From contig JAJEKV010000020.1 in assembly GCA_021234155.1 (NCBI GenBank), positions 1,909,275 to 1,973,274 of the forward strand: DNA of 64,000 nucleotides. Direction: 5' to 3'. The stretch's first letter is position 1. Each line of letters begins with the position of its first letter. Positions 1 to 64,000 of this stretch are shown here, piece after piece. The DNA comes from Isoetes taiwanensis. Lineage: Eukaryota > Streptophyta > Lycopodiopsida > Isoetales > Isoetaceae. The notes under the pieces are model-generated. The model ran no database searches and was not told the origin of the DNA. It saw only the letters and a program-made list of their open reading frames with translations. Both the position numbers and the translations under genes were made by a program.

Positions 1-230
1 CAGACGCCCTCGGCTTAACCCTCGTTCGGGTTCGGTTGGCGAACCCGGTGGTAGCGCCACCTCGGCGCCACGTCAACATAAGGGGTTCGCCTGGGCGAAT
101 CCGTGGGGTTCGCTTGGGCGAACCCGCTTGGCGGTTTGACCCAATTTCGGGAGCCAATAAAGCGGGCGGTTAAGGTAGGGTCCCCTTCGTTGGTGCACTT
201 AACAGAAACTCGTTGCCCACCATTCACAAG
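1..230. repeat. GC-rich repeat with duplicated segment
   Basis: This GC-rich stretch contrasts with the AT-rich DNA that follows. Around 88-130 a short unit of the form GGTTCGCYTGGGCGAAYCCG occurs twice in tandem and is partly echoed near 30-50. No convincing protein is encoded on either strand. It could be the end of a transposon cut by the window edge, but no terminus or partner copy is visible. Confidence 0.35.
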
Positions 231-3044
231 GAGCCCAAAAATGAACTATTATATTAAACTAGTATCAAACTACCTAAAAACCATGATATATGTGGTTTTT
301 TATGCATGAAATTATTTGATAGAAGAAAACCACATGCCATAGTGGTTTGTTGCCACTATATTGATTTATGACATGGTTATCGATGTTGGTTATTGAAACT
401 AGAATGGATTCTTAAAGATAGATTGGTTTATGAGACAGTTTCATGCATGTAACACTAGTTTATTAAAACTAGTAATATTTTGACAATGTTTATTAATATT
501 TTGACAAGTTTATTATACCCAATATTCATCAATGTTCAATGTATGTGACATGGATTTAAGACATTTAAGCTCATTGGGCATATGTTTTATGGGTGCTCAA
601 GCTTTATATATGACGTGGTCCCTTTTCTTCCCCTTTTTTTTTTTTTTTTGTTTTGGGGAAGGTTGGTTGGGGGGGGGTGTGGTGAAGCTATAGGTGTTGT
701 GCGTATGGTAATCACATGTTTTATGAACTTGCGCGAGAAGTCGTATTATATATCATTATGGTCTATATTAAGATGTATTATTGTTCGTCGATGATTGAGG
801 TTAATTGCTTAGTTCACTTGATCGATGCCTTATAGGTCTCAAGTTCAAGTCCTCGTGTAGACATGCAATATAAAGTGATTGGGGGCCAGACCATAAATAA
901 ATCTTAGTGTAGTGGTGTGTGCGTCTCTAGACATGTTGATCTCCAGGTCAATTGTTGCAATATAAAGTGAATGGGCAAAAGAAACAGCAAGAGGCTTGAG
1001 TGTCGCCCAGTTCGAAAAGATCTGCTTATAGCACTGTGGCCATTTTCAGAAGCCTTGTCTGTGCTGTGGTGAGAGTAAATAGCAGCTGAAGTTGCTTTCT
1101 TTCTGTTCATTACATGCTGCATATTGTTCTTATATAGTTGTGTTTTATATTTTTCATTTGCATGGATGGCAGGCTCGGGGACATTTCTGCCAGGTGAAGC
1201 ATTATGATTTCTACTAGGTGAAACATTTTTGTAATTCAAGTATGTTATTGTAATTCAAGTGTATCGATCTCTATGGAAGATGTGCTCTTGTTAAGTTCAA
1301 TGGCAGCTTGTAAAAAAGTCCAGAGTTGTATTCGACTCTTTGTTCCACATTTTTGTTCTTGTAATTCAATTACGTTCTTGTTTTTATTCAATGTATGTTA
1401 TGGAGGACGAGCTTCTGTTATGAAAACACTCTAGGCAATTCGTGTATTATTGAATCTATGATTGACTGTATCATTCACTTGGGACCATGGCCTTGAAACC
1501 TTAGGCTGATGTGGATATTGGGTTTTGACCCCATCTTCAATTTGACCCTACGCCCAAGATTGAAGGATATGGTATATTCTCTAGTATATTCCCTGGTCCA
1601 GACGAAACGAGTATAAGGATGGAACAAGAATATTCTTAATAATGGAGAAATATTATTGCAATGTATAATATAGACCTAACCCTAAGTTATCTTATTTTTC
1701 AATCGACAGCAAAAAGCGATCGGATTTGTTGAAGGCACCGAGATGGAGGAGAGGCCGTGCAAAGCAGAGCAAGTCATTGAGTTATAATAGGCAGCGCTTG
1801 AGATGGAGCATGTATTCGATTGGTCTCTTTTTTACTTATGGTCTCTAGGTTCTTATAGATGATGATATTTCCTGTCAGGCTCAGATTATCATAGAAGCAC
1901 TTCAATGCAAGGAATGTTCCATGGATCTTGAGTGGTGTCGCAAGAAGGTACAAGGTAGATATGTCTGCTACTAGTTTTAAGTATTATATAAGACGTGTTT
2001 TGTGGTGTAATATTGCTTTTTAACTGAATGAGAACTGTTGTGGAAACCCACTATGTGTGATACTAATTTTGTAGTGCAATATGAATTTTCGGACTGAATC
2101 GAAACTGTTGAGAACATCCACTGTATATTGATACCAATTTGTGCTGTAATATGGATTGGTGGCCCTCAAATTATAGGATTTAAATTTAGTGTAAAGAAGA
2201 CATAATTTTAACAAAATTATCTTTACATAGGTGTAATTTTTGACAAATATTTTTTGAGGTGTATATGAAAGTAAATATATACGCTAATGTATTGGCATAT
2301 ATCAAAGTCGCTTTTTTTTTCCTTCTTCGTGACAATAAAAGGAAAAAGGGGGGCAAACATTTTAACGACTTTAAATTTTAAGGGGAAAGAAAATGAGGGA
2401 AATTCTATAACGTGCTATTTTTCGGCATTCTTTCATCTGATCTCTTGGCTAGGGCGAACTACTGAGGCTATGGCGCCAGAACCTTGGCGATCTTGGCGAA
2501 CTTCCGGAAAGCCCTGGCTGAACCTTAAGGTAGTAGATCATTTGGTCTTCATTCCTCTTCGCATTTATTTTTGCTTCAGCCGCTGAGTCTTCTGGTTTTT
2601 GTATACAGATTTGCGATGGAGCTTCCCTTTGACATCTTCAGAGCCACAGCGGCATGTGCCATCTTAGATTTAGAGAGATGATTTTGGTAGCTAAATCACT
2701 TCTGAAAAAATGTCGGAAGGGGTTCTGCCTTTATGCATTTCGGATTTTGCTGGCCAGTTGCTTGTGGTAGCGATTCTATCCTGAACTTTGGTGTTAATGT
2801 TAACGGGTTCTTGATCTTTTGGCATGCATGCTTGGATTCTCTGATGATGATAAGCATCGAATATGTCTGGCCCAGAAAAGCTCGAGGAAGGGAGTAGTTG
2901 CCATGACGTTTTGCTGGTGGCAAACACGGGTACCCATTCTGTGCAAGTAGATAACCAGGTAACCATGATCTGCCGTTATTTCATTTTTTAAGGGATTAAT
3001 ATATACTGTGCCAGCGTGCTATGGCCCGGATTCCTATGGTTTTA
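231..3044. other. AT-rich spacer, no supported gene
   Basis: No ORF here resembles a protein family I recognise. A T-rich then G-rich low-complexity tract lies at about 628-680. A short exon-like open segment at 2450-2530 ends in a donor-like AAG/GTAGTA, but I could not assign its translation to any family in any frame. Confidence 0.5.
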
Positions 3045-3527
3045 CTAAGGTTTGGTTAACTGCATTACAGTAGGTGATGGTGCCATTGGTAAAATTTGCA
3101 TGCTGATCTCCAATAACAACGTTTCCAACGACGGGGGTCCCAATGCTGATCTGTATATAGCATTCTGCAAGTCGACGGGGGTCCCCAGCTGTCTCAATCT
3201 ATCCCACAACTTATCCCGAGGCACTGTGTCAAAAGCCTTTGCGAAATCCACAAAGCAACAGTATAGGTTCTGGCGTTGATTCCGGCTATCCTCTATGAGT
3301 GTTCGCAGAGTGAAGATATGGTCAATAGTAGAATGCCGGGAGTAGAAGCCTGCCTGCGTAAGAGCCCGCACTTCTCCATCCTCTCGCCCAAAGTGTCGGG
3401 CCGCCGCTCAAGAATCCCAAAGAAGCAACTTGGCAAAGACAGAACTGACCATAATGGTACGATAGTTGGCTAGGCTGTGGGGGTCCCCTGCTTTGTATAT
3501 GGGCACAACTCTACTGGTAGTCCAGTG
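3045..3527 (-). pseudogene. LINE reverse transcriptase fragment
   Basis: Read on the minus strand, this is the N-terminal palm/finger part of a non-LTR (LINE) reverse transcriptase. From 3527 downward the translation runs VVPIYKAGDPHSLANYRTI and then a VSSVFAKLL block. After a frameshift near 3410 it continues with ILERR, then GFYSRHSTIDHIFTLRTLI and CCFVDFAKAFDTVPRDKLW, the latter being the block that carries the first catalytic Asp (FVDFAKAFD). The YxDD block and everything downstream are missing, so this is a truncated relic. The fragment at 48.1-49.15 kb is a C-terminal LINE piece and could be from the same family, but the two do not overlap. Confidence 0.85.
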
Positions 3528-3674
3528 CGAGGGGAAGCCTTCTCAAGATTTAGGAAACAACCTCAACAATTCATAGAAATGGCCACTTGCATTCTACAAG
3601 TTCCCAAAATGATGCAAGGGCCCGGGAGTTTACGCAAATGCACAAAGTCCCAGCATTTATAGGTTCCCAAATCA

Positions 3675-3743
3675 AGCCCAGCAACATTAGGCATCGTTAC
3701 TAGTATTCTAATCATGCCCAGTAACGCTGGGCACCGTTACTAG
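3675..3743 (+). mobile_element. Two tandem Helitron 3' termini
   Basis: Two copies of a Helitron-type 3' end lie 40 bp apart. Each has a hairpin (TGCCCAGTAACGCTGGGCA at 3715-3733; a decayed version at 3675-3692), a 6-nt spacer and CTAG (3700-3703 and 3740-3743) followed by T. The same hairpin, 6-nt spacer and CTAG arrangement recurs at 4614, 9536 and 61762. I found no matching 5' end upstream, so the extent of the element(s) is unknown. The LINE relic just upstream may lie inside. Confidence 0.65.
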
Positions 3744-4613
3744 TATTAAATAAATTCTTCTTTTATTTTAAGCTACATGTATTGATTATGCTTAAAAAAA
3801 AATTCAGGAGAAGCAAGCAACGCCTTCAAAAGCTTTTCTGCTTGTTTCCCTCTCATTCCAAAGAGTTTTCACTTTTCTAAAACTTGTGAAATCATCCAAA
3901 CGAGCAGTTCATGTTCCCTCTTCATGCAAGCAAAAACTTCATGCTAGTTAGCAGATTTTAAATTGTCAACATTTTTCTACAGTTTAAACCATGTGCATTC
4001 CATAATCCAAACCTAAGTGCAAATCCTTGGCATGGAGTTGCTTTTCCTATTTTTGTCTTTAAGCCAAACACATCCTGCTTGTATATAAGCATGTTTGCCT
4101 TTTTCTTTGAGTTCTTTCACTTTTTCAAGGAGAACACGAAGCTTAGATTATTGTTGTTGGTGTCAAATCATCATTCAGCCAAATGTTTTTAACTTTTAGC
4201 AGGAGGTATGGATGAAGCGAGGCCAAAAATCCAACTCTGCACGTCCAAAGAGGGTGAGTCAGGGCCTAAGATCAGGCTGAAATGCATAGTTCAGGCAGGT
4301 GATAATTCGTATTTTGTCTTGAAGACGAGATGACATAACGTATGTGGTATTGAACTTTGACATCCAAGAGTGAAAACTATATAGCATTGGTTTAAAATAC
4401 ACTCTTATTCAGGGATGGAACTATATAATGTTGGTATAAAATGCATTAAGGAACAACCACTTGGACAAAGATGTACTAATAAAAAATGAATCAATTATCA
4501 TATGCGGTGAGGCAAATGCTAAGGATCTCACATGCAACAAGATGAAAATGTTATTGTGCTGCTGCAAAACACTCCATGTATATATCTCATTTGTTCCTCA
4601 TGATTAATAGAGA
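3744..4613. other. Spacer between Helitron ends, no gene
   Basis: AT-rich DNA with no ORF of recognisable homology on either strand. It separates the plus-strand Helitron ends at 3743 from the minus-strand Helitron end at 4614. Confidence 0.5.
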
Positions 4614-6301
4614 CTAGTAATGGTGCCCAGCGTTGCTGGGCATAAGTTGGGAAACTGTTGGTTTGAACTGTTGGCTTAAGTTGGGAAACTGTTGGTTTGA
4701 ACTGTTGGCTTGAGATTTCCACTTCGTACGATGTTAATTCTTTTGCATTCACTGGCTTTGGGGGCATTTATAAACTCAAAATAATAGTAATGGTTTCTTG
4801 CTTCAAATTCAAGGTACCATATAATTTCCTATTATATTGCTAAACAAATTTTCCTGACTGTGGATGTGACATCCAAGTTTATACATATTTGAGACAATGA
4901 AAAGCAATGGTATCCGACACCATGATCTCATTGAGATAAAATCTCTCAATCTCGGTTACTTGTCTAAAGCATGTGCACTCTCTGATAAAGTCGACATGCC
5001 ATAGAAGATTCGTGGAATTATCAAGTCCACATGTAGATTCTATGCCATATTGGCTACATGTAGTGAAAAGTCTGCGTGCCCTAGACCATTCATAAAATTA
5101 TAAGTCCACATTTGGTGCTATGCCATGCTGCTCCTGAAAAAATGGTTGTATGCAATGGAAAAAGGGAGAGAGAGCATTAGTTATCATGCTTAACTTATTA
5201 AGGCTGAAATCTTGGCTGTGTAATTTCTAAACTAATAATTTTTGCAATTTCTTCATCTTCTCACACTTTCGTTTGACGAAAGCCCAATATGCATGTAGGA
5301 ACTTTTGTAGGTTGATCATTGTCTACATATGTTGATTTTGCTCATATGAATTGCTAAGTACATAATGAAGATGGCGTTACTTTTATCACATTCCTTCAAA
5401 AATTAGGTTCAAGTTTCCTCAGGATGTTCACACAAAAAAGAAATTATTGAAAAAAACACGTATCGAATCGGCCCATAGTCGCTTTGGAAGGTGTTTGCAC
5501 CTATTGTTCATCTTTATAAAGAAGTTAACAAAATGTTGAGAATCATTAAAGTTCAAGGAAATACATTTCTGATAAGTTAATACAATAGGAAGGACCATAA
5601 GAATCTGTTGCAAAGATGCGCAGAATTTTATTTTCTAGGATTTATAAACCACAATGCTCATATTTTTTCACTTTATGGAAAAGAGCAACAAACAGATTAA
5701 CCATCAAAAGAAAGTTGCATATTCTTACTTGAATACCTGCAGGAAATTATTTCATCCATTCTGGCGCATGCAATGCACAAAAAGCAAAAGACATTTATCT
5801 GATGCAACCTTGCCCATAAAGCTGGAACTGCCATAACCCAGTCCGACGTCAAATCCAGAAAACTTAACCTAAGAATATATGCTCAATGTATGATATATAA
5901 CAGTCAGCAGCAAATTAGGTCTAAAACTCTACCATTCTTCGAGTTCTCAATTTAGAAGAAACTTTCTGAGCCGATTCATCATTGTGAGCAGCTTTCTGAT
6001 CTGAGATATAGAAAAATAAGAAACTTATAGTTTGAAAGAAAAGAAGCTACCATATCGTACCTGTGGAGAGACTATTTTGGGAATGGTTGCCATAGCCAAA
6101 TGGCTTTGACAATCTAGATAAGGGATACCCTTAAGAAATCAATGGCAGGATGGCTGGCCATGTTCTCTTAGTCAAGATTTGCAGATATGCCAAGGCCCCA
6201 AAATGACTGGTAGTTCAGATTTTTGGGGGCTTACTTGAAACTGGAACCTAATATCAGTTAAGCCTGTATATGGTCAAAACAGCATGAATGGAATTTCAAA
6301 A

Positions 6302-6814
6302 TTAAGAATACTGGTAATTTAAGCATATCAGTTTAAAAGTCACCCTGAACATTGGGCATTGCAAAATGGCTGAAACTATTGACTGGAACAATGCTGCATT
6401 TAAATACCATGCTTTATCCAGCTCCAGCTGCTTCATGTTTTCCCCCCTCTCTGTTGTGCTAGATCTGCTTTCATGTCTCTGCCTTCTCCCCCCACCTCCA
6501 CCATCAGATTCCTTAGCTTCCTTGCTCAAATGCTCTTTTTTATCTGCATCCTTCTTGCCTTTTCCGTCAGGCCTCTCTGCTTTAACATCTGCCTTCAACT
6601 CTGCCTTAACCTCAGACCCAACAGCAAGAGCACTTTTATCTGCTTTAGTCTTAAACATTTTCCTCATATCATAAGCATCCTCACTATCTGCATAATATTT
6701 AGCCTCCATATCATTAATTCTGTACCCCAAGGTCTTAGTGTACAAATGAAATGCAGCACGGTTGCTTTTTCTCACATGAAGAGATACATACTCAGCCCCA
6801 AAAGGTGGTGGCAT
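6302..6814 (-). pseudogene. NAA10: NAA10 (ARD1) acetyltransferase C-terminal fragment
   Basis: NAA10 is the catalytic subunit of the NatA N-terminal acetyltransferase, which acts on nascent proteins at the ribosome. From 6802 down, the minus-strand translation carries the highly conserved end of its GNAT domain: [20 protein letters not shown], then the YKI-like [20 protein letters not shown] segment and MRK. A charged Lys/Glu/Asp tail and a poly-Gly/Arg stretch follow before a stop at 6302. The N-terminal half, including the acetyl-CoA loop, is absent and no splice acceptor precedes the homology, so the left edge looks like a capture boundary. It lies inside the Helitron, in the same orientation. 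A functional partial exon cannot be excluded, but no complementary exons were found. Confidence 0.8.
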
Positions 6815-7007
6815 TGTTATTCATTAATTACCTCGTATTAGAATGTCATATGTTCAAAGGCTGGTTTTTCAGCACTACTCCTACAAAATAAAGAAATGAT
6901 AGGCTCAGATAAAGAAATTTAAGCTAAAAGGAAATGCAAAGATTTATGGTAGATATGCTTCCTTCAACTGGGATATTAACTATGCTATTAAGAGCCAAGT
7001 GCCATAC

Positions 7008-7310
7008 CTCTAGCATATCTCGAAAACTTGCCCATCTGACACATTGTCCATGTTGATGGCGCAAAGTACCATCGACTCTGCCTGCAATCAAAATCAAAAT
7101 AAGGGTCAACTTAATCGACTTTGCCATAACTCAAAGTGATCTGGAAAGCTTGCAAAGATCCGCTATTACAGTCCGTTTCAAGCCCAAAGAGGAAAGATTT
7201 ATACCTGTAACAGAACTTGCATGGCACTGGAGCGGAATGCATCTGTAGTCAGATTATTATTGGCCAACATCAATTGCCAGGGCAACCATAACCAGAGTTT
7301 CAACCATCAA
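7008..7310 (-). other. Exon-like segments of unknown origin in the Helitron
   Basis: Two short open stretches with splice-like borders lie between the JmjN and NAA10 fragments. One (about 7310 to 7205) reads NNLTTDAFRSSAMQVLLQ and ends in a CAG/GTATAA donor. The next (7081 to 7008) follows a GATTGCAG acceptor and continues in phase as AESMVLCAINMDNVSDGQVF. I do not recognise the protein. They may be a third captured gene or a further exon of one of the neighbours. Confidence 0.3.
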
Positions 7311-7516
7311 CATCCTTTTGCTGGCAACACAATGGCATCCTTTTTTCATCAAAACTTACCAAGGCTCATTGCATAGATTGTATTGGATGGTAACCTCTTG
7401 GACAAACCTCTGCTGTCGAAATGCATTCTGCTGTTGTTTCCCCAATTCGTTTCTCTCTTATTCGGATTATAGGCACAAATCGCAAATGTTTGTCGGGAAA
7501 TGTTTGACTGCATAAC

Positions 7517-7640
7517 CTGACCATGCAAGGATTGTGGGTCGAAAGCAAATCGAGGTTTCCATGATTCTGGTGGGTCCTTAAATGCCTCTGCAGTTGAGTA
7601 AAACACAGGTGCATTTGTGAGGTTAAGCTCCCCAAATCCT
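7517..7640 (-). pseudogene. JmjN-domain exon fragment (KDM5-like demethylase)
   Basis: The minus-strand translation reads LNLTNAPVFYSTAEAFKDP followed directly by PESWKPRFAFDPQSLHGQ and then a CAG/GTTATG donor at 7517. The first block matches the start of JmjN domains (APVFYPT..EFKDP). The second matches the SWKPPFALD segment that follows JmjN in KDM5/JARID1-type histone H3K4 demethylases. The intervening JmjN core (the YI..IRP..YGICRIVPP region) is missing without a frameshift, so the piece is internally deleted or joined from two exons. No JmjC catalytic domain is present. It lies inside the Helitron, in the same orientation as the NAA10 fragment. Confidence 0.6.
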
Positions 7641-8054
7641 CTCCAGATTTTTTACTTTATTTCGAAGCCAACCTTCTATTTGCCACCAACCTCATCTACC
7701 CTTTAACCAAACCGGATCAGTGTATGAGTGACGAACTCCAGGGCAAGCTAAGTTGGCCATCATTTCTGAACTGGAAGCCCAAGATCATCTCCCAACATCC
7801 CAAAATGATCAGTAAAAAGCAAGCCACATTTCCAGCAGCATCTGCATCTATATAATCTAGATCAAACTGCATCTCCAGTACTGCAGCTCGAAGGTGCTAC
7901 TGCCGCCCTAGCTCGAAGGTGCCCTCGCTAACCCTAGCCAAAAAAACCTAGAATCTTACGTGGCATCATCTCTTCCATTGATTTCATCAAATCTGGGCCG
8001 TCAAAAGTTTTAGGGTTTTATGCACGACATACACTAAAACTTTATAATAAAGGA

Positions 8055-9239
8055 TACTTGCCATTGTTATATAAGAAAAATATGTATGTTGTTATTACCG
8101 ATAGGAATTTAACATTTATATAAGGTAGAATCTATATAAATATCATATAAATAACTAAGAGAACTTTGTTAGTCCAACATGCTTTTTTTCGTATCCACTG
8201 AAATTGCAGTATTCATTTGGCCGCGTGATACAAGTCTATAGGATTTTGTTTAATTCTCTCTCATTCTTTCTATCAGTCCAGTTTCAGTGACTGGCAGTTG
8301 AATGATGATTCTATATCTTGCATGATTCTATCTCATTTAAACAAGAAATATTGTTGAAGAGGAGGATAACCCTTCTCTCGAGTGAATGATGGCAAATAAC
8401 CCTTAAGGCCAACAGGCCGAGAGGGTTATTGCCATGATCCACGAGAGAGGAGTGTTGACCTCCCTTAAATCTAAGTCCAAGTAGATTCTACCCCTAGTCT
8501 TTTGGAAAATTTGCCTATAGATCCTCTATTTCTGCAAAAGCCTCAAAGGCAAATGCTAGAAACAACAAATGCTCTGCCACTACTTCAATCTCTAAGAGAA
8601 TCTCTAGTTGTTTTAGCAAAAAAAAAGAAATCAAACCTCAAAACACATGAATTATTTTTGCCTCTGTAGGTCCTCTACTTTTGCAAAGCCCCCCAATGCA
8701 AACAACAAATGCTCCAACTCGAGCAAGAAATGCTAGGTCCAAGGAGGTTCTGCCCTACTCCAATCATTCAGAGGATCTCACAGCTCTTATAGTAAAGATT
8801 CTTCAAATTTATAAGCGCCTTAATTTGCTTTTTGCTTTTGCCTCTATAGATCTGGAAAACCCCCCAACACAAATGCTAGATTCGAGCTCATGTGAAGGAA
8901 GAAAGCGAAGTTTTCTATGGTTTCAAGCTTATGTGAGGGAAGGAAGCGAAGATTCATTAGGCTATGGTGGCAAAGAAGCTACAGCGGCTCTCTTACCAAG
9001 GAATATTTGGTAGGTTAAATCGTTGGAATATACCCAAAAGGCAAATATTTGGGACTTTATGGCAAATAACCTACTGAAATCCCGACTGTGGAGAACTTCC
9101 TGACTATGAGGACTGAGGTTTAAAGGTTATTAATCTATTGGCTAAAACTAGTTTATTTCATGTTTTGAAAGATATGGGCATTTGTGTCGAAATTGTTTGA
9201 ATTTCCCATCTTTCCTATGAAGCACATCAGTCTATCATA
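8055..9239. other. Spacer, no supported gene
   Basis: AT-rich DNA with a few open stretches but no recognisable family, coding signature or terminal repeat. Confidence 0.45.
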
Positions 9240-9465
9240 GAAATTCTTTTGAAGTTGTCCATTCTCTACTCCTGTTTTGGGCTTTTTGCCTTTGTATCAT
9301 CTTTGCTTCATGGACATTGAAACTTTATTCTATTCTATAAGGGTTTCACACAGAAATTCTTTTGAGGTTGTCCATTCTCTACTGCTGTTTTGGGCTTTTT
9401 GCCTTTGTATCAGCTTTGCTTCATGGACATTGAAACTTTATTCTATTCTATAAGGGTTTCACACA
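9240..9465. repeat. Tandem duplication, 113-bp unit, two copies
   Basis: Positions 9240-9352 and 9353-9465 are near-identical head-to-tail copies differing at only a few positions. The unit starts GAAATTCTTTTGA and ends in GGGTTTCACACA. No protein is evident. It lies just upstream of a Helitron 3' end. Confidence 0.85.
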
Positions 9466-9507
9466 ATGTACATTTATAAACACAAGCATGTACATTAGGC
9501 CCCAACT

Positions 9508-9539
9508 CATGCACAACAACGCTGGCACACGTTTACTAG
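9508..9539 (+). mobile_element. Decayed Helitron 3' terminus
   Basis: A degenerate hairpin (GCACAACAACGCTGGCAC) is followed by CGTTTA and CTAG (9536-9539) and then T. This matches the spacing of the better termini at 3740 and 4614. No matching 5' end was found upstream. Confidence 0.4.
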
Positions 9540-10062
9540 TAGTCAATATATTTATTAAAATATGATAATGTTTTGTGAACCATGTGTATATATGCATCTA
9601 TCTATCCATCCGTATATCTATCATTTACCATGTGTGTATATATATTTTTCTATCGATATCATGCTAATGCATTTGTGACTGGTTGCATGTGATGCTGAAA
9701 TATTGGCCCCAAACCATGACCTTTTGAGCTATTATAACTGTGTGACAGGTAAACTTACAGCAGCAGCGAATTGTCTTTAAACTATAAAACTATAGGATGT
9801 GTTTTCGAAACAGGATTCTAGATTGCCAAGAACACTGCAATGCTTAACACATCATTCCTTTAAGAGAGCGGTTGCAGTTGCTTTAACATTGCATATATTA
9901 TATAATTATACCTCAAAATACACAACATATGTTTGCTAGCTTTACATGGCGCAAACAATGCTCGATTCAAACGTGTTCGAGTGTCCATAAACATTAAAAA
10001 CTATCGCATTTTTCTATTCTAAATTGACAAAGACAAGCCAAAGTGATCTATTCAAGCATTCG

Positions 10063-11204
10063 TTACATAAGCCGCTTTGGATTTGCAGAACTGGAGAACG
10101 CTCTCTGTTTCTGTTTTTGAAGTCTCATGTCCTTCATAGCTTCCTGCATACCTGAACGCCAAGTTACGTAATAATATCAATGTATGCTTGTGATTAAAGT
10201 ACATCTAAAATATGAGAGAGGACACTGACCAGTTAAATGAGGGAATCGAGCTGCTCCTGTTTTTAACAGAAATTCCATAGCCAACTTTTCATCCATGCAT
10301 TCGATGCTTGTATAATATGCTGGTTTTTTAGAGGAGAAAAACCGGCTGCTAACGATTAGAATGTCAATATCTTTCAAACCAGCCTTGAGCATTTCATGAA
10401 GGAAGTTTTTCTTCACTTTATTACGAAATTCAGCTGCAGCCTCCGTGATGGTTATATCCTTCTCAAGAGCTAAAATTTGGAGGTGCAAATCTGCTTTCGA
10501 TCGGATGAATACAACTGGTTTATTAGCTTCCTGGGTTTGTTTTGCAATTTGAAGGTCGATCTCCAGTATGCGATCTCCAGTAACGATAAAAACAGCATCG
10601 AAAGCATAAAGCGCCTTATCTTCGTAGTATGTTGATACTGGATGGTCTATGGTGCCTGCGCCAGGCAGATCCCAGATTATCAACTTAGGAATATTTGGAT
10701 GTGGAAACGGCTTTGAAACAGAAGTGCATTCCACCAGATCTACTTTTGCTGCTCCTGCTCATAATAATCCAGAAAAAAAAAAACAAAGGGTTACGTATGA
10801 CAGGATTATAACTTAGTTTTAAAGGCATTACGATTTATCAGAGCATCACCTTCTAACCCCAGAAACGCATTGACCAGAGAAGATTTGCCTACCCCAGCCT
10901 GCCCTGCTACAGCATAGTTGAATTGGTTAACATTATCTATGCCTAATTTTTTTATGTTGGCTTCGCGCTCTTTTGCTAGTTCCTGTAATCTCTGTTTCTC
11001 CTTTTTCAGTGCATCCATTGCAGCTTCTGATTTTAAGTTGTCCAGTTCATCCCTTAACTTCAAAATCTCAGCCTCCGTCTTCTGTTGCCGGGCTTTCAGA
11101 TCGTCGGAGGCTTCCGTTTCAGGCTGACGACTGAAGAATTGAAATATATTTTCAATAAGAACGGCTCCGCCAGCGCCCACTGCCAGTGCGATATAATTTC
11201 CCAT
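10063..11204 (-). CDS. IRG-like (p47 immunity-related) GTPase, three exons
   Basis: A GTPase gene resembling the IRG family, dynamin-like GTPases that act on intracellular membranes and, in vertebrates, on pathogen vacuoles. Exons run 11204-10832, 10754-10230 and 10151-10063, with GT-AG introns of 77 and 78 bp; phases join cleanly to 328 codons plus stop. The protein starts MGNY, giving a Gly2 that could be myristoylated, followed by a hydrophobic segment (about residues 4-24) and a charged coiled coil (about 35-87). GTPase motifs are G1 GQAGVGKS (101-108), G3 DLPG (153-156, in IIWDLPGAGT) and G4 SKAD (210-213). The stretch around PFPHPNIPKLIIWDLPG is very IRG-like. At 328 aa it is shorter than vertebrate IRGs (about 410), so the C-terminal helical part is reduced. 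No frameshift is seen, so it is probably a real gene. Other septin/dynamin-like GTPase families are less likely given the motif set. Its role in this plant is unknown. Confidence 0.85.
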
Positions 11205-11510
11205 CTAATAACTAAAACTTCTCTGCTCGCTAAGCTTCTCTGCCTGCACCTTTTAACCTCAAATTCCTAATTAATTCTCCCGCCTTAGGATTTTCTGAGA
11301 GCTTCACTTTATCTCCCTATGCCCAAAGCCGGATGCGAATCATCAATGTGAATTATATTTGCATTTATGACAGGCAGCTTCTCCAACGATTCAGCTCAGC
11401 CCCTAAAATTCAAGTAACGGATAAAAAGTTGGGTTAGGGGAGGGTGACCAGGTAAGACGCATATCCCGTTTTCGGACGGTGACAAAACCGGTCGACAAGT
11501 GTTTGTGAAG

Positions 11511-11622
11511 GAGAAATTTCACTCACCTTGAAATTTCAGAAGGAAATTTCCAGCTGACCTGGCGGCGCCACCACGTCAGCTCGAAATTTCCTTCTGAAAT
11601 TTCAACGGTGAGTGAAATTCTC
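11511..11622. repeat. 112-bp near-perfect inverted repeat
   Basis: Arms of about 50 nt (GAGAAATTTCACTCACC and onward; the reverse complement ends GGTGAGTGAAATTCTC) flank a short GC-rich centre near GGCGGCGCC. Only a few mismatches are visible. It lies about 300 bp upstream of the IRG-like start codon. It could be a foldback MITE, or a source of hairpin RNA if transcribed. Related AAATTTC-rich sequence recurs at about 11630-11660 and 12095-12160. Confidence 0.85.
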
Positions 11623-14289
11623 CGACGAAATTTTATCTATCTTAAAATTTAGCCCGTTCTTGAGCTGATGTAGCCAAATTTAGAGTTCGAGCAGCCAAAT
11701 TTCTGATACAATCTCTGTCTATGGCTGCCAGAAGAAGCCCTGGTTCTGTCTATGGCAGCTAGTGGAAGCCCTGGTTCTGGTATAGATCACAACTGCACTG
11801 TAAGCAATGCCTATGGAGTATGGCCAAATCGAAGTCTGTGTAGAACAGCTGAAGTTGCATACCTTAAAATCGAAGCAAAGATTGAGTTGCATCCTCAAAA
11901 CCGAAGCAGGTATTGCTTACAGAGTGAAGATTGTTTCCGGCGTTTGCATCCTGGCTTCTATCCCTGGCTTGCATGAAACGGAGATGAAGAAGCAGGGACT
12001 ATGCAGAAACAGAGTAAAAGGCGGCGAAGCAGGAATTGTGCAGAAACACTAGAAGGAGGCGCCGCCCAAAAACGCCGCCACTTCAACAGAAAATTTCGTT
12101 TGATAAAATCTTGTCGAAATCGGGCGAAATTTTAAGGTAGTTAAAATTTCGGGTTTCCTTATACTTTCACCAGAGATTCTGACACTAGAATCTGTGAAGC
12201 ACCATTATTGAAACAGAAAGTCTAATTGTCCTATTCTCTTCCTCGGGGTTTGCATTACCCTTAGAAGTATATACCTACGATGCACTTACGTATACATGAA
12301 ATTAATTAATTTATTTTTTTTTACAAGGACCCTGAAGGTCGTACACCTATCCTTGGAAGGAATTACATCCTTACCACGGTTTAGTTAAGATCTTAAATAA
12401 GCATTACCCTGGAATCTTGCATAATTCTTGACTCCTTTAATGCATACAGTTAAGTTAACTATCTTAAGGTAATATTCCCACGTTAACATTATAGTAATAT
12501 TGGATATATTAGTTCCAATAGTATTACATTTAACTGATGGTTCTGATAACTTCAAGGCCTTTAAAATATACCTTCATACTATTATCGAGACCATAATTAT
12601 AATCTAGAAAATACTGTCGTTGATTTCTCACTCAATGCAAAATGCCTAGATTCTTTATATACAATATGGTTGCATCAGCGGTAAGATATGAAGGAACCAA
12701 TATGGGGAAATACCATAAAGATAATAATGACAAAATAGAAGCCAGAACCTGATCAAAGGCCTCTATTGCTCTTTTTTGTTCAGCGACGGAGTTGTTGTGT
12801 CTCCGTGGAGGCTGTTTGCTACCTTGAATTTCTTCAACCTATCTCATAGCACCACTTCAAAACCATGAACGATCGCTTGCACACACTATAAAACTGCAGA
12901 GTTATAAACACATCTCACAAACTTCATAGTCCTTGAAAAACAAACTCAGTTGCGAAGACATGAAACAATCCTTGCATTCTGCAAACCTACATCAGAACAA
13001 TGCAATCAACCATAAACTTAATCATGGAAAGGTTGTTATTGCCATCTGCCATGTTCATCTATCTCTAAGAAGCTTCGTAAAAAAATTGGGCACAACCAGA
13101 AAAGAAACTATCATGTAGATTGCAAATTAAGGCTTGAGAGTTTACCTCAAACATGCGAATATCAGGTCTACAATGGATGTGGTGAAAGCCCGTTCAAATT
13201 TTTCCTTTTTTGGGTCAAAATTAACCAAGTTACGTTGTCTTTGCTGTAATGTTCTATGAATCTGATCCTCTTTGACGAATCATGATTGTATATTCCAAGT
13301 TAGAATCTAAATGTTCTTGTGGAGACGGGATCCTCTATGCGAGATTGGCATGTGCACTGATAAATCAGCTGCTGGAAGTGTCACAACCATAGAATCTTCT
13401 GAAACTAAAGGTAGAAATGTGGAAGATCTGTCACTGGAGTTTCTAATATTATATCTAAAGCAGCAAGATTTAAATAGTCAGAATAAATATATAAATATCT
13501 ATTATACCTTATTTTTTAGATTATCTTACAACTAAAATTTGTCAATAAACTTGATAATGAGCCTCTCGGGTCAGATGTACCCATGATGCCACACAAAGAA
13601 ATATGTTTTTTATTATAAGTATTACTTAATGACATGCTCATTGCAACTACTGCAATTGCTGATGTAGCAGCTTCTACCTCTGCTTTGAACTCCACTCTCA
13701 TATCATGAAAGCATTATCATTTTTTTGCCTCTTCATTCTTAGTTAATGTAGCTTGCTTCTTTCTATGATCAAGTGATCCACAGATTGAGGCTAGTTAACT
13801 GGAGATACAAATGCTGCCAATGTAACTGCACCCATACCATGCCAAATGAAATCTCAATATACATTATTTCAGCACAGCATGGTGACCATAGCTTGGTAGT
13901 GACTCAGACTTTGATGCCAATATATGAAAAGATGTTCGAAATACCCCTCCATTTTGGCACATAAATTTTCAGCTTCTATTGTTGCAGATATTGCTACTTA
14001 CAGACACCTTCTGAAGTAGCAAGAAAACATATATATGCAGCTCCTCTAAGAGATTTTGTGAGAATCATGATGTCCAGATGTTCCAAATGTGACTGACGTG
14101 TTCCAGATACAGCAATAATTGTGAAACTATAAATCCATGGTATGTCGATTTTCACAATGGCATTGCCCAAAATGATAGGGTATGCATGAAAAACCCCATA
14201 ACAAAACTTAAACTCACCCAAAGGTGCCATAAAACCCCTATGTTCTTGGCAGAGATGAACGTTAAAAAAAGGCTCCTAGAAAAGCATGG
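11623..14289. other. Spacer, no supported gene
   Basis: AT-rich DNA with short open stretches only. A short duplicated phrase (CTGGTTCTGTCTATGGCAGC) occurs at about 11720-11760. No recognisable domain was found on either strand. Confidence 0.45.
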
Positions 14290-14294
14290 TCGAT

Positions 14295-15952
14295 GTGACG
14301 TTTCAAGTATTTATACGGTATACGTATAAATATATTGACACGTCACCCAGTATAGATACGCCACCATGGGGTATGGTAACCTAGGGGGTTGACCTAAAAG
14401 GGATTAAATTAGCTATGATCATTAAGGATAATAACCTATAATTAAGGAATTAATAATTAAAAAGGATAATTAAGCTAATTATGGTTTGGGAAGGCGCCAC
14501 CTGGCCAAACTCGATTGGCCAGCATAGTGAATGCTACTTTGATCCATTAAGGTGGATCACCACCCCCATATCAACCATAATTGACCAAGAGGAGTTGAGC
14601 GCCTACTTACCTTTGCCAAGCTGAGCGCCACCTTTACCCAGCTGAGCGCCACCCTTGCCTAGTACTTGTACCTGTGTAACCAGAGCTGAGCATCGAGTCC
14701 CAGAAGGATGGAGGCACCAAACGACCAAACGATAACGGGTCCAGCAGGAATACAGGTGGGTGGTTGTGTAGCTTGGGAATTCTATGGTAGCGCCCTGTTG
14801 GGCACTTGTTGTGTTGTTTTGTCTGTTCTCTCTGTGTTTTACTCGTAGGAACTAACCCTTGATTGTAAAGGTAAGTTCTCTTTATATTCTGATTCTTGTT
14901 TTGCTCTCAAAGGATGGATTGATAGTTCTTTGCATAGTCTTACTCTGGAAATGGGGGAACTAAGGGGGGTAGAGACCTCTGAGCTCATGTACGCTAGTAT
15001 GCTCCTAGATAGAGCCCTGTAATATTCCCATTAGATGCGGCCTGTGTACAAGAGACCACCGGGTCGTAGATGCTATGGTCTGGCTTAGCACCAGAGAAGG
15101 GACACAGTGGTGAAGTGGGGGTGGGGTCTTGCACGAACATAAAAGGCTCCTGAGACTCCTACAGTGGGCTAGGCCTGATAGCCGGTCACGTAGAGGGCCG
15201 GGTATGGGTTTGACACTCCCTGGGTGTAGAGGTGTGATCCGTATGGAGCATCTTGCACTTTGAGTAGATTTAGGGTGAGTAAGTTGGGTACAGATGCGGG
15301 GGTCGCTGATGCGGCATGTATTCTCTAGCTCACCCATGGAAGCACTGTGATCCTGGAAGGGGACGCTTCCCCGACCTGCCTCATCGGACCGGGGCGTCAT
15401 GAACCCTGGAGTAGACTCAAAAGGGTGATACCTTGAGTTTGTGTCTCCGAAAGGCTATAGCGAAGCCATAGCGTGGATCGACCCATCTGCAAAGTGTGCA
15501 TAGGAGGGGCGGATGGAGTGGACAACCCTAGCCGATGTTCTATGCCAGCCAACGCCATGCCAAGACTCGGTCTGCTGATCTCTTGAGGCCCAGCCGTCAG
15601 TCGATCCTCACTGGAGTCTGAGCCGGGGTAGACCCTGTGGTTTGGGGTGTTTTCTTAGTTTTAGATGCATATTCTTTGCCATTGGTATTTGGATGGATGC
15701 GCCACTCTTCGTGGTGGTTATTTATATATATAATTTATGCTGTGTGCTAACCCTTGTATTCATGCTTCCGCGACGTAGGAGCCCATCGAAGGCGTGGGCC
15801 GAATGACACCTCCGTGCCCTTCACTCGAGCATCTCTACGTAGATGGCCCGGGTCAGACGGAGGGCCCTGCTCATGGCGAGATGGTCGCCATGGGAGGGGA
15901 AAGTCCCCGTATGTATACGGCTGGGGGTCGTATATATTCAGGGAGCGTCACA
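14295..15952 (+). repeat. E1 5' LTR
   Basis: It starts TGTGACGTTTCAAG and ends GGGAGCGTCACA, and matches 31145-32825 nearly base for base with small indels. The palindromic TATACGGTATACGTATA phrase lies close to the start. Confidence 0.95.
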
Positions 15953-15953
15953 G

Positions 15954-15965
15954 TGGTATCAGAGC
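15954..15965 (+). other. E1 primer-binding site (initiator tRNA-Met)
   Basis: TGGTATCAGAGC lies one base after the 5' LTR and is complementary to the 3' end of plant initiator tRNA-Met, the standard primer of many plant LTR elements. Confidence 0.92.
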
Positions 15966-16405
15966 CGTGATTTCGGTTACTCGAAATCATAGCACTGACC
16001 AAACCCTAACTCGCTAGTTCGGTAGTCAGGAGAGAAAGTTTAAGCTAGAGTGATTGTTTGGCTCTCTGATGTTTGGTTTTGTGCTAGGTTAAGGTAATAG
16101 AATGTAAGTTCTTAGGAAGTTTAGGGCGACTGGAAGACCCAAGTTTGGAAGAGCTATAACTTTTTGTAGGAAGCTCGGATGAAGGCAAAAATGGCTTCAA
16201 TGGATCGGGCACCTCCCAAATACCCCAGGGGGCATGTCTCCCGAGGTCAAAAAGACAACAGGCTGCCGAAAAATCGAAAGGGGCGCTGCTGTCCTCGGAG
16301 GTGTTTATTTTGAAAAGTTAAGGCCGTATAAGTAACGCAGCGCCCCATACGGTCGCGCGTATTTTTATACGCGCCCGTTTTAAATTTTTTTTTTTTTAAA
16401 AAAAA

Positions 16406-16460
16406 ATAAGCCTCTAGCGCCCTAGCGCCCTAGCGCCCTCTAAGCCCTAGCGCCCTTGCC
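16406..16460. repeat. GCGCCCTA microrepeat
   Basis: CTAGCGCCC is repeated several times in tandem in the E1 leader, just left of the nested insertion. Confidence 0.7.
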
Positions 16461-16474
16461 TACCCTTCAACGCC

Positions 16475-18141
16475 TGTGACGGGCCTGGCCAGTTAACCTT
16501 TATGGTAACTGGAGATCCCATCAATCTCGACCATTGGATCTACTTAAGCTTAAAAACTTAAGAAATTAACTCATGCATCTGCAACAATAACACTTAGGTA
16601 AAGAATTTAATCTTTGTACATATTCTAAGGTTCCAAACATGTACTTGCCCATTACTCAGCAATATCCCCGCACACTATGAATGATCTTAATAATTGTAAC
16701 TTCAAGCCCATATATAATAATAATAATAGTAATAATAATCAAGTTTATTGAATAGCAATCCACACACTTCCACTCTCGCCTTTCCGAAGCTTGGCTACTT
16801 TCCGGAGCATCTCACACCTCTGCTTACACCATCAACCACGGGGTTAGTCACATGGACTAAGTGGGGATCGGGGATCTAGGATATATCTTAAAACAATCAC
16901 CACAAAGCCTTAACTTAGAACAATAACTTAGCCTTACCGTAGCCCTCGCCCACCGCAACCCAGGTTACTTAGTCCAACAAGCATAATCACAATGCATAAT
17001 TACACCAAGCATGACCATTGCAACTTAATTCCAACATTAAAAACACATATACAATAACCAAGCTCATAGCATCAACATTGCAACCAATATTCCTCTGGTC
17101 CGAGCAAGGTCAACTCCTACCGATCGGGCCGCGGACATAGAGGCGGGGTAACCACGTGTACACACACCCATCCACGCCAAGCGCCCAAAGATTGGAGGAC
17201 CACTTATCCGTGCATGACGTTGTACCATATGGTACCAACGCCCGATGTTCAAATAATACCATAGCACTGCAATAACCATGAGTCTAGACCATCGCACCTA
17301 GACTCGCCCCGAGGTCTATATCAAAGAATTATACTACACATAGATCACAATACTATGAATTCCACCCAATATCAATTAGGCACATTTCCATATCAAATTT
17401 ACCTTAGAAATTCCATAATTTACACCTCATGCAACAAAGGAAATCCTCATATAAACATTACTATCTCTACCATGCAACATGCAATGCCCTGCTTAAGCAA
17501 AATACAACCTTCACTAATATCTTATTACTTTTAACTAGATCAACTTCCTTCAAATTACTACTTATAACCTTAATGACGGTGGCTTCCATAACCCCTTAAC
17601 TAGTTTATTGAATTGGTTAATATGCTCGCTATCCATTAACCATGCATGCCTATTCTATTCTATTCATGACCATGCTCATATGATTTAACTCCAAGTTTAT
17701 ACTACGTTCAAAGCAATCATTATTAAATCAACACAGCTATACAAACACTAGAAAACCCCGGTGTAAGGCTTGATCCCCACTGGAATCCCGCTTTGCTTCC
17801 TCTCAGGCTCCCAAAGAACGCCTCCCGGATCTCTCTGCAGACACAACTCGCTCCTTCAACAATCCATCTGCAATCTATCTCCTTCCGAATGCTTCACCAT
17901 CACATAAAAGACTTCTTTCCCCATGGAAAACTCCTTCCCCCTAAGAAATCAAGAATAATATTGTTGCACTTATATAACCTAGCAATGCCCTTGCATGCAT
18001 GCATGCATACACTGCATGCATGGACACATTGCATGCATGTATTCCTAGCACATAATCATTTATTTTACCTTGAAAATGCACTCTTATATAATGGCAACGT
18101 TACTTACATCTCAATGTTGGTGCTAGGTTGCTAGGTCCGTT
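16475..18141 (-). repeat. Nested element 3' LTR
   Basis: Copy of 20311-21979 with small differences. Its inner edge (TCCGTTCTGA) departs from the canonical TCCGTTACA end seen in the other copy. It contains a GCATGC microrepeat near 17995-18040. Confidence 0.85.
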
Positions 18142-20296
18142 CTGATCTCTCCTCCAAAAATTCAACCCATGTCCTCATGGGTGCATCTTAGAGCACTCAT
18201 GAAAAATCTAGTTTGTATCTCCCTTTGTGACATCTTCATTGGAACAAACTCAACCATTGATCTAAATTTTTTTTTTATAGTCTGCCTCCTTAATTACTCG
18301 GGTCTCTTCCCTTTATGCTTTCACATCTTAATCCTCAATTCAACATACTCCCAAATGAATACAATTTTGTCCCTTAGAACTGACCCATCCTTGTCAAACA
18401 CAATTGCTTAGCCTTCCAATCCAAGATGATGCATCTCCAAACTTGAAAATTCAAAGCTAGCTTCATACAAGTAATTTAAGCTAAAGGAAAGATACATATT
18501 AGATAGCTCCAATGCACGACCCTTCTAACTTTCAATTTAACATACCGCCAAGTCTAGAACTAACTCAAATATTATGAGTATACTACATATCCAATTCAAT
18601 ATAATAAACATAATGCGCTTTAACGAACTTTTCATAAAGAAGGTAATGCCCATAGAAAAAAAAACCCACCATTCCAAAGAGATACTCAGGTCGAACTAGA
18701 TATGTAATCTCTTGAGACTTCTTGGGTGGCCAAATCCAAAAAGTAACAAGCAAAATACATAATCAAGTCCCCATGCGGGTATCTTATAACTAGGTATGCT
18801 TAAGTTGATACAAGGGATCCCATAAGAATTATAACCCATGGTACGTAGAATTCCTCTGAGTTCATCCAATGACATTGAAGTATCCTAGGCTATACACTTG
18901 GCCTCTATATTTAGCCTACTTCCATACATATTACCCCATCACACTTTGGTTAGTCTTTCAACAAGATTTTATAGGCATCAATTGTCAGTTAATTTCGATG
19001 AAGCTCTTACTTCATGTATTTCGTTCACAACTTCAATCCTTTGATCAGTATCCTTAATCAAGTAATGCAATCACCATCCCTCCATTAATTTACAATCACT
19101 TCTAGCATGCCAAATAATTACAATACATGGAAGCACCATTACTAGATGTACTTACAACTCTTCTATTACGTTCTAAGATTTTCAAAAAATGGCACTTCCC
19201 CATGTCTATACATTCCCCTCTGCCTTTATCTCATGTCCGGGCCTTATCGACAACTCTTTCGCTCAATTTCATGGTTCACCTACTACCACGATTAAATATG
19301 TTATTCCTCTATTCATCGTCTTCTTCTTCCTTATCCATAAGATAGATAACATTGTTCAATCTTGGCCAATCAATTCTTCAATCTGCCATAATTTAAGTGT
19401 ATATCATTCTCTAAATATAAATCGTAACCCGACCACTTTGTTCCATTAAAAGCTTTCTTATACTTCAAGAAGTTTTTTTCAAGGCCAAGAACTTTTTCAA
19501 GGCTATCACCGACTATTCTAGCCATAACCCTAAGGCCAACAACTTTATAGACCTCAAGTAGGACCATGATGTAATCATGACATTTCCTTCTACGTCACAC
19601 ATCCGCTATTTACACATGAGCTTCAATCGACTATCACGCCAATCTTATTTTATAAGCATATCTAAGCATTCTCAAAACTTGTCTTACAACCACCGTGTTT
19701 GTAACCTTATCCCACCATAGCCCAGAATGCTATCAACTTAGCAACTTATTGTTATTTCACCACTTGGATAGCAATATATAGATGCTTTGGTTTTCTCAAT
19801 TTTTAGCTTCAAAAGGATGCACCTAACATCACATCAAGAATCTTATTCACCCGATGGTGAGATGAACCTTCCCCTGAATATCATAGGCATTATATATCAT
19901 GCAATTTGCTTATTCTAAATTTTCTTGCCACCGTGAGTATGCTACTACGAGATCACATCTACATTATAAGAAGTGGTTACCAAAGTGAAACGCAAATACC
20001 GTAACTTAATCTCCCTCAAGCATCACTTCCATGCTATGCGCACATTGGCAACCCTAAATCAAAGTTAGCCCCTTGATGAAGTACATTTTTCTAGCTTATC
20101 TGCTTTGCAGGATAGAAAATCAACCAAGATTATAGAAATTCCATGTAATCAATTTCACATACCTTCATAAAACAATTTGTCACGCCTCCTCTAAGGCCAT
20201 CATCTCCACATATATTCAATTGAATACTATTAGCATAATCCAACAACCTCAACTTGAATCTAGACTTCGTTATCATACATCCAAGGATCCAACTAT

Positions 20297-20308
20297 GCTC
20301 TGATACCA
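20297..20308 (-). other. Nested element primer-binding site
   Basis: GCTCTGATACCA on the plus strand is the reverse complement of TGGTATCAGAGC, two bases from the right LTR. It fixes the element's orientation as minus. Confidence 0.9.
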
Positions 20309-20310
20309 AC

Positions 20311-21979
20311 TGTGACGGGCCTGGCCAGTTAACCTTTATGGTAACTGGAGATCCCATCAATCTCGACCATTGGATCTACTTAAGCTTAAAAACTTAAGAA
20401 ATTAACTCATGCATCTGCAACAATAACACTTAGGTAAAGAATTTAATCTTTGTACATATTCTAAGGTTCCAAACATGTACTTGCCCATTACTCAGCAATA
20501 TCCCCGCACACTATGAATGATCTTAATAATTGTAACTTCAAGCCCATATATAATAATAATAATAGTAATAATAATCAAGTTTATTGAATAGCAATCCACA
20601 CACTTCCACTCTCGCCTTTCCGAAGCTTGGCTACTTTCCGGAGCATCTCACACCTCTGCTTACACCATCAACCACCTGGGTTAGTCACATGGACTAAGTG
20701 GGGATCGGGATCTAGGATATATCTTAAAACAATCACCACAAAGCCTTAACTTAGAACAATAACTTAGCCTTACCGTAGCCTCGCCCCTGCAACCTAGGTT
20801 ACTTAGTCCAACAAGCATAATCACAATGCATAATTACACCAAGCATGACCATTGCAACTTAATTCCAACATTAAAAACACATATACAATAACCAAGCAAT
20901 CATAGCATCAACATTGCAACCAATATTCCTCTGGGTCTGAGCAAGGTCAACTCGGCTGATCAGGCCAGTGACATAGAGGCGGGGTAACCACGTGTGTACA
21001 CACCCATCCACGCTGCGTCCAGCATTGGAGGACCACTTAACTGTGCATGACGTTGTACCATATGGTACCAACGCCCGATGTTCAAATAATACCATAGCAC
21101 TGTGCAATAACCGCGAGTCTAGACCATCGCACCTAGACTCCGGCCCCAGAGGTCTATATCAAAGAATTATACTACACATAGATCACAATACTATGAATTC
21201 CACCCAATATCAATTAGGCACATTTCCATATCAAATTTACCTTAGAAATTCCATAATTTACACCTCATGCAACAAAGGAAATCCTCATATAAACATTACT
21301 ATCTCTACCATGCAACATGCAATGCCCGGTGCTTAAGCAAAATACAACCTTCACTAATATCTTATTACTTTTAACTAGATCAACTTCCTTCAAATTACTA
21401 CTTATAACCTTAATGACGGTGGCTTCCATAACCCTGCTAACTAGTTTATTGAATTGGTTAATATGCTCGCTATCCATTAACCATGCATGCCTATTCTATT
21501 CTATTCATGACCATGCTCATATGATTTAACTCCAAGTTTATACTACGTTCAAAGCAATCATTATTAAATCAACACAGCTATACAAACACTAGAAAACCCC
21601 AGGTGTAAGGCTTGATCCCCACCTGGAATCCCGCTTGCTTCCTCTGTGCTCCCAGCAACGCTCCCAGATCTCTGCACACAACTCGCTCCTTCAACAATCC
21701 ATCTGCAATCTATCTCCTTCCGAATGCTTCACCATCACATAAAAGACTTCTTTCCCCATGGAAAACTCCTTCCCCCCAAGAAATCAAGAATAATATTGTT
21801 GCACTTATATAACCTAGCAATGCCCTTGCATGCATGCATGCATACACTGCATGCATGGACACATTGCATGCATGTATTCCTAGCACATAATCATTTATTT
21901 TACCTTGAAAATGCACTCTTATATAATGGCAACGTTACTTACATCTCAATGTTGGTGCTAGGTTGCTAGGTCCGTTACA
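20311..21979 (-). repeat. Nested element 5' LTR
   Basis: Near-identical to 16475-18141. Its plus-strand ends TGTGACGGGCC and GGTCCGTTACA form the usual short imperfect terminal inversion. Confidence 0.88.
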
Positions 21980-22043
21980 ACGCCGCCCATCCCAGTTTGA
22001 GCGCCCTACCTTTTCTCTCTTGCTGTTCCTTGCCAGTGCGACC

Positions 22044-23380
22044 ATGCCGCGTTTCAAACTTACTGTGGACCTGAAGAAGATGAACGAGTTCCAACTGTTT
22101 AGCGCGCTAGTCGACCATCTTGCAGACGACAGCCCTACAGTTGATACCGTTCTTGATCTCTTCGTGAAGCACTTCATTGAGGGTCGAAGAATTCCTTACC
22201 CTATCTTCCACTTCAATGAGCGCTTCCTTATGAAGTTGAACGAGGCAGGTGAGGCCTACACCCTTGTGGAGCAGCCTGACCGTGCATGGGCCGTGGTTAA
22301 GTTCTATCCCTCAGCAGGACCAGATGAGGACCCCGCCGAGCTTATCCGGAATGAGGCTCAAAGGATCATGCACCTTGCCAGGGTGGAAGACTTGCAGCAA
22401 ATAGCTAGTGCCCCACCAGAAGCACGGAAGAACCGCTTCTACTACCTGGGTAAGGGCTGGGTACTTATGTACCAAGATTGTTATAATCTCCCTACCTTCT
22501 CTTGGAATGAAGACCTCAACAGCTTCATTTTTGAGAACGTCCCGCCTAGTTTTGACCAAGCCCGCATGGACCTCGTGCAAGATGATATGCGAGCACGGCC
22601 GGACATGTACCACACGGAGACAAAGAAGCCCGGGCTGCTGAGAGAGAGAGGCTTCGCAAGGAAGAGGAGGATGGCCAAAGTCAGCAGAGCGGGAACCAAC
22701 AGGTGGATCAGCAGGACGACCAGCAGAATCCAGATGTTGATCAGCAGCAGAACCCGGATGTTGGACAACAGCAGGATCAAGCTGTGGGTTAGAACGCTGA
22801 CCCCCAGGGAGACCAAAACATGGGGGATAATGTGGACCAACCGGGAGCTTCGAGCGGCCCTAAGAATAGGAAGGCAACGGAGTGGGGTAACCGGACGTTG
22901 AAGAGAAAGAGTACCAAACCCGTGAAGAGTGGGGTGAACTATAAGACCCAACTGCAGAAGGATGCCACTATAGCCAAGAAGACATCGGCTCAGAGACGGG
23001 AGCAGATCGTTCAGCGGGCACAACATCCAACAACCGGCGGAAAATCCATTCCGTCGCTCAAGGCAACCCTCAAGCCACGGAAGCCCCACAGATTTCGACC
23101 GGGCACAGTAGCACTTCGGGAGATACGTAAGTATCAGAAGTCTACTGAGCCATTGATTCGTCGGCTTTCCTTCCAACGGCTTGTACGGGAAATTGCCCAG
23201 GAATTTAAAACCGATTTGAGGTTCCAAGCCTTTGCAATCCTCGCACTCCAGGAGGCTGCCGAGGCTTACCTCATCGAGATTTTGAGCGACGCCAACCTTT
23301 GCACCATACACGCAAAGAGGGTCACCATCATGCCCAAGGACCTCCAGCTAGCACGATGGATCCGAGGGGAGTTCCGGTGA
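22044..23380 (+). pseudogene. E1 ORF-A: unknown domain fused to histone H3-like fold
   Basis: The ORF starts at ATG 22044 (context GCGACCATGCC). An unknown domain of about 190 residues (MPRFKLTVDLKKMNEFQLF and onward) is followed by a Gln/Asp-rich repetitive linker and a basic region. The C-terminus is almost a whole histone H3 from a TGGK motif (K14 region) through [38 protein letters not shown] and LARWIRG. By eye about three quarters of core residues match plant H3, and the CENP-A-type loop-1 insertion is absent. The histone part lies in the +2 frame (open from 22820). The N-terminal frame runs to 22901, so one frameshift near 22630 in a GAGAGA run and one TAG at about 22790 break the original fusion. 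The first H3 tail residues (ARTKQTARK) are not preserved. It replaces no known gag or pol function. Confidence 0.85.
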
Positions 23381-23536
23381 CTAGGCGATCGTTTTTTTTT
23401 CCGTTGTAAAATTTTTGTAACTTATCTATGTACTATTCCCATTTTTTGGGTTGTGAATATAAAAATATCTTTTTAAATGTAAATCATTAATTAAATAATA
23501 AATTTTAATAATAATTTTGGGAAACGTGCCAAAAAG

Positions 23537-23567
23537 TATAAAACCCCTTTTTGGCCATTAGGGTTTC
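23537..23567 (+). promoter_or_regulatory. Possible internal promoter before ORF-B
   Basis: TATAAAA (23537-23543) is followed by a reverse telo-box (TTAGGGTTT, about 23559-23567), roughly 60-85 bp before the ORF-B start codon. A similar TATA plus TTAGGGTT arrangement precedes the H3-tail ORF of E2. Confidence 0.4.
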
Positions 23568-23623
23568 ATTTTCCTTTCTTGCTTTCAGCGCCTCCTTTCT
23601 CCTCCTTTGCGCCTTCACCCCTC

Positions 23624-25014
23624 ATGGCTCGCCCAACCTTGCAGCAGTGGTATATGGACGGAGAGCATTGGGATCCTGCGGTTCCCTTTGATCTTCTTCA
23701 CCCCTACCTGCTCCAACAGGTAGATCTTATTTCTAACATGCAGGCACATCCGGATTACGCCGCCTTTCTTCAGTTTTACTGTGAAGAGATTGTACCTGCA
23801 TGTGTTTACAATGATGATGATGCGCAGCTCTATCTTGACTTCCACACCCTGCACCAGATGTTAGGGGGTGATGAGCATGCCCGGAATGTCGTCAAGGGCA
23901 TAAGGAGGCGGGGGACAGACCTCCCTATTGTTACAATAGATTGGGAAACTTGTTTTGAGGCCCGATTTGCACTGGCCATCATCATGGACGAGTACATTGA
24001 GGACGAGGAGATAGCTGCTGAGCATTCCTCGACGCCTGTACCTTCTGACCCGGAAGACGACGAAGTCGTCGACGAGCAGGATTTTGTAAGGTGGAAGGAA
24101 CTTGCCACTGAAGCCCCTGCCAGCCGACAGAAAGCCCTCAAGCTCGAAGGGCTAAACCTTCTTCCTACAGTACTCTTGAATAACCAAGAGTACCTGATTT
24201 TTGAGAACATTATGTGGGTCTACCGCGTCATTACTGGGATCCGCCGCAAAAAGATAGAGGTCCTCTATGACCTTGCTGAGAGTATTGCCAAGATGACTTC
24301 ATTGACTTTACCACACCGGTTGTGAATCCCTCACCAGTCGAGCACTTATTGGTATATCAGCCCGAAGAACAAGAGCCCGTTGAGACTCTTTTGTCACTTC
24401 GGCAGTTCTTATTGAGTGACACACCACAGCCTCCAGAGGAGCACTTTGCAGCTCAGACGCGGCCCCATCTCGCAGACCCGCCCTTGCAAATCACCATGGG
24501 AGAGGTGGATCAGGACGAGGAAGATCTTTGGGACACCAAGGTCAGCCTTAGGGATGACAAGGAAGACGAAGAGGAGGAGAAGATCCCCGTGAACTTGGAA
24601 AAGGAAGCGGAGACCTCCAGAGATCCTCAGATTAGGGCAATGGGCAACCATGTGCCCCGGTTCTTTCTCTCAGCCTTTCGGCAAGGAGAGGTGTTGTTCT
24701 TCTCCAAGAACCTAGGGCCTTCTTCTGCAACTTCTTGGTGGGTGCTCCGAGTCATATCCACTTCAGCGGGCCATAAGAAGATTGATTATCACGCCACCAC
24801 TATTACTTTGGTCCGTAGGGATTTGGCTATAGCAGCATTGGGGGATGTGGCGGGCTGCACTAATATGCGCCTCCTTGTGGCGGCACCTTTGGCCACTTGC
24901 TTGCCACCGGAGGCAGCATCTCGAGCCGCCCTCTCCGCTAGCCCCAGTACCACTTTGATGCGTTATCGTCCACCTCCTCAACCTATGGACGAAGAGGAGG
25001 GACCTAGTTCCTAG
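23624..25014 (+). pseudogene. E1 ORF-B: unknown acidic protein, one frameshift
   Basis: It starts at ATG 23624 (MARPTLQQWYMDGEHWDP). The first frame stops at 24325. The next frame is open across the junction and reads FIDFTTPVVNPSPVEHLLVY, so a 1-bp loss near 24292 probably split one protein of about 460 aa. It is rich in Asp/Glu, with acidic tracts near 24000-24070 and 24540-24600, and has no motif I recognise. It lies between the H3-like ORF and gag, on the same strand. It may be an accessory protein of this retrotransposon lineage. Confidence 0.5.
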
Positions 25015-25154
25015 ATAATTGTATTATACATTTTGCATTGAGAGTAGTTGGGAAGTTTTGGTTGGCAATTTCTTTAGCCATTTTGTAAGTTATGATGGTC
25101 ATCCTCTTATTAATTGGGACTATTGTATTAATGAATATAATCAAAATTGTTTTC

Positions 25155-25697
25155 TTCCATGATGGGTTCTTCTATCTATTGGAATTGAGGGTATAACAAA
25201 ATTGTTCGAGGTTCTATATTCACTTCTATCGTCTTGCAGAAGAGACACTCGAGGAGTACGAAGAGAGGATTACCGATCAAATAAGGAGGGATGATCCCGG
25301 GCCGCCCGACCAGGATTATGGCCAAAGATATGGCGAGTACCCGGAATGGGACGAAGGTTACGAGATGGAACCCGCGCCACCAGGGGAGCCCTATGATCCA
25401 GCCAAGGGGATGGAGGTAGTTAACATCCTCAGAGAACGGGCCTTCGACGACCTGAAATAGACCCTTCGCCGCACATGGGACTATTGAGATATGTCCAGGC
25501 ACGAAGCTTTCGAGGATGCCAACGACCACTTGTGGCAAATCTTCTATGCGTTAAGGAGGCTTTTCAATCTCCTTATTATTAGCCCCACATGGGACTACCA
25601 ACCTGTTATCGTCCAGGCCTGGGCATGTTACAAGCTCGTCAGAGCTGTACGTGAAAGTGTTCGCTACTCAATCCTGTACCCTTTCGCGAACCCCTAG
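25155..25697 (+). pseudogene. E1 ORF-C: unknown region before gag
   Basis: An open frame from about 25155 without a clear ATG reads FYRLAEETLEEYEERITDQI and ends at TAG 25459. Another frame (25491-25697) reads DANDHLWQIFYALRRLFNLL and stops before gag. The codon usage and acidic composition resemble ORF-B. This may be the broken 3' part of ORF-B or a separate small protein. No domain recognised. Confidence 0.35.
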
Positions 25698-25919
25698 GTC
25701 CAGACCCCTCAGTTCTGTTTTGCTATGTTTCAGTATGACTAAGGAAGTGCCCATGTATAAGATCCACCTGTGTATTATATAACCTTAAGTTGATAACTAC
25801 CTTTTGTGTGAAGTTCTTCAATGTAACAGTTATTTGACTCATAATTAAAATCTTTCCTTTCGTTTTTTTATTTACTCTTTCTTTGGTACTACCCAAAACG
25901 ATCTTGTTTGTAAAACTTG

Positions 25920-27257
25920 ATGTTGCTGTTGCTCAATATAGACGGTGCACGCAACGCCGCCTGGCAGACACCCTCAAATGCCAGTAGATTAACACCAGAA
26001 CAGGAACTGATGTTAATAAAAAGACAGTTAGGCGGGTTACAGGCTTATGTGTTGCATGCCAACCCACCACAGCATGTACAAGAAGACGGACCGGAGTTAC
26101 CTCCGCTACCGCCTAGTCCACCTACACAGCAGCCGTCCCCACCTGAAACTAGCCCTATACCTACACAGAGGAGGCCCCATTCTAAACGTCGTCGGAGTTC
26201 CTCTAGGGACAGTGTCACCTCCTCACAATCAGCCACTTCTGTGTCTTCTGAATCGTCGGTATCATCCGGTGACCATGCAAAGCGCCGGGACAAGGAGTAC
26301 CGCAAGACGGTTGATACAGCCATAACTAGTATATGGAAGAATAGGAAACTGGCCCAGTTTGATGGGAAATCTAGAGGCGGATTGAATGCCGAGTCCTGGT
26401 TGGACGAAATGAAGGAATTTAGGAAGTCCTATGGCATGACAGAAAAGGATACAGGGAAGGTTGCCACCACCAACCTTACAGGAGCTGCCCGTATTTGGTG
26501 GAAGGGCTATGCTAGAGCCAAGCATCTGGATAGAAGCAGGTGCAAGTTTAAGAAGTTTGCTAAAGCTTTTAAGTCGCATTATGTGCCTCGTGCGCATAAA
26601 TGCCAGCAAATTCAGACCTTTTACAGGTTAGAGAAGAAGGGTATGTCGGTTCAGGCTTACACGGATGAGTTTATGCGCTTGAGACTGTATGTACCAGGTA
26701 TGAATGAAAAGAGGGCAGTGGAAGGCTATATTGAAGGATTGGCCCCATCAATCAAACGAATGGTTAAGGCCATAGACCCGAAATCAGTGGCAGAGGCGGA
26801 GGCTAAAGCATTGAGCCTCGAGGAGGACACACCAAGGAACCAGTATCAGCGTCCTGCTCCTTATTCGCAGCCACGGCCGTCCACACCTTACAAACCCCGC
26901 TCGCCAAGTCCGGGGCCCTCTCAGCAGAACTCTTATGGCCGCCAGGAAAGGAAAGTCACCTTCAGCACGCTCGATAAACAGAACAATGTCGATAAGGAAG
27001 TTCGGAACCTCTTACAGTCTATTCCTAAAGAGGCCCGAGAACAGCTCCGCCGAGATAAGGCATGCTACAGGTGTATGCGGCCCGGGCACTTCATGCAGAA
27101 TTGTCCTTATGTCACGCAGACTGCCCAGCTGGCCATGGCCGACCTCGATTGGGACGATCTTGAGTCAACACTACCTGTCGAGGAGGACGCTCCCGAGTAT
27201 ATTCACGGTGCGTCTCATATCCTTGCAGCTATAGAAACCGGCAATGCTGAAAGTTAG
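25920..27257 (+). CDS. E1 Gag (capsid and zinc knuckle)
   Basis: Structural Gag protein that forms the particle and packages the RNA. A Pro/Ser-rich N-terminus and an SSRDSVTSSQ-type serine tract are followed by the retrotransposon gag domain (WLDEMKEFRKSYGM, GAARIWWKGYARAKHLDR, FYRLEKKGMSVQAYTDEFMR). One CCHC knuckle, CYRCMRPGHFMQNC, lies near the end (about 27060-27105). The frame ends at a TAG (27255-27257). The same frame continues open into the protease, so gag and pol were probably one polyprotein interrupted by a single in-frame stop. Confidence 0.9.
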   Translation: MLLLLNIDGARNAAWQTPSNASRLTPEQELMLIKRQLGGLQAYVLHANPPQHVQEDGPELPPLPPSPPTQQPSPPETSPIPTQRRPHSKRRRSSSRDSVTSSQSATSVSSESSVSSGDHAKRRDKEYRKTVDTAITSIWKNRKLAQFDGKSRGGLNAESWLDEMKEFRKSYGMTEKDTGKVATTNLTGAARIWWKGYARAKHLDRSRCKFKKFAKAFKSHYVPRAHKCQQIQTFYRLEKKGMSVQAYTDEFMRLRLYVPGMNEKRAVEGYIEGLAPSIKRMVKAIDPKSVAEAEAKALSLEEDTPRNQYQRPAPYSQPRPSTPYKPRSPSPGPSQQNSYGRQERKVTFSTLDKQNNVDKEVRNLLQSIPKEAREQLRRDKACYRCMRPGHFMQNCPYVTQTAQLAMADLDWDDLESTLPVEEDAPEYIHGASHILAAIETGNAES

Positions 27258-28890
27258 CCTGCTGTCATTTCCACCATAGGTCAAGTAGACAGTAAGCCTT
27301 TTGTAATTCTTATGGATACGGGAAGTACCCATAATTTTGCTTCTCCTAGAATGGCCCAGGTCTTACAGCTGGAAACCTTGAGGTCCCGACCGAGGCCTGT
27401 CACTCTAGCCAGTGGTAGGGTCAGACATACTCATGGCCGTCGCATCAATCTTAAGATGCAGTTGTCAGGTGCACCAGTTGTTATGGGTGCCGAGTTGATG
27501 GATGTTGGCAAATACGACCTCATTGTTGGTATGGAATTCTTGGCATCTGCAAAGGCCAACATAGACTGCGAGAAACGGGAAGTTACCTTCAACGCAGCTA
27601 ATGGAGCCCGTGTAACTATAAAAGGTGAACCATTCAAACCTATCATGCAGTCTATGTCCATCAGACAGTTAGATAAAGTTATACGCAAGGAAAAGCTCCT
27701 CTGCGTCCTCAGACTTGCCTCCATTGAGTCAGATAATAAGCAGAACCGTATGAGTCCCCCAGAGTTGGCAGAGCTTAAGAAGCAGCTTCAGGAGTTATTA
27801 AACCTAGGTTTCATTCGACCTAGTGTTTCGCCTTTTGGCGCTCCTATTCTTTTTGTTAAGAAAAAATATGGCTCCTTGAGGATGTGTATTGATTATCGGC
27901 AACTCAACAAGCATACCATCAAGAATCGCTATGCTTTGCCTAGAGCAGATGATCTAATGGATCAGTTGCAAGGGGCCAAGTATTTCTCAAAGATTGATCT
28001 ACGCTCCGGATACCATCCGATAAGGATTAAAGAGGAGGACATCCATAAATCTGCTTTTCGCACTAGGTATGGGCATTATGAGTTTACAGTTATGCCTTTT
28101 GGATTAACTAATGCCCCAGCAACTTTCATGCGACTAATGAATGATGTCTTCCGACAATACCTGGATGATTTTGTTGTCATTTTTTTTTACGACATTCTTA
28201 TCTATAGTAAGACCCTAGAGGAGCATGAGAAAAATCTTAGAATGGCCCTACAAAAGCTAAGACGTCATCAGCTCTTTGCCAAGTTCTCTAAGTGCAAGTT
28301 TGCCACTCCGAAGGTTGATTATTTGGGCCATGTCATCTCGGCAGAGGGAATTGCTACAGACCCAGCAAAGATAGAGGCCGTAAGGGAATGGCCTATTCCA
28401 GGAAATGTTTTCGAGGTCCGAAGTTTCCTGGGCTTAGCGGGATATTACCGGAAATTTGTAAAGGATTTTGCAAGGATTGCAGCACCCCTTACAAATCTTA
28501 CAAAGCATGAGAAGGTGAAGGATTGGATGGAGCACTGGAATGCAAAGGTTCAGGGAAGTTTCCAGCAGCTTAAAGATGCCTTAACGTCAGTACCAGTTCT
28601 CACATTGCCTGACCCTGAGAAGGATAAACTAGTGGCGACAGATGCCAGTAAGATTGCCACCGGTGGAGTCCTAATGCAGGAGGGGAGAGTTATTGCCTAT
28701 GATTCAAAGAAAATGAATGAAAACGGAGCAACGATACCCTACCCATGACCAGGAATTGTTAGCCATTATCCGTGCCCTGCGGATATGGAGACACTACCTT
28801 CTTGGTAGAAGATTCCAGTTAGATACAGATCATCAAAGTCTCCGTTATTTATCCACCCAGCCGAATCTCAACCTCCGTCAGAGGAGATGA
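27258..28890 (+). pseudogene. E1 Pol part 1: protease, reverse transcriptase, RNase H
   Basis: In the Gag frame, the retropepsin motif [13 protein letters not shown] is at about 27305. It is followed by the reverse transcriptase ([34 protein letters not shown]) and RNase H ([16 protein letters not shown]). The RT catalytic box, normally IDDIL, reads FFYDIL: codon 28188-28190 is TAC, so the first Asp of the pair is Tyr. A frameshift near 28735 moves RNase H into another frame ([20 protein letters not shown]), and a TGA at about 28888 stands where Trp is usual. This copy cannot make active RT. Confidence 0.92.
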
Positions 28891-30566
28891 ATGGAATTTC
28901 TGGAGGAATATGATTTTGAGATTATGTATAAGCCTGGCAAGCACAATGTGGTTGCGGATGCATTGTCACGCCATCCCTTGGTAACGCGAACCCATTGTAA
29001 TGCAATTTCTACACTCACCAGTGAGTTTGGGAAGCAGATAGAATGGACCTTGGCCACGGATCCCGAGTTCTGTGAAGTTTGGGATAGTTTGGCTAAGGAA
29101 GCTCGCACAGATAAGGAGCGTGAAGCTTTCTGTTCGTATAAGAAAGAGGGCAACTTGTTATATTACAAAGACAAGTTGTGTGTAACTGAGACTTCGGGAG
29201 TGCGTAAGCTAATCCTCCACGACACGCACAACAGCCCTATAGCTGGCCATGCAGGGTTTATGAAGACCTACTTTAAGATTCGCTCCAGCTATTTCTGGCC
29301 TTCGATGAAAAAGGACATTGCCAGATACATTAAGCAGTGTCAGGTGTGTCAGCAAACCAAAGCTGAGCAGTTAAGGATTCCAGGCGAGTTGCAACCTCTG
29401 GATGTGCCCAACGCCAAATGGGAAGTGATAACCATGGATTTCATTGTGGCCCTTCCACGTACTCTCCGTGGATATGATGCCTTAATGGTAGTGGTCGACA
29501 AATTGTCCAAAATGGCGCATTTCTTGCCATGTCGTACCACAGATACAGCCTTTGATACTGCTCTGCTTTTTGCCAAGGAGATCTTCAGGTTACACGGAAT
29601 GCCACGAGTTATTATATCCGACAGGGATCCCAAATTTGTAAGTGCATTCTGGAAAGATTTCTTTGCCAGGTCATCCAGACCAAGCTTGCTATGAGTACAG
29701 CGTATCATCCTCAAACAGATGGTCAGACAGAACGTACCAATCGCATTATAGAGGATATGCTGCGAAGTTATGTGTGGAGTAAGCAATCACAATGGGCTGA
29801 CTATATTTATCTGGTCGAGTTCGCCTACAACAGCATGAAGCAGGAGTCTTCCAGAATGTCTCCCTTTATGATAAATTATGGCTACCAATGTCTAACTCCA
29901 GATACATGGCACAACCCCGTTTCGAAAGTGGAGGTTTCTCAACAACTCCTCCTGGAGATGCAAGCTCTGGTCGAAGAAGTTCGTGGTTACTTGTTAGCTG
30001 CACGCAGTCGTCAAAAGAGTGTAGCCGATAAGCACAGAACCCCACGCGTTTTCCAGGTGGGTGAATCAGTTTGGCTTAAGATTAAGGTCAAACAAGCCAA
30101 GCTTAAGATTGGCAACTGCAAGAAGTTGGCACCCAAATGGGCGGGACCGTTCAAAATTATTGAGCGTGTTGGAGAACAGGCATATCGCTTGGATTTGCCG
30201 CCCCGCTTGAAGATCCACAAGGTCTTTCACGTGAGTCTTCTGAAACAACACACCCCTGATCCAGAGGAGGTTTTGGATACCCCAACCCTCCTAGAAATGA
30301 CAGAGGAGCAGCTGGAAATAGTGCCTGAAGCTCTTCTTGATCGTGCTTATAAACAAACCAGAAGGACTCAAATGTTGCAATACTTGGTTAAGTGGAAGCA
30401 CTTACCAGTTGAGGATGCTACTTGGGTGATGAAGATAGACCTTGACAAGCACTATCCGGACTTCATGCGGGAATCTCAAGGCCGCACCATCAACGATGCT
30501 ATCAACCCCGCAGCCGGCGGTAAGCTTGAAAGCTTGATTGCCAAGAGTAGCGCTCCACAGGGGTAG
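28891..30566 (+). pseudogene. E1 Pol part 2: RNase H end, integrase, chromodomain
   Basis: It continues with the RNase H end (PGKHNVVADALSRHP), then integrase with its zinc-binding CQVCQQTK and catalytic residues in ITMDFIVALP, IISDRDPKF and DGQTERTN (D, D, E all present). A frameshift near 29670 separates the second Asp from the Glu. The C-terminus (about 30350-30470) carries a chromodomain: QYLVKWKHLPVEDATWV. Chromodomains in this clade recognise methylated histone H3 or related heterochromatin and bias integration. The final stop is at 30566. Confidence 0.92.
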
Positions 30567-31131
30567 ATGCATCGTAAATCATAATAGTCACCGATGATGA
30601 GATCACCTTGGTGTTCTCTAGGAAGTGGTATACTGTCAATGTTGACATCACCACGACATAGTTGATAGGCCGCGCTCATTTCGGCTATAATGGGAACTTC
30701 ACCATTCCCTATGCTGCAGTGAATTGCAAACCATAGACATGATAGGTTCCCAGGTAGATAGCGTTTTCTTTTATTTATTATAAGGGGGTGGTCCCTTCAA
30801 CCACAATCTAATTATATATACTGATATGCTGACATGTGCAGGCCAGTGAGTAGTACGTGACCTGCCCATGTTAGAGGGTTGCTGATGGCCCGAACTTTTC
30901 AGTTTTATTTTATCTACACGTCTTGTTTTGTTATTACTCTAATGTTGATATTGGACCTCGGTCCTTGAATTTCTTGATTATGATAATCATGTGAAATGCA
31001 CCTCGGTGCTTAAACTGTTTTAAACTTTAAAGTTTTTAATATATTACCTTCGGAAATAAGGAATTATCTTCCTTCATAATGTGATTTCCTATATTTGTAT
31101 CTAACCCAATGCTGAGGACAGCATTAATTCT
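30567..31131 (+). other. E1 3' untranslated region
   Basis: Non-coding stretch between the pol stop and the polypurine tract. No recognisable ORF. Confidence 0.6.
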
Positions 31132-31144
31132 AAGGAGGGGAGAC
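31132..31144 (+). other. E1 polypurine tract
   Basis: AAGGAGGGGAGAC directly abuts the 3' LTR, the expected plus-strand primer position. Confidence 0.9.
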
Positions 31145-32825
31145 TGTGACGTTCCAAGTATTTATACGGTATACGTATAAATATATTGACACGTCACCCA
31201 GTATAGATACGCCACCATGGGGTATGGTAACCTAGGGGGTTGACCTAAAAGGGATTAAATTAGCTATGCTAATTTAACCATTAAGGATAATAACCTATAA
31301 TTAAGGAATTAATAATTAAAAAGGATAATTAAGCTAATTATAGTTTGGGAAGGCGCCACCTGGCCAAACTCGATTGGCCAGCATGGTGAATGCTACTTTG
31401 ATCCATTAAGGTGGATCACCACCCCCATATCAACCATAATTGACCAAGAGGAGCTGAGCGCCTACTTACCTTTGCCAAGCTGAGCGCCACCTTTACCCAG
31501 CTGAGCGCCACCCTTGCCTAGTATTTGTACCTGTGTAACCAGAGCTGAGCATCGAGTCCCAGAAGGATGGAGGCACCAAACGATAACGGGTCCAGCAGGA
31601 ATACAGGTGGGTGGTTAGTGTAGCTTGGGAATTCTAGGGTAGCGCCCCCGTTGGGCACTTGTTGTGTTGTTTTGTCTGTTCTCTCTGTGTTTTACTCGTA
31701 GGAACTAACCCTTGATTGTAAAGGTAAGTTCTCTTTATATTCTGATTCTGGTTTTGCTCTCAAAGGATAGATTGATAGTTCTTTGCATAGTCTGATAGTT
31801 CTTTGCATAGTCTTACTCTGGAAATGGGGGAACTAAGGGGGGTAGAGACCTATGAGCTCATGTACGCTAGTATGCTCCTAGATAGAACCCTGTAATATTC
31901 CCATTAGATGCGGCCTGTGTACAAGAGACCACCGGGTCGTAGTTGCTATGGTCTGGCTTAGCACCAGAGAAGGGACACAGTGGTGAAGTGGGGGTGGGGT
32001 CTTGCACGAACATAAAAGGCTCCTGAGACTCCTACAGTGGGCTAGGCCTGATAGCCGGTCACGTAGAGGGCCAGGTATGGGTTTGACACTCCCTGGGTGT
32101 AGAGGTGTGATCCGTATGGAGCATCTTGCACTTTGAGTAGATTTAGGGTGAGTAAGTTGGGTACGGATGCGGGGGTCGCTGATGCGGCACGTATTCTCTA
32201 GCTCACCCATGGAACCACTGTGATCCTGGAAGGGGACGCTTCCCCGACCTGCCTCATCGGACCGGGGCGTCATGAACCCTGGAGTAGACTCAAAAGGGTG
32301 ATACCTTGAGTTTGCGTCTCCGGAAGGCTATAGCGAAGCCATAGCGTGGATCGATCCATCTGCAAAGTGTGCACAGGAGGGGCGGATGGAGTGGACAACC
32401 CTAGTCGATGTTCTATGCCAGCCAACGCCATGCCAAGACTCGGTCTGCTGATCTCTTGAGGCCCAGCCGTCAGGCGATCCTCACTGGAGTCTGAGCCGGG
32501 GTAGACCCTGTGGTTTGGGGTGTTTTCTTAGTTTTAGATGCATATTCTTTGCCGTTGGTATTTGGATGGATGCGCCACCCCTCGTGGTGGTTATTTATAT
32601 ATATAATTTATGTTGTGTCCTAACCCTTGTATTCATGCTTCTGCGACGTAGGAGCCCATCGAAGGCGTGGGCCGAATGACACCTCTGTGCCCTTCACTCG
32701 AGCATCTCTACGTAGATGGCCCAGGTCAGACGGAGGGCCCTGCTCATGGCGAGATGGTTGCCATGGGAGGGGAAAGTCCCCGTATGTATACGGCCAGGGG
32801 TCGTATATATTCAGGGAGCGTCACA
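31145..32825 (+). repeat. E1 3' LTR
   Basis: It starts TGTGACGTTCCAAG and ends GGGAGCGTCACA, followed by the GTCGA duplication. It has a small internal duplication (GATAGTTCTTTGCATAGTCT) at about 31770-31810 not seen in the 5' copy. Confidence 0.95.
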
Positions 32826-32830
32826 GTCGA

Positions 32831-33446
32831 TGCGGATTAAAAGCTGTTATAGTTGTGTTTAGGTTTTAGATTCCCTTCCCTTGCACGTTTTCTCAAAATG
32901 TGTTGCTTGCAAAGCCATGCTCTGGATGATCGGACAAAAGCCTCCACACAGATGTCACACGAGATAAAAGCCTATAGAAAATCCTCTCATCAGTTCGGCA
33001 CAATAAAATCATGTGCAAAATATGAGGCTTAGGATATAATCAACAATTTGTTTCACGCATCCAACTGATAGAAATTGAAACCAAGATCAAAACTTGCAGG
33101 CCTCATATCTTAGAAACCCTACGATGGAGTCGTCACAACTTTGCAATGCAAGAACATCTGGAGTTTGTGACCCCTTCTCTGAAGCAACGATCCCAAGGAT
33201 CGCAATAGCGGATCCCAACGATCCCAAGGATCCCAAGGCCCCAACATACAATCTGGGGCATATGATGGACAAATCCAACAACTGAGATACTATAATCGAA
33301 ACGAAAGGTGCCCAAAGGCCCAACATATGATCTGGGGCATATATGATGGACAAATCCAACAACTGAGATAGTCCAGGGTGATTGACTTTGATAAATTTTG
33401 TTTGACCATTTAACATTGTCAGGAGTGGCATGACCATGTCTGTGTG
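32831..33446. other. Spacer between E1 and E3 with short repeats
   Basis: No gene supported. A CCCAACATA...GATGGACAAATCCAACAACTGAGATA unit of about 60 bp occurs twice at about 33241-33370, next to GATCCCAA repeats at about 33190-33240. Confidence 0.5.
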
Positions 33447-33451
33447 GTTAG

Positions 33452-35662
33452 TGTTGCCCATTTCTGGCAACATGGACCAGCATCTATGTATCAAAACCTT
33501 TGTTTCATCTATATTTCCTCTAAGGAAAAGTTTCAGGCTATTGTAATCCCATTAGAGTTTGGAAGACATTTGACCAAGTTTGGAAGACATTGGGGATCTC
33601 CTTTTATAGCCTAATCTTTCCCTTGAGATAAAACACCTTCTAGACACATTCCCATTTGTTTAACATTTTCCTTTGATTTGAAGATCAGGCAAAGGCTATA
33701 GCAAGTTTATCAAGGAAGCACAAGATTTTTTACCAAAGCTCAACCTTTTGCTTGAGTTGCATTAGTAGTTTGAAGTCACACACATGAGGATGCCATCTTG
33801 GAAGTGAAATGTGCTCTTATTCTAGCCTTGAAGTTTGGAAGACCCTTATAGAAGTTTGGAAGACCCTTAGGCTTTGAGCAAACGTATTTTCACTATGAGG
33901 TATGATTTGAGCATTAGAGACAATCTGAGATGAAATCAAGTGCTACAGAGGTACCCATCTTGTCTTCATTCCATATCCACCTTTTTATGCCCTATGAACC
34001 TTTTATAACCTTTCTTTCACCCTTTTTTCCACTTTTGAGACTTTTTCCCATCTTTTTCCCATGACTTTTTCACCATCCCTATGTTGCAATATTCATTGAC
34101 CATGGGTCAAAATGGACAAAAATTCAAATGTTTCAGTTTGACTTGAAAACCTTCTAGATGTAAAGCTTGGCAAAAAAGAGATAACTTGGCCTTTTTAAAT
34201 TTGAAAAAAACCCTTGGGAAGGCCTTCAAAATTGGATTCTTGGGATGCGTGCCAAAAAAATAAAAAAACCTATTCTAGCCTATCTACCCTATGTATTTCC
34301 ACCTCACCCCCCCATTTCCATCTCATTTCCACGTGGCGGCCAGGGGGGGCGGTTACACCGGCTGGGTCCCCCCCTCTGCGTGGCACGCACTGATTAATAG
34401 TTGAGTCGAGCACTTTTCCTTATATACCGAGCCTCCGGAACCACTCCCTGTGGGATATATCATCCTTAAGAATTTTCGATGAACCCTAAGAAATAGAGGA
34501 ACCTGCTAAATCCGGCCAATTCGTGCCATAATTTGATTGAATCCCGCCAATTTTCTCCCGAAATCAGCTCCTGAACCTTTTCCGAGATCTCAGTGATCCT
34601 CTGTGGCACTTGATTTGATAGAAATTGCTCAATTTGGGCCTTAAATCACTCGGCCGAGCTAGTTTTGTGAAAAAAACAGTTCTTAAACCAGCATTCCAGA
34701 TCAAATCGGGACGCCCCTCAGAGATATACCTCTGTGATTTTGGCGCACTGAATATTTTGATATCATTTTGCTCTGCTCTGCTCAGATTCCAGCTCTACTT
34801 CGTTCGAGATTGAAGTCCCGGTTCGTTGTGACCTGTTCAGCATCGAAGCACCTCGATTGCAAACTTAAATAATCATTCCATATTACTTCATTGGTATTTT
34901 TGAAGCCCTCGAAAGACTCATACAGTCTTGAAATTGCTCTCAAGCATTATTACTCAAGCATTATTATTTTCGAAACTTTGGTAATACCCTGTTGACATTA
35001 TCAACTTTCTGTACCACATTAAACAAGACCAAAAACACTTACTCAGAGATTATATCTTCTTCAGATAGTTGTATTTCATCCTTATAGGAATCCTAGAAAC
35101 CTATACATTCGGAGAAAACATATAAAAAGATTTCTTTTCATAACTGTTACAGAGTTTGTTCTTTTCTTGAGGTTTTGTTTACTTACAGGAAAACTAAAAC
35201 ATCCTTTTGCTATTCAAACCTTTTGCACGTGATCTAGAGGCTATTTTGAAGTTGTCTGCACAGATCCCAACCCAAAATTTCCCATCAAACTCCATCTGCA
35301 AAATTTGGCTCTCTGTTTTGGCACTGGCCAACTTTTTGACCTGCCTTTGACCTCGATTTTCTTGACCCTCCCTTATTCAAATCAAGTCAAATCTTCTCCA
35401 CCATTTTCCTCTGCTTGTTGACCACTTATAACACCAATCAGATCTTCAAAATCTCTCAAGGTGTGTCTACAAGTTCAGTTTTTGCTCTGACAGTTTTTTC
35501 AGTTTCAGGGACTCTAGTGATTTTGAAAAAACTAGCACTTCAAAAATGAATTTTCTGGTTTCATATGACAAGGATTGATCACCCTAAGTGATCTGGAGGT
35601 TCTAACCATTCTGTTTAAGATTCCTTTGAGGTTAGGCTAAAATTCCAGGTTTTAGGCTAACA
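33452..35662 (+). repeat. E3 5' LTR
   Basis: It starts TGTTGCCCATTTCTGGCAACATGG (the first part itself an inverted repeat) and ends TTTAGGCTAACA. It is matched by 41675-43992. Confidence 0.93.
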
Positions 35663-35665
35663 TTT

Positions 35666-35682
35666 TGGAGGTTCTACCGAGA
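35666..35682 (+). other. Candidate E3 primer-binding site
   Basis: TGGAGGTTCTACCGAGA begins with TGG three bases after the LTR, as a tRNA CCA-end complement should. I cannot name the tRNA. Confidence 0.5.
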
Positions 35683-35705
35683 TTTTCACCTGGAAATTGA
35701 ACTCC

Positions 35706-36865
35706 ATGGCACCAAGAAAGACTGGCCGAGCCTCACGAAAGCAACCCGAGGTAACAGTCAACCAGATCTAGTAGGGGTAAGCATGAAAGTGGCTACCAGT
35801 TCCACAGCAAATGTTACAAATGTTTCTGCTTTTCCTTTTCCTCCACAAGCTCCTTACCAATTTGAGCTCACTATACCTGTTTCTTCCCCTTGTTATGATT
35901 CTTCCATGAATGCTAACCATTTCTTGAAGAATTTTGAAGAATATTATGAGGAGCATGGAAAGAAGAAAGGTACCAGGTTTGCTGAGTTTATCAAATGCAT
36001 GAAAGGTGATGAGGCCAGATCCCCGTTGGATTTCGAACCGGTCGATAGGTACTAAGTGGGATGAATTGGAACAAAGGTTTCATCAAGGTTTGGTAAGACT
36101 ACTTCACCCCGGGACCTTGTTTTTGAGCTCAATTCCTTTTCTATTAAATCTGGTGAAAGTGTGAAACAAGATGTGGAAAGATTTAACTCTTATTTGCTTT
36201 GGTGTATAATAGGAACCATGTTTCCCACCCAACTTTGCATCCGGTTGCTTCCTTTATCGAGGTCCGATGTCCAGGGCCTAAGATTTATAGAAAGTTATTA
36301 AAACTTCAAAAGTTTGGTGAGCTAGATTCAATCCATAAGACATTTGTAAAGGCTGTAGATTTAGTAGAAATGCTAAGCTATCTCACCTCGATGATGAAAT
36401 CGAGATCCATTCTACCCTCCTCATCATCATGATAATCGAGCACGAGTCACACTATGCTAATGCCGCCCCGTATGCGATTCGGAAGGAAAAGAAGAAGCCA
36501 AAAGTCAAGAGCTAGACCCTCAGGTTTCAGAAATGAAATCTGAGATAAGTAAGGTATCTGAAGCTCTCTTAGAAGTTACCAAACAACTCATGGAGTTAAA
36601 AAATAGTAATAATGCTCCTTCTTCTAGCTCTGCCATACCTGAATGCACAAACTGTGGTAAACCCTATCATAGGGCTGAAAATTGCTTTGCAAGATCTTGT
36701 CCTAAATGCCACAAAAGGGGCCATTTTGGTAGAGAATGTCCTGTTTGTTCTTTTTGCAAAGAGATAGGTCATGAAGAGAAGTTCTGCAGTGTCAAGAATT
36801 ACCTTGCAAAGCAAGAAAAAGGTAAACAGGTGTCCAATATTAGTTTTATTGAGACTTGTGCGTAA
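35706..36865 (+). pseudogene. E3 Gag with three zinc knuckles
   Basis: It begins at ATG 35706 with a basic N-terminus (MAPRKTGRASRKQPE). Broken frames follow, including FLKNFEEYYEEHGKKKGTRF (about 35920-35980) and a gag-like stretch to about 36430. The 3' part (36533-36865) has three consecutive CCHC knuckles: CTNCGKPYHRAENC, CPKCHKRGHFGREC and CSFCKEIGHEEKFC. At least three frame interruptions are visible. Confidence 0.8.
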
Positions 36866-37171
36866 GAACAAGAAGAACAAGATGTTATGGTTGTGCAAAC
36901 ACGTGCTAGGCTCCATTCGTGTACATCTGCAAGTTTCGTCCCCACCAAGTGTAGCTCCTAAGGTAACATTTCAGCCAAATCCTCGGGATGTAGCTCCTCC
37001 CCTGCTCAAAGGTATAAAATGTAAAAGATTCCGAGCTTGATGAATTTGAATTGCTTATGAAAAACTCCAAGGTTACTTGTAGACTTACTAACTTTATTAA
37101 GGATTGCACCATCATACAGGGGAAAAGCTCATCAAGAATACCCAAAATGTCGAAGAAATTGCTGCGTAAAC

Positions 37172-37540
37172 TTGCAACAACATTTCTCAGAGCCTTACCC
37201 GAAAGCACATAATCAAGATCCGGGTGCTTTTATTTGTAGTGCTACTATAGGTACCTCCCATTTAGATAAGGTTTTGTTGGATGGAGGTTCCTCCCTAAAT
37301 GTCATGCCTTATCATGTTATGAAGACACTGAATCTCAAAGTAGAAGACAACACTTCTATTGTTCTAAAATCCTTTTCCAATGCTAAGGTAGTACCAAAGG
37401 GAGTGGTGAGAAATGTGTCTGCATTATCTGGGGGGAATCATTGTCTTAGCTACATTTGTGGTTGTTGACTTTGAGAATATTAATCATGCTAACATTTATG
37501 ATTTATTATTGGGAAGAAGGTGGATGAAAACAAAGAGATG
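37172..37540 (+). pseudogene. E3 aspartic protease
   Basis: The retropepsin-like motif KVLLDGGSSLNVMPYHVMKTL (about 37270-37330; DGGS as active-site loop) is followed by VVPKGVVRNVSAL. After a frameshift, the usual FVVVDF...YDLLLGR-type end appears at about 37460-37520. Confidence 0.8.
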
Positions 37541-37739
37541 CTAGGCCTATATGGTCCGAAGGTATTTGCACTATTTCAAATGGAGCAACTTCCATTAAAC
37601 CGTAAACCAAACTGACCCTACTCGCTAACATTAGATTCATAGATGTGGATATTTTGCGTGAAGAAGAGTTAGGAGTTTACGGTTTAGGTCTAGATGTTGA
37701 TATAAATGCGTAAGTTATCAACTTTGCTCATGTAGAGTT

Positions 37740-38190
37740 CCCCGATCCAAAAGAAAACAAGGCCTACCTTTGGTTTGATGGAGGTATGTCTAAGAAATTA
37801 GGGATTGCTTCTTCCTCACGCTATTCTCAAGGGATGCATCTTTAAGTCGATGACTAAGATAGGGAGAATTCATCCTAATATTTCTTCTAATGCAGCAGAA
37901 TATAGGGCCCTCATTGCAGGCCTACAGAAAGCAAGGTTCATGAATATCTCCCATATTGTTATCTATGGAGACTCACAACTTGTTTGCAAAACAGATTTTG
38001 GGAGAATACCAAACAAAACATCAAGATATGGAGGATCTGAACACACAAGCTCGAGAATTGCTAACTTTTTTTTGATCATTGGGAAATTTATCATATTCCA
38101 AGGTCTAAAAACTTTGAGGCTGATTCTTTGTGCAGAAAACACTCTTAGAGCATCTCTCTCGAGGGAGCTATCAAGGAAGATGTCCTAGAT
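37740..38190 (+). pseudogene. E3 extra RNase H (archaeal-type), upstream of RT
   Basis: In shifting frames the region shows all four RNase H catalytic positions: WFDGGMSKKLGIA (about 37770), NAAEYRALIAGLQKA (about 37893), HIVIYGDSQLV (about 37955) and HIPRSKNFEADSL (about 38085-38130). This is the additional RNase H type known from Tat/Ogre elements. Here it lies between the protease and the reverse transcriptase, whereas in the arrangement I know it follows the first RNase H. Confidence 0.75.
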
Positions 38191-39400
38191 GAAGATGAAC
38201 TCTCTCGGTTTCATCCTATCTTGACCATCAACCTAGCACAAGAGGAATCACACAAAGAACTTGAAGTACACAAAGGAGGTATGTCCAGGACTTTGCAAAT
38301 GGGAGATCTATATGATGAAGATTGCAAAGGTAAAATGATTAAGTACTTTGAAGATTGGGTGGATGTTTTTGCATGGGAATATTCAGAATTGAAAGGGGTT
38401 GATAGGAGCATTTGTGAGTTTGAGATAAAAGTTCGTGAAGATACTAAACCCGTCATGCGAGAGGTTGAGAAGAATTAATTCCTCACTTTTAGATCTTATC
38501 AAGCGGAATTATTCAAAATGCAGGGTCAGTTTGATAGTTGACATTGTGAACCCTTCTTGGGTTTCTTGTATTGTTCCAGTTCTAAAAAAAGAATGGTTCT
38601 CTAAGAATATGTGTGGATTATAGAGATCTAAATAAAGCTACTCACAAAGATTGTTACCCTTTGCCTTTTTGGAAGAAATACTTTATGCAAGTTGGTCGGC
38701 AAGTCTATGTACTCATTTTTGGATGGTTTCTCTGGTTTTAATCAGATTAGCATCAAAATGGAAGATCACCAAAGACATCCTTCATTACTCCATGGGGAAC
38801 TTATGCAATGAAAAGGATGCCTTTTGGCTTAATGAATGCTCCTGCTACATTTCGTAGAGAGCTATGGATCTTGCTTTTGCAAACATGACTCCCCGAAAGC
38901 AATTCGAGTTTTATCTTGATGATTTATGCTTAGGTACTGGTACAAGTGATCATATTTCGAGCTAACAAGGATATTTATATTGTGCGCACAACCGAGTTAA
39001 TCTAAACCCAAAGAAGTGCATCTTTTTGGCATCCAAAGGCCAGCTCTTAGGCCATGAGGTTTTACGCTAAAAGGCCTTCAAGTAGTGAAGAGAAGATCAT
39101 AGCTTTAAAAAGCTTCAAACACCCGGACAATTAAAGAAGTCAAGGGATTTATGGGAATGACCTCTTTCTTAAGAGTGTATGTGCCTAATTTCTCTCACCT
39201 TATTAGTCCTATCTCTAAGTTGACTAGAGTAGGCCAAGTTAGTAAAAGAGAAAGTAAATATAGGCCTGTTTGTTTGGACTGATGAGTGTGAAAAAGCTTT
39301 TTGTAGATCATAGAGGCTATTTGCCATTCTACACTTTTAAAAACTCCAGACCTTTCATTACCATTTAAAGTTTACATAACTATCACTAAAAAGGCTCTTT
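38191..39400 (+). pseudogene. E3 reverse transcriptase
   Basis: The start is clear: YFEDWVDVFAWEYSELKGVD with KPVMREVEK (about 38345-38470). Fragmentary RT blocks follow, including KRMPFGLMNAPATF across frames at about 38808-38850 and a DDLCLGT box near 38920. The next blocks (LNPKKCIF, then the EVKGFMGM-type connection) are visible in alternating frames to about 39260. Many frameshifts. Confidence 0.8.
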
Positions 39401-39850
39401 GGAGTTGCCATTTTGCGGGATAGACACCCTATTGCTTTTGCAAGCAAACAATGGTCTCAAACTGAAGAGAAGTATGCTAAGATAGAAAGGAGTGCTTTGC
39501 TCTCTCATCTTTTTGATCGAGAGACAGGGGTCATCTTTTACAAAAATCCCAAGCCACTATCTACATGCAAACAGAAACCCATGCCCTTTTTGTATGGTAA
39601 GAAATTAGAAAAACCTAAACTTCATAGGTGGGCTTGTAGGCTTCAATCTTATGATTTAAAGGTAAAGGTTATTCATGTATTGAACAACCCGAGTTTATAC
39701 TTGCCTCACGCCTACTTTGAACATGAGGAGTTGATACAAGAAGAAGAAATGACTAACCTTGTTGTAAATGAACAGACTTGTCAACTATACCAGCTCAAGG
39801 TTGGCAACAACCTATTAGGAGGTTCCTTCAATGTCGGGAGATACCTTCCG
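39401..39850 (+). pseudogene. E3 RNase H and connection region
   Basis: One frame reads PIAFASKQWSQTEEKYAKIE, then KLHRWACRLQSYDLKVKVIH and a degraded LPHAYF where an AD-LSR motif would be. This is the classic Ty3/gypsy RNase H next to RT. Confidence 0.8.
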
Positions 39851-39879
39851 AATTTTCAAAAGCCAAGCTTACAAGTTTA

Positions 39880-41098
39880 AGTTAAAATGTTTGACTTACT
39901 CCTTGGTTGGTGACATCTTGTGCAAGGTAAATAGGGATGGTGTACTCTTAAGATGTGTTGATGAAGATGAAGCTGCCTGGTACTTGCTAAAAATCACAAA
40001 GGTGTTTGTGGTGGTCATTTTGCAGCGTGATACACAACCGCCAAGAAAATATTGAGGTCTCAGTTATTTCGGCCTCATTTATTTAAAGATTGTTATGATA
40101 TTATAAAGACTTGTCATCAATGCCAGATCTTTGGCAAAAGAATCTTGCATCCTGCTCCTCTTACAGGAATTGTCTCCCCTGGTCCATTTCAAGTTTGGGG
40201 ATTGGACTATGTTGGCCCTATCAATCCCCCATCCTCCCAAAGATGAATACATTGTTGTGGCTACAGATCTGTTCACTAAGTGGTCGAGCAAAGACCCTTG
40301 AGGAAAGCAAATGCCCATACTACAGCTAGATTTTTGCATGAGAATATTTGCTCTAGGTTTGGCATTCCCTTTAAAATTTTGACTGATAGAGGCTCTACTT
40401 TTATTAATGAGGTGATTAATTTTCTTGTTTCAAGCCTCAAGATCAAGCATGTGAAAAGCTCAGCCTATTATCCTCAAGGTAATGGCCAAGCTGAGTCTAC
40501 TAACAAAGTGCTTAAGGGTATTTTGCAGAAAACTGTTTGCCAAAACCAAAGGGATTGGCATTTGAAATTATATGATGCTCTTTGGGCTCATAGAATTACT
40601 TCTAAAGCAGCTACTAATGCTTCACCTTTCAGTTTGGTATATGGAGTAGAGGCTGTCATTCCAGTCGAGTTAGAGATACCTTCTTTAAGGATGGCACTCA
40701 AGCTTGAGTTGGAATTTTCTGAAGCCTTGAAGCACAGGTATGAAGTTCTGTTAAAATTAGATGAAGAAAGGTTTGTTGCAGAGAATTACAACTTGCTGAA
40801 GAAGGCTAAGAGTGCAGCAGCTTTCAAGGCTACTCACAAATTACAAGACAAGTTTGCACCTATGGAATTAGTTTTAAAGTGGAATGCTACAGATGAAGGA
40901 AAGCTTTCAAAGTTTGAAAATCCCTGGGAAGGTCCCTATCAGATTTTAGGAGATGCTGGCTGCTCATCTTATAGGTTGGCTGATCTTGGTACAGGATTAG
41001 AGCTGCCAAATCCCATTAATATTCAACACCTTAAAAGATATTGGCCTCAAAGATGCCCGCTTGAGCCTCTTCACTTCTCAGATAAGCATTTGATCTAG
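39880..41098 (+). pseudogene. E3 integrase
   Basis: The zinc-binding part (CHQCQIFGKRI) is at about 40110. The catalytic core has D in WGLDYVGPI (about 40200), D in ILTDRGSTFINE (about 40375) and E in GNGQAESTNKVLKG (about 40490). The C-terminal part (40280-41098 open) reads KFENPWEGPYQI and NIQHLKRYWP, with no chromodomain. Frameshifts near 40050 and 40245 separate the parts. Confidence 0.85.
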
Positions 41099-41674
41099 CT
41101 TAGAATAGGTTAGTTTATAATTTCAAAGTTGAGGTTTTAATATTTCTTTTGATTAGCATATTTCCTTTGAGGTTTAATAGTTTGTTTCTTTTAGGCTGCA
41201 GGGATGTGTCCACAGGAGATAAGACTTTGATTATTACCTACTAATGAGTTCTATGTTGTCATGACAGGACCATTTGTTAAAACATTTCATCCGTCTTCTA
41301 AACTGGCCTATTCTTCATAAGACCTTGCTTCTCCATTGGAGTTTTAGAGTGCTATCCATATATAAGTTTCCACATCTTGCTTGGCACTCATGCTAACCTT
41401 GATTTACTGTCATATGCAAGTTCATTCTTTTCTCCTCCATTTTCATCTGCCTATAAGTTGCCTTACATCCCATTTCAGCCTTCTATCCTTTTATTTTCAT
41501 TCCCTACAATGCTCTGCACCACATTTCCACCACAGCAGAGTTCATCTCACACTCATACCACTCACTTTCATTATTCTACATCATTCTGTCACCTGCACCA
41601 GTATTTGAAGATCCTCAGTCTAAATTTACATCTGTTAGGCTGAGGGGACCAGCCTATTCTTTCCTTTGAGGAGA
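41099..41674 (+). other. E3 3' untranslated region and polypurine tract
   Basis: No gene is evident. Purine-rich stretches GGCTGAGGGGACC (about 41638) and TTTGAGGAGA (41665-41674) precede the 3' LTR; the latter abuts it and is the likely plus-strand primer. Confidence 0.6.
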
Positions 41675-43992
41675 TGTTGCCCATTTCTGGCAACATGGAC
41701 CAGCATCTATGTATCAAAACCTTTGTTTCATCTATATTTCCTCTAAGGAAAAGTTTCAGGCTATTGTAATCCCATTAGAGTTTGGAAGACATTTGACCAA
41801 GTTTGGAAGACATTGGGGATCTCCTTTTATAGCCTAATCTTTCCCTTGAGGTAAAACACCTTCTAGACACATTCCCATTTGTTTAACATTTTCCTTTGAT
41901 TTGAAGATCAGGCAAAGGCTATAGCAAGTTTATCAAGGAAGCACAAGATTTTTTACCAAAGCTCAACCTTATGAAGATTGCTTGAGTTGCATTAGTAGTT
42001 TGAAGTCACACACATGAGGATGCCATCTTGGAAGTGAAATGTGCTCTTATTCTAGCCTTGAAGTTTGGAAGACCCTTATAGAAGTTTGGAAGACCCTTAG
42101 GCTTTGAGCAAACGTATTTTCACTATGAGGTATGATTTGAGCATTAGAGACAATCTGAGATGAAATCAAGTGCTACAGAGGTACCCATCTTGTCTTCATT
42201 CCATATCCACCTTTTTATGTCCTATGAACCTTTTATAACCTTTCTTTCACCCTTTTTTCCACTTTTGAGACCTTTTCCCATCTTTTTCCCATGACTTTTT
42301 CACCATCCCTATGTTGCAATATTCATTGACCATGGGTCAAAATGGACAAAAATTCAAATGTTTCAGTTTGACTTGAAAACCTTCTAGATGTAAAGCTTGG
42401 CAAAAAAGAGATAACTTGGCCTTTTTAAATTTGAAAAAAACCCTTGGGAAGGCCTTCAAAATTGGATTCTTGGGATGCGTGCCAAAAAAATAAAAAAACC
42501 TATTCTAGCCTATCTACCCTATGTATTTCCACCTCACCCCCCCATTTCCATCTCATTTCCACGTGGCAGCAGGGCGTGGGGGCCAGACACGGGCTGGGTG
42601 TCCCCTCTGCGTGGCACGCACAGTTAATAGTTGAGTCAGCACTTTTCCTTATATACCTGAGCCTCCAGAACCACTCCGGCCTGTGGGATATATCATCCTT
42701 AAGAATTTTCGATGAACCCTAAGAAATAGGGGAACCTGCTAAATCCGGCCAATTCGTGCCATAATTTGATTGAATCCCGCCAATTTTCTCCCGAAATCAG
42801 CTCCTGAACCTTTTCCGAGACCTCGGTGATCCTCTGTGGCACTTGATTTGATAGAAATTGCTCAATTTGGGCCTTAAATCACTCGGCCGAGCTAGTTTTG
42901 TGAAAAAAACAGTTCTTAAACCAGCATTCCAGATCAAATCGGGACGCCCCTCAGAGATATACCTCTGTGATTTTGGCGCACTGAATATTTTGATATCATT
43001 TTGCTCTGCTCTGCTCAGATTCCAGCTCTACTTCGTTCGAGATTGAAGTCCCGGTTCGTTGTGACCTGTTCAGCATCGAAGCACCTCGATTGCAAACTTA
43101 AATAATCATTCCATATTACTTCATTGGTATTTTTGAAGCCCTCGAAAGACTCATACAGTCTTGAAATTGCTCTCAAGCATTATTACTCAAGCATTATTAT
43201 TTTCGAAACTTTGGTAATACCCTGTTGACATTATCAACTTTCTGTACCACATTGCTATAATGCATAGTCTTTGCCTGAAAAATCGTTTTCATCATTGTAC
43301 ATCCATTTTTTGTAATTCTGCATTGCTCTTTTAAAAAAGCAAAAAACCAAAAACAAGACCAAAAACACTTACTCAGAGATTATATCTTCTTCAGATAGTT
43401 GTATTTCATCCTTATAGGAATCCTAGAAACCTATACATTCGGAGAAAACATATAAAAAGATTTCTTTTCATAATCATTCTGAGTTTGTTCTTTTCTTGAG
43501 GTTTTGTTTACTTTTACGGAAAACTAAAACATCCTTTTGCTATTCAAACCTTTTGCACGTGATCTAGAGGCTATTTTGAAGTTGTCTGCACAGATCCCAA
43601 CCCAAAATTTCCCATCAAACTCCATCTGCAAAATTTGGCTCTCTGTTTTGGCACTGGCCAACTTTTTGACCTGCCTTTGACCTCGCTTTTCTTGACCCTC
43701 CCTTATTCAAATCAAGTCAAATCTTCTCCACCATTTTCCTCTGCTTGTTGACCACTTATAACACCAATCAGATCTTCAAAATCTCTCAAGGTGTGTCTGC
43801 AAGTTCAGTTTTTGCTCTGACAGTTTTTTCAGTTTCAAGGACTCTAGTGATTTTGAAAAAACTAGCACTTCAAAAATGAATTTTCTGGTTTCATATGACA
43901 AGGATTGATCACCCTAAGTGATCTGGAGGTTCTAACCATTCTGTTTAAGATTCCTTTGAGGTTAGGCTAAAATTCCAGGTTTTAGGCTAACA
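41675..43992 (+). repeat. E3 3' LTR
   Basis: Second copy of the E3 LTR, ending GGCTAACA before the GTTAG duplication. It contains about 100 bp at 43253-43350 not present in the 5' copy. Confidence 0.93.
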
Positions 43993-43997
43993 GTTAG

Positions 43998-45220
43998 CCA
44001 CAAGTCCTCAAGGATGAACACTACACACTTCTGACGCGTATACATTTTGATGACAATGAAAAATTATCTGATATTACGTCTAATGATATGCTTTTGAATT
44101 CATTCTTTTACAATATACATAGAATGTATTTGACTTGCTAAAGAAGAACTTCTAGTTTCTTATTTCTAGAAGTTGTTCGTTAGGATTCTAGCAGGCAAAT
44201 ACTTTCACTTAAGTACATATGTTGCAAGAGCAATTTATGCTCTTCAGAATACTATCATGTTCTTCTTAGATGAGTATTGCTGACAAAAATAAAAAACCAG
44301 GCATGTACTATTGCTGGGATTGTTATGTAGAATCGCGTCATGCAGTGCCCTGATATAAATGCATTGAGCAGCAGCAATCTATTTGTTACAAGAATTTACA
44401 TTCATTTGAGCAGTTGCATAAAATTTCTCCTCTTATTCTCTTAGTTGAATTTGGCTAGAAGGGCAAGAGGCACAATGAGTAATCAGTGATAAAAATTCCA
44501 AGGTAACTTTTGGCCCTTGCCTTGATACCGTTTTCACGCTAACAGGGTAGTGGTTGGCTGCAGGTACGGGATTTTCTTCCCATTGTTCCCGTTGCTTTTG
44601 TAGTTGGATTTGGCTAGAATAATGATGGAGATCTTGCTCACTTTTTTGCTGAAGCTTGTCACTAAGAAGTTCACATTGACAAAGGCATTACATAAACGGG
44701 CCTTGTAGGATATTATCATTTTAGCTTTGCTTTTTAGCAAAATTATGTGACTAGGAAAGATCAAACTTGTAATTAAATACTATTTGCTACATTAGTCTAT
44801 GACAAAATGATGCTTATTGGATAAATGCTTATTGCAAAAGATCTATGATCAATACATGCTGAAATGCTTAAATATTGACGAGATATTAATGATAAGAAAA
44901 GTATTTTTGCTGAAATTTTATGATTCTAGTATTACTTTATGGATGAAAAAATGCTATATTGGCTGAAAGTACAAGAATGAACAAGTAAAAATAGGTAAAG
45001 GGATACTATGCCAGAAATGAGAATGATAATATTGCCAAGGGATTGACCGAGGCAGATGTCTGATCTAGGTTTACTAGTTCAGGCCAGCTTTTTTTTTCTT
45101 TAACTTAAAGATTTTATGACCAATGGCTACAATGGACTATATGTTGGCGATGTGGATCTTTATTATCAAATTAATATAGTAGCGGAATGCGTTGGATTGA
45201 ACGCAACTTTCTCTTTCTTT
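43998..45220. other. AT-rich spacer, no supported gene
   Basis: Open stretches are short and show no family resemblance on either strand. Confidence 0.5.
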
Positions 45221-45916
45221 ATTCTAGAATGGGGCTCGCATGAAACCAACAAAACCGCCTAGGCTTCTCATTCATCTCAGCAGATTTTCTACAATGGTGG
45301 ATAGTGGGTAGTCGCACACATGCAACTACCCATGAAAAATAAAGGGAATATCCAATTATATAATTTGGACCCCATAAAATACAATGCTAATAGATGTTTG
45401 GCTGGTGTACCTGTCGAAAGCTCATCACCGGGATTAAAATACAATGCTAATAGATGTTTGGCTGTACCTTTCGGGTTTTCGAGGAAAAACCCTAGTGATA
45501 AGCCTTCGGCAAGGGGCTTGGACAAACGTAAGGCAGAGAAATCGCTCCCAAAACCCACGAATGGAGAAGTCGAACCGCTCGCCAACCTGTACCTGCACAT
45601 CACCAACACAAAAAAACGTGACAAAACAAACCTCCCAGAATGGAGGGGCTGATCACGCGTGCCACACGACAATAAAACAAAAACCTCTTCAAATAGAGGG
45701 GCTGGTCACGCGTGCCAGGCGACAAATACAATAAACAAAGAAGGGGGGAGGGTGGGTTCAAAGAAAAGAGAATAAGGTAATCGAGAGAGAGAGGAAAGCG
45801 CCCGATGAGACGTTGATGCAGAACCGCGCCTAAAATAGCGAACTCCCAACCAGAGAAGGCATGCGCCGCATGCATGCATGCATGCAAGACATGCATGCTC
45901 GCCCCATTCTAGAATG
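45221..45916. mobile_element. Short inverted-repeat element, copy 1
   Basis: The ends ATTCTAGAATGGGGCTCGCATG (left) and GCTCGCCCCATTCTAGAAT (right) are near-perfect inverted repeats. The interior holds a direct repeat (AAAATACAATGCTAATAGATG at about 45376 and 45436) and GCATGC microrepeats near the right end. No transposase is encoded, so this looks like a MITE. No clear target duplication. Confidence 0.6.
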
Positions 45917-45943
45917 GCGATCCGATGTCTCAGATCGATGGGA

Positions 45944-46295
45944 TTCTAGAATGGGGCTCGCATGAAACCAACAAAACTGCCCGAATACCAAAGGACTTCT
46001 TTAACAAAACTGGGATCGAGAACGAAGGTCACAGGATGAAGGCTAAAGAAGAGTCAAAGCCGAGAAAGGACATGCCACAGCAGGAAAGAAACGCCAAATT
46101 GGCCAAACCAAGCAGGGAGAAGCCCCTCCCCTGCCTGGATTCAAAGAAAAGAGAATAAGGTACTGCTGAGAGAGAAAAGGAAGCGCCGGTGAGACGTTGA
46201 TGCAGAACCACGCCTAAAATAGCGAACTCCCAACCAGAGAAGGCATGCGTCGCATGCATGCATGCAAGACATGCATGCTCGCCCCATTCTAGAAT
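45944..46295. mobile_element. Short inverted-repeat element, copy 2
   Basis: It has the same ends as copy 1 and shares its last ~160 bp (from AAGAAAAGAGAATAAGGTA to the right end), with a shorter interior. A 26-bp sequence CGATCCGATGTCTC.GATCGATGGG follows both copies, so the pair looks like a tandem duplication of a unit rather than two independent insertions. Confidence 0.6.
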
Positions 46296-48095
46296 GGCGA
46301 TCCGATGTCTCGGATCGATGGGATTAAAGTAGTTTTTTTTATGTGACATGTCCCGTAATAACAATTTCTTTAGGGCGGCATCAATGGAGAAGGGAGCTCT
46401 GCCACATGCAATTTGTCTTCATCTTTTGGCATTTAGAGATCATGTTCTTGAGGTGGCTATAGCAAGAACAGTGTCCATGACAGTGTCTGTGAGTGTTGAG
46501 CACTTTGATGATGCTCAACTTTGCATAAGTAGATGTTCAATTCTTCGTATTTTGTCATGAGATGTTTTAGCAGGCTTGCCTTTCTAAGGTAGAAACTTTG
46601 CTTGCTGCAATTGTAGTCTATCCACCTAGACAGCCACCCAGGCCATATTAATTCCATGCCGTTGGATCTATATAATTTTGCATCAAAGGCTAAGAAAAAT
46701 AAAAAAAAAATTCCAAGAAATCTCTTTGCCTTCTTTGACCACACACTTTTTGTTGTACTTCCCTTCCAAATTATTTTTCATTTCATCTGAGAACCAAAGT
46801 TTCTCCCTCTTCCTCTCTTTCCATTCTCAAAGAATTCTCAAAAAGGAAACTTGTTTTCTATTTTGGTAGAGAGAGACAGGAGCATTGTCTTAGAGCTGAA
46901 ATTTTATGAGTTTGCACAATTGCTTTTCCACCAGAATCAATTGGGTTTTTGAACATCATTTTGCACTTTATAATTTTGAGGAGTAGTTGTTTCATATTTT
47001 TAAGATAGATAGATATTGTTTTGAGAAGCTGTTGTTGTACTTTGTTGCATGCATAGGATGATTGTGCAAAGGATTTACAGTTCTTATTGAAAGTTACTAG
47101 AAGAAGTACAGATGTGCCTTCCTTATGCTTTGATGCCATACATGCTCCATGTTTCAGGTAAATACATTGTTTCGATTAGAATCACAACGGTTTTTGCTTA
47201 TTCAAGTTTCTGCTTGCTGCCGATTGTTAGGTCAAGCAGGAAAAAAATTTCCAGTAACAGGTGGGTTTGTGCCATTTGCAATGTGAAGCTTTTTTTGCTT
47301 ATCTCTTGCTCTATGTCTTGATAATTTACCTATCTGCCCCTCCCACCCTTTGCCCTAAGCTTGCCATGCTGCTAGTTTTTTTTTTAAATATGAATAAGGA
47401 GATGGCTAATGTACTTGAGTTGTTTTTTTTGCCTGCTACTACAAAAGTAGGATAAAAATGGCAAAGAAGAGGAGAACATTATGCTCCATCTTTTCTGTTC
47501 CATTGATATCTTATTTTTGTACTAGTCACATAATATTCATATACAATATGATTTAGGCAGGTTTTTAACCTTTGTGTGGATTTCATTTTTGAATCATAGC
47601 GTATTCGAAATTTCATGTCTTTTTATACCAATTGTATTTTGAATATAGGGTTCCCAACATAGGGTCTAGATTTGATGATTATGATCATCTTGTAGGATAT
47701 CCCTTTAGAGCAAGTGGTCGAGATATATGCATACATCGTGTAAATTCAGTGCCCATTAATGGTGGGTAATTTTCTAGGAACACAATAGATGCAAATATCT
47801 ACTCTCTTGTTTTATACTTGTGAAGCATCTAAGTCATTTTCATCTTGCAATATTTCGTCCATTACGTGTATTATAGGATGACAATATAGAGCAACTCTAT
47901 GTGATGATAAGTTGCATATGGCCAATCTCAAAGATGAGGGCAATGGTTTCTGGAGTCCCCATTATTATAGACTAATGTTGGTCATACTTGAACCTGACTT
48001 AATTGTGGCGGGTTTAAGGTCCTAGCCAAGCCCATGCCCCGAAGGGCTAAATATCTACTTTTGTTCATCAATATAAAAGGCTACCTATGAAATGA
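46296..48095. other. Spacer, no supported gene
   Basis: AT-rich; only short open stretches without recognisable motifs. Confidence 0.45.
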
Positions 48096-49300
48096 TGGAA
48101 TATAATAGAATAGAATAGATTTTTTATCGTCCACGGAGACCAATTGGCCTATGGGACCCAAACAAAAAGAGAGCAGCAAGCGTATTACTGTCAGGAGTAA
48201 AAAACCCCTGCCCCGAAGGGTTTTCGAGGGTTACAACAATTGGGTACGCTGTACAATTGTATAGGACAATTCAATACTGTCTCGGAGGACACAATTGAGT
48301 CCATGTATCTATAACCTCTTAGAGGTATGACCCCAACAAGTCACGGACGCCGTATTCAATAACTCATGCAGCGGTTGGCCAGGCACTACCAACTGAACAT
48401 ACCACGCTCGGATATGGGCAAACGCTGGGTAGATCTGGAGGGCATGACATTCATCTTCAATGGCGACCTGGTGGCAACACTGACATAGCCTCTCCTTCCG
48501 TGCTTCCCGAGTCCAACATCCTATCTCAATGCGGAGACGAAGTGCACCTGTGCGAATCGAAGCTATAAGTTTGCGTTTCTTCATGGGCAAATGGGTGTAC
48601 AAGTACTAGTGTGGGCCTCTCTTGAGCCTAGGATTGACTTGCTGTTGATAGTGTGCCATCTTAACATGCGTCAGAGCATCTGCATCTCGGAGCGTACGAA
48701 TGAAAGTAGCATCTAGGTACAGTTTTAGTGCATTGTGATCCTTTTTTGTCCGTACCTGTATGCATCTATTTGCCTGTACGTCCCAACTTGAGAACCACTA
48801 AGCTTGCCTGTCCATCTAGCAGGCTTTGCGGCGTTGGGGACCCATAAAAAAGCAAGGTTGGGCAAACGTGTATCACCCATAGCGACCACCTTCTGGAAGT
48901 AAATAATATGGCGTTCCAATGCAGCCCTTTGAAGGGGTAGAAAACCTGTCTCCTGGAGAAGGATCTGGTATGGAACGGTGGATTTTACTCCAAGAGCTCG
49001 TGCCAAGAAGGCTTTCTCCACCTGCTCGAGATTATTCCAAGTGGTGAGGGATATCACTGGACCCCACACTTCTGCCCCATACAGGAGGACCGGCTCGACC
49101 AAGGTCCTAAACAGGTGTGACTGGTGGCCCCAGGCATACAACTCATGGAACAACCCATCCCTTGTCGCATGAAAATGAGAACTTACAACTACCCGAGGGC
49201 TAAATATCTACTTTTGTTCATCGATATAAAAGGTTACCTATGAGGGATGGAACAACCCATTCCTTGTCGTATCAAATTAGAACTTACAACTACCCAGATG
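48038..49300. repeat. Direct repeats flanking the LINE fragment
   Basis: GGGCTAAATATCTACTTTTG and the following ~40 bp occur at about 48038-48095 and again at about 49197-49245, left and right of the LINE piece. A second pair (GAACAACCCATYCCTTGTCG...CAACTACCC) repeats at about 49150-49192 and 49250-49296. The arrangement suggests local duplication around or after the insertion. Confidence 0.6.
48100..49170 (-). pseudogene. LINE C-terminal fragment (minus strand)
   Basis: From 49153 down, the translation reads LVEPVLLYGAEVWGP, EQVEKAFLARALGVKSTVPY and LLQETGFLPLQRAALERHI, the region behind the reverse transcriptase of LINE ORF2 proteins. A second frame (48602-48309) has the terminal zinc-binding part: ASIRTGALRLRIEIG, then CQCCHQVAIEDECHAL. 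The minus-strand 3' end near 48100 runs into an (ATTCT)n-like tail, a usual LINE ending. RT itself is missing, so it is 5'-truncated. Confidence 0.85.
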
Positions 49301-49931
49301 CACATTGCCCTACTTGGATGTGGTAGGCTAACATTTTGACAGCCATTTTTGGGACCCACTGCCGATCAGACCCACGTGATCTTTTGGTCATAATCATTTA
49401 CAACATTATTATTAAGACACATTAGTCGAATCTGCCTCATGTGTAAAAGACATTATAACTCCCATGATCAATGTCCTTATGTTGATGTTCCGAATCTTTG
49501 GCATGGTATGGAATCCCTGTTCAATTATCTCGTGTACTGGGCTATCTTGTAGCTAGACATGGGCAAGATTGAGATTTGAGGGTTATTTTGTCTTGCATTT
49601 TTCCTCTGCCTGTAGAGTGCGAATCAAAGCACCTGAATTGGGACCTATGGGACCCTTAGAGGGGTGCAATAAAGCATATCACATGCATATCTATCCACAA
49701 TGTATTGTTGAGTGTCGAAAAAAGAACATTTTTTTTTCAATGCAAGTACTGAATGCAATGTTCAAATGCTAAAAAATTATAGAATAATATTGCTCAACAT
49801 CATGTAAAATGATGGCATGCTAACTTCGTATATTCCTCACAAACCTTGTTTACATCCCTAATTCTCGTGTCTTTCTATTATATATCGTCTTCTTCTGTCT
49901 CTATTCAGAGGCTTGCGCCACAGAAATAATT
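49301..49931. other. Spacer and probable 5' region of the bHLH gene
   Basis: No ORF of note. The right part probably holds the promoter and 5' leader of the SAC51-like gene; I could not single out a convincing TATA box. Confidence 0.35.
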
Positions 49932-50467
49932 ATGGGAACCGCATCGAATCCTGGAGATCCAAATCTGATAGAGATTACTGAAGACCATTCCATTCTTTGT
50001 TTTCATGGTTTTCAGGTTAGTTCCGTTTTCATCTTCATTGTTTTCTGATTTAAACTCTAGCAGTATCCGGTAACCTTGTGTGATTTATGCAAAAAGGCGA
50101 GATATTTCTGTCAGCTAATGAAACCCATTACGTAGTTCTGTCTGGCGAGAAAGAATTTTATACAGGTGCCATTTTCAATTTCTCTTGTTCTGGATGTTCT
50201 GTGTTTTTGATTCGTGTTTTTCTACGTAGGCCATTCTATAGAACCACTTTCGGTAGGAAAGGGAAAGCACCAACGGCTTTTTGAAGGGAAAACTATACTG
50301 CAAGGCATCAGTAGCAACATTACATCATAAAGTGGAGATTCTTTGCTTCAATAAGCAACAGGGCTATGGCCATGCGGTAGGAGATATTCTGAAATTGTAG
50401 AAACAGTTTTTTTCATTTGCCTCAGGATGTTCAAGGGCCTACAAACCGAACTGACTCCCAGCCATGA
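49932..50467 (+). promoter_or_regulatory. Spliced upstream ORF of the SAC51-like gene
   Basis: An ATG at 49932 opens 28 codons ending exactly at a CAG/GTTAGT donor (exon end 50015). A CTCAG acceptor at 50425 precedes the next exon. Joined, the frame adds 13 codons and stops at TGA 50465-50467, passing over the first main-frame ATG (50427). The second main-frame ATG (50475) lies 7 nt after this stop, a classic reinitiation layout. SAC51-family mRNAs are known for conserved uORFs that hold down translation until relieved by thermospermine. Whether this peptide belongs to that conserved group is unproven. Confidence 0.5.
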
Positions 50468-51359
50468 TCAAAATATGGACTGCTTACATCTCTGCTGTCA
50501 ACAAGTGCAAGCCATGACGAATATGCAAGGGATGCTTTCTGATGCATGTCAGCGCACATCTGTCGCATACAACAGAGCTACAAATGATGGAAGAGACATG
50601 GTGCACTTAAGTCTTTTAAATGAAGTGTCTGTTTTTCAGAATCCATCTGCACGTAAAGGACAGAATTTTGAAGAGCTTGGCATTGCATATGCTCAACATC
50701 AGATAATAAATCCAACATATGCATCTTTATGGTACTATGATGTCCAGCATGAGTGGCCATTGGAAGTGCATGCTAAATCTTCTCCAAATATTTGCATTCC
50801 ATCTATGGCATGTGATGCAGTTCTGGTTCCATCTGCTGAATCTTGTACAAGCTTTCAGGAGGACAGCCAAGAGCTTGAAGCCCTCCTGAGCTCTGATGAA
50901 GATGAGGAAGATAGCACAGGACATTCTTATAGTCCCGAACGTTTTACGGGTCCATCCGAAGGATCGTGTAGCAGCCACAGGAGCATCCAGGACCACTTGG
51001 AAATGACTCTAGGGGATGAAGTAGTTAATGAAGAACAAACAAGGGTTGGGAAAGAAGAGTATGAAGTAAATTCTTGTTTTGGTGTTACTGCGCAGCCCCC
51101 TGATTCTGGTGTCAGAAAATTACAGCCTATCAAACAATCCTCGATGACCCGTTGTGCACCATTGATGAGAACCAGATGCAAGAGAACTTGGAGGAAGAGG
51201 AGGGTCAGGAGATCTGTGCAGCTGCTCAAGGAAGTTATCCCAGGAGCTGAATTTATGGACACCTTAATGGTCTTAGAGAAGACCATTAACTATTTGAAAG
51301 CACTACAGGTGAGAGCTAAAGAACTTGAGATCAACTCATCTGACCTCTATATGATATGA
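50427..51359 (+). CDS. SAC51-like atypical bHLH transcription factor
   Basis: A single open exon of up to 310 codons; translation may begin at 50427 or, more likely, at 50475 (MDCLHLCC). SAC51-family bHLH proteins act in vascular development downstream of thermospermine in seed plants. Support: an acidic block ELEALLSSDEDEEDSTGHS followed by a Ser-rich stretch (about residues 150-170), and a C-terminal bHLH (about 250-305) with RRVRRSVQLLKEVIPGAEFM and DTLMVLEKTINYLKAL. The basic region lacks the His-Glu-Arg DNA-contact set, as in this family. A CAG/GTGAGA donor-like site lies inside helix 2, but reading through it gives the family's usual end, so I treat it as coding. No frame breaks. Confidence 0.8.
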   Translation: MFKGLQTELTPSHDQNMDCLHLCCQQVQAMTNMQGMLSDACQRTSVAYNRATNDGRDMVHLSLLNEVSVFQNPSARKGQNFEELGIAYAQHQIINPTYASLWYYDVQHEWPLEVHAKSSPNICIPSMACDAVLVPSAESCTSFQEDSQELEALLSSDEDEEDSTGHSYSPERFTGPSEGSCSSHRSIQDHLEMTLGDEVVNEEQTRVGKEEYEVNSCFGVTAQPPDSGVRKLQPIKQSSMTRCAPLMRTRCKRTWRKRRVRRSVQLLKEVIPGAEFMDTLMVLEKTINYLKALQVRAKELEINSSDLYMI

Positions 51360-53064
51360 TGATATGATCTGATCTGATCTGGGAGGACACTAATATCAGT
51401 TTGATCCAGCAATATTTATTAAAAAAAAAATCTTTAGTATTTCAGACCACTCCCTTCAAATGGATACTGATCTTTGTTCCTGATTGTGCCATAATTTTTT
51501 TACTACCTCTTCCAATGAAAGCATATGTTTTGGAATAAGCACACAAGTTAATGGACCATACGTCATAAGGGTCATAACCTTTTAATGGACCATACGTCAT
51601 AAGGGTCCTTTTTAATTGAAGGCTATCTCTTTTATTACGGCTTGCACCTAATTATATCATCACTTGACCATTTAATTTCACGTTTCATTATATATCTTTG
51701 AACCACTGATATGATTCAAGAGTGTTCTTACAAGATGTTGTTGCCAATTTGAAGCATCCTTCAAACCTTACAATTGCAAATGAAAGCCTATAGTTATATT
51801 TGGTTCAATGATAGTGGTATATCATTGAATGCCCTGATTTTAATTGGTTCATCATAAGTTTGCTTGAATCTAGGGTCATGATTTTTGCCTTTCTAAGTTC
51901 AGTGGAAATGGCACTTTCTTATTTGTCCAATTGTCAATATCGATGGGAAATTTATGCGGCACATCGAGCGGCACCAAACTGAAAAAATTAACTTTTTTTA
52001 TTTCTCATGATTCCAAGTGTTCTATTATTGCAAACACTAACCACACTAACAATTGTGTCTGTCTTATCAAGACTTACACTACAAACTTCCCTATCAGGGC
52101 AATGACTAGTGATGGATACTTATCACACATCCTGGAGAGATGGTACAATTAGCCTTCCAATGGTAGTGCTCACTATGCATTTTCTTATAAGGAAGAAGTT
52201 TGCTATATATTCTATGCTATTGGGTTATGCTATTGGTTTTATATATTCTATTTTCTTTAGGCAATAGGATATTGAGCTAACTATTTGTTGTTGTTGTAGA
52301 GAGATAGAGGGTAGCAATGGTTGCATTCTGCATGAAGTTGTCTTTTATGTACCTCGATTCATATCATCAAAGCAACGAACCAAAGCTCTCATTGTATATA
52401 TTCATAGCGCCTATAATTTTAGGATTTGAGACCTTGTCATCCGTTATTGCTTTTATTTGTCTAAATTTAACCAAGCAATTCCAATTCTTAGTCCATGCAA
52501 TAGCTAATGGCATGACTCTAAATTTTTGTGTAATGAACCCAAATACCTATGAAATGCAGGGTATTTGAGCTCATGTTAGTTCTTCTCCATGGAACATATT
52601 GCATGTTAGTTGTTTATCAAGATTATTAGGAATTCCCCAGAGCGTGTAAATATATCATCTGCCAACATTTGGAGTGAGATACTTTTGAATGTAGACAAGT
52701 ATTTAAGGTGGTGGAAGTCTGCAAATTATCAATGGCCAGATAAATTGTCTTGGCAAAATCGGTATTATGCATCCTTGAAGTTATACTCCATGGGATGCGT
52801 TTGCATGCTCCTTAAGCATTTTGCAGTAGGTTTTCTTCATCGATTCATAGTCGTGGGTGTTTTTAGGTACTTTGTAAACTTAGACATAATGTGAAGTCAA
52901 TGACTTGAATCACATTATTGCTAGTCCTGTACGTCCAGGTATAGGACTATTCTTGAAGACCACGGAGCAGGGCAGGAATAAAGCACCAGGTCAAGCATCG
53001 GGTAGTGCCAAAGGTCCAAATAGAGGGCTGTCTTGCAGGTGATCCCGAACCCAGACCCTAAACA
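51360..53064. other. Spacer with short tandem repeat
   Basis: TTAATGGACCATACGTCATA followed by AGGGTC is repeated in tandem at about 51548-51607. An AT-rich stretch without recognisable genes follows. The part just before 53065 may include the remains of an LTR of E4, but no matching partner was found. Confidence 0.4.
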
Positions 53065-53108
53065 TTGTCGCCGTTGTCGGGTCTTAGTTCTTTTTCTCAC
53101 TCATCAAG

Positions 53109-54487
53109 ATGTATGCTCGCACTTTCACTCCTGAGGAACTTCTTAGCCAAACTGCTGCTCGCCTGGAACGCCACCAGCGCCGTGAAGCTGCTCGTAAAAT
53201 GTATGATCCAGACTATGACATTGAAGGAGGCTGTATCCGCTCACGTGCTTAGTCGGCGCCGCCCACCCCTCATGTTAGTTCTTGCCCTGGATCTTCCCCT
53301 GTGTGCAAGCACTGCTCTCAACCATAGTCGCCTCATCATACACCGGTACAGCCTACTCCTCGTTTCTTTCAAACTCCAGACAGCACTTATATTCATATTC
53401 CTTCTGGCCACACTCCTCTGCCTTCGCAACCGTCTTCTTTTCCACATGGTTTATCTTATCCTCATGTTTCCTTTGGCCCGCCTCATGTTCATGAATTTCT
53501 GCCTTCACCTTCATTTCAGCACTCGGTTCCTGTGTACAACATTACCGATCTCAAGTTAAATGAGGATGGCACCCAAGGCGCCTTGCCCACGAATGCCACT
53601 CTCTCGAGACCACCAGGTTTCATGGCCCCAATGCCACCGCCTTGCTCCCAGCCCATGGTTGTACCCCACGGCTATGTTCCCACATATGCTCCATTGTTGT
53701 ACACACATGTTCCGCCCCTGTCACCTATTCAAAATCTGAAGCTCACATACAACGATTTTTGGCAACACTAAGGGGAAGCCTTTAGATCAAAGTGCCCAAG
53801 CACATATGGAGGAATTTGAGGCTTTGGCTATTCTCAATGGCCACGCTCAACCTCAACTCAAGTTTCACATCTTTTCCACTACGCTGCGCGGAGCCCCTCA
53901 TCAATGGCTGATGGCCAACAAAAGTCATTGGAAACAAAATTGGCAGGAGATGAAGACTGCCTTTCTCTCTCACTATGGCACCACGGACGATGATCAGCAG
54001 TTTCTGAAGCAGCTGAATGATTTCAAACGAGCCTCAAAATACTTATCAGGTCCAGGCTCCTCCGGCAGGTGTCCCTCTGTCTTCATATCTTGAGTATGTT
54101 GACCCGTGGGGTGACATGACTCTTGATCAGGACCACGCGGTTGCCACTCTCCTGGATCCTTATCTGGCTCCCTGTAACAGGATCCAGCGTGTTGATGTTT
54201 TTTCCGACGACGACACTTCTCATGATACTGTTAATGTTGCTGCCGCCATGCAGCGACCACTGCTGGATGCTTCTCAGCAGCCTCTCTTCTTCACCACGCA
54301 AAGTGTTGAACCACCCGTCGTGTTCCAACCTCCGGCTCACACCATCACGGACACGGAGAGGTCGTTGATCTTGGAGATAACCAACCTGTCCAGTTGGCTG
54401 CAAATCTTCCACCACCTTATAAAGCTCGAGCTATTAGCCTCTTCAAGAAATTCAAGCATATCTTTGCGTGGAGCTACAAAGACTTAA
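53109..54487 (+). pseudogene. E4 Gag region
   Basis: It starts MYARTFTPEELLSQTAARLE, with stops at about 53250 and 53325. A Pro/His-rich region follows, then a gag core at about 53800-54050: MEEFEALAILNGHAQPQLKF, TTLRGAPHQWLMANKSHWK and FLKQLNDFKRASK. No zinc knuckle was recognised. Frame changes near 53775 and 54030. Confidence 0.7.
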
Positions 54488-56171
54488 GAGGTATCAAAAA
54501 AGAATTGGGGGAACTAACCATTCCTACCAAACCGGATGCATGTCCGATCTAGCAACGACAGTACAGGCTCAACCCCAATTATCGTGACCGTGTCAAGGCC
54601 GAAACTGATAAACTTCTTGCTGCTGGCTTGATCTATGAAGTCAAACATTCTGAGTGGGTGAGCCCGATTGTCATTGCTCTCAAGCACAATGGAAAAATCA
54701 GAGTTTGCGTGGACTATCAAAAATTAAATCAGGCCACGGAAAGGGATCATTTGCCCCTATCCTTCACAGATCAGGTTCTTGAAGAGGTAGCTGGCCATGA
54801 AATGTACTCATTCATGGATGGCTTTTTGGGTATAATCAAATCTCGATTAAAGCCAAGGATCAACTGAAAACAACTTTCATCATGCCCTGGGGCACTTTCG
54901 CCTATAAAGTGGTACCTTTTGGCTTATCCAATTCTCCATCCACTTTTCAACGCATCAGACTCTTTGTTTTTCAAGATTATATAAAAGACAATGCCTTTCT
55001 TCAAATTTTTCAGGATGACATTTCTGCATACAGCTCCATGGATGAGCATCTTGACAAATTGGAACTTGTTTTCCAAAAATGTGATAAATCAAGCATTATT
55101 TTAAATCCTGAAAAGTGCACCTTCTGTGTCACTTTGGGTGTCCTTCTTGACCATGTCGTCAGCAAAGAAGGTATCACCACAGATCCTGCAAAGATTAGTT
55201 GTGTGCTCAAAGCAAATGCACCTTCTAATATTAAGGAGACACGCTCATTTTTGGGCAAAGTTAATTATTATGCAACCTTCATTCCAGGACTTGCTGCCAT
55301 AGCAGATCCCATTCATAAACTCACGGGTGATGAATCCGCTTGGGCTTGGAATTCCCAGGCGGATGCAGCATTTCAGAAACTGAAGGTACTCCTGACTCAA
55401 GCTCCAGTCCTTGTTCCACCTCAATGGGACAAACCTTTCCATGTTCATGTTGATGTCTCTGCCTTTGCAATTGGTGTTGTTCTCTCTCAAGAATCTGGTT
55501 CTCACACGGATAAGCCCATTCGCTATGCTAGCAGAAAGCTTCATCCTGCTGAGCGTAATTATTCTGCCACGGAACGAAAGGCTCTTGGTCTCATCTTTTG
55601 TGTCCAAAGATTCCATCATTATTTGTTGGGAAGCAAAATCAAATTCTTTGTTGATCATCAAGCTCTTCTTTACCTGATTAACAAAGCCACGCCCACGGGA
55701 TGTATTGCCCGTTGGGTACTGCTTCTACAAGAATTTGCTCCCTTCGAGATCATTCACAAAGCTGGTAAGTCACATGTTGTGCCCGACTATCTTTCACACA
55801 TCCACACGGACGACCCGTCCACGGGTGTTTCAGATGTCTTTCCAGACGCACAACTCTTTTTGGTCACGGCCACACCCCACTGGTTTCATGACTATCAGCA
55901 ATATCTCCTCACTGGTGCCTTGCCGTCAGAAGACCCCACACTCCCTCCTAAGAAGCTCCGGTCACGTCGTCAGCAGTTCCTTAGAGAAGTCTGTGACTAC
56001 ATCATGGTCGCGGGACATCTCTACAAGCGTGGCAAGGACATGGTTTTACATCGGTGTGTTCTTCCTCATAAGGTGCCAGAAATTGTTTGCCAAGTCCATG
56101 AAGGCCTTGGTGGAGGACACTTCAGTGGTGATACCACGGGCCGCAAGATTCTTCTTGCTGGTTACTTTTGA
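54488..56171 (+). pseudogene. E4 reverse transcriptase and RNase H
   Basis: RT blocks: SEWVSPIVIALKHNGKIRVC (about 54650-54710), YKVVPFGLSNSPSTFQRI (about 54903-54956) and the catalytic FQDDISAYSS with both Asp present (about 55010). RNase H: HVDVSAFAIGVVLSQESG (about 55447) to HKAGKSHVVPDYLSHI. An in-frame stop near 54550 and a frame break near 54840-54880 disrupt the N-terminal part; 54882-56171 is open and ends in the integrase zinc region HEGLGGGHFSGDTTGRKIL. Confidence 0.85.
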
Positions 56172-56830
56172 CCCACGTTCTTCAAGGATGCCCACGCTCA
56201 AGCATGCAACTGTAACACTTGTCAGCGTGTGGGCTGACCCACGGCCCGTGACGCTCTTCCTCTCACGCCAGTCGCCACGCCATTACCCTTCAGCAAATGG
56301 GGGATGGATTTGTTGGCCCAATGGATCCACCTGCGCGGCACACCCGTGCCCGCTATATCTTGGTTCTCACATATTATAGCCACCAAGAGGGCGGAGGCCT
56401 GTGCACTTTCGGACAATACTGCTGCCAGCACGGTTAAGGTTCTTTATACACATGTCATCACGCATTTTGGCTATCCAACAGAGCTTGTCAGCAATCGTGG
56501 TATTCATTTTGTCAATCATACCATCAAAGAATTGACGGATTATTTGCACATTCACCATAGGAAGAATACACCCTACTATCTACAGGATAATGGACTTGCG
56601 GAAAGTACAAATAAGACACTTATCAACATTTTGAAGAAAATCTGTGATGCTTCTCGGACAGATTGGCAGGAAAAGTTACCTACTGTTCTGTGGGATTACA
56701 ACACGAGTTTCAAAATTGCTACAGGGCAAACACCCTTCAAATTAGTCTATGGCTAGGAAGCTCTCATGCCTTTTGAATATGTTCTTTCATCACTTCATTT
56801 CCAACTGGCTAAGATAGCTGCTTACAAATG
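56172..56830 (+). pseudogene. E4 integrase
   Basis: The zinc-binding CNCNTCQRVG (about 56205) and core follow in broken frames. The first catalytic Asp is in WGMDLLAQW, but the second site reads ELVSNRGIHF with Asn where DRG is usual. The Glu is in NGLAESTNKTL. A TAG ends the frame at about 56756 within what should read on as EALMPFEYV. Inactive. Confidence 0.8.
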
Positions 56831-57039
56831 CAAAGGCATGTCTTTTGTTGCTCAATAGTTATGGGTTGTCTTCTGAGCTTAGTCCCTGTAGAAGGCAATG
56901 ACACCCATCGCAACAACGCTCAACATCCTAATGACAACAAATTACATCGACCACATACTAGCAGATTCACAGCTGATGTCGTCAGGACATCCTCTATCTT
57001 CAATAGACGAGAGCAGACGACGCGCCCATCTTTGAGACG

Positions 57040-57330
57040 CGTACAAGTGCCTGTTCAACAGCAACGCATGCGGTACAACCACACTCTACAAGGGCGGAGC
57101 CCTCAGTGATAGCCATCCTCGCCGCGTTCCGAGACCGCACCACGGGAACTGTCGTGCACACGGCAAATATATATAGGCACCATGGCAGGAACATGCAGCA
57201 ATTCCTCGACAATATCAGTGTGATTGCCGAGAGTTCAACATCGCAATCCACACTCGGAGCCAACGCCACAATGAAAGCCGCCAGGACTGTCCTCATGGGA
57301 TATTTCAACGTAGATGCCCTGCGACAAAAC
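57040..57330 (+). pseudogene. Possible LINE endonuclease fragment
   Basis: One frame reads CGTTTLYKGGALSVIAILA, then GTVVHTANIYRHHGRNMQQF and VLMGYFNVDAL. This resembles the APE-type endonuclease of LINEs, with the usual GDFN motif changed to GYFN. It is cut on the right by the E2 LTR at 57331. The match is short and the call tentative. Confidence 0.4.
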
Positions 57331-58910
57331 TGTGACGTTCCAGCATAATATACGCTCCTAATACGTATATTATACTGCCACGTCACACGTACATGTCATA
57401 GATGACATGTACTTGAGAGCCGAAGAACGTTGCACCTAGGGGCCAAGAGTGCACCTAGGGGGGCAACCTCGAATGTTGTGCATGTTAATAAAACATACAC
57501 AACAAAAACCCCCTTGAACCCCATTTTCCAAATGGCATGAACCCATTTGGCCAAATGGTTAACCTAACCTAAAAAGGGTCTATATAAGGGCTAAAACCCT
57601 AAACCCTAGCTCTCTTTTCAATTTCGCATTTAGGGTTTTCTAGAGCTTCCTTCCCATCCTCGCATTTAGGGTTCTCTTGGGCCATTTCGGCCAAGGCAGG
57701 ACTCCAATCCGCATTGCTGAGCTCCGAAAAGCCGGATTTGCCCAACAGATTACCGATTCGCAGCCATCTCCAGCAAGATCAAGATCATGGACGCCTTCCG
57801 AGGATCAGCGGCGGGTCAAGGAGCAGGTATCTAGTTGTTCTATTGTGCAAATCCATCTTTGGGCATGGCAATAGGCCGATTTGGTGTGTTAGATCAACTC
57901 TAAAAGCCTTATAGATCCCGAGGCCCCCTAACTAAGGAATCTAACTCTGTTGTGTAGATAATTTCAGTTCCATGATGTTGGATGTATTTCATTCTGTGAC
58001 TTCCATGTCTTGGGAAGGGGGGTAGAGACTTAAAGTTGTGTAGAAAATGATCCTAGTTAGCACCAGTAGTTCCCAATTACTGCGGCCCGTGCACAGGAGC
58101 CCGCCTGGTTGTGGGTGGAGGGATCCGACCGGCTGACAAGGAAGAACATGTCCCTACACAGACTGACCCCTCTGGTGTGTAAGGCCTACCGGGGGTCTCT
58201 GCAGGCTAGGCTTAATGGCTTGTCGCTGCGTGTGGGCAAGGCATGAGCTCGACACTCGTGGGGTGATGCGTCACCTTCCAGTGAGTTGAAGTCGAATAAG
58301 AGCAGTGGCTCTCTAACCGCCTGTGAAGGGCATGGTTGCTTCTGGAGGGGAGGAGACTTCCCTCCTGCCTCATCGGGGCTGGGGAGATGCAACCGAGTAG
58401 TAGTAGCCCCTCTGGCTATTCACCCGGCAGGCTACGGTTAGGTCCCAAAGCTTCTCAACCTACTCTGCAAAGTGTGTACGGAGGGGCGGATGGTGTGGAC
58501 TACCCTCAGCCATGTTCTATGCCAGCCAAATCCATTGCCATGAATTCTGTCTGCAATGACCTCTGGAGGCCCAAGCCGTCAGTCATCCCCCTTGAGTCTG
58601 AGCCTTGGGTAGGACTCCCCCTTTCAGTTATTGTTTATGTTGATGTTGTTATCTCTTGTGATGTTGACGCTATGTTCACCCTACGAGGTGGTTGTATTTA
58701 TGTATGTTGTTAGTTTGTGCTCATGTTTGTTTATTCGCGCTTCCGCAGATAGGTCGACCCGATGGAAGACGGGTGAATGACACATCCACTCTTCCCTTGC
58801 TGGCTCATTCCACTGGGAGTGGAGTCAGGTGGATGGCCCCCGGTCTGCCTGCCGGGGAAGGCTCCTCCTTCAGATACGATGTGTGCATCGTATAGGGAGT
58901 AGACGTCACA
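57331..58910 (+). repeat. E2 5' LTR
   Basis: It starts TGTGACGTTCCAGCATAATA and ends GGAGTAGACGTCACA, directly followed by G and the primer site. No second copy is present in the window. Homology to the E1 LTR is visible through much of its 3' half (about 58440-58620). Confidence 0.85.
57581..57610 (+). promoter_or_regulatory. E2 LTR promoter: TATA box and telo-boxes
   Basis: TATATAA (57581-57587) is followed within 6 bp by AAACCCTAAACCCTAG (57594-57609), two overlapping telo-box motifs of the kind found near start sites of plant growth-related genes. Likely core promoter of the LTR. Confidence 0.6.
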
Positions 58911-58911
58911 G

Positions 58912-58923
58912 TGGTATCAGAGC
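58912..58923 (+). other. E2 primer-binding site (initiator tRNA-Met)
   Basis: TGGTATCAGAGC lies one base after the LTR, identical to the E1 site. Confidence 0.92.
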
Positions 58924-59125
58924 ATGATCTTGGTAGACCAAGATCGAGCACTGACCATTTTCCCTAGGACTAACAGTAGACTTCCAGTCTTGGGAACAAC
59001 ATCCCAAGCAAGAACCTCGAAAATTGGGAAAAAATTTTCTCAATTGTAGTGTAGTGGTAAGGCAATGCTAGCAATAGAGATAAATTTTAGATTTAGACAA
59101 ACTTAAATTCGCCAAAAATAAGGAA

Positions 59126-59410
59126 CCCCTCACAGAGTGCGCCCAGGCCACTTAGGATTCTAGTCCTAACTGTCTCTCGCGCACTGTGTGAGTGGTTGGC
59201 CCAACTAGACCCAGTTAGATGCATAATTGAGCTAATCAAATGAGGTAATTCGGCTTAATGCTTAAGTTCTAGCTAGTTTTGCATGTTAAAACACTAATAA
59301 AACCCTTGTAAATCGAAAAATGGGACCCAAAAAGAGGCAACCCCTCACAGAGTGCGTCCAGGCCACTTAGGACCATATTCCTAACTAGTTCTCGCGCACT
59401 GTGTGAGTGG
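59126..59410 (+). repeat. Two hairpin-forming repeats in the E2 leader
   Basis: A ~70-nt unit occurs at 59126-59195 and 59341-59410. Each starts CCCCTCACAGAGTGCG and ends CGCGCACTGTGTGAGTGG, which pair to form a stem of about 15 bp. The middle (CAGGCCACTTAGGA) is also conserved. Compensated spacing and conservation suggest RNA structure in the leader. Confidence 0.7.
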
Positions 59411-59521
59411 TAGGCACTTTCTGGCTGATTAAATCCAATGTTCTCCTCATATCTTCACTAATGCCCTAGATTTTTTTCCCCCATATGGAATTGCAGGTCC
59501 AAACCCTAAATCTTCCCTTCC

Positions 59522-59545
59522 TATAAATAGAAAGTTAGGGTTCCC
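59522..59545 (+). promoter_or_regulatory. Possible internal promoter before the H3-tail ORF
   Basis: TATAAATAG (59522-59530) is followed by GTTAGGGTT (about 59536-59544), a reverse telo-box-like motif, about 100 bp before the ORF start. The layout resembles that before ORF-B of E1. Confidence 0.45.
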
Positions 59546-59630
59546 ATTTTGTCGCCAGCACCCCCGGAGAACAGCTCGCCCAAGAAAACGATCTTCAGGC
59601 GCCAGAGCTCAAAATTCGTCAAACAAAGAC

Positions 59631-60755
59631 ATGGCTCGAACGAAGCAGACCGCCCGCAAGGTTGTGCCTGATGGATACGTGAGCGCCCAAGAGCAGGCCG
59701 TTCGACAGAAGGCCCGACCATGATGCCGAAGAGGCAGGTAGATCAACCTAATCCTAATGCCGAAGAGGAGGAACAGGTAGATCAACCTAATCCTAACGCC
59801 GAAGAGGAGGAACAGGTGAATCAGCCTAACCCTAATACCGAAGAAGGAAGAACAGCCTAAGATCTCGAGGCATCGGAGGAGGTCAAAGTTGATATGGACG
59901 CGGCCGAGGAGTTGAAGAGGGAGCTGGAGAGAGAAATTTTCGGAGACGGCACTAACACAGAGCAAGCGCACAAGAAAGGAAAGAGAAAAAGGGAGGAAGG
60001 CGAGAAGAAGAAAACCAAGGAGGAGCGCAGCAAAGAAAAGGAGGAGCGGCGCAAGAAGAAAGAAGAAAAGAAACAGAGGAAGGAGGAAAAGAAGAAGCGC
60101 AGGGAAGAGCGGGAGAGAGTGAGAGCGGAGAAGGGGAAGGATCCAGAGCGACCGGCAGGGAAACCGAAAAAGAAGAAGACTCCGGCCAAGGGAGTAACGA
60201 TCCAGGAGCCAGACCCGGAGAAACCACCATCCTCATCCGACACAGAGTCGGATAGGGAAGCTAGAAGACCCGACCCCACCGGAGGCTCCGACCCCCTCAA
60301 ACACAAATACGGAGGAGGAGGACGCTAGTAGCAAGCGCACCCCATACCCTAGGTGGCCGCCAAGCATCCCAAATGACAATACAAAGAAGCCGAAACCACA
60401 AAGGGAGTCCTACGCGCTCAAGCAAGACCTCAAGTACCGGAAGGAGCTGAAAGAGTATAATTCGTTCATGAAAATGTACGAAGAATACTCTAAGTATTAC
60501 GAGGAGCATAAGGTGACTTTTGTGGAAGGAGGTCGGCCGACGAAGAAGAACACGCTCAAACCGCCACCTGAGAAACCAGAGCCACCGAAGAAACCAATGA
60601 AGAGACATGTGGACTCCAAGTTTTCGAGAGCGGCCAAGGAGATCAGGCATTTTCAGCAGAGCTACGGCTTCCTCATCCCTAGAGCGTCCTTTGCACGACT
60701 CACAAGGGAAATTTCAGTTGGATACCGACCACCAAAGCCTCTAATACATTTCTAG
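59631..60755 (+). pseudogene. E2 ORF: H3 tail mimic, charged linker and CENH3-like segment
   Basis: The ATG at 59631 begins MARTKQTARKVVPDGYV: residues 1-9 of mature histone H3 (ARTKQTARK, including K4 and K9) are exact, then Ser10 is lost. After a stop at 59721 the next frame continues with three ~36-bp repeats encoding QPNPNAEEEEQVD-like units. A long Lys/Glu-rich region (59894-60328) and a coiled-coil-like stretch KELKEYNSFMKMYEEYSKYY follow. The end (about 60620-60725) reads KEIRHFQQSYGFLIPRASFA and RLTREI. This matches the alpha-N/alpha-1 part of H3 and, through RHFQ and LIP.ASF, CENH3 in particular. The rest of the histone fold is missing: the frame stops at 60755. Three reading frames are used, so at least two indels have occurred since the ORF was intact. 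Confidence 0.8.
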
Positions 60756-61761
60756 GCTACCACCCCTCAATTTGAGGTAAACCAATGTCTTTCTAGCATT
60801 TATTGAAACGGCATGAAATCTTAAACTTGAATGCGGTTACATAAAGCTCAAACGAGTGGAGAATAGAGAGAAGGTTGTTATGAGAAGGAGGACTGACGAC
60901 GAATTGAACGCTCCTCCCCTCCAATGGTAAGGTTCATTTCAACCTTCTAAAGTTCCCAATCAATTTACCCTTGCAAAGGAAGTGCTTAAGATTTTAGATG
61001 GCTACGAACCCCTCCCGTCATCTAGGACTTTGCATACTACAAGTATATTCCTTAAAATCTCCCGTGAATGTGATCAATTTCCCCACTGCAAAAGTAGTAT
61101 CCTTCTGTTTCAAAAGTGTCCTATCCTCTGGAACAAAGGTTAAATTTGAATGATGCAATAATTTTTTCGAATGGTAACTTTTAAACTTGCTTTTCAAAAG
61201 CATTCAATTGAATGCTAAACTCTTCGATTGACATTCAATCCGGACATATATAAAACAACTAAAAAGTTGTTGAAAAATAAATATTTATATAATATTGTCA
61301 AATAGAACGTTTATAAAATATTTATTTTAACGAGATAACTTTTGTTTGTAACATATCTTTGAAATGAAATCTTAAAATATATAAATATAACGGTATAACA
61401 CATGTATTATAACTAGTCTATGTGCTAATCATATATACAGTAAATGAAACTGGTAACTTGCATTTTTGTGTTAAACTTAAGAATGATTAAGAAATTTATT
61501 TATGTATTTGGAATATTATTACATTATCAGTAATAAGTTTATCTATTTTATATACAAGTTTTTCTTATAGAATTTACATTTATCATTTGTCATTTTTGAA
61601 GATAAAGGTAACAATCAAAATTTTGAATTGCAATTTGTCAATTTTTTCCGTCATAGTTATTGAGTAGTAAACTTGTCATTACCTTATTAACAAGAAGTTG
61701 GATTTCTATCATAAAATTGTTAAAACTCATCTCATTAGTTTGACATTTACTTTATAACTTA
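60756..61761. other. AT-rich spacer, E2 remainder lost
   Basis: No gag, pol or LTR of E2 is found. From about 61200 the DNA is very AT-rich without open frames of note. Confidence 0.5.
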
Positions 61762-61790
61762 CTAGAAAAAGTGCCCAGCATTGTTGGGCA
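61762..61790 (-). mobile_element. Helitron 3' terminus (minus strand)
   Basis: Read on the minus strand: hairpin TGCCCAACAATGCTGGGCA (61790-61772), 6-nt spacer, CTAG (61765-61762), host T. Same family as the end at 4614. The body extends rightward, but no 5' end was recognised before the window edge. Confidence 0.6.
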
Positions 61791-61799
61791 TTTCGTGAG

Positions 61800-63206
61800 G
61801 CATAAATTCAAAAACTTGTACATATATCATACTCACATCATATATTAAAAAACTTGTACATATATCATGCTCACATCAAACATGGCAATGTTGTCGTGTA
61901 TAAGTTGAAAGCACATAGAATGATGCTTTCTCTTGATAATTTTGTATAGTGTACTCGTACTATTTGCCCACAAGATGTCGAGTTAAAAATAACAATTCTC
62001 TTCCTCTAACCCAACAGAGAGTAGATGGAGATCAAATTCCCTCCTCAAGGAAAACGATTCAGCAAATGTTGAGAGGTCTAGAGGAACCGCATAGCAAGCA
62101 AAATGTGGTCCATTATATACACTTTAATATACAGTACTCTGTTGCATTTGGTAGGAAATTGGAAGTAAGGAACAACGCGATTAGGTTACTTGCAAATCAT
62201 GTGCAAGATGGCTGAGAAAAGTTCTTTGTGATAAAGGAGGATTGCTTTTACTTTACATGCACCAGCAGTAAGTCTGTATAGAATGTTGCAGCATTATATT
62301 TTTATCAGTTATAGTGCTTCCCAATTAGTTTAACTTTATGATGTAGCTCAATGAAGGCAAAAGTAATAACCTTTGTTCAGTATACCACTCTATTTGGTTG
62401 CTTGATAGAACACCCAAAATTTTCTTATGTGATTAAATGTCAACCATCGCATAAGTAGAAACTCGGCAGAATAATAACTTCTAAGCCTAGGACTTGATAC
62501 AATCTGAATCATTATTGATATGTACCACTCTTAAAAGCATTTATTGTTCCTTCTCTTAACCTTTTGTGCAAGAATTTATTTGTGACAGATACATAGCCTA
62601 AATCACCTTTTTTTATCCACCATCTGAGACATTCAGTTGGGAAATCATTCAAACTAATGTTGGCGTCTTATAGATTGGTTGTATATATCAGGTGGCTGGC
62701 TATGGGGAGGAAATGCAAGGAAGACTGACCATACCATTCCCCAAACCTGCCGTATTGCTAGTTTTTCTTTTTTCTGAGGGGGGAGGACATGGATCTCTAT
62801 TATTAACAAAAATAGAGGCACAATACACAATGCAAAGACAGGAATAAAACTCTATCCTAGTGGACAAGCTGACCTAAATATGCATAAACACTTATCTATG
62901 CAAAAGAAGAACATTGTAAATAAGTATGCCAAATTGTCTTTGGATTGCCCCTAGGGGGGCAAGCCCTTATCCATGTGGGTTTATAGCACATTTCAAGTAT
63001 CAGTATATGCCAAGAATATACCAATGACTGCTCCAAACTTATTATAGGGTGTAAACTGGCGGTGGCCGCTGTTGTTGGGCAGCCATTTGGAAACCGGCTA
63101 ACCGTTGCTTGGTCCTCCTAAGGACAATGGCCGTGTCTATCTTTCTACCCACAACAAGCAAGGCATGCTTTAAACCTTCTATACGTTGTTCACAAGGAAA
63201 GGAAAG
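61800..63206. other. No supported gene (probably Helitron interior)
   Basis: AT-rich with short open stretches only. A purine-rich GAGGGGGGAGGACATGG phrase sits near 62776. Confidence 0.4.
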
Positions 63207-63946
63207 ATGGGAGAAATAGTTCCGGCAGTGATAGTGGGCGCCGATAGAATAGGACAAGCTCTTGCACAAATGGGCAATGGCAAAAACGTAATTGTGAAAA
63301 GAGGAGAGCCAATACCTAGCAATTCTCAAGGACCATTTTTGTGTGTACTAGAAATGATGGCCTAAATGGAGTAATTGATGCCACTCCTCCTGCTCATAGG
63401 GATGGTATACTTGCTACCCAGCAATGCAACTAGTTGTATGTTGTGCTGTGAATTAGGTCCTGATAAGGCAGTGCAGATTTGGTGTTTTTTCAGAACGGAA
63501 TACTTGAGCCTTGGCTCCTTAGTTGTGACCTTGCAGCTGTTACCCACGTTCTTGTGTATTTTGTCGTTGCCAAACTTGGACAGGCCCCTCTTGATGGTAG
63601 GACTGATTTGAATCCCGAAGGCCTTACCATGGCTTCTGGCAAACGGGCTCCTTCAATTGCTGATAGATTGCATTTTGCAGGTATGTCTTGCAAGGTATTT
63701 GTGCTTTACGTTTGCTTTCTTTCCTGTTGTTTTCCTTGTACATCCTTTTGCAAATTATGGTTGTTTGTGTAATGGCAATAGGTTCTTGATGAAAAAGAGT
63801 TTGTAAAACTCTTATTGAAGAAGCTTATATTGATTTCAGCTCTTATGCTCGTTGGCACAAGACATGGTATTTCAGTAGGAGAAGTGGAGCAAAAGTATAA
63901 AACTGAGGTCAGACAAATGCAGATAGAAAAGAAGAAATTGATTTAA
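63207..63946 (+). pseudogene. Plant Rossmann-fold NAD(P)-binding protein gene, frameshifted
   Basis: Three exons fit: 63207-63404, 63477-63694 and 63782-63946, with GT-AG introns. The protein opens PAVIVGADRIGQALAQMGNG, a dinucleotide-binding GxxxxG turn, then VCTRNDGLNGVIDATPPAHR, DLVFFQNGILEPWLLSCDLA, DGRTDLNPEGLTMASGK and MLVGTRHGISVGEVEQKY. This agrees with a conserved plant oxidoreductase-like protein related to ketopantoate reductases; I cannot give its name with certainty. One base is missing in a T run near 63339, putting exon 1 out of frame for its last third, so this copy is probably a pseudogene unless it is a sequencing error. A stop at 63946 may be early. It may be carried by the Helitron whose end is at 61762. 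Confidence 0.65.
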
Positions 63947-64000
63947 GATTTCCCACCCCATGTCAGCTTGGTAAAATAGTAAAATTAGTACAAAGTGTCA

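Follow-up and report, generated by a model that had tools for sequence, protein, structure and literature searches.

Two histone-bearing elements in the window

The window, by which we mean the whole stretch of 64,000 nucleotides of Isoetes taiwanensis DNA that was analysed, contains two LTR retrotransposons with a histone H3-like coding region, designated E1 and E2, both on the plus strand. The 5' LTR of E2 (57331..58910, TGTGACG...CGTCACA) was delimited by its boundary motifs and is homologous to a related locus, L044, from 57331 on; over 58464-58612 it is akin to the LTR of E1 (about 84%). An exact match to the primer binding site TGGTATCAGAGC, which we take to be of the plant initiator-methionine tRNA type, directly follows the LTR at 58912..58923. 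A 3' LTR of E2 was found neither in the window nor in the 2.6 kb that follow it.

The leader of E2 contains two copies of a hairpin or palindrome, one at 59112..59200 (RNA fold z -5.5; present in many copies of the element) and one at 59327..59415 (z -3.5). This imperfect palindrome of about 72-89 nt (CCCCTCACAGAGTGCG...CGCACTGTGTGAGTGGT) typically has two copies in the leader and as many as three behind the histone ORF, spaced about 194-215 nt apart, and was also observed at L012:838-1318, at L044:3738-4220, and in many other copies. There were 219 BLAST placements of at least 70 nt, a figure that includes palindromic doubles and a few overlapping loci. Covariation was observed in one of 13 pairs of the leader hairpin (covariation term -0.02); because the arms are almost invariant, an RNA structure and a DNA palindrome are indistinguishable here.

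The histone ORF of E2 starts about 720 bp past the 5' LTR. A TATA box had been placed at 59522 in an earlier sequence-only reading of this DNA, and TATAAA is present there (59522..59527), 109 nt upstream of the histone ATG, at a position shared by most relatives: 45 of 64 copies have TATAWA at -109 or -112, and 49 of 64 have any TATAWA within 200 nt upstream, against 14% of shuffled sequences.

The same reading had described 59631..60755 as a single ORF that starts with the exact H3 tail, continues through an acidic repetitive linker and a Lys/Glu-rich region, and ends like CENH3. The start codon and H3 residues 1-9 (ARTKQTARK) are indeed encoded exactly at 59631..59660, and behind them E2 has the acidic repeat VDQPNPNAEEEE, the Lys/Glu-rich stretch, and H3-like alphaN and alpha1 helices. 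The single frame did not hold: the window copy is broken by two frame changes, for which an intron was discounted as an alternative because relatives have an uninterrupted frame. Piece 1 (59631..59720, frame 0) contains the tail and a VVPDGYVSAQE segment; piece 2 (59735..60295, tblastn q40-221) lies in another frame and contains the acidic repeat and the Lys/Glu-rich insertion; piece 3 (60270..60713, tblastn q213-361) returns to frame 0 with a pre-fold segment and alphaN and alpha1 of H3. The Pfam Histone match of this truncated copy (E 9e-7) covers only positions 9-67 of the profile. DNA similarity to all four loci compared (L009, L044, L045, and L046) ends at 60714, inside the histone fold; thus, the final 13 amino acids, encoded in 60714..60755 (SVGYRPPKPLIHF), do not belong to the element, and the point at which the histone stops in this copy merely reflects its truncation.

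E1 (14294-32827) has LTRs at both ends (5', 14294..15953; 3', 31145..32827; 95.9% by BLAST, K2P 0.021) and a primer binding site at 15954. Its ORF1 (22044..23380), with one frameshift and one stop in the window copy, encodes an N-terminal domain (MPRFKLTVDLKK...) and an H3 fold. The H3 part (22820..23380) contains the whole histone fold and shares 81% identity with plant H3 (Pfam Histone, 9e-41; PDB Histone H3.3 chain, 9e-49). An ORF2 region follows (23624..25014), whose frames 23624-24322 and 24322-25011 gave no Pfam match. Domain matches then identified gag (Ty3 capsid, 25917..27257), protease and reverse transcriptase (27312..28748), and integrase with a C-terminal chromodomain in two ORFs (28891..30566). 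These parts are in the same order as in the E2-type elements. In a relative of E1, L101, the N-terminal domain and the H3 part form one open frame.

With the E1 histone as the query, all 150 scored places matched (of 8801 first-look candidates), so that E1-type matches number at least 150. Four E1-type folds were compared; they share 81-83% identity with H3 and cluster in a clade of their own. Among eight copies, some of them partial, dN/dS was 0.14 for the N-terminal domain and 0.11 for the H3 part. The ORFs of E1 and L101 start without ARTKQTARK and have another conserved domain instead, for which we found no relative in a set of 5.8 billion proteins.

Several other features were observed in the window. 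A minus-strand LTR element (16474-21976; LTR K2P 0.030; primer binding site at 20308, minus strand) is nested in the leader of E1, and a further LTR element (33452-43992) has LTRs about 98% identical (K2P 0.013) and a weak internal integrase match. An ORF piece at 10177-10734 on the minus strand matches the interferon-inducible GTPase family (IIGP, E 1.3e-17), which is unexpected in a plant. A SAC51 bHLH match was below its cut-off.

The E2-type family and its protein

We searched one genome of 1.66 Gb, from which all data described here were obtained. The 95-amino-acid histone end of E2 matched at 150 of 150 scored places with E of 4e-37 or less (E2 itself included; 6063 first-look candidates), so that E2-type matches also number at least 150. 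The 30-nt start of the E2 ORF, with up to three mismatches, occurred at 26 places in the genome, versus none for the reversed control. We opened 73 distinct E2-type loci, eight of which were reached via the 30-nt start pattern and 65 via the histone end only. A tail was called readable if at least five of its first eight residues were present, a criterion that favours conserved tails, and 65 of the 73 loci had a readable tail. The other eight (L018, L024, L027, L033, L050, L058, L060, and L072) were dropped before the tail was counted. An uninterrupted ORF from ATG to stop with the histone end, 379-421 amino acids long, was found in 18 of the 65 copies.

The element order in L011 and L012 is histone ORF, ORF2, gag, protease-reverse transcriptase, RNase H, and integrase; L012 extends from gag to integrase, and the integrase of L046 has a chromodomain. 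The E2-type histone ORF therefore belongs to a Ty3 chromovirus and lies between the 5' LTR and gag.

Other arrangements and subfamilies were also observed. Among six further start-pattern places, two were of E2 type and four (L088-L091) belonged to a further subfamily. In these four, of which about 700 nt were seen, MARTKQTARK leads into PSAQVLAAEQKLKDAEEKL-like sequence and a Lys/Glu-rich stretch. L011 has, on its minus strand (about 5917-4230), a histone-bearing ORF with a damaged MART start behind a primer binding site; its fold is 60% identical to H3, and its GGKPKKNQL stretch resembles GGKAPRKQL of H3. L044 and L045 (G000:C1080) are two histone ORFs separated by 7.9 kb; each has an LTR and a leader of its own, and no third LTR was seen in the 7.6 kb of L045. 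R2C, A7T, and I at residue 9 are present in both.

A plant H3 query gave 15 places among 150 scored that are 97-99% identical over all 136 residues (ten of them at 99%) and 135 places at 72-87%. The former look, by their identity, like the host's own H3 genes.

The intact E2-type protein consists of H3 residues 1-9 and an insertion of about 250-290 amino acids, after which H3 resumes at about residue 12 and continues to the end of alpha3. The insertion contains the acidic repeat, the Lys/Glu-rich stretch, and a pre-fold segment predicted to be helical. A profile built from 32 fold sequences, among them those of E1 and the window copy, aligned with H3 residues 13-134 and had ordinary H3 as its best match (PDB Histone H3.3 chain, 3e-39). 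In the profile alignment, the stretch GGRPTKKNTLKPPPEKP falls on H3 GGKAPRKQLATKAARKS, and H3 resumes at about the GGK motif (residues 12-14); a GGR motif is missing in some copies, e.g., L006. The N-terminal tail is therefore not contiguous as in canonical H3, with residues 1-9 separated by about 250-290 amino acids from the GGK-like region. In L030, Pfam Histone (9e-22) covers positions 11-118 of 122, including alpha1 to alpha3. An AlphaFold2 model gave the helix order alphaN-alpha1-alpha2-alpha3 at low confidence (mean pLDDT 61). The sequence behind the tail had been read as non-histone; this is wrong for the family, since the relatives carry the whole H3 fold. It is more apt to call the protein an H3 variant whose tail has a very large insertion than to call it a non-histone protein bearing a mimic peptide.

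Four residues that we take to form the H3-H3' interface are kept in most of the roughly 66-68 readable copies (C110 in 64, H113 in 60, R116 in 66, and D123 in 62). In nearly all copies S86-S87 is replaced by D-D and R63 by P, where the numbering of S87 in the chaperone-recognition motif is presumed. According to passages of one paper, S87 lies within such a motif (PMC9145170). Because of these replacements, normal chaperone handling and nucleosome deposition of the E2-type histone appear doubtful.

The E2-type fold is 47-55% identical to plant H3 and 50-55% identical to P0001, a database protein judged CENH3-like from its sequence. Outside this genome, the search of the 5.8-billion-protein set for relatives of the E2-type fold gave only this one protein, and none of 88 pattern stretches in viral contigs was a relative. 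A tree places P0001 together with E2-type sequences and those of the L011 subfamily (support 0.93). Loop 1 is longer in CENH3 than in H3. It is one residue longer in P0001, whereas that of the E2 type has the length of H3. The idea of a CENH3-like end is understandable for the truncated window copy, whose best PDB matches (E about 0.002) are cid and cnp1, both of them centromeric H3 proteins. For the family, the profile and loop 1 point to ordinary H3, while the tree and the nearly equal identities do not. A CENH3 origin is possible but not favoured, and targeting of centromeric chromatin, as had been proposed, would be weakly grounded.

Constraint on the tail and variation at residue 9

Pairwise dN/dS among 53 loci was 0.032 for residues 1-8, 0.18 for the linker, and 0.077 for the fold. 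We also counted changes by parsimony on a tree built from codons 181-421, which exclude the tail. On internal branches, residues 1-8 had 24 synonymous versus two nonsynonymous changes (binomial p 1e-11 against neutral sites), the linker 358 versus 437, and the fold 290 versus 86. Both nonsynonymous changes (R2C and A7T) are common to L035 and L037, a tandem pair 7.9 kb apart. Without the eight tail-baited loci (65 loci), three alternative trees gave 22-25 synonymous versus 0-2 nonsynonymous changes in residues 1-8. At the tips of the tree, 20-24 nonsynonymous changes fell in these residues, as expected of dead copies.

K4 is a lysine in all 65 copies (57 of 57 without the tail-baited loci), and both Lys codons are used. 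T3 and Q5 are each kept in 64 of the 65, R8 in 61, and R2 in 55. Altered tails in intact frames were found in L035 (R2C and A7T), L062 (A7T), L066 (A7V), and L081 (R8W). Residues 1-8 are the most constrained part of the protein and were under purifying selection during the spread of the family; the tail is selected as protein. The proposal of a conserved H3 tail in a retrotransposon protein was therefore borne out, both by its presence in most copies sampled and by the selection on it. The tail is neither confined to a single copy nor a recently inserted fragment of host H3. The latter is ruled out: the tail evolves together with a long-lived ORF, and the likely host H3 genes are separate. A selected H3-like N-terminus would suit a histone mimic, but the protein that carries it is itself a relative of H3.

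It had been expected that the first ten codons and the histone end would be kept while the linker drifted. Residues 1-8 and the fold behave in this way, but residue 9 varies: among the 65 copies it is K in 33, I in 22, M in seven, and V in three, whereas R, Q, E, N, and T do not occur there. The 18 intact ORFs have K in 11, I in three, M in three, and V in one. All three intact I copies (L035, L062, and L066) and one of the three M copies (L081) have a further change in residues 1-8; the other two M copies and the V copy have none. The codon for Ile-9 drifts synonymously among ATC, ATT, and ATA while Ile stays. Internal changes at residue 9 on the midpoint-rooted tree were I>K, I>M, and M>V. 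Their direction and number are uncertain, both because the root is arbitrary and because elements have probably recombined, as K-type tails occur inside I-type clades. At residue 10, V, T, or I is found, and never S.

It had also been suggested that the protein could be methylated like H3 and could compete for or recruit readers such as chromodomain proteins. Since 32 of the 65 copies have I, M, or V in place of K9, a general role by way of K9 methylation or chromodomain readers is not supported, and K9-centred mimicry in all copies is ruled out.

Possible roles of an element-encoded H3 variant

We consider the best reading to be an element-encoded H3 variant that acts on host chromatin through its N-terminus and K4, and hold it with moderate confidence. 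Removal of the initiator Met would expose a genuine H3 N-terminus (A1-R2-T3-K4). The protein would enter the nucleus, where its H3 fold would join or approach chromatin, and the tail would engage host machinery that writes or reads the state of the H3 N-terminus and K4. Such engagement could keep the chromatin of the element transcribable or guide new copies. The long charged insertion would separate the tail from the core and may be an acidic, chaperone-like spacer. For the nuclear action of the tail, K4 would be essential and K9 optional. Chiefly because residues 1-8 are so constrained and residue 9 is variable, a role of the N-terminus and K4 is preferred over K9 mimicry; a copy whose residue 9 is I, M, or V offers no lysine for methylation at that position and would not feed H3K9 silencing. 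The two E1-type ORF starts seen (E1 and L101) indicate that not every histone-bearing lineage depends on the tail, which weakens models based on the tail only.

The occurrence of I, M, and V at residue 9, also in seven intact ORFs (I in three, M in three, and V in one), with R, Q, E, N, and T absent and with Ile kept while its codon drifts, could indicate an inhibitor of H3K9 methylation. The tail would then be a decoy in the SET pocket, and the K9I and K9M forms would trap the enzyme, so that the element would block its own silencing. A K27M-like precedent is the inhibition of PRC2 by EZHIP, described in passages of PMC6513997; in the same passages, H3K27 methylation falls when position 27 of an H3-EZHIP fusion is Met or Ile, but not when it is Lys or Arg. 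According to passages of PMC5030085, the fission yeast methyltransferase is trapped when K9 of H3 is replaced by M. In the passages on K-to-M/I histones that we consulted, we found no test of K9I. The 22 I and seven M copies have Ile or Met at the target lysine, and by this analogy they resemble the known inhibitory histones. We nevertheless regard the inhibitor as rather unlikely: K9 is present in 33 copies, the changes of residue 9 on the tree are few and can be moved by recombination, every intact I copy and one of the three M copies also have a change in residues 1-8, and residue 10 is never the S of a normal substrate. A broader form, in which a captured H3 with a giant tail would be a chromatin weapon whose N-terminus engages the H3K4 machinery and whose K9I, K9M, and K9V forms block H3K9 methylation, is likewise a speculative analogy to which we give a low probability. 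If it were true, a mobile element would be using the oncohistone trick against transposon silencing.

The chromodomain in the integrase of this chromovirus, and the interface residues C110, H113, R116, and D123 kept in most copies, are consistent with a role in integration or nuclear tethering, in which the histone would bring the pre-integration complex to chromatin or pair with the integrase chromodomain. A chromodomain that reads methylated H3K9 would, however, want K9, which is absent from half of the copies, and we think tethering unlikely. An ORF that precedes gag and combines a Lys/Glu-rich insertion with a histone fold would also suit a structural nucleic-acid protein, the basic fold and the charged stretch condensing the RNA or cDNA of the element in the particle, with the tail as a leftover. 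A leftover should be the least constrained part, whereas residues 1-8 are the most constrained, which makes this role very improbable. The broken window copy and the fungal hAT-borne H3 copies, RIP-inactivated or possibly drifting according to passages of PMC6710886 and PMC3538342, would fit a host H3 captured passively and without function. Against this, every part tested is under purifying selection, divergent subfamilies contain intact ORFs, and the TATA box has a fixed position; we see hardly any chance of passive capture or of a chance match. A chance match of the tail is itself ruled out by the reversed-pattern control, which found nothing, together with the selection on residues 1-8.

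Transposon-borne H3, in fungal DNA transposons, and histones in viruses were already known. Among the matches listed in a search of the titles and abstract openings of open-licence literature, there was no report of an LTR retrotransposon with a histone ORF, and the word histone is absent from the main text, the part considered, of a review of additional plant LTR ORFs (PMC7264820). The present family is a natural series of H3 tails selected outside a host gene, in which K4 is fixed and K9 is free to become I, M, or V. With it, one can examine what part of the H3 N-terminus is required by a genomic parasite, and whether nature produces K-to-M/I histones as anti-silencing tools.

The nearest parallels are in fungi. 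As described in passages of PMC3538342, hAT DNA transposons of Pyrenophora tritici-repentis carry H3L proteins. Like the E2-type ORF, H3L is an H3-like ORF of a mobile element in tens of copies, with insertions in the N-terminal tail, and is neither H3 nor CenH3 completely. H3L differs in being the cargo of a DNA transposon, with 26 near-identical copies that are possibly drifting, whereas here an ORF of an LTR retrotransposon has many divergent copies with residues 1-8 under selection. In Pseudocercospora and its relatives, capture by hAT amplified H3 to hundreds of copies, as seen here, but all copies except the original are RIP-inactivated (passages of PMC6710886), unlike the intact ORFs under purifying selection in the present family.

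Parasites and host cells provide further comparisons. Bracovirus H4 (CpBV-H4 and CvBV-H4) is a parasite-encoded core histone that acts on host chromatin in a manner dependent on its N-terminal tail, according to passages of PMC5423620 and PMC9145170; it belongs to a polydnavirus with an animal host and its function is experimental, whereas the function of the element histone is inferred. EZHIP and the K-to-M/I histones have Met or Ile at the target lysine of an H3-like tail, as do part of the copies here (passages of PMC6513997 and PMC5030085), but EZHIP is the cell's own protein mimicking K27M, and inhibition by the element tail is putative. In orchids, an m6A demethylase ORF in a Ty3/Gypsy element (passages of PMC9289625) is, like the histone ORF, an extra domain captured and retained in a plant Ty3 element, although the domain is a different one.
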